64,000 nucleotides of DNA, taken from positions 11,224,501-11,288,500 of the forward strand of contig OZ019759.1 of the NCBI GenBank assembly GCA_947034885.2, in the 5' to 3' direction. Below the pieces are notes generated by a model. The model made no database searches. It saw nothing but the letters and a program-made list of their open reading frames with translations, and was not told the origin of the DNA. Of the stretch, positions 1-64,000 are shown piece by piece. Positions within the stretch are counted from its first letter, which is position 1. Every line of letters starts with the position of its first letter. Made by a program: the position numbers and the translations under genes. Source of the DNA: Thuidium tamariscinum. Taxonomy: Eukaryota > Streptophyta > Bryopsida > Hypnales > Thuidiaceae.

Positions 1-1320
1 CACCTCCGCCTACTTCTGTTGTAGCTCACGCCTCAAGGTAGCTACCTAACCGGATAGCCTCTCTACCTCACCCCTCTTGGCCTTCTTACAGTTTTCTTGA
101 ATGAGCCCTCTCACTTGTTCTAGGACTTTGATTGAGGAAATGTTTCCCAAGATTTTACACAATCCCTTAATCAATTTCTTCTCGCTCTCATAATATTCTT
201 TGAACTCAATCAGTCCTTGCATTATCTTCCCTAGGGGACCCTGGTCCTAGATTGGATCGGTATCTCTAGTCTCTCCTTCTACTACGAGGGTTTCCCCTGG
301 CGGATTACCCTCGCCTACATGCGGACTTTCCTTCTCACCCCTAGGTCCTACATCATCTCCTCCATGGTCTGAGTACTCCTCTTCTTGTCCAGCTTCCGTT
401 TTCGGATCCTCTATGTCATACTCTATCATAGCAACTACTACATTGTATGCTACTCTTTCGTTTTCCCTTAGCAAATCCTACAAATGATAGAGGTGGTACA
501 AGAAAGGGGAGATGGGAGAGGGTTTGGATTTCCCTATTCCATTTACCATTTTTATCATTTGATCTCTCATTACTATCCCCCAATCTACCTTTCGGTCTCC
601 GGATAGCGCACCAAAAATGGTGTTGGCTATTGTGATCGTTGTGGGAACCTAGAATACAGGTTTTTAATATTTAGTATAGAATTAGGAATAAGGAAGCTAA
701 TCTTAGATAAATTTTTCGATTCTTTGATCAAGAATAGGGAAAATTAGTAAGATTAGGAAGAGGTGGAAATTGGAGATATCCAATTGGGATAATTAGGTTA
801 AGGAAGGGAAGTGGAAACCCTTACTTGACCGGAAAATCCGGAACCGGATTGAGGATCTGGGGTTCAACCCTAGGATCATGGACGGGTCCAGATGTCATCC
901 AAGGGCCACCATCAGTCGTCCAAGAGCCAACGAAACCCTAACCGGCGATGACGGCGCCGCTGGGAGGAAGTGGATGAAACCCTAACGACTGGAACCTCCG
1001 GAAATCGTGGAATTGTCAGTTAACGGCTAGTTTCGGGGTTCAAGGGGTCTTGGTTGATGGAAGGGTCGTCACTCTCATTTGGTGGCGATTGAGTTTGGTG
1101 TTGCTCGGATGTGTTTTGAGAACTCTTTTGGTGTTGTAAGAGTAGGAGTTTTGAGAGCTTCAGAGTTTCCGGTTCCTGCATCGCAGAAGTGCGCGCGGCC
1201 GACTTGAGGGAAGAGGGTTCTGAGTGAGCGCCTCTTGTTTTTTTTGAGCGCCAATTGTGTTTTGAGGGTTTGTGGTGAGATAATCTGTCTTGAAGTCTTG
1301 AGCACTTATCTAAGTGAGAG

Positions 1321-3222
1321 ATGGGGAGGTTTGAGGAAGCGGAGGATCCGGTTTCCCTAAACTTGAAGTCTGTGACTCCGGGAGTGCCCAAGGACGCTAA
1401 GGAGCACGCTTATTTGGAGGAGGACCTGACCCAGATCGGCTGCCTAGGGTTGCTGCAGCGCCCATGGAACCTCAAGGACAAAGAGATGGTCCGAGAGGTG
1501 ATGGAGGATCAGTCCAGTGAGTGGAGCCGGACTATTAGGGCGCTTCCTAACTGGTGGACAGCGGAGCTTTGGAGGAAGGCGTATGGGTTTCCTAAGGAGG
1601 GAGAAGGATCAGCCTCAAGGACGGACAAGTTCTTGAAGGGTAAGTTCTCCAAACCGCCGCATCCTAAGGACGGGTATACAGTCGCGGAATGTGCAAGCAA
1701 GAAGGATAGGAGAGTGTTAGAGTTCCTTACTCCTATTCTGTATCCGGAAAGTCCAACCCGGATTACAACCACCATAGCCAATACGATCTTTGGGGCACTA
1801 TCTGGGGACCGGAAGGTTAGTTGGGGAATGGTAATCCGGGATCATGTAGGAAAATTGGTAACCGCGGCTGGAAAGTCTAAACCCACCATCCTTAGTCCTT
1901 TTCTCTTCCATTTGTATCACTCTCTAGATCTGCTGAGGGATAGGGAAGCCACAATGTACAAGTCGGCTTTAGTGATGCTAAAGTATGACATCAGTCCTCG
2001 CCCGGAACCGGAAAGTGAGGAAGAGAGGGAAGAGAAGGGAGCCTCGCAAGGACCAGGGTCCTCAGAGAAGGAGAGAAAGAAGGAAAAGGTTCCTGTTTCA
2101 GAGAAGGGAAAAGAGCCAGTGGTAGAAAAAGTGAAAGAGGATCTGGTTTGGTCTAGTGATAGGAAGGAGGATCCGTTGGAAAGAGTTATCACGGATTTGG
2201 AGAGGATTCGAAAGGATCAGAGTGGGGAAAGAGAGGAAGTCCGGAAGGCATGTAATCTGATGGGAAACATCAGCACCTCTATTTTGTGTGAGAAAATAGA
2301 GGAACTTCTCAGAAGTCAGGATGTTGGGAAGTGGGAGAGCTGGATTTCGGATTTGTCCACTCAGATTAGGGATCTCCAACATCAGTTGGAGAAGAAGTCT
2401 GAAGAGTCTAGGAGGCTGTCGGGTGAGTCCCAAGCAACCCTCATGCGGATCCGGGATTCTATTAAGATTCCGGGCGATGTACTTAACAAAGCCAAATTAT
2501 TTGATGAGGAAGTGCATAAGGCAGGGCCGGCAGTAGCTTCTAAGATGGTGAAGGTGCTAGTGGAGTTTGGCGAAAGGATGGAGAGAACTTTGTTTGAGAT
2601 CAGGGAGGCTTTGCAAGGGGCTGGTCTGTATCCAGATCCGGAAACGGGAAAGGAAGCCAGCTAGGGTAAGGAAACTGTAATCCCGGTTCCCTAGTTCAAA
2701 GTGGCTTCTCCACTTGACTCTGAGAAGTCCAAGGGCAAGGGTTCAGTGGAAGAGAAGACTCCACAGGCGCCCAAGGCAACTTCCCAACTTAACCTTGAGG
2801 CTAGAGAAGGGATAACACCCGGATCCCAAATCAGGAAGGAAGTCCGGGTGGAAGACAAGGATCAGGAGACACCTCCAAGCAAGGTATCCTAGAAGTCACC
2901 CAAGGTTCCTAGCACAGTGAAGAGGAAGGCTACAATGACGAGGGCGAGGGAGAGTCCCATTGACCTAGAGTCGGAAGAGGACGAGTCCCCAAAGCAGACC
3001 GAGCACGAAGACGAGGAGTCGGATTCGGAATCCGGATCGGAATCGGAACCGGAACCGGCAGAAATCACGCCTCCAAAATCTACGGGGAAGGGTAAGATAG
3101 CTGCCACGCCTTCCAAGGGCAAAGTAGCTGCGTTGGCAAAGGTTTCCAGCAGTAGGAAACAGCCAGCACGCAAGGGGGCCGCCAAGCATGCGGATTCCCC
3201 CAAAAAGCGGATGAAGAAGTAG
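1321..3222 (+). pseudogene. gag-like orphan ORF of copy B
   Basis: One frame runs 633 codons from ATG 1321 to TAG 3220-3222, with three internal TAG stops at 2662, 2692 and 2890. The layout is as follows. A globular N-terminal domain covers roughly residues 1-210, with RPWNLKDKEMV, a WW/WR-rich segment, TDKFLKGKF, PTRITTTIANTIFGAL and SPFLFHLYHSLDLL. A charged linker and predicted coiled coil follow (residues 220-440). A tail after the stops has a Glu/Asp/Ser-rich block and a Lys/Arg end (SSRKQPARKGA, KKRMKK). The product is unrecognised; the placement and charged tail suggest a nucleic-acid-binding structural protein, but this is inference. No protease, RT or integrase follows. The stops may be decayed CAG codons or, less likely, read-through sites. 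Confidence 0.7.
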
Positions 3223-4608
3223 TTAGAAATAGAAAGTAGAGTAGGTAGAGAATTTTGAGGAGCAGACTTAGTGGAAAAGGTGGAAAGTTACCTTTTCAGT
3301 AGGTAGGAAGCAGTTAGCAAGGTGCTTTTGACTTAGAATGCACCTGGTCAGTCAAATCCGGATTTTCAGGATCTGAGATCTACTTTTTTCAGGTCCAGTT
3401 GGGTAGATAGGAAAGTGACTTTTGTGGATAAGGAATGCCACCTGGCATTCTCTTGTCCTCTGATTTTGTTCCCTTGGGGCTTTTAGAGTTCCTTTGGGTT
3501 GGTATTTAGGGGTGGCTGTTAGTTGGTTGCCCCGGATGTTCCTACTTCTATTTTTCCTTTCATTTGCAATCTGATTTCCAGATTTCTACTTTCTAATAGT
3601 TGGTGTGAACAAGTCTCGACTCTGGATTGGTATGCCGTGCAATGCTAGAACCATTGGATAGTGCGAGGTAGCTGGGTTTGCAGGTGTTTGGATGAGGTGT
3701 CTCCTTCAAACTTTGTCTGAATCCGGTTCCGGGAAATTGAAGTGATTTGATTGAGGCTACTGGTGTATTAGGATTGAAGTCTAGCGGCTACAGTCACTTG
3801 GAGGCTTCTGTGTGGGAAAGCCGCTCTTAGATTGGGTGTGTTCTGCTAGGAGAGTGGGCGCATGCCAATTGACGTGTTGTTGAGGTCCTACTATAACCAG
3901 AAGTGAGGGATGTGCATGCAGTTAGGATCCCCTAGTTATCTGGCTCCTAGATTAAGCCTTGGGAACTGAGTTTGGGTGAGTCTGTCATTGTAGTAATGTG
4001 GGGTTTGTAGGGGTTTCCTGAGTGACCTGTTAGTTGGGATTGCAATCCGGATTAGTTGTGAGGTGGAACTTGCAGCCTATTTCTTTTATGTCTTTTGTTA
4101 TTTTTCTCTTTTAGTGGAACTCCATTCACTATAATCCTGAGGAGGGTAGGATTCAATGCATCCTTCCTAAATGCCAACCGCGAACCCCTCTAATATAGAG
4201 GCTAAACTTTTTTGGTTACTTGATTGACGGGATTCGAAAACTGAATCCAGAAGAGGTACAGAGTTTGGGCACTCCTTCCGGTTCCTAATCCGCCCGGTCG
4301 GATACTGTAAGTTCGGATAGGGAAAGGTACAGAGTTTAGGCACTCCTCCTTGTTTGGAAGTTGTTGTGAGAGTTGTAAGGTTTGTGAGATTTATAAGAAA
4401 GGCAATCTATGAGAGTGCGGATGTTGTGAGGAAGTTTCCGGTTGTACACCCGGTTACTGTCGTCTTGGGGTTGTTTTTCGCACCCTGGTATTCCGGTTAT
4501 CTTGAGAAAACTACATAAAATCCTATGGGAACGATACACAAGTCATTTGAACGGTGTTAACATCAAATTAGCACCTACAGATAATTTGTACTTCCTTGTG
4601 CTACGACA
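3223..4608 (+). other. non-coding 3' part of copy B
   Basis: No ORF worth calling was found. It includes imperfect short repeats and a pyrimidine-rich stretch near 4085-4110. It is similar in layout to the non-coding 3' parts of copies C (7123-8390, minus) and D. Confidence 0.5.
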
Positions 4609-5602
4609 ATCATGACCCCACTCGGCCTCTTAGGACTTAGAATAGTGAGGATGAACTGGAGTAGCCTTCTCTCTCTCAGGTTGGAGCAATCAGCCACCAA
4701 AAATCCATCATTGGGGCTAAACGGTCTCTAAAACTTACCCACATGAAATTTATCCGTCCGGGAAGCCATTGCTTCACCAACGTGGTCGAAGCGGTAGACT
4801 ACTCTCCACATAGCCGAAGTCCATTTACTCGGAACTCCACGGACCGTCTCCCTCTATTCATTGGTTTGGTCGTAGATGAGCTTGCTCACCATGTCTTCAT
4901 CTTTCAAACTCCAAGGCCGGCCTAAAAAACCCTTGCAATCCATCTATTTGAGGTCCTCCTCCAACTCCAACTTCACTTGTTCCTTCTTAGAGACGACCGA
5001 ATTGACAGATCGGAATGCGATGGCCATCTCTTCTCCTTCTTTGCTTGCCATCACTCCACTCTTTATGCTCTGACTTGCTAAGCTCACCTTGTCGCTCAAC
5101 TCTTCCCCTCAACTATCCTCTTAAAACTTTAGCTATAGACGCTTGAATCTGCCCTAGACTGGAAGACAGGATCATGCTTGCTTGGTACAGGAACTCTCGC
5201 TCTCAGTCAGGAAGTGCTCTAATTTTGAAGTTCTTAGAATGCGTGATTTAGAATGGTAGGCTCTGTCATCCCATCCTGCTTATCTATTCTCCTGCTCTAA
5301 CATTTACTGCTGACCGTCAAGATAATCATTCCTGGCCATGCGAGAAAAGTTCCCAACGATCCCTAGACCTCGATAGGTACTCATTACCTATCTGGTCTCT
5401 TGATAGGGTAGGTTTCAAAATCCGGATCTGATTCCTTTCCTTAACGCTATTATCTACATCCGGAATTTTTTTTTCCGATTTCCGGTCTTATCCCTACTAT
5501 GTACTATACTACTAAAAAAAACTAAAAAAATCGAGATTAAATGAATTCGGTTTCCCTATTTTTACTTTAAAACGTCTATAATAAGATTTCTATGTTGCCA
5601 CA

Positions 5603-5995
5603 CTATCCCATTTTCAAATGTGAGCGTCCTTGTGAACATCTAGTAGTAATCTTGTCGTGAAGTTTTTAAGCAAAATTGGAATCTCCCTTTTCTAATTGAG
5701 ATTTTGAGAATGAATCTGGATTGAATTTTTTGACTCGCGAGCTATTTACTCTGGTATCTAAACTATTCCCTCATGAATCTATCAATTGAAGAGATCCATT
5801 AGGATAAATTGTCTTTACCTTATATGGGCCCATCCATCTTGTATGCAATTTACCCGGAAAGTCCTTGTACTCCTTCCATAATACCATGGCTTTTGGATAG
5901 CCAAGCATCAAACTCCTCCTTTCGCTTGGTCTGGACCAATATGGTCTTCTCCAAGGCTTCCTCTAGCTATAAAAAACCCTTGTTTTGGATGACAA
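5603..5995 (-). pseudogene. Ty3/gypsy pol 3' end (integrase C-terminal) remnant
   Basis: On the minus strand, frames around 5960-5760 read KRKEEFDAWLSKSHG, then FPGKLHTRWMGPYKVK and YPNGSLQL. This matches the GPY/F region that ends Ty3/gypsy integrases (established family knowledge). Further along, the pattern NSLDTRVN and RVKKFNP also fits the pol end. Frameshifts and stops break it. Element A is inserted in its downstream flank. It lies on the same strand as the RT remnant at 53487-56685. Confidence 0.55.
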
Positions 5996-6472
5996 GCCCT
6001 AATTTTTTATGACGGATTTTAGGTGATGCCAATGTTGACAACCTGAAAATTTTATGTCATTAAAAACATCCAATGTAACAATTTTTTTTTGATAGTCCAA
6101 TGTTTTAACATGATATTCATTAAAATGAGAGTATTCCAATGAATTGGGAGATCCTAGAGCTACCTTTTTATTGAATGACCACCAAAAAAGACCACAATAA
6201 ATTAGATAGGAGGAATTAATACAACACATGAAAATGAAAATTCACCCAACTAGAAGTTGAAATAATAGAAAACTCTTGAAATTTTAAGTGGTAGAAAATG
6301 TGCCGTATAAGTGATTGATATATTTCAATTTAGATCCACAAGAGGTATCCTGAGTGTGTATGTAGTTGTAGCAAGTATGATTCACTTCCTGTATTGTGTA
6401 CACTATAATATCTATACATTATATCATATTTGTAGACTAGGTTTGAGATGTACATTATGAACACATCTACAT
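5996..6472. other. non-coding, AT-rich
   Basis: No coding or structural feature is supported between the Ty3 remnant and the stop of the next minus-strand ORF. Confidence 0.5.
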
Positions 6473-7094
6473 CTATGATTTACTCTTAATCGCCTCCATA
6501 GCCTTCATAGTTTCTGGCCCTCGACTATATCCATTGGCATATTTTTTGTATTCTTGTAACGACTGATGCCTTTGGAGCTGTATGAATTTGTCATCAGCGG
6601 CTATAGATAATAAAGTAGAACCTTGTCTATGCGTCATTCCATCGTGTGTTTTTGTCCTTCTTACATCCAATGTTCGGACACATGGATACAGAATTGAAGG
6701 CGCGTGCGAGTAGATCCAAAGTTTATCTTTCGATGAATCATTAGGAAGAAGAAACTTTGTCATTGTCATAGAAAGCGAAACTTCAACGTCTTCATACAGT
6801 TCTCTCTGGATCACTTTCTCCGAGATTGATGGTGACATTTGTAGGACAAAGGGGGCCCTGGATCGGAGAGGCAAGGGAGAGCATGATTTTGACAAGCGTA
6901 TCGCGGATCCTGGTGGACTATCCACCACGTCATCGTCGATGGGCTTTGTGGAGAAGTCTATCGTAGAATTTGCGGTTATCGCCGAGCAGAGGAAATTCCT
7001 TGTGCTGAGAATTGCATTTTGGCCGTATTTGAGAAAAGAATCCACCGATGCTGAACATAGAAGCGTTGCTTGACAAGTTGCATCGGGTGAAGAA
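6473..7094 (-). CDS. hypothetical protein, 3' exon
   Basis: An open minus-strand frame ends at TAG 6473-6475 (MKAMEAIKSKS) and stays open up to about 7094. A good splice acceptor (TTTCTGTTCCAG) precedes AGTTCTCG there, so I read this as a terminal exon of roughly 205 codons rather than a gene starting at an internal codon. The product is unrecognised. It has a Ser-rich start, a middle part (LLPNDSSKDKLWIYSHAPS) and a Lys-rich end. Element C inserted about 28 bp upstream, in the presumed intron. Upstream exons would lie beyond 11050, where the HAD phosphatase-like gene is on the same strand; whether both belong to one gene cannot be decided. Confidence 0.4.
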
Positions 7095-8390
7095 CGAGAA
7101 CTCTGGAACAGAAATTACAAAGTGTCGTAGCACAGGAAAGCACAATTCCTTCTCTAAGGCGTTAGAATGTACTAAATTAGCCTTAAAGTGACTCGTGTAT
7201 CGTTCCCAAAGGATTTGGTCGAAAGTTGACGAAAGACCGGAATACGTTAGTAGTTACCGCAACAAAACCCAAGCAAAAGACCAATCCGGTCTTGGTCTCA
7301 AAGATACCTAAGATTTCCTTAGTCCGGTTGCCAGATTAATCCTTTGTCTTTCAAGGCTCATACATCTATTTATACCAATATATTTATAGCCTTCATACTT
7401 ACCCTTACTAGATATGGGACTAAAGACTGGATACTAGGAGTTGGTCCAATCCCCTAGATTAGTAACCAAATGTAAGTTTTACCTCGATAACAAGAGGGGT
7501 CTACTTGTTTGGGCGTTTAGGAAGGAAGCTTACTCCTACCCTTCAAGTTTTAAAGTGTCAGAAGTTCCACTTGCAAAGAAAAAGAAACTACTACTACAAC
7601 CAGACCGGAATACCTCACAACTGGACCGGGACTAATCCGGCCCAACAGGTCACACAAGCACTCCTGCCTAATCCTAACAAAGACTACAACGACAGATTAT
7701 CCAGTTAGTCTAAGTCCTAGTAGAACAAGGGCGGTAGCTTATGCAAGAGAGCTGAATTTCCTCACTTAGTCCTTCTTTCTTCTATAGAGACCGGATCACC
7801 ATTCAGTTGGCATTTGGCCGGGTACTTCCCGATCTCAAACCCAGACTCTACAAGTGTCTATCCCTATCAAATACTCCCTACACCTGTTCCAAAAAACACT
7901 GTGAGATCCTACACAAATTCCCTATCAAAACCGAATTCACTTTAAGTCCAGAGACCGGATAAACTGAACATCCGGGCACACACTTATCCACACAAGGCTG
8001 CAATCCTAACCATCACCATAAGACTTAGACAAGATCCCATGCACACAATCCACTCTAGAGTGAATCAGAAAGGCTCTGACTTGTATTTGCAACACAAAAA
8101 CTTGTGAAAGTAAGATAACATAATGCGCGCCCGGATTCAATTACAAACCGGGTTTAAATACTAAACTACAAGGAAACCTAAAAGTGCAAATGGAATCAAC
8201 ACCAGCCACAAAGAATGCCACGTGACATTCCTCTACAACTTGGGCGGGTTGACTTCCACAAAACTCCAAAAATACCAACAAAATAGGATCTCAGATCCTA
8301 CAAATCCAGATCCGGTCTAGGTTTAAAAAGACCTAACCTAAATACATCCTGCTTTAGCCGCCTTCCTATCTACCTGGCGTTAATGCTTCC

Positions 8391-10493
8391 CTACTTCCTC
8401 GCCCGCTTTACAGGCGATGCACCCTTCCGGGCTGGCTGCTTCTTCGGAGACCGGTACATCTTGACTGGTCTGGGTTTCGGCTTGGTTTTACCTCGCGCCT
8501 TGGCCCTGGTCTGCTTGGTCTCTGCCAATGCTTGGTCTGCGTCTGAGTATTGGTCCGACTCATCACCGGAGTCGATCTCCTCCTCCAAGTCCTCATCTTC
8601 CTCTTCTGAATCCTCCTCCTCTTCAACCCGGGCCTTCCGCTTCGTTGTGGGCGTCTCCGTGGTCTTCTTTTTGAACCCGGTGATGGGCGGATGGTGCACT
8701 GCCTTGCTCTGCGAGGTCTGCTCCTCCACTCTCTCGACAATCCGGACCTGTCCCTTGCTTGGTGAGCCAGATCCAGATCCGGTCTTCAGTATGGTGCGGA
8801 CTGGCACCGTTGCCTTTGCTTCCCCTCCGGTCTTTGGTTGCATGATGACCGTGGGTGATGACTTACCGGAAGAATCGTCCAGCAAGTTGATGAACTTGGT
8901 CTTCTCCCTCGGTGGTGTTGTTCCCCGGATAACCTCCCGCAACACGCTTGGCTCGGGTTCCGGCTCCTTGGTCTTCTCGGGTTCAGAAACCCTGGGCTCT
9001 TCAATCTAGGTCTGTGTGATAGGTACCTCCACCACGGCTTCAGACCTGATTTCTTCTTCTTTCGCTAGCTCGGACGCACCAGCCTCCATCTCAACAGTAG
9101 TTGGTGGTGGTTGTTCCTTCGGGTGTTCCACCTCCATCTTCTGCCCCTCCGGTCTTGGGATCGGAATAGAGCTAGTCTGGACCTCCGTGGCGACCGCTCG
9201 CCACTTCTCCAGAACTGCCTCCATCTTCTTGTTGTAGGCCACCAGAGCAATGAGCATCTGTGGACCTACCATCTTGCCTGCCTCCAACACCTTCTTGTCG
9301 AATAGCATGGCCTTGTTGACGACTTCACCCGGATGTGTGATGAACTCTCGGATTTCTCCGAGAGTGTTCCGGGCCTTCGTGGTGAGGCGTCTCTCTTCAT
9401 CCAACTCCTCCTGAGTGTGATGGAGCTCCCTCTTCAGGGCTGAGACCTGGTTCGTCAGCCGGAGCACTTCCTCCCTGTCCCGGCTCTCATGGGCTTCCCG
9501 AATTAACTCTCCCAATACCTCCATGATTTTGGAGGGTGGGATAGAGCCTAGGGCTCGGTTGATGTCCTGCAGTAACCCCCTCTCCTCCAGGTGGTGCTTC
9601 CTAAAGTCATCCAGGTCCCGGATTATCCTCATCAAGGGGTCCTGTCCCCAGACCGGATCCACTCCTTGGGTCTCTCTTGCCAACACAGAGGCTTCTAGCG
9701 GCACACTACCTTCTCCTACCTCTGGTTCTTCCTTTCTCTCCTGCAGTTCCTCTTGCTGCTCATCCTGACCCTCTTCCTCCGAGACCTCATCATCCGGGTC
9801 CTTGTCGGCCTCCGGATCCTCTATCTCATATTCTATCATTGCGGCTCTCACCTCGTAAGCCTCTCTCTCTCTCTCTCTCTCCCTTAGGAGGTCTAACGAG
9901 TGGTACAAGTAAAACAGGAATGGTGAAATGGGAGAGGGTTTTGATTTCCCAATTCCATTCACCATTTTAACCATCTGCTCCCGCATGATTAAACCCCAAT
10001 CTATCCTCCTGTCTCTCGACAGCGCACCAAAGATGGTGTTGGCTACGGTGACCGTAATTCTACTAGGTCTATCCGGGTTCAAGATCGCCATCATGAACCG
10101 CAGGAGCCTCTTGTGTCTAGCAGACACACACTCGGCTACCGTGAAACCATCCTTCGAGTTGGTGGGCCTGCGGAACTTACCGTGGTGAAATTTGTCTGTC
10201 CGGGTGCCCGTCGCATCTTCGCCTTGCTCGAAGGCGTACACCTTGCGCCACATAGCCGCACTCCACTCCCTTGGCAGTGCCCGGACCGTCCCCTTCCATT
10301 CGTTGGTCTGGCCGCCCAGCAATTCCTCCACCATCTCCTCGTCTTTCAAGTTCCAAGGACGCGCCATAAACCCCTCGTAGTCCATCTGCCTGAGGTCTTC
10401 TTCCAACTCCAGCTTCTCTTGTTCGTCAGTTGGCACGATCGGATTGACATTCCGGAAGGCTAGAATCATCCCCTCCTGTACCTCACTTGCCAT
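8391..10493 (-). pseudogene. gag-like orphan ORF of copy C (one internal TAG)
   Basis: It starts at ATG 10493 and runs 700 codons with a single in-frame TAG at 9006-9008, the best-preserved copy of the family. Residues 1-200 hold the conserved domain (ARPWNLKDEEMVEELL, TVRALPREW, RTDKFHHGKF, ANTIFGALSRDRRIDWG, SPISPFLFYLYHSLDLL). A RERERE run encoded by a CT microsatellite follows, then an acidic stretch, then a long Leu/Glu/Arg coiled coil (about residues 270-420). After the TAG comes a charged tail with an Asp/Glu block and a basic end (SPKKQPARKGA, PVKRARK). Homologues lie in copies A, B and E. No enzymatic motif is visible. The TAG separates body from tail much as the first stop does in copy B. 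Confidence 0.7.
9861..9881. repeat. (CT)n microsatellite inside coding sequence
   Basis: About ten CT units, in frame in copy C, encode alternating Arg-Glu. Copies B and E lack this run, so it is a recent expansion. Confidence 0.85.
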
Positions 10494-11362
10494 CGCTCTT
10501 TTTACGATTACACTGTCTAGGCGCGGTCCAACTTGACTAAACCCTCACCGCTCAAGAGTCTCTCAGATGGCTTCGTGTTAATTGCTCAACTCTACACCAG
10601 ACCGGATTAACAGATTATCTATCCCCTCTCTCTTTCTGTAGACCGAATACTCTCTCTCTGGCCGGAAGACCCTTTCTCGAATTGCGTGCAAGAAAGTGGC
10701 AGGACCTAGCCCTACTCTCCTGGTCTTATACTTTTCCCCCAGCATTAATTACTGACTGTTAGGTTTAAACTAGTCTGGTCACGTGGGAGAGTTCCCGACG
10801 ATCTCTAGGCTCGGTAGCCACTCATTGCCTATCCGGTCTCGGTCGCTAGGTGGGCTGGATCCGGGTTTTTTTACGCTGTTTCTTAACGTAGTTTTCTTCT
10901 TCCAGTCTGTAGTTTTCCGGTTTCCAGTCTTGGTCTTAATTGTGCGTCAAACTAAGGAAACAACAAAAAAAATGGGGATTGAATAAATCCCTTTTTCCCA
11001 TATTTTGCTTAAGAACCTACTTAGGTGAATTCTAGGTTGCCACACAAAGTACACTCATAAAATCCAACAATAGAACCCCAAACATTGATTCACTATAGAT
11101 GCCAGGGAAAAAATGTAGAAACTAGCATACAAAATAGGTTGACCCAATCTAAACTGCAATGCCAGTGTTGGAGTCGAAATGACTGTAATTTCAATGATTT
11201 TCAATAGCGATATGTATAGAATGCACAATAGAAAAAAAGAGCTAACATCATAGCTTCCATCCAAGTAAGGTTTACTCGAGCTAAAATTGAACACAGAATA
11301 TAAAATTGTAAAGATGGAGATAGCATGCCGGTCTATCTTTCTATCTCAAGCTATTGGATGAA

Positions 11363-12619
11363 CTAACAATCTCTATGAGCTTGTGTACTCCTTCCAGTTT
11401 CGCTCGTCGCACAACATTTGATGCCCCATTTTCCCCAAACTATTTGTGCGGAAAGACTTAAGGCCTTCTTCACGAGCGGAATGAAGATGCCTAAGCCACA
11501 GAAGAAGGTTTTTGAAGAGAAACATGTCCTTTGGACCGTTATCCCTGTTAGTCCATGTGTCTGGCAGGATGACATTCTCAGATTTGTTGAGAATGTGTTT
11601 GATTGGGCTGTCATCCACAACGATAGTATTCTCGAGAGTGAATTTCCCTCGGTGGCCATTGAATAAAACATTGAGGTTTCTAAGGAAAACCTCTTCCAGC
11701 CTCCTTTAACGTTGTAATGTATCCAAAATTCTTCCTATACTTCAACGTCGTACAGGAACTCTGACCGAGAACGAGGAAGGGCATTTCTCGACCCTTGAAA
11801 AGGTACTTATAGATTGCCTCAGCAATGGGTTTATTCATGGAGCTCCAAACTGAAATGAAAGCAAATTGCCCTAATTCTTGGAGGAATTCTGCACAGTGTG
11901 GGCGGACAAACACTGTTTTCGGCCCCACAACCGCGGGAGTGGTCACTGAGTGCGGTTGCTTCTCATCACCGATGAGTTTAAACCAACCCTTAAACTTTGC
12001 TTCCTCGTAGACACAAAGAATCCCATTCAGGTGTAGGACAACGTTGAGCCACTTCTGTGTCACCCTGGACCTCAATGGAAGAGTGACAATCTGGGACGAG
12101 TCTCCACAAATACAAGCAGGATCTGATCCCTACTATAAAACGCAGACATGGTGCACTAGTTACTATCGAATACTCGTCATGTTTTACCACAAACGGAAGA
12201 ACTAAATCCTCCAAGGAAAAATATAGCATATAGAAAAAAAAGAACACTCATGAAGATGAAAATGGATTGGTTGAAATATCATTTCAGCAGTTAAAGTATC
12301 ATACCTCCAATTGTGAGGTCTGCATTTACTTCCCAAGGTTCTCTCCTACTAAGAGGAGGGGGTCTTCAACTGCCACTTTTGGAAGCAAGATTTCTTGAAT
12401 GCACAACCCATTGTCAACAAGTGCTGGTTCATTTGAAATTACCAAATCACAAGGCATCTCGAGGTCGTCATCGCTTTCAATGGGGACAGGTTGCTCTACA
12501 AGTTGCTGAATTGGAATTGCAGATTCAAACTCGGGATCTTTAATTTCAGGGGACATGGACTCAATCACGACATCATTGACATGAGAGGGGCCTACGATCC
12601 AGAGGTACAAGGAAGTCAT
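11363..12619 (-). pseudogene. FCP1/NIF-type HAD phosphatase-like gene
   Basis: A first exon (12619-about 12332) starts MTSLYLWIVG, is acidic, and ends at a GTAAAT donor. A second segment (about 12090-11373) holds a NIF/FCP1-like HAD domain: WLNVVLHLNGILC, FVRPHCAEFLQEL, ISVWSSMNKPIAE, then after a one-base frameshift near 11683 LRNLNVLFNG, NTIVVDDSPIKHILN, LPDTW and LLLWLRHLHS. In this family a DxDx(T/V) nucleophile motif is expected near the first block; here it reads HLNGI, so phosphatase activity is doubtful. DDSP matches the second metal-binding motif. It lies directly downstream of the ParB/methyltransferase-like gene on the same strand, but no functional link can be shown. Confidence 0.6.
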
Positions 12620-12777
12620 TTGTGAGATATTTGTATATTAGTCTCTCAAAAAATGAGGCGTGTGGTACAAAAATGATAATCAAAGTGTTGAATTTTTAAG
12701 TTCTGCCACTACAAAAACCTATATGAAAAAGTTCTTTCCTTTCATATTCTACACGTATGTACATGCTACAATACAAA

Positions 12778-12796
12778 TTAGGTCGAGCTGACCTAA
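12778..12796. repeat. P1 palindrome, 3' flank of gene 1
   Basis: TTAGGTCGAGCTGACCTAA, about 25 bp beyond the stop of the ParB/methyltransferase-like gene (12821). Confidence 0.8.
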
Positions 12797-13469
12797 AATG
12801 CTAGAAAGAGCTTTGAGTTTTCAATTGGAACAACGTGTAGGTGTAGTTGCACCAACTGGACTGACATTCTGCTCGAGCATTTCCGTGTCACTGTCGATGC
12901 CCGCGTCTTTGGCTGCAGCTTCTGATGCAGACTGGATTTCATTGTCACCAACGTGAGTTCCCTGCAACTGTGAAGTGAAGTGAAGTAGGCGGTGGAGGAG
13001 GGATTTCAAGGCATACTTCACTTAGTAGAAGAGGAGTAGGTGTAGCCACCATCATGACTGTTGGATTCGTAGACGACGTCAGTTTAGGGACTCTCGACGC
13101 TTGAAAGGATGGCAGAGGCATTGAAGCAAGCGATGAAGGGATTACGGGAATTGGCCTTGGATCAGCCAAGCTTGACTCACCACTGAGCATCGGACCCGAA
13201 GTCTACGCTTGAATCATCAACGGGGCCATATTGACTCCTAAAAGTGCCGATGATAAAGGAAAAATTCCTTTTAGGTGATTCATAATCGCCTCATGGTTCG
13301 CGTCGGATTTCAAATTCACAGCAACAAGAAGATCTTGCAATTCATCCAAGCGCTTGTTTGCTTGCGCATACATTGCAAGATTGATGGTCCGATCTTTCAG
13401 CCTGTCCACCTACAATTGATCTATCTGAGCTTGCGTATCATCATCATCAGTTCTTCTTCTCTTTCGTGG

Positions 13470-16400
13470 TGTCGCAATACAGGGTAAGTAAATTCCCCAT
13501 TATACTCACAAAAATCACTGTAGAGTATAACTAAGTGACTCTAAAGATCGAACCCATGAGATTCTGTGAAGTATCTGGCCTTGTTAAGCAATTAAGATAG
13601 ATCAATTCCAATAACTCTACAATCCGGTTCCAGATTTAGAACTGGAAACACCAAAACAGCCCAAGGACAACAACCCGCTATCCCGTAAAAACTGGTATTC
13701 TAACAATCTGGTTCGGAACGGATTCGCTCCCTGACTATTCCAGTTTCCCGGGACTTATCTGTTCCGTCAAACTGCAACAGATCCGTATCCTAACAGATTC
13801 TGCTCCTGATTTCCTCTCTGGACCAATCCGTTCCGGATGATCCGTATGTACCCGTTCCTTAATCCGGTTTAGCTTTGCCTCTATTTTACCATCAGAGGGG
13901 TCGCCGCTTGATTTTGTGAGCGGTAGGCCCACCGCTCCTTTCTTGACTTGTAGTGGCTGAAGACCCACTTTCTACCCGTTAACTCTAAAGTTACTTCAGA
14001 TCCGGTTTGATCTCTCACAGCAGCCCGGATAGAAATCCGGACTGTAGGTCACACAGAGATCCCCCGTACGATCTTCTCATACTACAACGACTTTGGAACT
14101 ACTTCCTGTTCTTGTGGAGTCAGGTGGTTATAAGTGTACCCGTCCGTTCCAACGTTAACCAGAACTCTTCCGTTTGTCACTAGGACGGTGAGAATCCCTC
14201 CCTATCGTCTAGCCTAACAACGGCTTTCTCACCCGGAATCTTAAGTTCTAGAAGCGCCGAGGCACTGGAAATATACTCCCAACTCTTCTCTACCCATTCT
14301 CATACACTTAGACACAGAAATTAAGCACCAAAGGGAGAATGTCGCCTGCAAAACCACTTGCGCCTTCCTAACTCCGCATCACGCCGCCCTGCCAAACTCG
14401 GGAGATACACGCGCAAAGAAAGAGAGAATAAAATACATAAGGAAATGCAAAAGAAAGACTCCCAGTCCACCGCGAGGGGACTGACTTAAATAATGGGCAA
14501 AAAAGCAAAAAGCGCCATACAAGTCCGCCACGATTAACGCTCGGCGGATCCGTTCCTACCTACTCCTGAACCGGAACGGATTCCAACCCGCTCCAAGTTC
14601 CTAATCCGGACCGAATTACTTCCTGATCCGATTCTAAGTAAAAACTAAAAATACAAGAAAACCTAACACCTATTTCTCTACCTCCGCTACTCTAGAGCCT
14701 ATAGTTGGGCTTTCCGCCCTTCTTATCTGCTCGAAAACCTCAGTGAGGTTCCGATTCCGTTCCCTGTCCACTACAACCGGAGTTCCAGCAATCGGGCTTA
14801 TAGGAGACTTCGACAATTCGATTGCCGCTCCTTGTTGACCGGTCGATGCCCGCTCCGACTTCTTGGACTGCGGCGTCTTGTCCTTCCCTGGCCTTTGAGG
14901 CAACCCTTCGGAAAGATCCGGAAGAGACAGACTGGAGAGTCTGATCGAAATTTCTATCAATCTCTGGGTGCAGTCTTCCATCCGCTCCGCAGCCTTCCGA
15001 ACCTCCACCAGAGTTGTCTCCACCTGCTCGGAGAAGTCGGAGAGGATCCGGACTATCTGGCTTCCAAATAGTTTCTTCTCTTTGTGGACCTCCTCGTCAA
15101 ATAACCGAGCCCGGATGGCAACCGATCCGGGTTCCCCGAATATGGCCTTCACGTGCTCAGCCAACTTGACGGTCTCCGCCGCCATCTCCTTAGTAGCGGC
15201 CTTGTTGTCCCTGAGGACAAGGAGTTCCGCTTTCAAACTGTCAACTTCCTCCTGAAGTTTCCGGTTTTCTGCCTCCTGCTTGGCGAGATTCGTGGGTGAG
15301 GCGATGCAGTTCCCCACTATGCCCGGAAGAGAACTATTCGGTTAGCCATTGACCATATCCGCGATAGACTCCAAGGTGATCCGTTTGATCTCCCAATCCA
15401 CTCGGATGTTGCATAGGATGACTGTCAACTTCTCAAACGGATCATTTGGATTCATTTCTTTCGCTGCCAGTTCGAATGGTCCTGGTCTGTCTTTTGTGGC
15501 CGGATTCTTACAGACTGGAGGCGATCCTCTCGTGTTTAGCGGTGTGGTCTTCTACCGCTTCACGAGCGGAACTTCCGGTTCCTTGTTCTTGTCCTCGTCC
15601 TCCGCTTCCGTTTTGGATTTGGAGTAGACCTCCTCATCATCCGTTTCCGACTCTCTGTACTTCAGGACTATCTCCTGAGCGTTCTACGTCTTCTCCTCCG
15701 TAGCCGTGAGGAGCTGCAAGTGGTGGTAGAGGTGGAAGAGGTAGGGAGAGATTGGAGTCGCCCTACTCTTCCCGATGTTGTTTAACAACCGAGCAATCAA
15801 GTCCACTACGATCCGGCCCCAATCCACCTTCCGTTCTCCGCTCAAGGCACTGAAGATCGTATTCGCCAAGCCGACCGTCACCCGGGTCGGCTTTTCCGGA
15901 TGAAGGACCGGAAGCAGAAACTTCAACAAGCGCCTATGCCTGTCGTCGTTGCAGTCCATCACCCGGAATCTGTCCTTCAGGTGAGGGGTGCCGTGGAACT
16001 TGTTCTGGAGGAAGTCGACCTTCCTTCCAGCCGGTCTATGCCCTTGATGCTTGAACCCATACACAACCCTCCAGTGCGCTTCCGTCCATTTGTGCGCCAT
16101 TCCTCGCTCCGTGTTGTCGAACTGGTTCGACACCTTCCCCAACAACTCCTTGACCATCCACTCCTCCTTGAACCCCCAGGGTATCTCTGCAAACCCTAGG
16201 CACCCCATGGTGGTCAAGTCCGCCATCAAATTGCCTTTCTCTGGCTCTGTGGAAGGGATGAGCGGAACTACTTTCCTAAGTTTCATTCCTGCGGGCGGGG
16301 GTGTAGTCGACTCGTTCCTCTTCCGGCGTAGCTGTGGCATGGCAACTATCCGGAAACCCACACTACCTTACTTCTCTCCTAGCCGCACGTCCCATTCCTC

Positions 16401-17020
16401 ACAAACACTCACAACACAGACAGCCCGTAATCACCACATGCACAAACACACACACACCTCCCGCGCACACCAGTGCACCAGCGCAGTCGTCTGAAACCCG
16501 CGCACACTGACAACTGCCCGCTCTCACAAATACCAGGCGCTACCACTGACAGCTGCGCCAGAGAAAGTTGCACCACAAACCCCGCATGAAAAACTAACTC
16601 ACAGAAAGGCAAATGAACTCAAAACGCTGAGGGTTGAAAAACACACAACAGAGCGCCTGAGAGCAAATGGGCCAACTGAAAATGTCAGGCCTTATATAGT
16701 TTCTAGAAATGGATCCGGTCTTCCATTCCTGATCTTCCGTTCCCGTTCCCATCCGATCAGTACCAAGTCCGGAAAGGATCCGTTTTGCTCTAGAATTGAA
16801 TCCGGATAGAATCCGCTCCGGTTTTGCAGGGGTCCGGGAATATTTCCGTTCCGGTTTTTCCAGTATCCCGGACCGGATTTGTTCCACCACTAGCGCTACA
16901 GCATTATCCGGTACCATTTCTGGATCTTACCCGTTCCATGAGCAAATCCGGTTGCTAAGTTCCTGACTTCCGCTCCCAAAACTTGCTAAACGGAAAAGAT
17001 CAAAAATATGCCTTGCCACA
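13470..17020 (-). mobile_element. TGT/ACA element copy E, 3,551 bp
   Basis: On the minus strand it starts TGTGGCAAGGCAT at 17020 and ends CCTGTATTGCGACA at 13470. The target duplication CGTGG is perfect (13465-13469 and 17021-17025). Removing it joins the host exon in frame (TPSQAKTPRKRRR), which proves insertion into coding sequence of gene 1. It carries one decayed ORF (14670-16361). Flanking parts (13470-14669, 16362-17020) show no other genes; a CA-rich stretch lies near 16437-16480. Confidence 0.9.
14670..16361 (-). pseudogene. gag-like orphan ORF of copy E
   Basis: A single frame of 563 codons with stops TAG 15684-15686, TAG 15552-15554 and TAA 15342-15344; each differs from a Gln codon by one C-to-T change. 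The N-terminal domain is clearly homologous to copies B and C (MGCLGFAEIPWGFKEEWMV, LANTIFSALSGERKVDWG, TPISPYLFHLYHHLQLL). A coiled coil (EAENRKLQEEVDSLKAELL, RARLFDEEVHKEKKLFG) and a short charged C-terminus follow. It is more divergent than B and C, and its tail is shorter. Function unknown. Confidence 0.65.
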
Positions 17021-17223
17021 CGTGGTGTCTTTGCCTGAGAAGGAGTTTGAGAAGGTTGCACATTTACCAACTGCCCAGATGAAGCCAACGATCCCCGAAT
17101 ACTTTGCGACAAGTTCACCACCGGCGTCTACTACTCTTCAAGGATGTCATTGCCTCCTATATCTTCAATCTCATCCTCTGAGTTACAGGAAATGTTTAAG
17201 CTCTCCCGCCCGGACCTTCTTGG

Positions 17224-18990
17224 CTACAAAGACAGCGTTGCTTCCACATCCCACACTGCCGTTGACCTCCTCCTGGAAGAAGAGGGCGTTGATACCCCAA
17301 TGGGTTTCTTGGGGTGAATTTCTTCGTCAATATGGTACCCCAACGCAAGGAAATCATTTTTTTCCAAATTCTTCGCTAGATTTGTAATGTCAGTCCATAA
17401 TAGGGACTCATCTGATGTCCCGACAACAAATACATTTAAACCCAACATCTGCAACATGTAGACAAGTATAAGTAGTTGGCTTTCTATACAGTAAATAATA
17501 AGACAACAATACTAGATTGTATGAAAGATTAGGTCGGCTCAACCTAAATGAGCATAATAGAGTAACCGCACAATATCACAACTCAAAATAAAAAAGTTTT
17601 TGCAATGAAATAGGTCGATTCAACCTAAGAAGACATACCATTCCAACACATGTGACTTTAGATCCTGCAAACACAGACAATATAGCCGAACCACCGATGC
17701 AGAATCTTTGAAAAATATTCAAGTACAATTCCATCCGTAATTCTATGTTGTGGATCTTGTACAAGGTCTCATTATAACCTCTTAACTTGTTGAACACATC
17801 AGTGTATGGGGTTGGGTATGATGGCTTGATGAGTTCAATGTGTTCATTAGCCTTGTTCTACAAAAAAATCAAGTACTCTTTCTCCACAGCCTTGCTGTTA
17901 CTAGGCGGGTAGTCGCCCATCCTCTCGTTCTTCGCCAGGTAGTAGTCGAAGAAGTTCATATGATATTGGCTGAGTACTTCATCAACTTGGATGAAGTGCA
18001 GAACCTGGGTCTGTTCAACCGGGTTGGCGCAAATGAAAAGCCAGTTTGGGATATACAAAGCTTGGGCTTCTTCATGTCCTGAAAGGAGGTCATCACATCG
18101 AAGAAGTAGGGCTTCAGTGGCGTACAAAAGGATTTGTTTGCTACCACTGGAGCGCAGCGGAAGTCCATAACACCCAATTTGATGTCATTCACGGTGGTCG
18201 GCTTCCACACACCTCTTGGCCATTCTAAAGACTCGTTTGTCTCAATTTTGTAAAGCCTGTAGTGGGCGGTACTTTGGGGCTTTACGAAGTTTGATTGTCG
18301 CTCAAGGAAGACACAAAAGAACTCAGCGATGTAGGGAGACAGGTCAGCAACGGTCTTATTCTTAGACTTCGTCTGTTTCGCCTCCTTCCAAAACTCATTA
18401 CCTCACTTTTCAAGAAGGACATTCATCGTCGCGTTTGTGATAAGACAACTTGCCTTAAATTCCCTCCACTTCACCGGGTTTATATTGTTGTACGCATTCA
18501 ACAACCCAAGTCATGGATCCAGAATGTGGAGCTCCTTCTTCACCAAGTACTTTCTTTTCCTCTGTTCCACCTATTCTTTTGCCGTATAGCAACTCTCTAG
18601 CACCGAGAAAATCATCTTAATGGTCACCTTGGGGTATAGCTTGTTTTGCTCCTTGGGATTTACTTGCAAAATATATTTTGCCAACTTTGAGAGATTGTTG
18701 TAGGAGAGATTGCCTAGCCATTTGAAAAATTTATGGGAAAGGTTTCCATTCTCAGACTTCCATCCAGCTTTCTCATTGAACTTTATTAATGTATTAGGGT
18801 CATAAAGTTCACCGTGAGCAGTGCTAGATATCACTTCGCTCCAGAGGTTGTAGACGTCGTCAGGCGTTGTTATAATCTTCAACTCATTTGTGATTTTCAG
18901 ATTCTCTTGCACGTCCTTCCCCTTCATTGCCTTCTGGGACTTCACGACATTGAGCATGGCAAAACAGACATTCATTGCTTTCGTGAAGTC
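17224..18990 (-). CDS. methyltransferase-like exons of gene 1 (decayed)
   Basis: The exon opens after TGTTGCAG at about 18991 (DFTKAMNVCFAMLN). Candidate motifs in beta-class order follow. A region VMDFRCAPVV near 18165 stands where the DPPY-type catalytic motif is expected but lacks it. After a frameshift near 18060 come LYIPNWLFICANP and SQYHMNFFDYYLAKNER. Then RFCIGGSAILSVFAGSK at about 17690-17640 resembles the SAM-binding motif I (pGdxVLDPFaGsGTT). An intron (17640-about 17460, containing two P1 palindromes) separates this from LGLNVFVVGTSDESLLW. In-frame stops include TAG at about 18570 and 17858. The family call rests on motif order and one motif, so it is moderate. Confidence 0.45.
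17529..17628. repeat. P1 palindrome pair in an intron of gene 1
   Basis: TTAGGTCGGCTCAACCTAA at 17529-17547 and ATAGGTCGATTCAACCTAA at 17610-17628. Both lie inside the intron between the motif I exon and the next exon; the second is about 12 bp from the donor. Confidence 0.8.
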
Positions 18991-19039
18991 CTGCAACATT
19001 ATTCTAGGATAGCATTAATGAGTTTGCTTCGAATACGGA

Positions 19040-19121
19040 TTAGATCGACTTGACCTAAAGTAGCCCACAACTAAATGCTTTCAATATCAAATGTTAAGCA
19101 TTTTAGGTTGCATCAACCTAA
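19040..19121. repeat. P1 palindrome pair in an intron of gene 1
   Basis: TTAGATCGACTTGACCTAA at 19040-19058 and TTAGGTTGCATCAACCTAA at 19103-19121. They occupy a short intron (19130-18991) between the ParB-like and methyltransferase-like exons, the second within 10 bp of the GTAAGC donor. Confidence 0.85.
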
Positions 19122-19130
19122 ACTGCTTAC

Positions 19131-19930
19131 CTTAAAAAGTTTCGCATTCTTCTTATTCTCGACGATTTTCTTTGCGACGGATAGTGTACCCACCGGCATA
19201 GCATCTTTGGGATATCGGGGCTTTTCCATATTCTCCCACACGGTTCTTGCACCAAGGATGTTCGTGGACCAGGACGACTTCAAAGCGACAAAATGATTCA
19301 CGCGGTTGTAGTACGTTGATATCGTCCTCAGTATCTCATTCTCACTCGACCAAACTATGTAGCAATCCCACTCCCGGAAGTGCTTCACAATTTCTTCATC
19401 AATGTTCATATCAACCATCATTTGACTGGCCGTGACACTGTACTGTCCGTTGACAATGTAGAAGTTCTTGTCCTTTATGGCATCCCGATCCTCCTTCTTT
19501 GGCTTTGTCAATTGGTCCACAGGCATAATACAAAGTGTCTGCTTGGTTGACTTGTCAGGCATGTGCACCAAATAATGCATCATGTCTTGCACAAGTCGCT
19601 TCTTGTGACTTCGGATGTTGACATCAGCAGGCGCTGCGACGAGTTGTGAGATTGGCAACTTTTTCTTCTCGTCAAGCACAAAGATATAGGCGTCTTTGCA
19701 CGTAGCCCAGTAATTCTTATATGCCTCCATGGACGCCTTGTAGTCTACCTTCCACGTAGGGTCGTGCGCTTGCAGAACATCCATCACGACAGATGCAAAA
19801 CTCTGAGCAGGAATTTTCGGTGCATTGACGCTCTTCTCAGGCTCTTTTCTCGCCGATGTAGAAGCTAGGTTGCTTTTTTGGCAGTCGGTGGTGGGGTCGT
19901 AGTCTGGTTGCTTTTCCGCATGCCTTGACT
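19131..19930 (-). CDS. ParB-like domain exon of gene 1
   Basis: An open frame reaches from about 19930 to a clean GTAAGC donor at 19130. It begins acidic (RDSEDPIESRHAEK). It then has LVAAPADVNIRSHKKRLVQD (compare the ParB NxR region), a hydrophobic LCIMPVDQL, and NFYIVNGQYSVTAS, which corresponds to the ParB (v)(i)xGxxRxxA motif with the usual arginine position changed. Further on come EIVKHFREWDCYIVW and ENEILRTISTYYNRVNHF. ParB-like domains bind or hydrolyse nucleotides and act on DNA (family knowledge); whether this copy does is unknown. No stop interrupts this exon. Confidence 0.5.
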
Positions 19931-20333
19931 CTATTGGGTCCTCAGAGTCCCTTGTGAGCTCTTGCCTTCAGTTTGAGGCGGGGAATCGTGAGACACTAAA
20001 CATGTCGTGCTCTGGGACCGCTTTAGCTCAAGCTTCCCCTTAAGAATAGCAAAATCCATGAATAGCTGTCCAAGCCACTGGCACAGTTGTTTGCCTGTTA
20101 CAGGCGTCCTAGTCTTCGTTTTCCAGAAACCGCTATCAACCTTCTTTTCTAGCTCAAGAATCTCAGATCGATACTCTGTTGGCTCCAAGCTGTCAATGAA
20201 GCGGCCCACAAAAAATGGAATTTTGGACGAGTCAATGACGAGGGTGAAATGATATTGCTTGTCGTCCTTCTTTCCAATTTAGGTAGTGATGTAGTGGATT
20301 TTAATCTTTGACCCTATGTCTTGAGAGACCTAT

Positions 20334-20666
20334 TTCATAAGAGGTTTTTCGGGGGTGTTGAGAGATTGTTTCAGCCTCGTTCCCCATTTCTGTGAACCAG
20401 CCCTGTTGATCAAAATAAAAAAATATTAAAAAAATATTAAAAAAATAAAAATATTAAAAAAATGAAAAAATAATAATAAAATAATAAAATAATAAAATAA
20501 TAAAATAAAATAAAAATATATATTTTTTAATTTAATAAAATATTATTATCTGATGTGGCAGTTTCCCTGCCACATCAGATCATTGTAGATCAGCTGCTGC
20601 AGCGAGTTCCCACAGTCCGGGAACTCACAGTCTCTCAACTATGGAAGAAAACCTCTTATGAATCTT
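20334..20666. mobile_element. fold-back (MITE-like) insertion in gene 1
   Basis: TTCATAAGAGGTTTT at 20334-20348 is perfectly inverted at 20652-20666. A second inverted block (GTTGAGAGATTG at 20357, CAGTCTCTCAAC at 20628) continues the arms. The centre holds an A/T-only low-complexity run (about 20407-20545) and a small hairpin, TGATGTGGCAG...CTGCCACATCA, near 20549-20580. It lies between two coding parts of gene 1. I could not identify a target duplication. Confidence 0.6.
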
Positions 20667-20927
20667 CTCTTCATAGGAGACTAGGTAGTATGGAGCTTGA
20701 TTGTGATATTTTCCACTGAAGCAGTAGTTGTGTGTGTGCGGAATCATCAATAGACTCCAACACTAGACTTTGTCTAGGTTAGTTAGCTCCCAGTACTCTC
20801 CTTTGTTATCAAAATCGTCGCCATCTTCATCCAGAAAAACTTCGTCAATTCGCTTGAGGAAGGTTTCAAGCTTTGGAACCTGTTCTTCCATCCTCCATAA
20901 ATAAATGCAAGCTTTTTCAAAACAAGT

Positions 20928-21307
20928 TTAGGTCGAGTTGACCTAAACTGTGGATCTGCTTGTTATAGGTAGTTGGACTGTATTAAAAGTCTTTTGAGTT
21001 TGGAGGAGGACTAATGAGTCAATTAAATTTTTTGGCATCTTTTGTTAGTTCATTTCCTAGTTTTGTACTTTTAGCTCAATTCAACCTAACATTTCTTGTT
21101 TTTTTTTGTTTTTTTAGGTCGGATTTATTTGAAGACCCTATAAAAGCAGATAATGAAATCGGCAATGTAATTGTTCTTATAACTCTAGAGAAATGCTTCT
21201 ACATGATAAGTTAGGTCGAGTCGACCTAATTGGTATTCCCGCTGAGGAGAATCACTTCTGCTATATGAAAAAATGAGCACGTGTTAATTTAAGTCGAATC
21301 GACCTAA
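20928..21307. repeat. P1 palindromes upstream of gene 1
   Basis: Copies at 20928-20946 (37 bp upstream of the ATG), 21071-21089 (degenerate), 21211-21229 (perfect TTAGGTCGAGTCGACCTAA) and 21289-21307. Half sites appear near 21115 and 21380. Confidence 0.8.
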
Positions 21308-21430
21308 AATGGCATTACCAACTTTACTTTAAGTGTGCTTTTATTTCAACCTAGGACTATAGTCAAGCTAAACTAACATCAACCTAAGTTGATTTTAACT
21401 TAGATAGCACATTCTATTGAGAATTTTTAG

Positions 21431-24400
21431 GGGTCGGAGCTAATGTTGCATACCTGTACGCTTTGCTAGGATGTACAAATAAGAGATCTCCGACTAAAAG
21501 CAAGTTTGAACTTCTTCCTCGGAGCTGTAAAACATGATTTTGATTTCAATAACAGTTTCAAGGGAACTGCTGAATGTCTTCAGCACTTGCGAATGAAACC
21601 AACATTGCAACCTTGAATTCTTACTGCTGAAACCAAATATAAAGATAACTAACATGAATTCCAAATAATACAATATAAAATTCTTGCGGTTTTCTCTCTG
21701 GTCACAGTTGATCTTCCAGACTTTTCACAGGAAGATCATAGGACTCTATCATTTACCAACAAACAAATTAAACCTGCAACATTGGAGCTCAGAAGATGCA
21801 AAACCCTAAACCCGAGTTCAAAAACTCATGACGGTCTATGGATAAATCACAACATCTGTCATTCAATAAAATAAAACTCTGACTCACAAACAATTGCGGC
21901 TACAAAACAAGTGTGACTAAAAAACAAATGCACCAAAAACACAATGTGACTCACAAACAGTTGTAACAAAGGCCAACAACGAGACATACAAACACGTCAA
22001 TGAAAAACTAAATCGTCATTGGAAGCGCCACTTGTTCCAGGTCCACACTGAACTAATCAAACAAAATTACAACCATGCACATAAACATGGAATTCACTAA
22101 GAAGGAGCTCACAACTCTAACCTAATTTCAATGCATCCCATTTTGTGTCTTCCTCTGTGAAGATGCTCTGGACAATTGAGGTACAATTCCAATCCTCCTC
22201 CACTGACCTCACACTTTAGGGTAACTCTAGACACATAAATTCCCTTCTGTTATAGTGCCTTGCTAGATTACCGTTGAGAATTTGAAACCCAAACCCTAGA
22301 ATCCTATCCAAAACCCTACTCCCAATTACATATTCCAAAATAAGGCACATTTGATTGGAAAATGGCTAGAGGAAAAAAATCCTAAACCCTAATCTACTAG
22401 GCATTGAATATGCAACGCTAAGGAACCACGAATAACTTCACCCATTCATAGCAATACACAAGACGTATTCAACACACTGCAAAAAAAAAGAATGTGCAAA
22501 ACCAATTGCAAAATTCAGAAGAAGTGAAACTTACCGCAAGTTCGTATAGCAGCAAAGCTGCCACTCAAATACGCACCACAACAAACTAGCCAGCGAAATA
22601 CGGCGTACACAAAGAAAACACGAGAAGGTAAACTGCAAAGGCGCGGCACACAAAAGTTCCCTACTTTGAAGCAAAACCCTCGCAAAAACAATGAAACCTT
22701 GTACAGCACTTCCAGTTATGGGAACACGTTGGAAACAAGAAGAATGAGCTAGGGTTTCGACGCCTTCTTCTTCATCACGGTGTTAGGACCACTTTCATTT
22801 GGATTGCCCTATAGCCACGGGAGCGTACTTGAAGCCGCAGGCTCTCATTTCCTCTTCGATCTTCTAATCTTGCATGTCCCTCTCTAGCACCCCATTTTTT
22901 TTACTTTTTCAAAAATGCCAAGACAATGTTCTCTTCAAATTTGATACAACATTGTATTTCTACATTCATCTCTCTTTTGGACCTTGAAAGTATTTTCCAT
23001 TATATTCAACCACTTATTCAACCACTTTTTCATCCAAATTTGATGACTTCATCCATATTCAAAAAATGATTACATTTATGTAATGGAAAAAAAAAATTTA
23101 TTTTGAAATGGTTCAATCTTATTGTATGGTGCAATTGATTCAAAGAAAGGGGTTGCTCTCTAACTATTCTGCATTTCAATTTACTTCAAGTGCACTACAT
23201 ACAATAAGTTGTAGCGAAAAAAATTTCATCTTTTTAAGCACTTGTTTATAATAGAATGAAAGAATCTAATTTTCAAAATTATATCAAATGCACTACAAAA
23301 AGGTTCATATAAATTAAATTACAAAAGTTAATACTTGTGTCTATTATTTTGCACTTAAAGTTCAACATAGAAGTTCTAATGTTTTAAATGGCATGTTTCA
23401 AATTTTTTGGCACTTCTCCAAAAGCGTATGCCTTTCAACAAGGTTCATAGAATGTAATCTAAACCATCATTGTATTGGAAAGACTAACTTAAAGAATGCA
23501 ATTCTACCTAAAGGGTAGGCTAGTGTATGAAAATAGAATAGAGACACAGAAGTTCCCATTTTTTTCTTTGAAAAGCACGTCCAATTTTGTGGCATGTATC
23601 CAACTACATACAATTCTTAAGAACTTTATGAGAATGTTACCTTTTTTATTGTTGTAATCAAAAACTTTAAATTAAAGAAATTTAAAACATATGGCTTATT
23701 TTTAACATTTTTAATGAAAACATTGAAGTTCCTATTTTTTTACTAAGGCACTTCAAAGTTAACAGGCATATGTTGAAGAGCATATAACTTCTTAAAAGAA
23801 TAATGACACCGTATTCTATACAATCATTGTATTTAATAGAACTAAATAAAGGAAAAAAATACTAATGGCTTCCTTAACCCCGAAGCGCCTAAGTGACCAT
23901 TTTTTGGTCACTATCCTTAGTCGAGCAACATTTTTGGTCAGAGAAAAAAATGTTTTCTAAACTTTTTTTTTCAAATTTTGAAAAGATTGGATTGCCTTTC
24001 AACATTTATATTCAAAACTAAGATTGATATGGTTAAACAAATGATATAAGAAAAATAGGACGAAGTGTTTAATATTGCATATTATTGAAAAGCATACTAT
24101 TTTGGAAAAGTATTGATGGTCTCATTACAAAATATTTAGGATTTTTGTACGAATCAATGAAAATCATATTTCTGAACAATATAAAAGAATTCAAATCCTA
24201 AAAATAAAAATTATATTTTTAGTGAATTTCTGAAGTTATATCTTCAAAATTCATTTGAAGAGAATCTAAAAATAACTCTTTTAACTTTAATCGTACAACT
24301 ACTTTCAACTTTTTGTACTTTCCATTATCTTCATTGATGCAAATTGTCCTCAAAAAAATTATAAAGCTTTTATTTTATACCACATATGTGTTCTATGCTA

Positions 24401-26617
24401 ACTCCTTAGGCTTCTAGAAGTTCATTATTGTGTGAACTTCAAATCTCAAAACAAATGTTCAATTTCACTTCGAAGTACCTTTACATTTTTGTGTCTTGTT
24501 TCCAAAGGCATTGGATTGTAAACAAAGTTCAATGTGTCCAAAGGCAATGACCTCTAGAAATTGTTCATGAGAATGTAATCTTAATTAAGATTGTATTGGG
24601 GAACTATAAATGAAGGAATGAAATATTGATGCGTAATTTTCTCTAATAAAAAAAAAATTTAGCCTACGCAACTTAAAACATGTAATACATAATTTTGGGG
24701 GGCTCTTATGTACGTAAATTTCTAAAACATTCGTGCCTTTTGAAATAAAAATTAAAAAATGGTAGTATGGTACAAACATTTTGTGAATGAAATAGGAATG
24801 AGCTCATTAGGCTAAGAGAGAACATGAAAGAAAATGAGTCTTATAACATGATTTTAAAATGGCATTCAAACCTCTAAATAATTGTCTTCCCTTCCTTGGA
24901 TATTGAAATCAAAATTGGGATGGTTGTGGAATTTTTTCTAAAAATTGAATCATAAACCTATTTTTTTCTCAAAAAATATAAATTACAAAACGAGATAGCA
25001 TTAATTTGAAATTAGTTGAAGACCATGAAATGATGAGGTGGACTATTTTTTTGAATGAAATTTTAAACATTTCTAGCTTGGCACTTGTAACTTACATGGC
25101 TCGCTCGCCAAGAAATTTTTTAACCATTTCAAATAGGAATTCATAATTACATAGCATGGATTTTAAATAGATCATGCAACATGATTCTTCTATGCAAATC
25201 ACACTCATTCATTGAGTTTTGTTCTTAATCATATAAGTTTAGGAACATTTGATCATTTGCAATTTCAAAAATGATGGTAACACGGCCTATATTTAGTCAT
25301 CTTATAGGAAGTACACATGAAAAAGCATGAAATATAATAGGTCATACAAAATGAATACATTTTACTTACAGTACTTTGCATTTTTAAAAGCAAGATGGAA
25401 CAAGAGTATCTACATGCTTTTCCTTACAACAATAATCACATGATGATGGAGGCCATCATTATGTTCTAATAATTTAATATGTTTACAATCAATAACTCAT
25501 CATGCCTTATAATAACAATGCCTTGTTTTGAATCCAACAACAATGTGAGGAAGTTGAAAGGACATCGAACCATGATCTATTCACTCTCATTTTAATGTCA
25601 TGCTCTTTTCTTTATAATTCTTAGTTGATTCTAAACAATTGGTTGCCACACCATTTTTTTTAAAATTGGGAAGGTAGAAATGCGGTGGAAAATTACATAA
25701 GGGAGAGCCAAAATTAATTTGTGAAAATTAGATGGCTATAGGTCAATCATGTTCTATAATTTATTTGGATAATTTAATCTTTTATGTGGCCTACTTTTTT
25801 TTCTTGTACACATAATTGCAATGCCTTGATATTTTCAAAAAATAAAGTGAGAGGCATAAAGCATGATACTCTGCCCCTCAATTTATAGAGTATAGTGTTT
25901 TGTGCCTCCTATTTTTCTTTTTTTTGGCTTAGGGAAAAAAATGGAGTAAAAGGCACAAAAAAACATGTATTAGTATGTGAATGCAATGAAGAATTTTTAT
26001 TGCATGCTATGTAATTGCCCGATTTCTATTTAATTATAGTGTTCCGATGTCTAGGTTTTTTTTAAATTTGAAAGTCAAGGAGTTGTTGAATTTCACGTGT
26101 ACAAAATCCAAAAACAATAATTGACTTAAAAATGCCATCTTCAAACCATGTCATATGACTAAATTTAATGTCATGTTTTTTCTTAGCCTAATTCTTATTT
26201 AATTCAGGAAATACATGTACATTGCTTGATTTTGGAATTAGCAAAAGCTTGAATATTATGAAAATTTATGTAAACAAAAGTTCAAAATTTTTTATACAAG
26301 TTACAAAGACAATGAATAATCATATCATGTACTAAATTTAAATTGCATGTTATGTCATTGACCAATCTCTATTTTAAATTTACAATTGCACAAATGAAGC
26401 AAAAGCCAAAATTTTGGATGTATGTAGGTAGACTATGACCAAGGACAAAATACCAGTAACAACTATGTCTATGTAAAAAACATACATAGAAGTTCCATTT
26501 TTGTCCTTACAACTAGTAGCATTTCTTATAAAAATGTTTCTAGTGCGTGGGTACTACAACGTACACATGAAAGACATTTTTTTCTAATTTTCTACTGAGA
26601 GTATTTAAAAAAACTAA
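21431..26617. other. non-coding, AT-rich; possible 5' exon
   Basis: No ORF of note. A less AT-rich patch at about 22535-22860 carries AAACCCTA boxes nearby and, on the minus strand, a good GCG|GTAAGTTT donor at about 22534. It could be an untranslated first exon or promoter of gene 1 (inference). From 22900 to 26600 I see only AT-rich sequence. Confidence 0.35.
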
Positions 26618-26627
26618 GCCCTCCAAC

Positions 26628-26685
26628 CAGGGTTGCTATTCTGTGAGCTTGTGAGCTTGTGAGCCTATGAGCCTACTTTATTTTT
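26628..26685 (+). repeat. left terminal repeat of the MULE
   Basis: It begins CAGGGTTGCTATTCTGTGAG, followed by repeats of (T/C)TGTGAGC and CTATGAGC, then AT-rich DNA. It is matched in inverse orientation at 43205-43266 and is related to the ends at 62889 and 63596. Confidence 0.8.
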
Positions 26686-27645
26686 TTAAGTTTACATATA
26701 AATTTTTTGACCAAACATAAATAATTTTAATAAATTTTCGTGCCTATTAGTGGGGACCTATTACCGCGGACCTATTACCGTAGTCTCATAAATAACTTAG
26801 TAATTGACTTTCTTATGTACAGAAAAAAATTTGGTATTCAAATGTCCATTTTTAGGAACACCCTAATTAAATATTCTTAGGTTCATGTGAATATATATAT
26901 ATTTAGACATTCGTTTTCTATGAAGTAAATAAGAGACCTTATGTGGACTATTTATTTTGTAGCTTCACATCCATAGATAGGTTTGAAGTAATATTTTTAT
27001 CTCATATTCCATTTAAACTTATTTAGAGGGAAGACATTAATTTTGTATAAATAGATATACCCATTTCATCCCCCATTTTTTTACTTCGAGATTGTCATGC
27101 TAGTGAAATGTTCATTTGACACCCTATTTCTTTATTTGTGAGACTTTTGATTGGTGTGTATAAGATGTAATTTATAACACCAAACTTATATGACTTCACA
27201 CCTATAAGTAGATGTGAAGTTGTATTAAAATTTGTAATCCATTTTTATTTTGTTTAAGGAGAAGGCTATTGTTTTATAAAAAAACAATGACCATTTTCAT
27301 ACCCCATTTTTTTCCTTGGAGACTGTGGTACTAGTAAAATAAATATATTCTACAACCTGGTTTCTTTAGTCAAAACTTCTTCATGAAGTGAGAACATAAT
27401 ATTATTTTTGACCCCATTATTATTCATTCTAATTATTGAGTTAGTAGAACTGAATTGTATTCTGCTAGATATTAAAAGATAAAAAATAGATGACTTATCA
27501 GAATTTTTTTAATCAAATGATATTATCCCATTTAAATTTAAATGTTAATGATCAATCATTTGATAGTATTCCACAGCACCAAAAAGAATCCAACGCTTAC
27601 AACCAAAAAATTTATTTTATAATTTATTTATCAGAATCCTAGGGT

Positions 27646-27666
27646 TACCCTCAGAGCCGAGGGGTA
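27646..27666. repeat. P2 palindrome, 3' flank of gene 2
   Basis: TACCCTCAGAGCCGAGGGGT, about 320 bp downstream of the end of gene 2 (27984). Confidence 0.7.
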
Positions 27667-27983
27667 CTAAAAGCAAAGAAAAGTGAGTGATCACAAACAT
27701 TTAGAAAAGCTCCACAAATATGATATCAAGCAATTTTGAAGACAAAATGTCAGTGGTTATCTGTGAATACTAGTTGTGGAGGTCAGATATTTAGCAAAAA
27801 TTTGATGAGGGACATATGTGTGTGAACTCTTGAATAATGGTAGATTATTCCTTATGAATACAAAAATGTTAGTCATTTTTGCGCAATAACATAATCTAAT
27901 GAATAGGACGACATGTAGAATTGTTAGAATTGAAAAGGAAGAACCAAAACTAGCTAAATGCTTTAATATAAGAAAAAATAGAG

Positions 27984-30900
27984 TCATGTAGAGAATATAG
28001 ACATAGAATCAGAGTGTCTACTACTGTCAGTCGATGATGCCTCCTCTGACTCTACGGCTGCCACGTCCATATACTGTAAAACTGTAGGATCTAAAGTTCT
28101 AGGCTTGCTCCCAACACAAATACCTTTGTTAGAAGCAAATGATGAAGCTAATGCCTCTGTATACGAAGGCAATACATAGGACTTCTCTGGGCTTGGGAAA
28201 AAGCCAGGTAAAGTGAAAAATGGTCGATGACTACTTTGCCTAGGAATCATGTTGCAAGTACAAAGTAAAATATTAGAAACAAATTAAGTATTTTAATTAT
28301 ATTAGAAAAACATTGTAAAGCGATCACAAATAAAATGATGAAGATTTGTACTCACATTTTAAATAGAAGTACAACATATGGATAGACTTGCTTACTAAAG
28401 CGAGATTTCTTCATGATGTGTAGAACTTCAACAACCTCTGCATTTGGATTGTCTGAAACCAGTGTAACCGCTGGAGTTGAAGATGGACCGGTAGATGCTC
28501 TATGAATCATTGGTGCAAAAACCGCATCAAAGATGGCTTTGTCTTCTTCAAGTGCAATAATATGTCTATTCAAAATTCTGCAAGCATGAATAGAGGCCCC
28601 TAGTAGTAGATCAACAACAAAAAAAGTATTAGAAATTGAAGAAATAATGCACCAAATTTCATGATTTAGTAGGATAAATACGAAATCAAAAAATGACATC
28701 TAAATTACTTGTTGCTGCGGTACAATCTAAGACAATATCTCTTAGATGAGATGAAGCTTCAATCAACATTTGTAGAAATCGAGGATCCTTCTCACGTGCT
28801 CCTCTCCAAGGCTTAGAATTGGTGTCCATCACTAGAGTCTCCTTCTTGATATAGTTTTGAAGAATGTCATCAACGACAACATCCACACCTAACTCCTTCA
28901 ACTTTGGACACGCTTGAAATTGGAACTGAGAAAGTCTTCCATCTACAAAACTCCTAACCAACAACAGAATTCCAAACCGTTGTGTCTGCAAAACAAATTG
29001 GACTACAACCATCAATTTCATGTACCAAAAAAATTCCAGTAATAAAAATAATGTAGATAGAAAAAAACAATACAATGCATTCATAGTACAACTAAAACAA
29101 GACAATCCAAAGAAATTACTTATAAAGGACATAGAAAAAAACTTACAAATCACAAAATGGATCCTACATGAAAAACATTGATAAAAATTTCATGAAGCAT
29201 AAAAATCTAATGAAATGAGTGTACCGTGAAAGAAGGAGAAATGGGTGAAGTAAGATGAAGTCGATTCATCCCCACCAATCTTTCTTCTTCTAAATAGAAT
29301 ATAATGCTGCATATTCTAGAATGTTGGCTCTAGTCTGGTTTATCAAGGGATGAATGATGATGAGAGCCCCATCATCATGAAGGTGTCCATCTACATACTC
29401 AAAAACCTCTTGAAGCCAAGTAGGAGAATGCATATTCCACTTTGGAGAATAGCAGAGGCAGGTATAGACAAGTCTGGGACTGATAGACCTTCAGGCATGT
29501 CGGCAATCATTAAATCCATGCGAGGTTTGTCACTCTGAACTCCCTTGAAGAACCTCTCTTTAGACCCCTTGTATTGAAAAATAATTCATAGAATTAGTAA
29601 TAGTTTCAATTAGCAAAAAGAAATAAAACCATACAACATATTGAAAATTGATGTAATATAAATTTGATCAAGATGGAAAGAGAATAAACAAATAAAACCA
29701 AACAATATTTTGAGAGTGAATGCAATTCAAACCTGATCAATAAAGTGTAGAATATCATGGTACACTTGAGGTAAAGGATCTTCAAGTACTTTAGTAAAGA
29801 AGGAGTTTATAATAAATTCATGGATAGAAATCTCCAAATCAGTGAGGAACTTAAGAGTTGAAGGGCCATGTACGATGCCATCTTCACTCAAGGATATATA
29901 CTCCGCATCTCGCTTGATACCTTGAGAATGAGAACGTTGGTGCTGAGAACTCTCATCTTTGGTAGATGGCGCTGGAGCTGGAGCTTGAACCTTTGATTTC
30001 TTTCCTTTGGACTTCCCAGTTGTAGGTGCTTGTTCAGAGTCATCAACCTTCTTTGCCTTGTTCATCACTCTCTCTTTGGCCTTGTCTACCGCCTTAGAAT
30101 TCTTGAGAGCTATCTCCTTGTCCAATTCCTCCCGCTTCTTCATGGCCTTGGCTTTTGCATCTTCATTTAAGCCAGCAAATTCAGGCAAATCCGATTGAAC
30201 TCTAAGTGAGCTAATAGAACGCTTCAGGTGCTCCTCGGGAAGTGGTGTATGCTCTGGCGCACAATCTAAGTACCAAGCGCCAGATTTTAGATGAGTACTT
30301 GTCCACCACTTCAATTGAGAAGTTAAGAACATACAACGCTCCGATGATACATCTACCCAAAATCCAAGGATTAGAGGAAGATCACACTTCGCTATTGCTC
30401 CCCTGGCTAGGAGCTCAAACTTGAAATATTTGTTTTAAAAAATGAGTCAATTGCAAGAAGTATCATATCACATGACAATAATGAAATTTAAATCACTGAA
30501 ATCAAGAAGCCAATTGAAAAGAAAGACTCTCATCGATAAATGACCCGCTTGACAACAAGATCAGTGCCCTTGTGCTTCCTAAAGTCATCGGACTTCTTAA
30601 ACACATCGTGTCCCCTAAAATATGTCAGGAATGCATGATTCCAAACCCGGATTCTCCATCCCTCTAAGTACTCTGAAAACAACTCTGGCTCTTGGGGAGA
30701 ATCCATATTCAAATTCAATTGATCCTTTTTCACAAAGGTATCAAACATTTCACTTCCCACGTCTTCGATCTGTATAAGTGGAAAAAAATATGAGGGAGCA
30801 ATATCAAACATTACACAAAGTATAAGACATTCATAGCATCAACAAATCTGTAGTCATACAATCAACAAATCATTGCAATTCTATAGAATAAAATTACATA

Positions 30901-33900
30901 CCCTTGCATACTAGCACGCCTTTGTGAGAAAGGATTTTAATTCATTCTCGCCCACCGGCTTCATGGGAAACCGTCGTGCTTCTCGAGTTTGAACTGACGA
31001 GTTCCACCAACAAAGCCATTTGACCTTGTGCTCTGGTTTAACATTGCATGTTGCAATTAACTGGAGCTTCTCAAGAGTCATCTCAGAAATAATGTTGGAG
31101 TTCCAGTGCCGTTCAACCTACAAAAGAGAAAGTAATTAATGGTGGTTGAATGATAGGGAAAAAACTTCAAATTTTGTCTCTATAATGTACATACCTCTTC
31201 TAGCCATTCATGTCCCAAGATAGGATTTGCAACAACCACAAGCTTCCCCATTTTTTTTGTCAATCTTGATGCTTTCTCTTTGCTACCAATCCTCATAGCT
31301 TCGTAAATTCCTTCATGTGTTTGTTCATCTTCTGGTGTATCCTCCTTGTATACTCGTGTCGCTACATCAGCTACTGCTACAATTTCGTACTATACAAGAA
31401 TTCCAAATGGCTAAGTCAATTAGTATTTGTGTCTAATAGTAAATAATAGAATGCACAAGCAAAAAGTTATTTAGAAGCCTTACCCGAAAGATGAAAGAAG
31501 TAAAAACCTCAATGGACATAGAGTACCAACTCTTCCTCAAGTTTTGTCTACATTGTGCCATCTTAGAAGGACTTAGGTGTTTTGAGAACTTCTCCAGTGG
31601 TAGCACTCCATATTTCCGAACACGATATAGTGTGTGGACCAAATTTGTCCTGATAAAGGAATTTTCAGTTTGCATGAATAAATAAACGATGTACCATTAG
31701 AAAATTCAATCAATGTAAGAAATTAACAGACCTAATTAAACTATAAAGAGAAATTGCAAAAGTAAATGAACATACTTGTTGATATTATGCATCGCATGCA
31801 TGGCAGCACCAATTTTGGCTTTGGTTTCGAGAATTATAGAATCCACCATCTCATGCTTGTCCTTCTCATCATTGTGGTATTTCTTGATGTATGCGATCCA
31901 AGCTAGCAACCGATGGTTTCCATCGCACACAAAAAACTTTGAATTTTAAAGATGCTCCAAACCAGGGGTTTTACTCAAATAGACATTGAAGATGTCATTA
32001 TGAAAATTCCAATGTGGGCCCCAAGATTGCTTCTCTGCATCTAAAAATTTCTCTTCTACACCTTGCTCATTAGTAATGGACACATAAGAGACAGTTGAAC
32101 CATCTATGTATCCATTTACAAAATCATTCTCCAATTTAGTGAGATCACATTGCAATGCTGGCTTGACCATTGGCATGGACACCATCCTACACAAGGGAAT
32201 CCTAAGGCGTGAAATGGAATGAGGCTTCATTTGCAAATCAGTAATAGTTGCAACGGAGTTGACTTTCTGAGATTTCCTAAAAGAATCCTCAGTCATGTTC
32301 ACGTCAAGGGCCTCCAACTCCTCTTCAATATGGCCACCTTCCACGCATTCTTGAGCCGAATCATGAGTTGAATCTGTTGTATGAGTCTCCAAAGGATTTG
32401 CGATTACATCTAGGATCTACATACCAATCATACAAAGTTGTACTTAGTATGAGATTGAATCATAACAAATGTTTTAATATTTATCAAATAACATTTGATA
32501 TCAATAACCTCTTATCACCAAAAGATAAATACTAATCATCAATGATGATTCACCTTCCTTAGTCCACTCAATTAAAGTAAAACAAATAAAAAGAATACTA
32601 ATGACTATAATTAACCACATGTTTATATAATTCACACGAGCCAAAGATCATGACTACGGATGTTGGTGCTTCACTACTTGCCCTCGATGTCGAGGGCAAG
32701 ATCAACCACTTTAAAAGGTGAGAAACTATCTTTTGAGAACTTCGATCATATCAGCTGGGTTTCAAGACCTCAGAGTGTTTGGTTTGCCCTCGGCGTCGAG
32801 GGCAAGATCAACCACTTCCAAAGGTGAGAAACTATCTTCTGAAAACTTCGATCGTATCAGCTAGATCTTAAGACCTCAGAGTGTTTGGTTTGCCCTCGGC
32901 ACCGAGGGCAACATCTACTTGCTCACCAACTAACAAAATATTATACATGGACACTATTTCTATGCACCACATATCAAGACCAATGGAGTGTCATCATATA
33001 AGGTTGTAATATCATCCAAGAATCCCTTCAAGGATTAGAAGTTCTACTTGTACCCTCGGCTCTGAGGGCAAGGTCTGGCAGATGTGAAGGTGAATAAATC
33101 CTAAATAATATTGATCGAGCCCTATATCATCTGAGGACCATAATTAGATAAATGGCTAAAATTTATCCGTAAACCAACTTCATACACATGTCATTAACAC
33201 ACATAAAAAAAAATACTGAAATACTAAATATAAATGTTATATTTAAAATTATAACACAATATCATTGCCAATCATTTCAACAAATTGTTGAGACTATGGA
33301 AATGACACCGTGGATGTATCGAGCCATGGAGATTAGTACTTCAAAACTTAGGCACTGCTCAAGAACCATCGGCACCGAGAATAGAAAAGGATACCGTTAT
33401 TACTGATAAATGGCATGCATCCTACCTGCACTGATTGATAAATTCTGAACTGCTTTTATCTTTCAAATGAAGGACTGAGAACCAAATGCAAAAATAAAAT
33501 GACTCAGTTGAGCGGGACATGTCAGTTGAGCGGGACATGACACCCTATACACAACAAAATCAAATCCAAAAACAAATTGAGCGGGACATGGAAGTTCGAA
33601 GTCAACAAGGCAGGGCGGCGAATTCAAGATTCAAAATCTGACTATGGTACCGCACTTGTGAGCGGGACCCTGAATATCTGGTTTCATACCGAGTAGGAAG
33701 TCACCTTGACATTCTTCCCAGCATACCATCGGCGCCGAGAGGGTGGTACTGTAGACTCAACAGTGATCCAAACAAAGAAAGCAATCCTTTCCCAAGTCAC
33801 ATCGATTATGAATCCTGATTCGGAAAGTCACCGAGTCGCTACTGTGTGAGTATTATCGGCGCCGATGGAAGACTTGCAGTATCACCCGCGACCCCAGGTG

Positions 33901-35722
33901 TCTGGAACCTTTGAATTTACCAGTAATTGGTGGGAGCCATATGTTATGGAATCAGAGAAGAAACTCTTGTAATATGATCTATTGATTTGAAATTCGATCC
34001 AAGGGTTGCGACCGGGTTTAGCATCTGTGAATGAATTTTAAAGTCAACTGTAGGGCTTCTAAAAGTCAACTTCAAAACTCCCTGAGCGAAGGAATCGAAC
34101 AGGGACTCAAACTGCAAAATCCATCCCCCGTGTTCGCACCAACTGAACAACTCACACCGTATCCATGTAGTACTAAATACATTAATCTTTGAGTAAAAAA
34201 CCAGATATCGTAACTTACGTACAAAGAATTAAAACAATCAGTAAGCTTATTGATTGTACAACAAGACAAATTACGAGGAACCTGAAAACTCACTCCCTAC
34301 CTCAAGATTAGCATATTGTATAGTTTGAACATATTCTCAAAGGCTGACTGAGTGCGCGTGCGCATGCATCTGGACTGCACGAAGTAAAACCCAACTCTCA
34401 ACTAGGCGATGAAATCTACATGAGATATTTCTTTCTTATTTCTTTACTTATATTGAAGTTACAAATTGAGCTTACACCTTAACTGTTTCGTATTCCAGAA
34501 CTACCATAAGAGAACCGAGACTGTGCGCCCTGTGTCTCCCGACAAACTTCCGTCAGTTGATTCCGATGTAGCCATATTAAGCTTGTTATTTGCAATTGTT
34601 GCTAGGCTAGAGCAAGCTTCGTTGTCATTCGCATACATGAAGCTCACAAATGCAATCATATTCTAACAAGGAAATCGACGTATTAGGTAACGGCATGAGG
34701 CTTCAGATTATTCTCACTTCCAAAGTACTAACTCTTCAACAGCTAGAGTTAGCAATTGCGAAGTCGATGATCTTGAATCAAACCAACTTTCTTCACATGA
34801 ATTCCCTACCAGCGGCAATGAGGTCGACATTCACTCCACCAACCTCTGTCTAAAACAAAATTTTCAAACTGATTCCGTCCACGCGATCTACTGCACGTGT
34901 AGCTCTCACTCCGAGCACCGAGGCTGAACTGAAGTCCACGATCAATCAAGCTACTCAGTCTGCGGTGTTTCACTGGAGACGTCAGGAAAGCACCATTCGG
35001 CGCCGAGGGGATCCAATCTCAGTCGGACGATTGATCTGCTCTATCACCCCTCACTCTCCCAAAACTAGAACGCTTAAAAAAAATTGGTTCAATTGCAAAG
35101 TGGCCGGATCTGAAGCTTCGGATGTTGAATCCGTCGCAAAGTTGATCAGGGAGCTGAGTCCCTCGCAAAGTGGACGGATCTGAAACTGGATCTGAATCCA
35201 GCAGTTATACAGACTCCGACATATCCTACGAAAAGCTTGTGGACTTGCGGCAATTGGATTCAAGGACGATTTCTCGTTAATGCATGCCTGTGGATGTGCG
35301 ACAATCTCCACAAGCTTCTCGTTGATGCATGTCGAATCTGGAGTTTCTTCGGAGTCAAGACCGACGCTATTCATCAAACCCTAACTTGATTTCAATCGTT
35401 TTCCTTGATCCTTATACGGATAGGATACCTTTGCAAATCTATAGCCTTGATTCCGTGACTTGCTAATCACTTGCCTCCAGTGGAGAAAACGTAGAAGGTA
35501 TTGAGTTTGAAGAATTCATACCGCGATGTTCGAAGCTGTCACAACGTCTTCGTTCGTTACGGCTTTGTCTGACATTTCTACATCAGGAACTGTTTCCTCA
35601 ATGGTTCCCACCACAGCCGACACTTCTGAATTCGTTTCTCTCTCCTCACTCCCGCTCCCATCGCCATCGATGCCCTGTCTTGCTTGCGCAGAACTCCGCA
35701 TTCTCACCCAACGTTTCTCCAT
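27984..35722 (-). CDS. ParB-like/DNA methyltransferase-like gene 2
   Basis: This minus-strand gene has at least ten exons with good splice sites. The probable first exon is 35722-35523 (MEKRWVRMRSSAQARQG, acidic), followed by a 3.1 kb intron holding P2 palindromes. The next exons are 32414-31774 (ParB-like), 31652-31485, 31393-31195, 31119-30903, 30772-30530, 30421-29733 (with a Lys-rich KAKERVMNKAKK and GKSKGKKSK linker), about 29573-29290, 28985-28686, 28606-28360 and 28250-27984. Motif IV-like and motif I-like methyltransferase blocks occur in the last exons. It is better preserved than gene 1; the lesions are TAA at 31946, a TAG near 30912 and a frameshift near 29450. It is probably a nuclear, DNA-acting protein of the MULE. 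The first-exon choice is the weakest part. Confidence 0.6.
28360..29573 (-). CDS. methyltransferase domain exons of gene 2
   Basis: The blocks follow the beta-class order (motif IV before motif I). Near 29510, PRMDLMIADMPEGLS stands at the place of the catalytic (D/N/S)PP(Y/W) motif but reads ADMPE. A frameshift follows, then CYSPKWNMHSPTWLQEVF and DDGALIIIHPL, like the 'Gg-lviw' strand. The exon at 28985-28686 has KPWRGAREKDPRFLQML and DIVLDCTAAT. It splices to ASIHACRILNRHIIALEED in the exon at 28606, giving a motif I (VLDxTAATxAS...R.IialE). This resembles N4/N6 DNA methylases in which motif I comes last. SAM binding is plausible; catalysis is doubtful unless the family uses a different motif IV. 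Confidence 0.55.
31774..32414 (-). CDS. ParB-like domain exon of gene 2
   Basis: The exon opens after GTATGTAG (ILDVIANPLETHT), has an acidic stretch, then LRIPLCRMVSM, KLENDFVNGYIDGSTVSYV, EKQSWGPHWNFHNDIFNVYL, and FFVCDGNHRLLAWIAYI. The last block matches the ParB core (vvDGnHRllA), with the GxHR intact. The exon ends at a GTATGT donor (HNINK). One in-frame TAA at 31946-31948 separates the two halves; CAA would restore Gln. Compare the altered GQYS version in gene 1. Confidence 0.65.
32677..33072. repeat. P2 palindromes with a 106-bp tandem repeat (intron of gene 2)
   Basis: Four P2 palindromes: 32677-32700 (11-bp perfect arms, CTTGCCCTCGA...TCGAGGGCAAG), 32784-32806, 32889-32911 and 33047-33072. 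The first three are spaced exactly 106 bp and each starts a nearly identical unit (GATCAACCACTT...GAGTGTTTGGTT). The palindromes therefore mark the repeat boundaries. Confidence 0.85.
33367..35010. repeat. further P2 palindromes in the first intron of gene 2
   Basis: Weaker or shorter copies: CATCGGCACCGAGA at 33367, ATCGGCGCCGAGAGGG at 33728, the perfect 12-mer ATCGGCGCCGAT at 33855, and ATTCGGCGCCGAGGGG at 34995. All lie in non-coding DNA between the proposed exon 1 and exon 2 of gene 2. Confidence 0.65.
34078..34150 (-). ncRNA. possible tRNA-like (SINE-type) Pol III promoter relic
   Basis: On the minus strand, AGTTGGTGCGAACACGGG is followed about 35 bp later by GTTCGATTCC. This spacing and sequence resemble the A and B boxes of tRNA-derived SINEs. 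No complete cloverleaf can be drawn. Confidence 0.3.
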
Positions 35723-38024
35723 TGCTGCACCTTCCTGTTACAATCATGAGAGAGCAAGTCAGCACAAGCTTGTGATTCACCATTTCCTTCAAAGAAATTT
35801 CGAGTTGCTAGGATACAGCGAGCATACCTTTATAAGAGAGCTCCGACCTCGATTGCGCAGAAAAGGGGAAAGAAAGCTTGCGGAAATGGGAAGGAGCGTT
35901 ATTCAGAAGGAAAGCCCACAACCAAGACCTCCACGTAATAAGCTTGGAAGGACTATTTTTAGGATTTGGCATATTTCTAATTGAATAGGATTTGTTTTTC
36001 AAATGAGTTTTGAGACGATGTTTGTAAGGATTCTCTTTAAGTTGATTGTCTCCATTCTAGACTTTTGAATGGTGTCATTGCATCATTAGGAAGGAACATT
36101 TACTAACGTATTTTTTTTTGGCTTTAATATTTGGAATTGATCATTCCTGGATAATGGTTTTTGATTTTTTCCTATACTCTATTCCTTCTTATGATCAAAT
36201 GTTAACCTATGCATTAAAATTATGAGGAATCAATTAAGCCAAAAGCTAGAAAATGGAATTATATTATTTTAGACATTGTAAGATTCATTTTTTATACAAT
36301 ATTGTTTATTGAACTGCTAATGAGTAGAGAAAAGACACATGTGCACATAGCATAAGGTTAAAATAGTGTTCTATTTAAGGCCTAAGCAAATTTAGAACAC
36401 TTTACATTGTAGACGACTATCCTCTTGTCTTTAGACAAGTTGTCTATAGTATGTTTTTTCAATATAAATTAGTTCATTCTAGACCCTGTGCCTTTACGCT
36501 ATACATACTGAAATCTTTGGTCAATGATAGTATAGGATAGTGGCATTCTCACTAGTCTTTCTTATATCTTTCTAAGTTGTTTAAATTTTGTATGTTATAT
36601 TGCATATTAAGACACAAAAGCTCCTTCAATGTATGCCATTCATTGAGTATGGATAACAATTTCTTTCATTCCCTCATTACAGCTATAGTTCATTCAAGAT
36701 GACCTATTAATACTTTAGGTTAGGACTATTAGTAAATTACACTACTTCAGCATAGATTAAGTGATACACATATATAAAAGAGTTCTTGCAATGGCATCTG
36801 GTTCTGAATCTTAGTGAGGTAGCCTACATGATTGATCACTATCAACCTTCTTTATGTCTCTAATAGAAGTGTCCAGTGTCTAAAAGTATGTACTAAAGTG
36901 TTAAAAAACATAGCAATCAACTACTATTAGAATATAGACTTGAATCCTGAAAGAAAGTCCATTTCCTATGCCTTAATCATAGTATGATGAAACAAATTTG
37001 AAGTTCAAGGACCATAGTCAAGATGATGTCTTCTAAAGTGATTAACTTACAAATATATACAATGAATCTCTTGGGTTGCATAGGCTTGCTATCTCCTTCT
37101 CACGCAAGTACAAAGTCTCTAGAGTCCCCTTGATGATATCCTCTCCTTGGTTACCTTTGACTTACTTTAAGTTTCTAGCTTGCCCTACTAAATTGGAACT
37201 TCTATTCAATGGAACAATGAGTGATCTCTTTCGAGAGCGCTGCAACTCTTTCCACGAAGAAAAATAAAGATTCTTCCTTCTGCTCCTCTTTGTTGTGATC
37301 CGAGAACTACCCTCACATATCTCCTCTGTTGCAAGCATGAGCCTAATACTACATATATCAATCTGACTCTAATAGAAGTAGAGTTTGAATATCACTTCTG
37401 GAATACTTATAACATGTCTAAGAGGATGTTGGTACCAGAAGTTTAAACGTTAGGGAAGTCACTAATCTACTCAAAATAAGTACTATGACAAGAATTAACG
37501 GACACCAAATTTGAATGTGGATTCTATAGAATTGTAGGATCCAATTTCATAATACATTCATATCCATCCAGTCTTGGACATAATGAATATAATTGCCCGT
37601 TTCCTATGATTGCCAACTAAGAAGATAATTTTCATCTCTTGAAAAGAAAATTGGATTTAGTTAATATACAAAATTCAACCTAATAGAATGTACTATGATT
37701 TTATTTAATTAAGACATGGTCGTTGATTTTCAAAATACCTTGTTATTTGGTAAGCAGATTATTTTTGTAAAGAGTGAAATCTTTGAGATCGTTTTAGGCG
37801 GCTTTTTTAAATACATTGGATTTGCCATTATTGACGATGCTTTTTCCTGACAACTACTTACATCCTAACCGCTCTACTCTCTATCTTTCATAAGTGCATA
37901 TCTAGGACAATTTTACACCCTTATATTCTTTACTTCGATACCTCCTTCAATCATTTTTTGTTCATATGTTATCTAGTGTGCCTCATCTATGTTTGCTTTC
38001 AACTGATTTCTAATTTGATCGTCC
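35723..38024. promoter_or_regulatory. intergenic region between divergent MULE genes
   Basis: 2.3 kb of AT-rich sequence between the proposed first exon of gene 2 (minus) and the transposase start (plus). By position it must hold the promoters of both genes. I see no P2 palindrome and no certain TATA box here. Confidence 0.35.
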
Positions 38025-40187
38025 ATGGCTTCTATTTGGGCGGATGGCCATGAAATACCTTTAGTCCTTCCTCTTGGAGAAGGAGGGTTTGCTGTCATTT
38101 CTTTGCATCTGCTGCACGTTAGGTTTGGTTTTGTCCAATCTAGTATCTATGTTGAAGAAGAGGTCATGTCTGACTGTGGGAATCTGAAAGAGTCTATTCA
38201 CATCCTCAAGTTAGTTGTCGACAATGGTCATGTTTGGCACCTTCCTGTAGGGCGCTATAGAGCTTATGGCTTGCCCTCTCTTTTGATGGGTGCCTCCAAT
38301 GATGTCGTTCCTCGCCAATCAGACTATTCTACAGTCGATATGCCACTTGTTCGACGTGATGTTCTGAATTCAAAGGAGCGTGAGTACGTAGTGCTTACTA
38401 GAACAATTGTTCCACTTGTCCGTGTGAAAGAAGAATTTATAGCTCCTATCATAGATCTACCCAATGAATCTGAAGGAAAGTTGCCTAGCCAACCAAATTT
38501 ACAAGCCACTTTTCCTCAAAGGGTTGTAGATAATGGTGACTTGAAGCCAACTTCCTACCAATATAGCACACCTTCTACTAGTCCTGCTTTATCTACTCAC
38601 TCTTGCCCACTAATTTGTCCAAATAGTACTGTACTAGTTAATATCATTGGATGCCTTCGCAAGTTATCATCTATTCGTGGATCCAGGAACGAAGTTGCTG
38701 TACTAGACTATGATTCTATAATACATCGGAAAGTCCAATACCTTCCTCCACACTTTAATGGAGACGTGGTGTTTGAGTTGCCTTCTCTTCATGCTTCATC
38801 TTCAACATTTGCTGCTGGAAATCTTCATGGCATGGACAAACGTTACAATGGCCATGCATGGTGTCAAACCATGACATCCAATATCCATAATGAAGATGGT
38901 TTGAAGTTCAGGAAATCTTCTTGCGTTGGCCATTTGGTATGTAACAACTCTGACTGTGACTACTTCAAAAGATCGTCAGAACACAATGAAAGTGAATGGT
39001 GTGGTTCTACTTCTATCCCTTTCAATGTTGGCGCTCACCCTCCAAAGGATTTGACTCTACTTTGTAAGATTTGTAAGATTCCACCTGATTGTCTTAGTGT
39101 CTGTGATGCTAGAATATATTATGTTTTTAGTAGCACTACCATCATGACTAGAGCATGCATCCATTTAGGAAACCACATGCATCTTGTAGCTTCTGGAACA
39201 TGTAGAGAGTCATTAGACACTATCACAGAGCTGATTGCTGGCGAGGTTGTGAGAACTCCAACTGCCACTAACTCGTCCATCGCCTTAGTAACTAGTAAGC
39301 ATTTTCTAGAGAACCATCTCATACATAACGGGGATGGACCAAAAGAAATGTTGCAAGGGAAATCACTAGAGGATGTAATGGATAGGTTCCAATACTTAAG
39401 TTCTCCTAATATCCGAAACACTATCTCTTCTTTCCGCAGCACTGGCAAAGGTGGGATCATAGACAGTATTATGAATATGAAACAAAATTTAAAGTTTGAG
39501 TACATTCATGATAGTGTTTTTCTTGGACAAGGAAAAGAAAAAGTATATTTATTTAAGATGTTGGTAGAAGGGCCTGGTATTGGTGTGGACCTCGTGAGGC
39601 GCATGCAACCCGGAGGAGATTTGAAAAACGCGTGGCTCATGTTTGACCACGTGAAATGCGTTCAAAATTGGACAACCATGGCTTGCCACGTGTATGACAC
39701 AGGATGCAGAAAGGTTATGACTATTGCAGTTTGTGACATGCAATCTGAAGACACAGAAGTTCAATGCATTATGTGGAGATCACTGAATCAAGTGATGAAA
39801 CGAAATGGCATAGAAAGTCCAAACTTCAAGGGCTTTATGGTTGATAGTGTGCAAGCCAATTGGAATGTCATGTGTACGATATACGGCTCAGGAAATCCCA
39901 AGACATAGATGGTGAACCGTGAACGCACATGTCTCTTACATTGGAGTACTTCAATGCATCAACATACACAGAAGCTTATTAAACCAGATATGCAACACCA
40001 ACATACTCGTTTATGCCAGCAATAGAAGGATTCCAAGACAATGGCGGAAGCCGAGACACGATATTTGGCTATTCAATCTTAGTGGCTATTATCTGGTGCA
40101 GCCTCAAAAGATGCATTGCGAGAATTAGAGTTGTAGCTAGCATTTTGGCACTTCCAATATCCCCAGTGGGGATGCACTAAGCAAATG
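38025..40187 (+). pseudogene. MULE transposase, N-terminal and catalytic part
   Basis: An open frame of 627 codons from ATG 38025, continued in the same frame to a GTAAGT donor at 40188 through four TAG stops (39906, 40023, 40080, 40134). The middle has a GCM/WRKY-like zinc cluster (CVGHLVCNNSDCDYF, LLCKICKIPPDCLSVCDA, MTRACIHLGNHMH). The C-terminal half has the MULE catalytic region: KVMTIAVCDMQSED, NFKGFMVDSVQANW, then RTCLLHW, LIKPDMQHQH and SGAASKDALREL. Several stops fall where the family has Trp or Gln. It is a DDE-type cut-and-paste transposase acting on the element ends (family knowledge). It would need several repairs to be active. Confidence 0.75.
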
Positions 40188-40295
40188 GTAAGTCCGAATC
40201 ACTGCCCTTCATTTTTGTGTTTACAAAAGAATGCACAAAAATTCATTAGTTATTTGTGATAGATTTAGAGATCAAATAATGAATGGTGTAAATTA

Positions 40296-41160
40296 CCTCT
40301 CGGAGCCTAGGGGAAAAATGGATGTCTATTCTTGAGATTAATAGTTCTAGTACTATGTGATTTATAGACTAATCCGTTGATTGCAATAAGTAGGCGTTGA
40401 ATGAGGACCTGAACTTTTGTTTAGATAAATGCACATTTACATTCAAATTTTTCTCTACATCTATTAAGTAGTCATTAGTTGTGATAGATTTGGAGATGGA
40501 ATTATGAATGGTGTAATTTACCTTTCGGCGCCGAGGGAGAAAATGGATCCCTACTGTTGAGATCAGTAATTCAGGTAGTATGTGATTTATGAGCCAATTC
40601 TTACATTGAACTAAGTAGGCACTGAACTATTGTTTAGAGCAAAGGTTTACCTTCATAGCTTGATATATGATGATATATTTTAGCATTTAGGCAATGTCTC
40701 AAAAGTTTCCATTTGTGAATGTCCAAATACTGTATTTTGAGTCTTACTACAATTTTTCTGTTGTAGGGTTTGACAGTGGAAGAAATGGCTGACTTGCCAT
40801 CATGCAACTTATCTGAAATCGTACATAACATATGGTTGCAACAATTGGGTAATCAAGGTAATGATTTGTTTGCATCCACATGCGATGATTGCATTCAAGC
40901 CTTTATGCAAATGACAAATTATCGAGCATTTTGAAGGGCATTACACCAAGATCAGGGCCATCAAAAGAGGAACTTAAATTAAGAAGTGCAAGACGTAGTG
41001 GTGATCCTAAAAAGATTGCGGAGGCATTGAATGTCCTTCCTGGAGCAGCTGATGTTGCTACTCATGTTCCACACTTGGAGGGAGAGGAGGTATACGACAG
41101 TAGTGAGTGAAAGCTTGACCTTCCCATTGGTTCAGATGGAGACTTCTTGGTGCCAAGGGA
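40296..41160. repeat. P2 palindromes in introns of the MULE transposase gene
   Basis: CCTCTCGGAGCCTAGGGG at 40296, CCTTTCGGCGCCGAGGG at 40521 and CTTCTTGGTGCCAAGGGA at 41143. Each is followed by the same intron sequence (GAAAAAATGGAT...). They sit at the edges of a 225-bp and a roughly 626-bp duplication. Confidence 0.75.
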
Positions 41161-41766
41161 AAAAATGGATGCCTACTATTAAGATCAATAATTCTGGTAG
41201 AATGTGATTTATGGGCCGATTCTTAGATTGAACTAACTAAGTAGGCACTGAATTATTGTTTAGAGCAAAGGCTTGCCTTCATAGCTTGATATAGGATGAG
41301 ATAATCTAGCATTTAGGCAATGTCTCAAAAGTTTCCATTTGTGAATGTCCAAATATTGTATATTGGGTCTCACTACAATTTTTCTATTGTAGGATTTGAC
41401 TGCAGAAGAAATAGCTGACTTGTCATCATGCAACTTATCCGAAATTGTACATAACAAATGGTTGCAGCAATCGGGTAATCAAGGTAATGATTTGTTTGCA
41501 TCTACATGCGATGATTGCATTCGAGCCTTTATGCAAATGACAAATTATCGAGCATTTTTGAAGGGCATTACACCAAGATCAAGGCCATCAAAAGAGAAAC
41601 TTAAGTTAAGAAGTGCAAACGTAGTGGTGATCCAAAAAGGATTGTAGAGGCTTTGAATGTCCTTCCTAGAGCAGCTAATGTTGCTACTTGTGTTCCACAT
41701 TTGGAGGGAGAGGAGGTATTAAGCAATAGTAAGCGAAAGCTTGACCCTCCCATTGGTTCAGATGGA
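40515..41766 (+). repeat. tandem duplication of about 626 bp containing a transposase exon
   Basis: Two copies, about 40515-41140 and 41141-41766, each include an intron end (TTGTAG) and an exon starting with GLTVEEMADLPSCNLSEIV or its match. Copy 1 has lost one T in the codons for FLKG; copy 2 keeps that but has lost one base after SA(R). The two lesions are complementary. Only copy 2 continues into the downstream exon. Confidence 0.85.
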
Positions 41767-42798
41767 GACTCTTATCGGCCAGACAAGGTCAATTCCTCTC
41801 AACCTCGAGTCATGCATAGATCCACATGTACACCAACAGAGGCCTTCAAAGAAGCAAATACATTGGGTTCCCCTGAGCGCTTACCACATGTGACAATTGT
41901 GATGGAGAGTGATTGCGATACTTCTCAATGGCATATTGCAAGACTATCCCACAAATCAAGCTGCAAATGTCACGCCCAACAACGAGGATCAAACATTTGT
42001 TGCGTTGCCAAAATTGCAAAGGGCTCTATAGGCACTCCAGCTCCAACATACCATGGTAGAAAGAAACAATATGGTGGAAACAAGGAGATCATGACAGATT
42101 TTTGGTTTTGCCCAGATGATATTCATCGATGTGTTAAGGACTCGAAATGTGCTTGGGTTATCGATTGGCCTCAAGTTCCAGATGTATGGCCTGTACTGAC
42201 GGGTACAAACTTGACTCGTCAAGAAACAATGCTGTTGCAAGAAGTCGGCTTTCAGCTTCAAGATCGACCACCTATGTCACCTCGACGCTTGTTTACAATG
42301 TTCAATGTTTTTGAGGCAGTCCTCTATAATCAGCCCATTCTTTTACACGCTGAGAGCTATCCAACTACTCGAAGGAACAAGCCTATTAGATGTATTGCAA
42401 ATGCTCCTACTACAGAGCATCGCAATAAGTGGAAAAGTGCTGGGAATGTGGCAGGAACAATTTTGGGAGTTACTATGCTCTCCTTTCCTAGACTAGGAGC
42501 CATAATATCCCTTCAATCTGGAACAGAACCCAAGCAGAAAGTTTATCGAATCACACTCGGTATGTATCCAAAGTGCACATGTCCAGATTTTGTGGACATG
42601 GCTGTCTCAGCAATTGGTGGACGCCATTAGTATGTGAATTGCAAACACCTCTATTACTTATTTCGCTACTTCTGCAAAATGAAGCTTGTAGAAGACAAGT
42701 TCATTCATTCTCCAAGCTTAAGTTTCAATGAAGTGAAGTGCTTCCTCATTAAGGCTGGTATCATCAACATTCCGGAGGAAGATCTTCAACCTACCTAG
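41393..42798 (+). pseudogene. MULE transposase, C-terminal SWIM zinc-finger part
   Basis: After a CTATTGTAG acceptor the exon reads DLTAEEIADLSSCNLSEIV, then a frameshift near 41620 leads into a 325-codon frame (41653-42630) and, after TAG 42628, to TAG 42796-42798. The C-terminus carries a SWIM zinc finger, CTCPDF...(V)NCKHLYYLF, the pattern that follows the catalytic domain in MULE and FAR1-type transposases. A second Cys/His-rich part (SCKCHAQQRGSNICCVAKI, DFWFCPDDIHRCVKDSKCAW) precedes it. The stop between the two SWIM halves abolishes the finger in this copy. Confidence 0.7.
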
Positions 42799-43204
42799 AA
42801 GTGTAGAAATGTAGGGGTGCTTGAAATTTGAGTATAAAAGACTTTAGCCTCAACTTATATATGTAGGTCTAGTATCATTTATTTTTCTTTAGGAAAATAT
42901 TGATATTTGGTAGAATTTTCTATAAAGCCTTATTTCTATTATTATTTATTATTTAGACTTTGACAAGTCTACCTTTTTATAATGCAAACTTACTTGTGTA
43001 CATACCTTTTGGAAAATCTCAACTCTAACAGAATTAGTTTTTATCTATGGTTTTGGTCATAAGTCCACGGTTATAGGTCTATAGAAATACATTCTATAAT
43101 TGTGAAATGAATTTAAAATGTTGCAAAAAATGTATGGATATTTGGATTTTTTTCCTTAAAAATTTAGTTTTAAATTGCATTTTTTAATTGTGGGGCTCCT
43201 TGCT

Positions 43205-43266
43205 CACAGAATCTGTGCTCCACGCTCATAGGCTCACGCTCGCAGGCTCACAAAATAGCACCGTTG
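43205..43266 (-). repeat. right terminal repeat of the MULE
   Basis: Inverse counterpart of 26628-26685, with repeated GCTCA(C/T) motifs, ending TAGCACCGTTG. The duplicated target GCCCTCCAAC follows at 43267-43276. Confidence 0.8.
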
Positions 43267-43276
43267 GCCCTCCAAC

Positions 43277-46200
43277 AAAGTACTTTTGGGAAATTTTTGT
43301 ATGTCAAAATGAAACAGTCATTGTATTTTCATTTTCTCTTCTTCCACTATCATTCATATTTTTTTTCCAATATTTTTTCAAGTATGCTACATTTTATAAA
43401 AATTGAATAAATTTTAGTCTTAATTGTTGTTGTATTGAACTTAACAGAATCCAACCATGAAATACTGGTGACAATCATATTTAAATAGAAACATTATACG
43501 AAAGTTTTATTTTTCCCCCAAAAATAAACCGAATTTCCTCATTTATTTGTTAAGTGCTTACGATGTTTTATGAATAAATTATCCTTCAATCAATCTAAAC
43601 TCATGTTGAATCCAACTGAATTATGAGCAAACATAAAATTATAGTAGGAACGCCACTGGTATTTCTTAGAATTTGTTGAATCATAATCGAGTTTAGTTGA
43701 AATAATGAGATAATGCTAAAAATTCTTTTAATATTTAAGAAGACCTTGAAATCCACTTCCTAAAATATTAGTATTAATAATTCATAAATTTAAATTTAAA
43801 TTATACGGAAGTTTCATTTTTTTCCTTCTACATCAATTTGCACTATTTTTAAATTTTTCTGAGTGTGTTAGATATTTTAGAAATGAAAGATAGTTCAAAC
43901 ATGATTCTCACAATATTTAAAAGAACCATGCCCAAGTCTTGAATGCTAGTGCTTCTTTATTTGAATGTAAGAATATTGCATGGAAGTTTTCTATTTTTCA
44001 AATACAAAACAATTTCAATTTAAAAAACAATTTGAAGGATGTACGATTTTAACGAAATTAATAAGACTCCATTCTTCATTCTCTATCACTATACTTCAAC
44101 AAAACGAACACAATGATTAAATAATAGAAGCAACTATTTGTATGTAAAAATCATACGTAGAAAATCCCTTTATTTTTTGAACATTCCTTTGCATTTCTAA
44201 AAATTATTTCAAGAGATGTAGGACTTCCAAATAATTAATGAGAATTTCATCCTCATTAAATTTATAATTAATTAAACTATAAAAAAAAACAATTTTTTAA
44301 CTAATAATAATTGTTCGCTTAAAAAAATCATACGTACAAATTCCATGACTTTTGCTTATTAGAACTTGTTCCATTTCTTTTAGAACTTCCCCAAGTACAA
44401 ATTTTGTGAATCAATATAATGAGAGTGTCCTTTTCATTTAAAAACTTGCATCTTCTATGTCCAATTATAATTTAATGCGCATCAGTAGCCTAATTTATAT
44501 TGCATCCAACAAAAAGGGGTGCCTTGCCATTTCTTCCAAAACTTACAAAAGCTTGTAAATGTTTCCAAATTAACATATATAAAAGCCTTATAAAATATGT
44601 GAAGCTTGGAAAGTCATAAAACATTCATGTTCTATGAACAATTTCAAATTCATGCTATATAATTGCTTAATTCCTATTAGATGCACAAATATGTACTTCC
44701 TTGCCAATTTTTTAATATTTTGCAAAAGCGTGTTAATGTTTCCAAATTCATGTGCATGAAAGCCAAAAAAAATATGTAGAAGTTGGAATGACATAGAACA
44801 TTCATGTTCTACAAACAATTTTTAATTCATGCTACATAATTGTTTAATTCCTATTAGATGCACAAATATGCACTTCCCTGCCAATTTTGTAAATATTTTG
44901 CAAAAGCATGTCAATGTTTCTAAATTCATGTGCATGAAAGCCAAAAAAAAATGCAGAAGTTGGAATAACATAGAACATTCATGTTCTAAAACCAATTTTT
45001 CATTTCTTTTAGAATTGTACAATGCAAAAGATGTCCTTGAATGTAAAGAGAGTTCAATTGCGATAAAAGTTTTATTAATATAAGAAAACGAATTTCAATA
45101 ATTAAATATTCCTAAACCTATGTGTGAGTAAACACATACATAGAAGTTTTGTTTCATCCCCTAAAATCAAATGAAATTAATTTTCAAGTGTCAAAGTATT
45201 TAGGATATTCAAAAATTCATGACACTTATAAAAGATTAAAAGCTTAAAGGTAAGAAACACCTAAAACATTATTTTCATATGAAATTAGATTTCTTTTAAC
45301 ATTTGGTGCTTTTAAGATTTAAAAAAAATATTCTTTGAAATTTGAAACCAATGTCATTCTGTGGTTAAGTATCACCAAAGGAAAGTGCTTAAATGTTAAA
45401 TTCAATTCTGAATGAAGAAGTGTTCAAGAGCGAGATGTATATATTGAAATTTATTTATATTTATTTGATAAAGATCTACAAATATTTTCAAGTTGTACCT
45501 ATTTTATTTGGCTATACTTCTTGTCTAAAATGAATGCCTTTTTATAAATTGATTTTTAATGAAATACAATGTCTGCTTTTTTTATAGAATTTGTAAATGT
45601 CTGAGTGACAAAAGAGAATGTCATCTATATTTTTTTGGCATGCATCATAAATCTTTTGAAGATTGGAACTTGTATGTTTTTTCTACCATGCTTCAATATA
45701 GATTCATGAAACTTAATTTGTAGATTTGGTTTGTACAACATGCCGTATTTTAGGATTGTTGCACATTTCAAGTAAGAGAGTGCAAAGAAATGTGGTCTTT
45801 AGAAAAAATATTCAATGAATCTTCAAAATATTCGCCATTTGTAGATTTAGGTGGACAATTACATGTTGACTATGAAAAGTTATTCACTCTTCAATTGCGC
45901 AACATTAGGGTTTCTCATGTTTTTATTATAAAGTCACAAGACAAATAATTATAAATACTAAAGGTCTATGGAGACTGAAATCCTAAACAATGTATACATT
46001 ATTTCTATTCATAGGTTTTTCCTAGAAGATGCTTCCTAAAACCTAACTCTTTTGAATTGCAAAATGGAAGGGGAGTCCAATATTTCAATATTGAAAATCT
46101 GAAAATCCAAAGGCCTTAATCCTAAACCCTAACCCTAAACCCTGAAACGTCAATCCTTTAGTCTTAGAAGAAGTGGAGCTGTATTTAGCATAATGTTGAC

Positions 46201-46920
46201 AGCTTCAAAAAATCCTTTTAAAGGTTTGAAAGGATCTGCAGCAAGAAATCCCCCCAGAAGATGTGGTTTAGGTTTCTAGGACCCTCTATTTTAAAATTGG
46301 AAATGTTGACTTGCTGATTCACTAAATTGTAGAAAAAATATAAAGTTTGAACTCCGTAAATTTGGCGTGCTTTATTCTTGTATCCAATTAAATTTATGAT
46401 AGAACTTTATACCGCGTTAAATGCAGAGTTCCCCCGCCGGCAGCTTTGCAAATATAGAAGAATGAAGTCCGCAGATTCCTATGCAGCGGTCGGGAAATTT
46501 GGCAAGTTACTTCCGAATTCAAACGTCTTGAGTGAACTTCTCGCCGTTGACGTTCCTGTAAAGAGATCGTCGTCATTCGACCTAAGTCCCATTTAATGAC
46601 TCACAGCATGCAAGCTTTCTCTCATTTTCAGCAACGCATTCTTGAGGTATTTGGTACTCATTCATTTGCACTCAGCTTGTTTTGTAATTGTTAGGTTTCC
46701 TTTTTGTTACAAAGGTTTTTTGCAGCAGACGCCGCAAAGGTCTATTGTTTTGGAGTTTGTGGAGGTGACTCTCGATGATTTGGGTATGACTTGTACAAAT
46801 TGTCATTTCACCAGAGTTGTCTGTGTAGTGCACTTTGGATATCTTTGTTTTCGGACGTTGGAATTCTGCTCTGAGGATCTTTTACAAATGTTTTTTCTCT
46901 TTGCGATTGTCGACGTTGGT
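43277..46920. other. non-coding, AT-rich, with a ~180-bp duplication
   Basis: No gene is supported. At about 44540-45000 a unit of roughly 180 bp is repeated a little over twice (CATTCATGTTCTA, GATGCACAAATATG and CATGTGCATGAAAGCC recur). From about 46090 GC rises and telomere-type boxes appear; this may be a promoter or 5' leader of the DUF7869 gene (inference). Confidence 0.45.
46121..46143 (-). repeat. short plant telomere-type repeat (telo-box)
   Basis: CCTAAACCCTAACCCTAAAC and the following CCT give about three units of the plant telomere motif. In plants such boxes are common near promoters. Confidence 0.6.
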
Positions 46921-46945
46921 GTTACAATCTTGAATGGTGCATATT

Positions 46946-47175
46946 GCGACGAATCGATTTAGAGTCCACTTAGCTTCAAGCATTCGTAGTGCTAGCAATA
47001 TAGCGACGGATCGATTCATTATTCATTTTGATTCAATCATTCGTAGTGCTAGGGATATTGCAACGAATCGATTCAATATTCATTTCACTTCAGGCATTTG
47101 TAGTACTAAGGATATTGCAACGGATCGATTCAATTTTCATTTCAGTTCAGGCAATCATAGTGCTAGAGAAATTCT
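46946..47175. repeat. 57-bp minisatellite, about four units
   Basis: Units begin around 46946, 47003, 47060 and 47117, each with GC(G/A)ACG(A/G)ATCGATT and TAGTGCTA(G). The period is 57 bp, divisible by three, so one frame stays open (46934-47230) and encodes a 19-residue repeat (IATDRF.IHF...). Confidence 0.85.
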
Positions 47176-47252
47176 CCTATTTTGTTGCTGTAAAACCCGA
47201 AATAGAGAAAGTAGTAAGCGTTATACATAGTGTCTGTAATTTCCGGAATGAA

Positions 47253-47916
47253 TTAGGTCGAGTTGACCTGAAACGACATATATGATCTTAGGATGAATAC
47301 AAAATTAGCTCATTTTGTGAACAAAAAGATGTTTTTAGGTCGACTCAACCTAACACTCTTCGATAATTATATTTAGCTTGTCTTCAATGTAGACTAATTA
47401 GAGGTTCATTTTAGGTCGAGTTGAGCCAAAATGCACTTATCCTTTCTCAGCCAATGCACACTTGATATACACATTGAGACAAGGAACAAAATTTCTATCA
47501 TAATATAAGAATATTTAATTTGTATGACCATGAATTAATCACCATACCTTTTAGGTCGAGTCGACCTAAAGAGAGTATCAAGAAGAACTGTACAAGAGTT
47601 CTGTGTCATTTGAAGAAGATAAGTCCTCTTAAATAAGGAGTGACTGCTTTTTCTTTACAAGAACACCGAATCATCAATGATGATTTAGGTAGAGAAATGG
47701 TAATTCTAATTTGATCTACTGAGATCAACTCGACCTAATTATTGATGTGAATCAAATAGAAAGAAGCATTAACTTTGTTTCTTTTCGAGTAGACGAAAAC
47801 ACCATTTTGTCAGTTGTGCAAATTTAAATAAGAGTAAATAGCCTTTCATGTTTTCGAACTTATGCGTGTCCTTATCTTATCACATGAGATAACTGAGTTA
47901 GGTTGAGTCGACCTAA
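47253..47916. repeat. P1 palindromes upstream of the DUF7869 gene
   Basis: Copies at 47253-47271, 47335-47353, 47411-47429, 47551-47569 (perfect), 47722-47740 (degenerate) and 47898-47916. The last ends 80 bp before the presumed start codon at 47996. Confidence 0.85.
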
Positions 47917-47995
47917 ATATCCCCTTAATTATTTAGTCCAAAATATTTATTCGTTGCATGGCTATTGGCTTTTATGTCGTTTTGATTCACGTATC

Positions 47996-50727
47996 ATGAA
48001 CTCCTCAGTTGTTCACGACAATGTGATGGACTCGTCCGACGATGACTTCCAAGTTCTTGAAGGGATGAATGTTGGCATTCCTGAGTGCGAAGGGCTTTCG
48101 TATCGACTTTAAAACACCATGTGTGTCACTTTGTATAATTTTCATGGAACGCTTGTTGGAGAAGGTACTTGTCATAGTGTGAACTCAAACCTTGTGTTGG
48201 GGGCCAACGGCCCTCTAGGTGACACTCATGTCGCAGTTCACATCTCAAAAACACATTCGAAGGATGACATTCCACAGGAGCACGTCTACTCATTGATGGC
48301 ATGGCCGATTGATTACGTGATTGTCGGGGGGCTATTTTGCGCGATCACGAGGCACGAGATAATTTCAATCGTTTGCAAGCAAGGATTTTAAACCCACCAT
48401 CGTTGACATTTGCTTGACCATACACAAGTGTCATTCGACAACCGCGTTGTGAGATTGGCTTGAAAGCGAAAGAACTTCTCACCCAGGAGTCCATCAATGC
48501 AGTCTCAAGCAAAATATGTTGCTCCAAGAATTTCATTCAGCTATTTCTAAGGGGAAAAATTTGGACGTTTTGGGAACGCATTTGACATTTAAGTTCAAAG
48601 CTTACATGAAGACAGACGTTCACAAGTCCGTTCACGTTGATTCAAGTGGAAGGAAGATGGTGGTGGTGGAAGGGATCAGTGTCTGCATGCGAGCGTGGAT
48701 GCTCATTTCCGGCGTACCGGAGGCCACTTTCTACCGCTACCAAAAGTATACAAACAATAATCAAGAGGCAAGAGAGCATGGGAATTCAAAATTATACAAG
48801 CCAAGACAGTATACAGAACAAGCAGCTACTACACTCAAGTACATCCTTGACAAGGAAACTGATCACATGCCTCACAAGACTTGGAGTATCAAGTCTGGAG
48901 AGAAGATTGTTCCTATGATTTTGCCCTCTATCTTTCAGTGGAGGGGTCAAATGAAAACAATCAATGAAACCAATGCAGCATTTGGACTGAGGGAGATCTC
49001 CATCTCAAACTTGAGCAAAATTAGATAAAAGAAGTTCTCAAAGTTTGAGGTAAAGAAGCCAGGAGATAACTTTGCACAATGCGCTACTTGTAATCAATTG
49101 CAAGAGTTGAGGAAGAGTGCTTTGGTAGGGTCTATTAGCGCATTGAAATGGTCGAGGAGGTTGGACAAACATCTTGCTATTGCTCACGCTCATAGGGAGT
49201 ACTACTATGCCAATCGCTACCGTTCCTTTAATCATCCTCATGAGTGCTTGACAATTATGCACGAGAAGATGGACCATGCTAAGACAGCTTGCCCTGTGTT
49301 TTCACACAAGAGCAAGGACACAGATGGCTTCACTAAGTTGCCAATTTCTGTTACGGGCATGATTGCTCATGGTCATGGTGATGTCCGTTATGCTCACTAT
49401 GGCTTGGATATCTTCCCCCACGATTCCAATTATACCATTGGCTCGATGGCAAAATTGTTACAAGATCTAGAGGAACCACCAAAGTCTTCTTCAAGAATGT
49501 TGTTTATGGGATTAGGGTCCACCAATTTGTTTCAAAAAGTATTGAAGGGTGCAGAGATGTGTGAAGCATCAATACCCCTCTCCACCGCAAACTTTTGTTT
49601 TTGGAACACCATTGCCACCAATTCTCAATGTGTAGATGAACAATGCAACCGGCCACAACAAAAACCGATACGTTTTTTGTTTTTGGTCTCTTCTTGTGGC
49701 TAATAAGATCTTTTGCGAGGTGTATGTGAATTTCATGATTGTTGGGCACACATACGACAACATTGATGCATTGTTTGGAAGATGGAGTATGCTATTGGAG
49801 AAGGAGAACTTTCTAATGATTCCGGAGCTCATGAAGTCATTCATGGACGTGAAGTCCATTCCAACTATTCCTCATCTCATAGAAGAAGTCCCAGACTTCA
49901 AGGGGTTTATAGCGGGTGCATTTGTTGATGGTGATGAGATTCTTATTGGGCATACAAAGCCACAACAGGTGAAGTTCTACCTAGAGGTGAATGGTGTTCC
50001 GGTCATGAAGTACAAATTGCTTTGCACCGATCTCGAATGGTTAGATGAGGATGGTAGAGGTATCAAGTTGTGGAAGGAAGATTGTGAGGGACATAGTTTG
50101 TGGCCTCGTGGAGTGCCACTGCCAGTTCCACCTAAACCAATGAGAGGGGTGGAGGACATTGAGAAAGGCATAGTAGGGTTCGTAAAGTGTTGGGAGAACT
50201 TGTATAATGCAGATGTTACAGGCGAGGGTCGAAGGCGTTACGAGCATTTAGTGCACTATTGGCGTGATGTAAAGAATGCGTTGCAAGAACCAGTCACTGC
50301 CTCCATGGTTTTGAAGGATGGTTTTTAGCCAAATACTCGAGTAGAAGCCATTGCAACCGATCAGTTAGGAGAAGATGGTGATGACCTTGAGGAATTTGGA
50401 GAGGATGATGCTTATGTTGGGCCTTTGCAAAGTCACCGACAACCTTCTTTTAGAGTTGGTCATGATCTCTTTGAAGGTTATTTTGTAGCAGTTCGTCCTT
50501 CAGATGGTGATACACGACCAATTTGGATTGCAAGCTCATTATCAGATCCAAACTGCAACCCGGAGCACCCAAATTGTGTGCTCATCCAATATTTTCGCCC
50601 AACATCAAGAGACCAAGATGTGCGAGACTACTATACTGGTTGGGATAGTGCAAGAGGTCTACGTTGGAAGGTGGATATAATCGATCCACCAATTTGGGAG
50701 CACATGAATGCATTAATGATTGCATAG
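47996..50727 (+). pseudogene. DUF7869-type, probably transposase-like gene
   Basis: From ATG 47996 (MNSSVVHDNVMDSSDDDF) the gene runs through several frames: 47996-48340, then about 48340-48500, 48516-49570 and about 49575-50727. Recognised blocks are LYNFHGTLVGEGTCHS and LMAWPIDYV, a middle part (WMLISGVPEATFYRY), CATCNQLQELR, HEKMDHAKTACPVF, ISVTGMIAHGHGDV, DIFPHDSNYTIG, MNNATGHNKNRYVFCFW, MIVGHTYDNIDALF, and a C-terminal module (HDLFEGYFVAVRP, FRPTSRDQDVRDYYTGW). The DxM/VQMDN/GHTHxDID-like series fits the DUF7869 family, which looks like an RNase H-fold transposase core (inference). The expected second Asp is Asn here, and the stops (TAA 49026, TAG 49633, TAG 50326) fit C-to-T decay. It is not active as it stands. 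Confidence 0.6.
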
Positions 50728-51205
50728 AAGTCTCAAATCAAGAAAGATAACTACTAGTGCTTGTTGAAGATTCTGGCTGTTCAAATTGAAGTCATAAACT
50801 GGAGCCTGGAAATGTTTACTTGAGGTGTTCATGTTCTCTTGGCCTACTTCATATATCAATGTTGAAGTTGCATCATACATCTAGAAAGAAATAGCATAAT
50901 TATAGCAATTTGTTTGGATTGGATTTGTAATTGTTTTTGTTCTACTATAAATTGTCTTTGGAGGCATATTGGTTTGCATTAGACCATTGCAGAAGTCATT
51001 GGTTTGTATGCTTTTAATGTTTCAAGTACTTTTTATAAAGAATATGTTTGTTACATTTGCATTTTATTTTTATAAGTTCTTATGTAATACACAATGTTGT
51101 GCTTCATTAATCAGCAATTGGAATATGAGTATTTGTTGGAGAGGTTTTCGTAGAAAGTCTTTGGGAGTTGTTATACACATTGTTCATTCAGTTCGGAATT
51201 GCAAT

Positions 51206-51451
51206 TTAGGTTGAGTCGACCTAAAATGCAGCTTCTGTACTTTTGTTAACAAGTACTGAAATGTTGACTTAATTTAAATTGCAAGTAAATTGTTAACAAG
51301 TAGATGCAATTTAAGTTGAGTTGACATAAGTAGCAACTTTGATACTTTTGTTCATTCATAAGTAGATGCAATTTAGGTTGAGTCGACCTAAGTAGCAGAT
51401 CCTGTGCACTTGTTTATTCGAGGGGGTGATATTTAGATTGAGTCAACCGAA
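51206..51451. repeat. P1 palindromes downstream of the DUF7869 gene
   Basis: Copies at 51206-51224, 51311-51329, 51373-51391 and 51433-51451, all with GTTGA on the left arm instead of GTCGA. Confidence 0.8.
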
Positions 51452-52602
51452 ATTGTAAGTTATGTGCTCTATCCATTTTTTTTAAATGGCGTTTTTTTCT
51501 TTGGTATTTGATTGGTATTTAATGAATCTGAAACAAATTGCGTTGTTGAGTTTCCGTCCAACTTCTCTGTTTTTATTAATTTTAGGGTGGCTCGACTTGA
51601 AGTTATTGTGTTCAGTATTAATCTGATTACAATATTTACAATCAATGTTTTAAACGGAATTGCTTTGTTTTTAAAGTTTTCGTGGCTTTGTACAGAATCA
51701 AATGAATTCAAATTGGCTTTATTGTTCTTTATTTGCATTATGCCCATTTCATGAGGGTGATAAGTTATTTAACTCTTTTCATGGTCAGATTTTGTTGGTT
51801 CACTTGTTTTAAGATATCGCTTGTTCCTTGTAGAAATTAGTGAATTGTAAGAAATTCTTAATTTTGAATTTTAGAAAATTTGTTTCTTTAATGGATTGAG
51901 ATCTAGTAAAGTATTTTTGTCCATGAATTGGACAAAGTATTATCAATGAAGAACTGAATATGATGTATGAGCTTTATTGAATGATGTCTTAGTAAACAAA
52001 GTATTGGGCTAAAATTTGTGTTGTAGTAATATGTTCCTTGAAACTAATATAATAGCTTCGGGTATTCTACAATTGCAACTAAATATTTTACATTCTATTT
52101 ATTACAAATTCGGATCTTCAAATAAATGTTTTCTTGTAGCCTTTGTATTTTTTTATACTAAAGGAAATGTTTTTGAATGTTAAAGACTTTATGTTCATTT
52201 GTTTTTATATAATGGTGATAGGTGTTTCTTGTGCTAGTAAGTTAGGTTCCAAAATAATAAAGAAAATATTGCCAAAAGAAAATTTGGAAAATAGTGTAAC
52301 TACAACATTCTATTTGTAATCTAGGCAAGCCTTTTCTCATCATTATTACTATTAATTATAAAGTATAGGATGCAATTATCATGCCCAGGCACATTCACCT
52401 AAGATATAAAGAATTACAAAAAAATGTGTGAATTCTGAAGTAGAACCTTAGTCTAGCTCAATATCAGAAAAGCGCCCACAGCTTAATAAGATGGAGGTCA
52501 ACAGGAATCGAACCCGGGCCTTTGATCACACAACTATCAGTTTCTTATACGACATCTCGCAAATATACCCTAACTCAATAGGGTGACAATCTAATGAAGA
52601 GA
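51452..52602. other. non-coding, AT-rich
   Basis: No gene is seen. A GGAATCGAACC stretch near 52510 resembles a tRNA T-arm on the minus strand, but no full tRNA folds. Confidence 0.45.
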
Positions 52603-53486
52603 TTCTTATATGAATAGGTTTGGAATAACATTCATTGGATACAAGTTTATATGAATCTTTGTAATTTTGAATTTTTGAAAGGAGATACCCAATTATGATC
52701 AAAGTTGCTTTGTTTCCCTACTTTTAACTCTCATTTTAATGGAAATTACAATTTGGGGTGAGTTCAAGAAAGACCGAAAGGTTTTTGTACACTTTGGCCA
52801 TGATACTCCTGATTTTTCGGGAGTACTTTAAAAATAGAAAAATAATTTTTAAAAAATACGAAAAATATACTTAATGTATATTTCTTGAAGAAGAAGATAT
52901 CCTACAAAGGAAAAGTGTAAGAAAATTTTCTAAGTAGGTGAACTAGAAAAGTGCAAAATCTCATGAAAATAGGCGCTTTTACATTTTAATTTGTAAGAAA
53001 TAGGAAAATAAACTTTTTGAGAAACTAAAAATTGGCCATTAGGGAATAGTTGATGATGATTAGATTTCACCAAAAGAAATATCTAAAAACCATATTCAAT
53101 TTTAAAAAATTGCGTGCAATGGAAGTGTTGTTTGTACTGATGTGGAGGGTATAAAATAATATATTTTAAAATTTTCTTTGGTAGATACATGATTCCCTTC
53201 TATGCAAATAGACAATGAAATTTTGAGCTCTAAATCATTAAATTTGGATACTCCTAATGTAGTAAAAACCCTAAAACCCCTAATTGTGACAAATTAGCTA
53301 AATTAAAAATTAATTAAAAAATTAATTTTTAAAAATTTCAAAAAATAAGGGATCTGATTAACATCTAGTTAGGCATCTCCAATAAAAATTTCAAAATTAT
53401 AGGATTCATGCATCAAAATTCCTGCGTTTGATCATATAAACGTGTATCCAATGAATGTTATTCCAAACCTATTCATATAGGAATCC
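52603..53486. mobile_element. fold-back element with ~55-bp inverted ends
   Basis: The left arm begins ATTCTTATATGAATAGG at 52603 and includes GGAATAACATTCATTGGATA. The right arm at about 53432-53486 is its inverse with very few changes. The centre has no ORF. It truncates the Ty3/gypsy RT remnant, whose sequence GAAAAGGAGCAACACGTGGA has a diverged direct copy next to the element. Confidence 0.7.
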
Positions 53487-56400
53487 ATGTGTCGCTCCTT
53501 TTCATAATCTGACACGCTGGAGTTATAAATCTTCAATTCATATAAGAACTCCACGTGTTGCTCCTTTTCACCAAACACTACAAAGTCATCAATGAATACT
53601 TCTAGGAAATGCCTCAGGAAGTCTCCAAAGATGTCCATCATCAATCTTTGGAAGGTCTTGGGTACTTTGCATAATTTAAATGGCATCCGGCTGAAGGCAA
53701 ACGTCCTCCATTCCATTGTAAACGTTGTCTTCAATTGATCAGTCAATCGGATAAATACTTGAATACATCTAAAGAATCCGTCTAGGAAACTGTAACATTC
53801 CTTACCAAAAACAAGATCTAGGATTATGTCAGTAAATGGTGAAGGAAAATAATCCTTCTTGGTTGCAGCATTTAGTTTCCTAAAGTCTTAACAGACTCGG
53901 ATCTTCACTTTGCCATCAGCCCCTACTTTCTTGGGTACAACTACAATGGAGGAGACCCATTCCAAGTTGTTAATCAGATAAATGAATCCTGCCTCCATTA
54001 GTTTGTCGATCTCTTCCTTCACCGTCAACGAGTACTTTGGGTTGAGGCAATATTGACGTTGCTTGACCGGAACAGCTCCTTCCATAAGATCAATCCGGTG
54101 TTCTCCTAGGTCCACCGGAATCCCACTTAAGTCCAAAGATGTCCATGCAAAGACGTCCAAGTATTTCCTTAGTAACCTCACATACTCTTTTTTTTCAACC
54201 TTAGTCAAAGATTTCCTTAAGAAAAACGTTTTCCCTATTTCTACTTCTACCTTTTCATAATTTGACAGACTTACTATGTTTTTGATCCGGTTTGGCTCCT
54301 GCTCCTCCGTTTGTATCCGAACCTTACTCCAAGGAAGGTCACTCCTTCCCTCCTTCAAACTTACAGAAGGTAGGTGTCGCAACCTAGAATACAAGTTTTT
54401 ATTATTTAGGATAGAATTAGGAACAAAAGATCCAATCTTAGCAAATTTTTCTGATTCTTTGGGAGAGAATTAGATGAATGACTAAGATTAATGATAGGTT
54501 GAAAGTAGAGTAGTCTTATAGAGATAAATTGGTTAATTTGGGAAGTTATATTTCCCAACCGAATCGGAAATCGAAGACCGGAACAAGAGACCGGAACCAG
54601 AAGGAGGATCCTATAGGAAAATTACTAAGGATTTGGTGGGACTTCAAGAGTATGTCCGGGGATAGAAATAGAATGCGAGAAAAGTTTGTAAGTTGATGTG
54701 AGACATCAGCTCATCTGACCTTGGGAGAGAGTAGAAGTTGTCCTCCATGATAAGGATGTAAGGAAGTTGGAGGACCGGATAGGTGAGTAATTTGATCAAA
54801 TTAAGGACCTTCAATACTAATTGGAGGGGAAGTCTGAGGAGGTTATTAAAGGGAGAAGACTCTCTTAAAAGAGTCTACAAATACCCTCAGACAAATTATT
54901 TGGAGTTTCATAGCATAGTCCGGTCAAGATCCAGATTAGAACCAAACGGGACCGGAACAGGAGACCGGAACTCGGATCTGGATCATGACTTAGGACCGGA
55001 TGTTACTTCTCCTCAACGATTTAAGGAGAAAGGAAAGATTCCAAGGGAAAGGCTGCAGCTGCAATCAAGGTATCAATCAGTAGGAAGCAACCAGTTATAG
55101 AAGGGTCCACCAAGCATGTGGGTTTTCCCCCCAAAATAGATAAAAAGGTAGTTGTAATTAGCAACTAGAGTAGGTAGAATAATTTTAGGAGCAGATGAAT
55201 TTGAAAGTGGTAGTAGGTAGAAAATAGTTAGCAAGTTACTTTTGAGCCGGATTCACTTGGACCGGACCGGATCCAAATTTATAGGATCTGAGATCCACTT
55301 TTGGTGGGATTTTTGGAAGTCAACGAGCCCAAGTTGTAAGGGAATGTAACGTGGCATTCTCTGGACTGGTGTTGATTCCCCTTGTACTTTTAGGTTATTC
55401 TTGGAGTTGTGTAGTATTTAAATCCGGGTTGTAGTTGAATCCGATGTATAGCTCCATATCTTGTTGTCCCAAGTTTTTGTGTTACAAATACAAATCAGAT
55501 TCTTTCTAATTCACTTTGAAGTGGATTGTGTACACTTGACCCCGTCAAAGTCTTGTTGGGACGGTTAGGATTGCAACCTTGAGTGGAGAGGAGGTGCGCC
55601 CGTATTCTGAGTTTATTCGGTCTCTGGACCTGAAGTGAATTCGGTTTTGATAGGGAATTTGTGGGGGATCTCTTAGTATAATTTGGAACAGGTTTGGGGA
55701 GTAATCATTAGAGATAGCCACTTGTAGAGTCCGGGTTTGAGATCGGGAGCGTCCGGCCAAATGCCAACTGAAAAGTGATGAGGTCTCTGTAGATGAAAGA
55801 AGGACTAGTGAAGGATATAGCTCTCTCATGCAAACTACCGCCCTTATTCTGCTAGGATGCAGGACTAACTCAGTAATCTGTCGTTGTAGTATTTGTTAGG
55901 AATAGGCAGGAGTACTTGCGTGACCTGCTGGACCGGATCAATTCCGGTCTAGTTGTGAAGTATTCCGGTCTGGTTAGGATTAGTTCATTTCTCTTTATAG
56001 TGGAACTTCTGACACTTTAAAACTTGAAGGGTAGGAGTAAGCTTCCTTCCTAAACGCCCAAAGAGCATATCCCTCTCGTTACAGAGGTTAAACCTACACT
56101 TGGTCACTTATTTAGGGACAAGACCAGATCTCAGTTTCTGGTCTACGGTCCCATAGTCCGAAAGAGTAGTAAGAAAAATCTAAACATGTGGGTATAAGTG
56201 GAGAGGAAACTCTCTGCAGTCAGAAGTGTGATCCCGTTCCGGTCCAGAAGTAAAAATCAGGAAGTGTTCAGACCGGGACCGGATCAGTCTTTGCTTGGGT
56301 TTTGTTGTGACTACCATTATAGTATTCCGGTCCATCGTAAGCTTTCGACCAAATCCCTAGGGAACGATACACGAGTCACTTGAAGGCTAACTTAGTACAT

Positions 56401-56685
56401 TCTAACACCTTAAAGAAGGAATTGTGCTTTCTTGTGCTATGACAATAGGTTTCCCGTACCCATTTGCTCTTGGATCCATTCCAATGTCAAGGGTACACTG
56501 GCCTCTCCTAGGGATTGATCTTTAGATTGACTTTCTCCTTCCTTTGACATGGGGTAGATGCATACTACACTATGCCAAAAGTAGCGCATATTTAGTCCAC
56601 AGTTGCAGTGAATGGAGGAAATGGGTGGAAACTTGGGGCCCGTTGTTTGAGTACTGGGCCCAACCTGTCTGTCGATCTCGGCCAA
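53487..56685 (-). pseudogene. Ty3/gypsy reverse transcriptase remnant, split by copy D
   Basis: The minus-strand frames join across copy D (56445-56685 then 54374-53888): SLGEASVPLTLEWIQEQMG, then LPSVSLKEGRSDLPWSKVR, EHRIDLMEGAVPVKQRQY, KEEIDKLMEAGFIY and WVSSIVVVPKK. A stop after KIRVC and a frameshift lead to TTFTMEWRTFAFSRMPF, FQRLMMDIFGDFLRHF and VFIDDF (53746-53550). These are the N-terminal and central RT blocks of Ty3/gypsy pol; the catalytic pair is in FIDDF. RNase H and the integrase core are missing, because a fold-back element cuts the sequence at about 53486. Confidence 0.75.
54375..56444 (+). mobile_element. TGT/ACA element copy D, 2,070 bp, deleted
   Basis: It starts TGTCGCAACCTAGAATACA and ends CTTGTGCTATGACA. 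It is flanked by GTAGG (54370-54374) and ATAGG (56445-56449). Its first 150 bp resemble copy B from 640. Only traces of the gag-like tail remain (about 54780-55140), so it is an internally deleted copy. Removing it restores the RT frame (TGNLPSVSLKEG). Confidence 0.85.
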
Positions 56686-56849
56686 TTGGGTGCCTAGGAT
56701 TTGGTCCCCGCTTCAGTCTTCTAGGCCGTTGCACGTGCTTGCCCCATGCCATACGGCATACTATAGCGGTGGATGTTTGCGTGTGAATTTTGGTTTTGAT
56801 TGTTAGCGCTTGTAGTCTTGTACTGTAGTGTTTGAATTGTAGCAAGATC

Positions 56850-59800
56850 ATGGCAGCCCAGGGCAGAAGAGTGAAGGTCAAGTTAGAGGGTTCTCCTTTA
56901 GGTCGTTCAAAGCAAGGTTATAGCGCTTCAATTTATGCACAAGCGCTTGATTTGTTTTTGCTTAGCAACGGCAAATCCTACACTCGTAACAAGTTTCACG
57001 ATAAATATGGCTTGAGTTGTGGCGGTATAAACCTAAAGCATTTGAAGCATCCAGACGATTTCATGGATGCGGATCTTTGCCAGTATCTTGGGCCTGTCGT
57101 GAACAAAAATGGACACCATTACGTGTTTTTGAGAAACGAAGAGTTGGTGAGGAAGCTTGAGTTGGTGAGGAAGCTTGAGTTGTTGTGGATGTAGATTCAT
57201 CAAAAACATTGCTTGCTTTTGTCAAGATTAATTAGCCTTAGCATGGCCAGAGGATTCTACTGCCAGGAGAAGTTGAATGTTAAGCTCAATTGGGCTACTT
57301 ATGCGGAATGGACAAATAGCGAACAACTCCAACGACAACAGAAGTCAATGAAGTAGGGGAGGGGGGCGGGCAATTCTTTCTTCTCGGACGATGAAGATGG
57401 CAACTTTGACGGTGAAGACGGTGGTTCTAGTGGTGGGTCAAAGACTTTGAGCGGTTTGGATAGTCCCTCGCGGCAAGAGAGTTTTTTGGGTACTCGTCTT
57501 GGATACGAGGATTTCGGAGGACCTGGTGCTTTGAGTTCAGCTATTGATGCTTGGAAGAGCTATGGAGGGATAATGAATAAAGATCATAGGAGGATGGTGT
57601 AGTCTCTAATCCTAGAGAGAAAAGCAAAAGATGATTTTATCCTTGCAAATGCACGTGCAAAAGGTCAGATGGAGTTTTGTCTTGAAAAATTGTTTGATGC
57701 TCTTGGAAAACTGGATTCATTAGAAGAATTGAAAACTAGTGAGTTGTTCTGATTTCTGAGAGTGGAGAAGGTCTGAAATGTGATAGTATTTTATTGGATA
57801 CATTGGCTCATAACATTGACAGTTAGAGAAAAGTTGTTGCTTGTTGCAAGAGCTGGGCAAGCAATGGGCAGTCTAGTTACTTGAAAGTTTAAGGAATAGA
57901 GTCTGGCGTAGCAACTAGAGTGACATCCTTAGAGGAACAAATTCTTCAATTGAATCAGCATGAAGTAGCAGTCAAGAGCTGCATTAGTCGATTAGAATTA
58001 GGGTCGACCTTATTCAGATCTGTGTCGCCACAGCCAATTTGTAATTTCAGTGTTTCTGATCAGAGTGAATGGATTGAGTTGGATAGGTGTGTTTTCTGCG
58101 GTTTAGGGTTTGAACCAGTGTGGGCTGTTGTTCTTGGAACTTATAAATGTGCATACCACCATATCTGCTGCAGGTTTCACTTTCAAGAGTCCACCATGTA
58201 CATTGAAGAAAATTGTAAGAAGGAGATGCACGGGGATTGGTAGGCTATTCATGGAATAGTGAAGCTTGGAACGAAGGAGTTCCATGCCACACGAGTAAAG
58301 AATAAAAGACCATCCACAATTCACAGTGAGTTCATTAACTTCTGTAGAATTTGTAGGTTAGGGTTTAGGTATGCATATCCTATTCAAATTTGATGCAAGC
58401 CAAATTTGGCAATCCAACCTTCAATGGTGGAATTTCTAATAAGACATAGAGTCTATAGTTGCTGCAAATTATTCCTTTTTTGAATGAATTGTGAGTCCCA
58501 AGCTATTAGAAATCTGGAATAGCAATGTGTTAGACTTGGCGTTTGCAATGTTAGGGTTAGGGGTCTAAAATTACGTAGCATTCATTCAAGACCCTGCAGA
58601 TCTTGAAAATGGTTGTGAGGGGTCGATTATTCTAGGTTCCTTCTTCAATGCTTAGGGCTTGATCTAGCATACTCAAATCCGAACTCGGCGGTACATGTTC
58701 GTCTTGTCTGCTTTGTCATTGGTACTTGAAATCATCCCTGACGAAATTTTGCAAGTGGGGTTTTATGGGTTTAGGTCACAAAATATAGTGATGTATTTAC
58801 AATGAATGTTTGTTGTACTATTGTTTGGGAGTCCCTAGTAGTACTTGTTTTGTGCACGGCTTCTATCATATTGTCCATTCACGTTTTGGAAGAATGATGA
58901 TGAATTAATAGATGAGTGTAATTGACTAGTTTGTGCTGTATAGTCCCAATGAAGTAGTTTTTGGGGGTCAATAGTTCATTGCACCCCATTGAAGCATCCT
59001 AGAAGTATTCATGATTCCAATACAATAGGTCCCTTGCTTGCATGAGTGCTTTGGGAGTACATTGTTTTAGAAGTTATTTAATTGGAGTCCTCTTTACAAA
59101 AAGTGAAGTAAATTGTAGTCCATTTCAATCGTATAATCTGAGTGCTTCTAGAGTTCAAACTCTAACATGTGAGTGTTTGTGTGTACCATAGAAGTCCCTG
59201 AAAGTCCAGTCATAATCCACCTTCCACAGGACGAGGTTGAAGGAGTAATTTGGACTCACCAGTCTACAGAAGTGCCTGCAGCTTCGTTATCAAGTATTCC
59301 AAAGCTGCACAACTATCAACAAGGAGGTAGAAGCTCCAACCCGAGTCCATCCAAAAATTCAAAGTCCACAGTATTTGGAGACAAAGCTATGGGCAAGGGA
59401 CCATCCTTGTGCCAAGGAGCCCCAAAAGAAAATTCCTTTGCAGAAGTGAGTATTACAGGATTGGGCAAGTCAGAAGTCAGCCCTCTATCTATAGAGAGAG
59501 AGTCTGTTCTTAAAGGACCCCATATGAGAATCAAAGGCCACAGAAAAAGTCCAGGATCCAAGAGTCTTGCGGATTTGACTAGGCGAGAACTAGATTCTCT
59601 GATTTTGGCAGATGGCCTAGAAACTAAGGAGGAGCACGATGAAGACTCACGAGATTTTGAGGATCAAGAAGCCGATGAAGCTTCAAAGAGTGACGATGGA
59701 GAGAAAGAAGAAAATGCGGAGGATTCAGCCGAGGAAGAGGCCACGATTGATGTATCAGTGAAGAAGGCCAAGAAACGTGGTAAAGGCGGGATGAAGAGGA

Positions 59801-59919
59801 AGAGCATTTCGAATTTAAAGGCAGTTGCGATTGGAAATTCAAAGCAAAATAAGGTACTTGTGGAAGCCCGGAAGTCAACTGCTAGCAATACACGTGCAGT
59901 GGCCAAGGTAGCAAAATGA
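56850..59919 (+). pseudogene. multi-exon gene of unknown function with Cys/His cluster
   Basis: Plus-strand coding pieces in order are as follows. 56850-57194 reads MAAQGRRVKVKLEGSPLG..., with a 21-bp tandem duplication encoding RKLELV near its end. 57244-57750 has FFSDDEDGNFDGEDGG, IDAWKSYGGIMNKDHRRMV and EKLFDALGKLDSLEEL, with TAG stops after QQKSMK and RRMV. 57920-58243 is a helical start followed by CVFCGLGF, YKCAYHHICCRFHF and ENCKKEMHGDW, a likely zinc-binding cluster. 59173-59919 is a Ser/Pro-rich then strongly acidic and finally basic tail (KKAKKRGKGGMKRKS). I do not recognise the family. A chromatin or transposon accessory protein is possible but unproven. Exon joints between the pieces are not certain. 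Confidence 0.4.
59173..59919 (+). CDS. charged C-terminal ORF (acidic then basic)
   Basis: An intact 248-codon frame. Residues 1-130 are Ser/Pro-rich. Residues about 155-195 are Glu/Asp-rich (EEHDEDSRDFEDQEADEA). Residues 197-248 are Lys/Arg-rich with KKAKKRGKGG, a plausible nuclear signal. It is the longest open frame in this part and may be the last exon of the gene beginning at 56850. The layout resembles the tails of the gag-like ORFs, but I see no sequence match. Confidence 0.4.
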   Translation: MFVCTIEVPESPVIIHLPQDEVEGVIWTHQSTEVPAASLSSIPKLHNYQQGGRSSNPSPSKNSKSTVFGDKAMGKGPSLCQGAPKENSFAEVSITGLGKSEVSPLSIERESVLKGPHMRIKGHRKSPGSKSLADLTRRELDSLILADGLETKEEHDEDSRDFEDQEADEASKSDDGEKEENAEDSAEEEATIDVSVKKAKKRGKGGMKRKSISNLKAVAIGNSKQNKVLVEARKSTASNTRAVAKVAK

Positions 59920-61744
59920 CTACAACAGATGGTATAGTGCTCCAAGTAATCATTTTTAGAGAAGTGGGTACAAGTAAAATGTGCCATTTTCTCTTATTGA
60001 TTTGGTATGACAAGTACTTCATTCAAATTTTGTTTAATTTATTTATCTTTGGAAATCAACACAGGTCTAAGTTTCACTATCCAGGCTATATATTGGTTTG
60101 TTTTCCACAAGAAGAGATGTCTGGGCAACTATGCTTTCAATTTGCTATTTGATATTGATGAGCTTAATCGAATTTTGAACATAAGTACTAAATAATGGTA
60201 GTAAGTTTTTTAAAACACAATCATCAGTATGTACTATTAGCTTGCAACCCATGTGGAGTCAGTTACAAGGGAAACATGTTACAAGTAGTCTATTTGGGTG
60301 TTTTTGGAGAAGTTTCAAGGTTGTTGTGTGGGTGGAAGATGAGTTTGTTAGCTTCTGAGGTTCTTGCACAGGACCTAGAGTTGATTTTTTGGCTCAAGGC
60401 TCTCAAACTACATTTATTTGTATTTTTGTTTTTAATCTCACATCTTAGCAATTTTAGGGTCAATCAAGTAGATAAATCACCAAAAAACACGAGGTAATTG
60501 CAGGAGATCAATCACTACCAAGCCGATGGAGTCAGACCATCGAGGAAGTGAGCAGACTGAAGTAAGGAGACTAAAGTGCGGAGTGAGGAGCATAGGCAAC
60601 ATGATATTGGATCCCAAACTCTGAGGAGACTAATATAGCTTATAGTTTTTATTCATTACTGGTGCACATGGTATATTCTTTGTGAGCTTGTCTCTATTTG
60701 TCTAGTTTCAATACCTTCTAGCTTTAATTTCATGGTTGTTATTTGATGGTTGTAAATATTTATCGTTTTTGAATAGTTAGTTGTTATGATTGAATTTGGA
60801 AGTATGAATCTAGGTGAATGGACGTTTTGCTCTTTGATTTATGGATTTGATTAGTGTTCAGACCTAGTTTGCAGTACAAGGTGCTACTGCAATTGAAAAC
60901 AACACTTGGAACATGCAACGTTGTCTACCTAATCATACAGTCTCTTCTAGAATTCATTTCACCAATCTCTGTTTCAATCTCATTAGGATCGTATACAATG
61001 CAATGAGAGGTTACATGTGGATTAGGCAAGTTGTGCAATTCTCTCCAACACTTATTGCAATTGAAGAGGATTTTTGGATGGCACTTGCCTTAGATTTCAA
61101 AACATATGTAACATAGGGTTAGAGGATGGACTTACAAGGGGCTATATATGAGTTATTGTTGACCAATTTGGTGGGATTTAGGGTACCTATTTCAAAGTGT
61201 TTTGCTGAGTAGGATCTTGTGAGGCTACTTGGCTTATCCTGCATTGTTGGAGAAGTTCGTAATCTTTTGCAAACTAGAAAATCCCACCCAAATATAGTAG
61301 TTAACAACCACTCAAAAGATTTATTTTGTTCTTCATTTTCTTGAGTATGGTACAAAGAAGAAATGAGATTCCTTGTATGACATAATTAACACTCACTTTT
61401 TAGTACACAATCCCCAATAACTATACCAAATTTCATTAATTTAAAATCAATATTCTATTTTTAGTGATTTTTTTCATTTCATTTTCATAACAAACCACTA
61501 AAAATAGTGGTGATGAATTTTGAAAGTTTTATTGCAAAATTTTAAAAAAAAACATATATGTATACAACTTGTCTTGAAGAAGTGTCTCCAAAAAAGTTTC
61601 CCAATTTTCTCTGTAGAGATTTAAACGTTAGGGTCACAATGCCCTAATTATCTAAAATATAAATTAATTAATTAATTAATAAGTAAAATAGGCACATAGA
61701 ATTGGACCCACTCAAGTAGCAATATATAAAACATTTAGAACCCA
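59920..61744. other. non-coding
   Basis: Only short chance frames. Nothing recognisable on either strand. Confidence 0.45.
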
Positions 61745-62048
61745 ACAAAAAATAGGAAGGGATAATGGTTCTTTTCCAAATTATATGTATCCCCTACACT
61801 TAATAAAAAGAATGGGAAGGGACAAGGTTTTTTTTCCAAATGATATGTATCCCCTACACTTAATAAAAAAAATAGGAAGGGATAAGGGTTCTTTTCCAAA
61901 TGATATGTATCCCCTGCACTTAATTAAAAAAATAGGAAGGGATAAGGGTTCTTTTCCAAATGATATGTATCCCCTACACTTAATAAAAAAAATAGGAAGG
62001 GATAAGGGTTCTTTTCCAAATGATATGTATCCCCTACACTTAATAAAA
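61745..62048. repeat. 60-bp tandem repeat, about five units
   Basis: Units of exactly 60 bp (core GATATGTATCCCCTACACTT, then AATAAAAAAAATAGGAAGGG). Two middle units are nearly identical; outer ones differ by a few bases. Open frames on both strands here are a by-product of the repeat. Confidence 0.9.
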
Positions 62049-62888
62049 TAAAATGAAATGGGATTCAAAGTAAAGTGGGAACCATGAACCTAAAAATTTA
62101 TTTACAAGGAATTCAAGTTCTTGAAAGTTCAAACTACCTAAGAGCCTTCAAAATGTAGTCTAATGAACATGAAGGTCTATTCAAATGGCTAAATATGATA
62201 AACAATGTTGAATAACCTCGACACATTTAAAATTACTTGAAGCCTAGAAAAAGAATTTTTCTTTTAAGAAAATTTCATATCATGAAGTGCTTTCATGTTT
62301 TATTTTAAAATAGGAAGAGTTTGTTTAAAAGAGCATACACTAAGAGCCAAAATGTGACCATATCTAATTGTTTAGTGGTGTTTTTCTCTATCCATGTATT
62401 GGATAGAATAAACTACATTATTGCATAGCATATCCATATTCCTATTTTCAATCTCAATGACACAACTTTATCATCAAACTTTGTAGAATTCAACTTTCCC
62501 TTTTGTATAATTTACCTTAAATATTTTATCTAACTCCAATACTACACTATTTCACTAAAAATTAAATAGCCTTAATTGACATTGGGTTACTTCAAAATCC
62601 ACAATTTAATTAAATGTGCATAGGAAGGGGGATCTAAATTACTCATGAGCTTTCACCAACCACAATTAAAATCAATATGCCAGAACCAATGGCGGGCTAG
62701 CCAATTAGGTGGCCCAGTTAGTCCAATAAGATTGGTTCTTTACATGAGCTGTCTAAGGAATTGGCCAAACTGGTTGCCCATCTTCAAGATCCTTTGTAGT
62801 AAATATGTTGACACCATTTTCAAATTCAAATGACCCGCTCACCTGGTGATTCGGCCATTTCCGCAGGTGCCAGGTTTAGATGGCGCAG
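62049..62888. other. non-coding, AT-rich
   Basis: No gene or element is recognised before the MULE-type end at 62889. Confidence 0.45.
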
Positions 62889-63595
62889 CAACGACGCTAG
62901 CGCTTGAGCGTGGAGCGGTGAGCTTGTGAACTGCGAGCGTGAAGGTTGCGAGCGGTGAGCCTAAAGTACCTTTTCTTGGAGAAATTTTAGTTGAATTTTG
63001 TTTTTGGTTGACTTTTTCAAAAATTATAACAAAATTTTTACTATTTATAGTAAGTTTTGGTACCTATGACCGTGCCTCCTATAACCGTGGATTATCATAG
63101 AATCCTCTACTTTTGGGCAATTATTGTTTAGTCCTATGTATTTAGAGTTTAGGAAATTTGTTTCTGAACCATAGTAAAGAATATGCCAACCACTTTAAAT
63201 ACAAAGACTTGTATCACATTCCAATAGTAAATTGTATTTTTTTCACTACTCGGAATGTATATGGACAATTCCAAAAGTGAGTGAATTAAAAAAAGGTCAA
63301 AAAATAGAAACACATGCCAAAACGGATGCCTTCAAAATTAGAATATATCATTTCAATTGCACTATATGCAAATAAATACAATATGAATGTAATACACACC
63401 AAAAACTAACCATACCTACTTAGAAATAATGATGATCTCTACTTGAACTAGTAATAGCTTCAAGTCATTGAAGCTATATCTAAGTGCATAAATGAATTTG
63501 TCATCATGAATATCTATCCTGCAAAATTACCTATATAAATAGTACAAGTGCTTACGATTTACACATTGCACTTTTCTTTTGACAAGGGACACCAC
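62889..63595 (+). mobile_element. MULE-family left end, first copy
   Basis: It starts CAACGACGCTAGCGCTTGAG, related to the right end of the 16.6 kb MULE (CAACGGTGCTA...GAGC), followed by GTGAGC-type repeats and the subterminal CCTATGACCGTG and CCTATAACCGTGG motifs. It is repeated directly 707 bp later. Confidence 0.6.
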
Positions 63596-64000
63596 CAACG
63601 ATGCTAGCGCTCGAGCATGGAGAGGTGAGCTTGTGTACTACGAGCGTGAAGGTTGTGAGCGGTGAGCCTAAAGTACCTTTTCTTGGAGAAATTTTAGTTG
63701 AATTTTGTTTTTGGTTGACTTTTCCAAAAATTATAACAAATTTTTTATTATTTATAGTAAGTTTTGGTACCTATGACCGTGCCTCCTATAACCGTGGATT
63801 ATCATAGAATCCTCTACTTTTGGGCAATTATTGTTTAGTCCTATGTATTTAGAGTTTAGAAAATTTGTTTCTGAACCATAGTAAAGAATATGCCAACCAC
63901 TTTAAATACAAAGACTTGTATCACATTCCAATAGTAAATTGTATTTTTTTCACTACCCGGAATGTATATGGACAATTCCAAAAGTGAGCGAATTAAAAAA
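63596..64000 (+). mobile_element. MULE-family left end, second copy (runs off the window)
   Basis: It starts CAACGATGCTAGCGCTCGAG and is almost identical to 62889-63300 up to the window edge. The body of the element lies beyond 64000. Confidence 0.6.

Follow-up and report, generated by a model that had tools for sequence, protein, structure and literature searches.

A two-gene Mutator-like element and its borders

The DNA analysed here, a stretch of 64,000 nucleotides (the window; C11:11224501-11288500), contains a defective copy of a two-gene Mutator-like element (MULE) of a moss-like plant. The genome searched, 363.2 Mb in 19 contigs, belongs to a green plant, judging from 49 matches to chlorophyll a/b-binding genes, and probably to a moss, given the named relative of gene 2 in Ceratodon purpureus. 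The predicted intron-exon structure of both genes is our own model. The features of the locus, in window coordinates and with the strand where there is one, are the following.

26618..26627: left copy of the target-site duplication (GCCCTCCAAC)
26628..43266: the complete 16639-bp Mutator-like element with its two genes, delimited by the duplication, the ends and comparison with other copies
26628..26690: left terminus of the element, with CAGGGTTGCTATTCTGTGAGC and GTGAGCYT-like units in tandem; related ends occur at other loci
27651..27660: palindrome near the left end, two mismatches
28002..28600, minus strand: last exons of gene 2, at 28391-28600 (residues after methylase motif I) and 28002-28241
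28710..28985, minus strand: exon of gene 2 encoding a methylase-like motif I (VLDCTAAT; GAS continues in the next exon)
29269..29567, minus strand: exon of gene 2 encoding an altered form of methylase motif IV (IADMPEG), its frame disrupted here
29733..30419, minus strand: gene 2 exon, middle region
30545..31648, minus strand: gene 2 middle-region exons 30545-30769, 30905-31117, 31195-31389 and 31496-31648
31775..32416, minus strand: exon of gene 2 encoding the domain of ParB/sulfiredoxin fold (DGNHR), the fold taken from relatives; one in-frame stop here
32678..32915: 106-bp tandem repeat, 2.2 copies, non-coding and 5' of the ParB exon of gene 2, containing the palindromes at 32790 and 32896
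32790..35006: array of the palindrome TCGGCGCCGA, at 32790, 32896, 33056, 33369, 33729, 33856 and 34997, with up to two mismatches
35524..35722, minus strand: possible first exon of gene 2 (MEKRWVRM...), spotted by eye, without Pfam match; low confidence
38025..40187, plus strand: gene 1 exon encoding the transposase N-terminal ubiquitin/PB1-like fold, GCM-like domain and RNase H-like core (from the model of a homologue); four in-frame stops here
40250..41770: tandemly duplicated region of gene 1 with 225- and 626-bp spacing; two palindromes, at 40300 and 40525, fall in its non-coding DNA
41713..42795, plus strand: gene 1 C-terminal exon, SWIM-like CTC...NCKH; one in-frame stop here
43204..43266: right terminus of the element, with repeats of GTGAGC type and the terminal ...GCTCACAAAATAGCACCGTTG; related ends occur elsewhere
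43267..43276: target-site duplication, right copy

The perfect 10-bp target duplication of the original prediction was confirmed, since GCCCTCCAAC occurs exactly twice in the window, on either side of 26628-43266 (0.07 occurrences expected; two in none of 100 shuffles). The inverted ends agree in 17 of 21 bases, as had also been claimed, and those of two further copies, c2 and c4, in 17/21 and 19/21. MULEs generate target-site duplications of 8–11 bp, and duplications of this length flank most of the end pairs examined in this family (see below). The window copy is broken in both genes. Gene 1 has four in-frame stops in one of its two main parts and one in the other, together with a tandemly duplicated exon region, and gene 2 has at least three stops.

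Full copies, a nested copy and short derivatives

The element belongs to a large, many-copy family, its right and left ends having at least 42 and at least 40 matches, respectively, in the genome. Three copies were read whole, c2 (on C2; 16538 bp), c4 (on C4; 16476 bp) and that of the window (16639 bp); both of their genes can be aligned and lie in identical order, and the copies are flanked by three different perfect 10-bp duplications. Full-length copies with the same ends and their own target duplications, which had been proposed as a check on the element, thus exist and contain gene 2. In all, we examined ten end pairs (window, c4 and eight others including c2) spanning 7.5 to 28 kb, of which four showed a perfect 10-bp duplication, three a 9/10 match, one an 8/10 match, one an exact 9-bp duplication and one, on C9, none.

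The c4 copy is inserted in the ParB exon of another copy of gene 2. Joining its flanks, minus the element and one duplication, yields a continuous frame through DGNHK...MHDINK, and this restored frame fixes the borders of the element. The restored exon has nearly the sequence of the undisturbed copy L019, and the host copy reveals a second, divergent subfamily with the same gene 2.

There are also short elements of approximately 1.4 kb with the ends of the family and no room for both genes. Of 22 left-end loci scanned for these, eight had a candidate right end, and the duplications of these eight match in 10/10 positions in four cases, 9/10 in two and 8/10 in one, with none in the last. The seven good short elements are 91–96% alike.

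Gene 1 encodes a Mutator-like transposase

MULE transposases have a DDE core with RNase H fold, related to that of IS256, and a C-x2-H motif after the second catalytic D, plus zinc and SWIM parts. The top two Foldseek matches to the predicted structure of a gene 1 homologue were a GCM domain and the transposase of ISCth4, which we take to be a member of the IS256 family. Among 49 homologues, D583 is invariant and C612 and H615 are conserved in at least 90%, and a SWIM-like CxC...CxH (CTC...NCKH) was spotted by eye. Gene 1 therefore encodes a Mutator-like transposase with an IS256-related RNase H fold and the C-x2-H, zinc and SWIM features; the claim of a MULE transposase with GCM-like and SWIM motifs holds, supported by Foldseek on the homologue model and, for SWIM, by eye only. 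Pfam searches at E up to 1 with two parts of the window gene and six homologues retrieved no matches, although profiles can miss divergent members. Nothing convincing appeared when ParB and transposase profiles were compared with PDB sequences. The dN/dS ratios of gene 1 are 0.12–0.20 in pairs with c4 and 0.49–0.67 between the window copy and c2.

Gene 2 combines a ParB/sulfiredoxin fold with a methylase-like region

Gene 2 is transcribed divergently from gene 1. Its product has a domain of ParB/sulfiredoxin fold and, C-terminal to it, a region that is related to DNA methylases of the N4/N6 type. Proteins of the ParB/sulfiredoxin superfamily share a conserved G-x-x-R type box. Pfam searches gave no match to ParB, so the ParB core initially read from the sequence stands on the predicted fold of gene 2 relatives, which is that of the superfamily, and on the conserved DGNHR box. 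This box is invariant in five divergent exons and conserved in at least 90% of 75 proteins; it is altered to NGNHR in c2 and to DGNHK in the host copy of c4. The frame of the ParB exon is open to MHDINK in seven of eight translated exons, with a stop in L014, and in the c4 host the stop after MHDINK marks the exon end. By eye, 108 of 150 ParB exons among the matches listed are free of internal stops. The only named relative of gene 2 comes from the moss Ceratodon purpureus (gene M758_1G295400; 28% identity). As a side observation, transposase P0011 and ParB P0106 both lie on contigs of length 185737, and transposase P0047 and ParB P0108 both on contigs of length 583271, a hint of linkage in other assemblies.

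The methylase profile PF01555 matches gene 2 of the window with E 2.8e-5 and 24.6 bits, below the curated cut-off of 26.7, and the Ceratodon relative (P0001) with E 4.9e-7 and 30.4 bits, above it. Profile searches, proposed originally as a check, thus bear out the methylase relation by PF01555, the ParB relation resting on the predicted fold. The catalytic motif IV of amino-methylases is (D/N/S)PP(Y/F/W), and their motif I is a DPFxGSG-type loop. The catalytic motif is absent from every copy read: motif IV reads DMPEG in the window copy and c4, DMPKG in c2 and DTPF in Ceratodon, and of eight short genomic stretches seven have DMPEG or DVPEG and one (L085) has EYPNG. Motif I is DCTAAT-GAS in the window copy and c4, DCTAAA in c2 and DLSASTGAS in Ceratodon. 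We therefore classify gene 2 as methylase-like rather than as a methylase, and the notion of an ordinary DNA-modifying enzyme finds no support, given the altered catalytic motif. The retention of motif IV in changed form indicates that this is not simple decay, and, judging from sequence, the protein may have a non-catalytic methylase fold.

Gene 2 is under selection and recurs beside the transposase

Between subfamilies, gene 2 shows ratios of dN to dS of 0.15 for the window copy and c4 (dN 0.180, dS 1.226; 1032 codons) and 0.13 for c2 and c4 (1033 codons), values that are approximate because dS is near saturation, and infinite for some exons. The methylase-like exons are as constrained as the rest of the gene. 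Constraint is weaker in the close pair of the window copy and c2 (ratio 0.45, two exons above 1), as expected of copies that decay after insertion.

Transposase and gene 2 also occur together. Of 993 candidate transposase loci we scored 62. At 40 of these a gene 2 feature lies on the divergent side, no more than 15 kb away, whereas random placement gave means of 2.0 and 1.2 in two pairing analyses. The features were taken from 149 methylase matches, two sets of 150 ParB matches and 18 of 40 further ParB loci, leaving out matches to P0053. The count depends on the query, with 19 pairs for the 62 loci when 70 of the 149 methylase matches were used and 40 after more ParB queries. One gene 2 feature is in the other orientation (C9:566879), at a locus that also has a divergent partner, and the smaller analysis contained one non-divergent pair at 20.9 kb. 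The remaining 22 loci have no gene 2 partner among the matches listed; gene 2 may be missing there or its relatives may lie outside those matches.

Together, these results indicate that the pair recurs in many copies of several subfamilies and that gene 2 is kept by selection. The original prediction had left open whether the second gene is cargo or a working part; purifying selection and frequent divergent pairing favour the latter over cargo, and gene 2 is very probably a working part of the element.

Palindrome arrays in the non-coding DNA of the element

Exact sites of the palindrome TCGGCGCCGA number four in the window copy, six in c2 and five in c4, with none in 200 shuffles of each. Among all 1024 palindromes of 10 bp it ranks first, second and first, respectively, for exact sites, and second, second and first when one mismatch is allowed, with only AT-rich words ahead. 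At up to two mismatches there are 10, 11 and 11 sites, whereas the remaining 47.3 kb of the window contain two. Coding sequence makes up 42% of the window element in our exon model, yet none of its ten sites falls there; seven lie between the genes. Pooling 47 sites from six sources, with both strands counted, gave an extended palindrome of approximately CCCTCGGCGCCGAGGG. The intergenic DNA of c4 and the window copy is hardly alignable, yet both contain sites.

The sites also accompany the family elsewhere in the genome. Of 29 left-end loci, excluding that of the window, 23 have a site with at most one mismatch inside the element and none outside; no site was found on either side of 29 right-end loci, the inner 1.5 kb included. 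Genome-wide we counted 348 sites, versus 42 for a reversed control that has one CpG fewer. On C1, 31 of 47 sites have a listed ParB exon no more than 10 kb away or a listed end no more than 15 kb away (0.6 expected; maximum of 4 in 2000 trials), and with a shorter feature list 22 of the 47 were near features (0.8 expected); 16 of the 47 are near no listed feature, and an exact site occurs within 10 kb at five of 22 listed ParB loci. In the divergent loci L016, L019 and L020 there are no sites at up to one mismatch, and no other palindrome is enriched in the 1.5 kb examined, which makes the palindrome a trait of some subfamilies. In the seven short gene-less elements (duplications of 8/10 to 10/10) the palindromes are located 385–502 bp from the left end, and are not visibly more conserved there than the remainder.

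Possible roles of the gene 2 protein

The parS sites to which ParB proteins bind are palindromic. A ParB-fold protein that a transposon has retained, together with a palindrome array 5' of the gene encoding it, fits a self-recognition system. Our preferred reading, with a probability of about 0.5, is hence that of a two-gene MULE whose second protein would recognise the palindromes of its own element and mark or shield it, by analogy with VANC of the Arabidopsis VANDALs. The protein would bind the palindromes in its own element, gene-less copies included, and, once bound, would either protect the DNA from silencing by the host, by marking or shielding it, or assemble it for transposition. That the gene 2 protein recognises the palindrome seems to us slightly on the probable side, and the odds are roughly even that the outcome would be anti-silencing or self-marking and not help in transposition. 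Marking or hiding of the element had already been suggested for the gene, and the arrays would now provide a concrete candidate target. Against this preferred reading we count the lack of sites at the right ends, the C1 sites away from listed features and the few C1 ParB loci with an exact site, the ordinary conservation of the palindromes in short elements, the altered catalytic motif and DGNHR boxes, the weaker constraint between the window copy and c2, and the 22 partnerless transposase loci.

Other readings, not mutually exclusive, concern both the protein and the sites. Gene 2 could be a passenger, captured once and functionless as in Pack-MULEs; plant MULEs do carry gene fragments, the window copy is decayed, and 22 of 62 transposase loci lack a partner among the matches listed. 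We rejected this on dN/dS (0.13–0.15 between subfamilies) and pairing with the transposase (40 of 62 loci, divergent), and the relative of 28% identity in Ceratodon and the 108 of 150 listed ParB exons without internal stop (by eye) also make it very improbable. An active DNA methyltransferase of unusual specificity, which would modify its own element (N4-C or N6-A) as a self-mark, is a doubtful candidate: PF01555 spans nearly the whole domain in P0001, a PHROG DNA methyltransferase profile matches with E 5.6e-6, the D of motif IV is kept in seven of eight short stretches in a region under selection, and the DTPF of Ceratodon is nearer to DPPF, but in motif IV other residues stand in place of the first P and of the aromatic one (D[MV]PEG in 7/8, EYPNG in L085) and the glycine-rich motif I is altered (DCTAAT, DLSAST). 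Because the catalytic motif is changed, DNA methylation by the gene 2 protein is doubtful.

Alternatively, gene 2 could merely assist the transposase: its ParB-like domain would bind or nick the palindromes and assemble the element, without acting in silencing. Such a helper would explain that the seven gene-less elements with good duplications retain palindromes near the left end, and the excerpts of PMC5512222 describe a non-specific nicking activity for Bce_0392, a bacterial ParB-methylase fusion; assembly sites would be expected at both ends, however, and seven of ten window sites are intergenic and none of 29 right-end loci has a site, so we consider this role unlikely. It is also conceivable, if not our favoured option, that the transposase or a host factor is what binds to the palindromes and that the gene 2 protein has another target, given that we infer the protein-palindrome link and that gene-less elements also retain the palindrome. 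The location of the arrays upstream of gene 2 copies, and their confinement to some gene 2 subfamilies, argue instead for the gene 2 protein as the binder.

In a more far-reaching form of the preferred reading, which we regard as speculative and rather improbable, a eukaryotic transposon would have adopted a ParB/parS-like system. The protein would load on its own palindromes and spread over, or coat, the copy in cis, shielding or labelling it against plant silencing; the palindrome and the matching protein would evolve per subfamily, and the methylase part would be a base-flipping or SAM-sensing domain and not an ordinary methylase.

Relation to known systems and significance

To our knowledge, few systems of transposon-coded counter-silencing are known. 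In its gene make-up the element resembles MuDR with mudrB, a two-gene autonomous Mutator element. According to the excerpts of PMC5735166 and PMC10398659, VANC of Arabidopsis VANDAL MULEs binds short motifs accumulated in its own non-coding regions, often tandem repeats, and removes silencing. The likeness lies in a MULE with an accessory gene beside the transposase and a short motif that has accumulated in the element's non-coding sequence, some of it as intronic tandem repeats, and that varies by subfamily. The elements described here differ in that their motif is a palindrome and that gene 2 encodes a ParB fold and a methylase-like region; the proposed parallel is one of function. Among eukaryotic transposable elements with a DNA-methylase gene, the closest precedent that we found are retrotransposons of dinoflagellates and charophytes, which carry cytosine methyltransferases (C5 DNMTs) able to methylate CG, as described in the excerpts of PMC5890265. 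Those are RNA elements, whereas ours is a DNA element with a relative of bacterial-type amino-methylases, possibly inactive. In domain architecture the closest match is Bce_0392, from the bacterial and phage ParB-methylase fusions, in which ParB/Srx is fused to an N6/N4-type methylase (excerpts of PMC5512222); its context is prokaryotic, whereas gene 2 belongs to a nuclear transposon, contains introns and has a long middle region as well as an altered catalytic motif. Our search of open-licence PMC papers found no MULE described with ParB or a methylase. New here are the replacement of the DPPY motif (mostly by D[MV]PEG) in the copies read, and a palindrome of approximately CCCTCGGCGCCGAGGG repeated about ten times per full copy (n=3) and found also in 1.4-kb gene-less derivatives.

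An abundant family of plant DNA transposons has thus durably incorporated a prokaryotic-type DNA-recognition and methylase-like protein, and its elements contain candidate target sites. Protein and palindrome together form a directly testable pair, which might explain how gene-less derivatives are carried along and might yield a sequence-specific epigenome tool from moss. In all, our results suggest how a transposon might mark or shield itself.

Other ORFs and tandem repeats in the window

By-eye comparison of three long ORFs revealed common blocks, for example PWNLKDE/PWGFKEE and VYGF, and these ORFs are probably pieces of a different repeat family. Other features comprise transposon-like ORFs, also recognised by eye, and two tandem repeats outside the Mutator-like element.

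1318-2664, + strand, long ORF related to the two below
9006-10544, - strand, long ORF of the same set
14670-16367, - strand, long ORF of the same set
44546-44998, tandem repeat, 177-bp unit, 2.6 copies
48453-50328, + strand, ORF series with a GHTYDNIDALFGRWS block
53888-54469, - strand, ORF resembling a Ty3/gypsy reverse-transcriptase fragment
61747-62054, tandem repeat, 60-bp unit, 5.1 copies, 93% matches

The ORF series possibly encodes another transposon protein.

Gene-less relatives and chromosomal distribution of gene 2

Elements of around 1.4 kb at loci L067, L068, L074, L076, L080, L083 and L084 contain no genes, share the ends of the full-size element, and possess target duplications and the 10-mer palindromes; they are a non-autonomous family.

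The host contig containing the window, C11 (17.5 Mb), is the smallest of the 11 large contigs of the genome, and is enriched in ParB exons of gene 2: it holds 42 of the 150 places among the matches listed, a count that depends on the query used, versus 7.2 expected from its length. As a guess, C11 might be a sex chromosome or another low-recombination chromosome.
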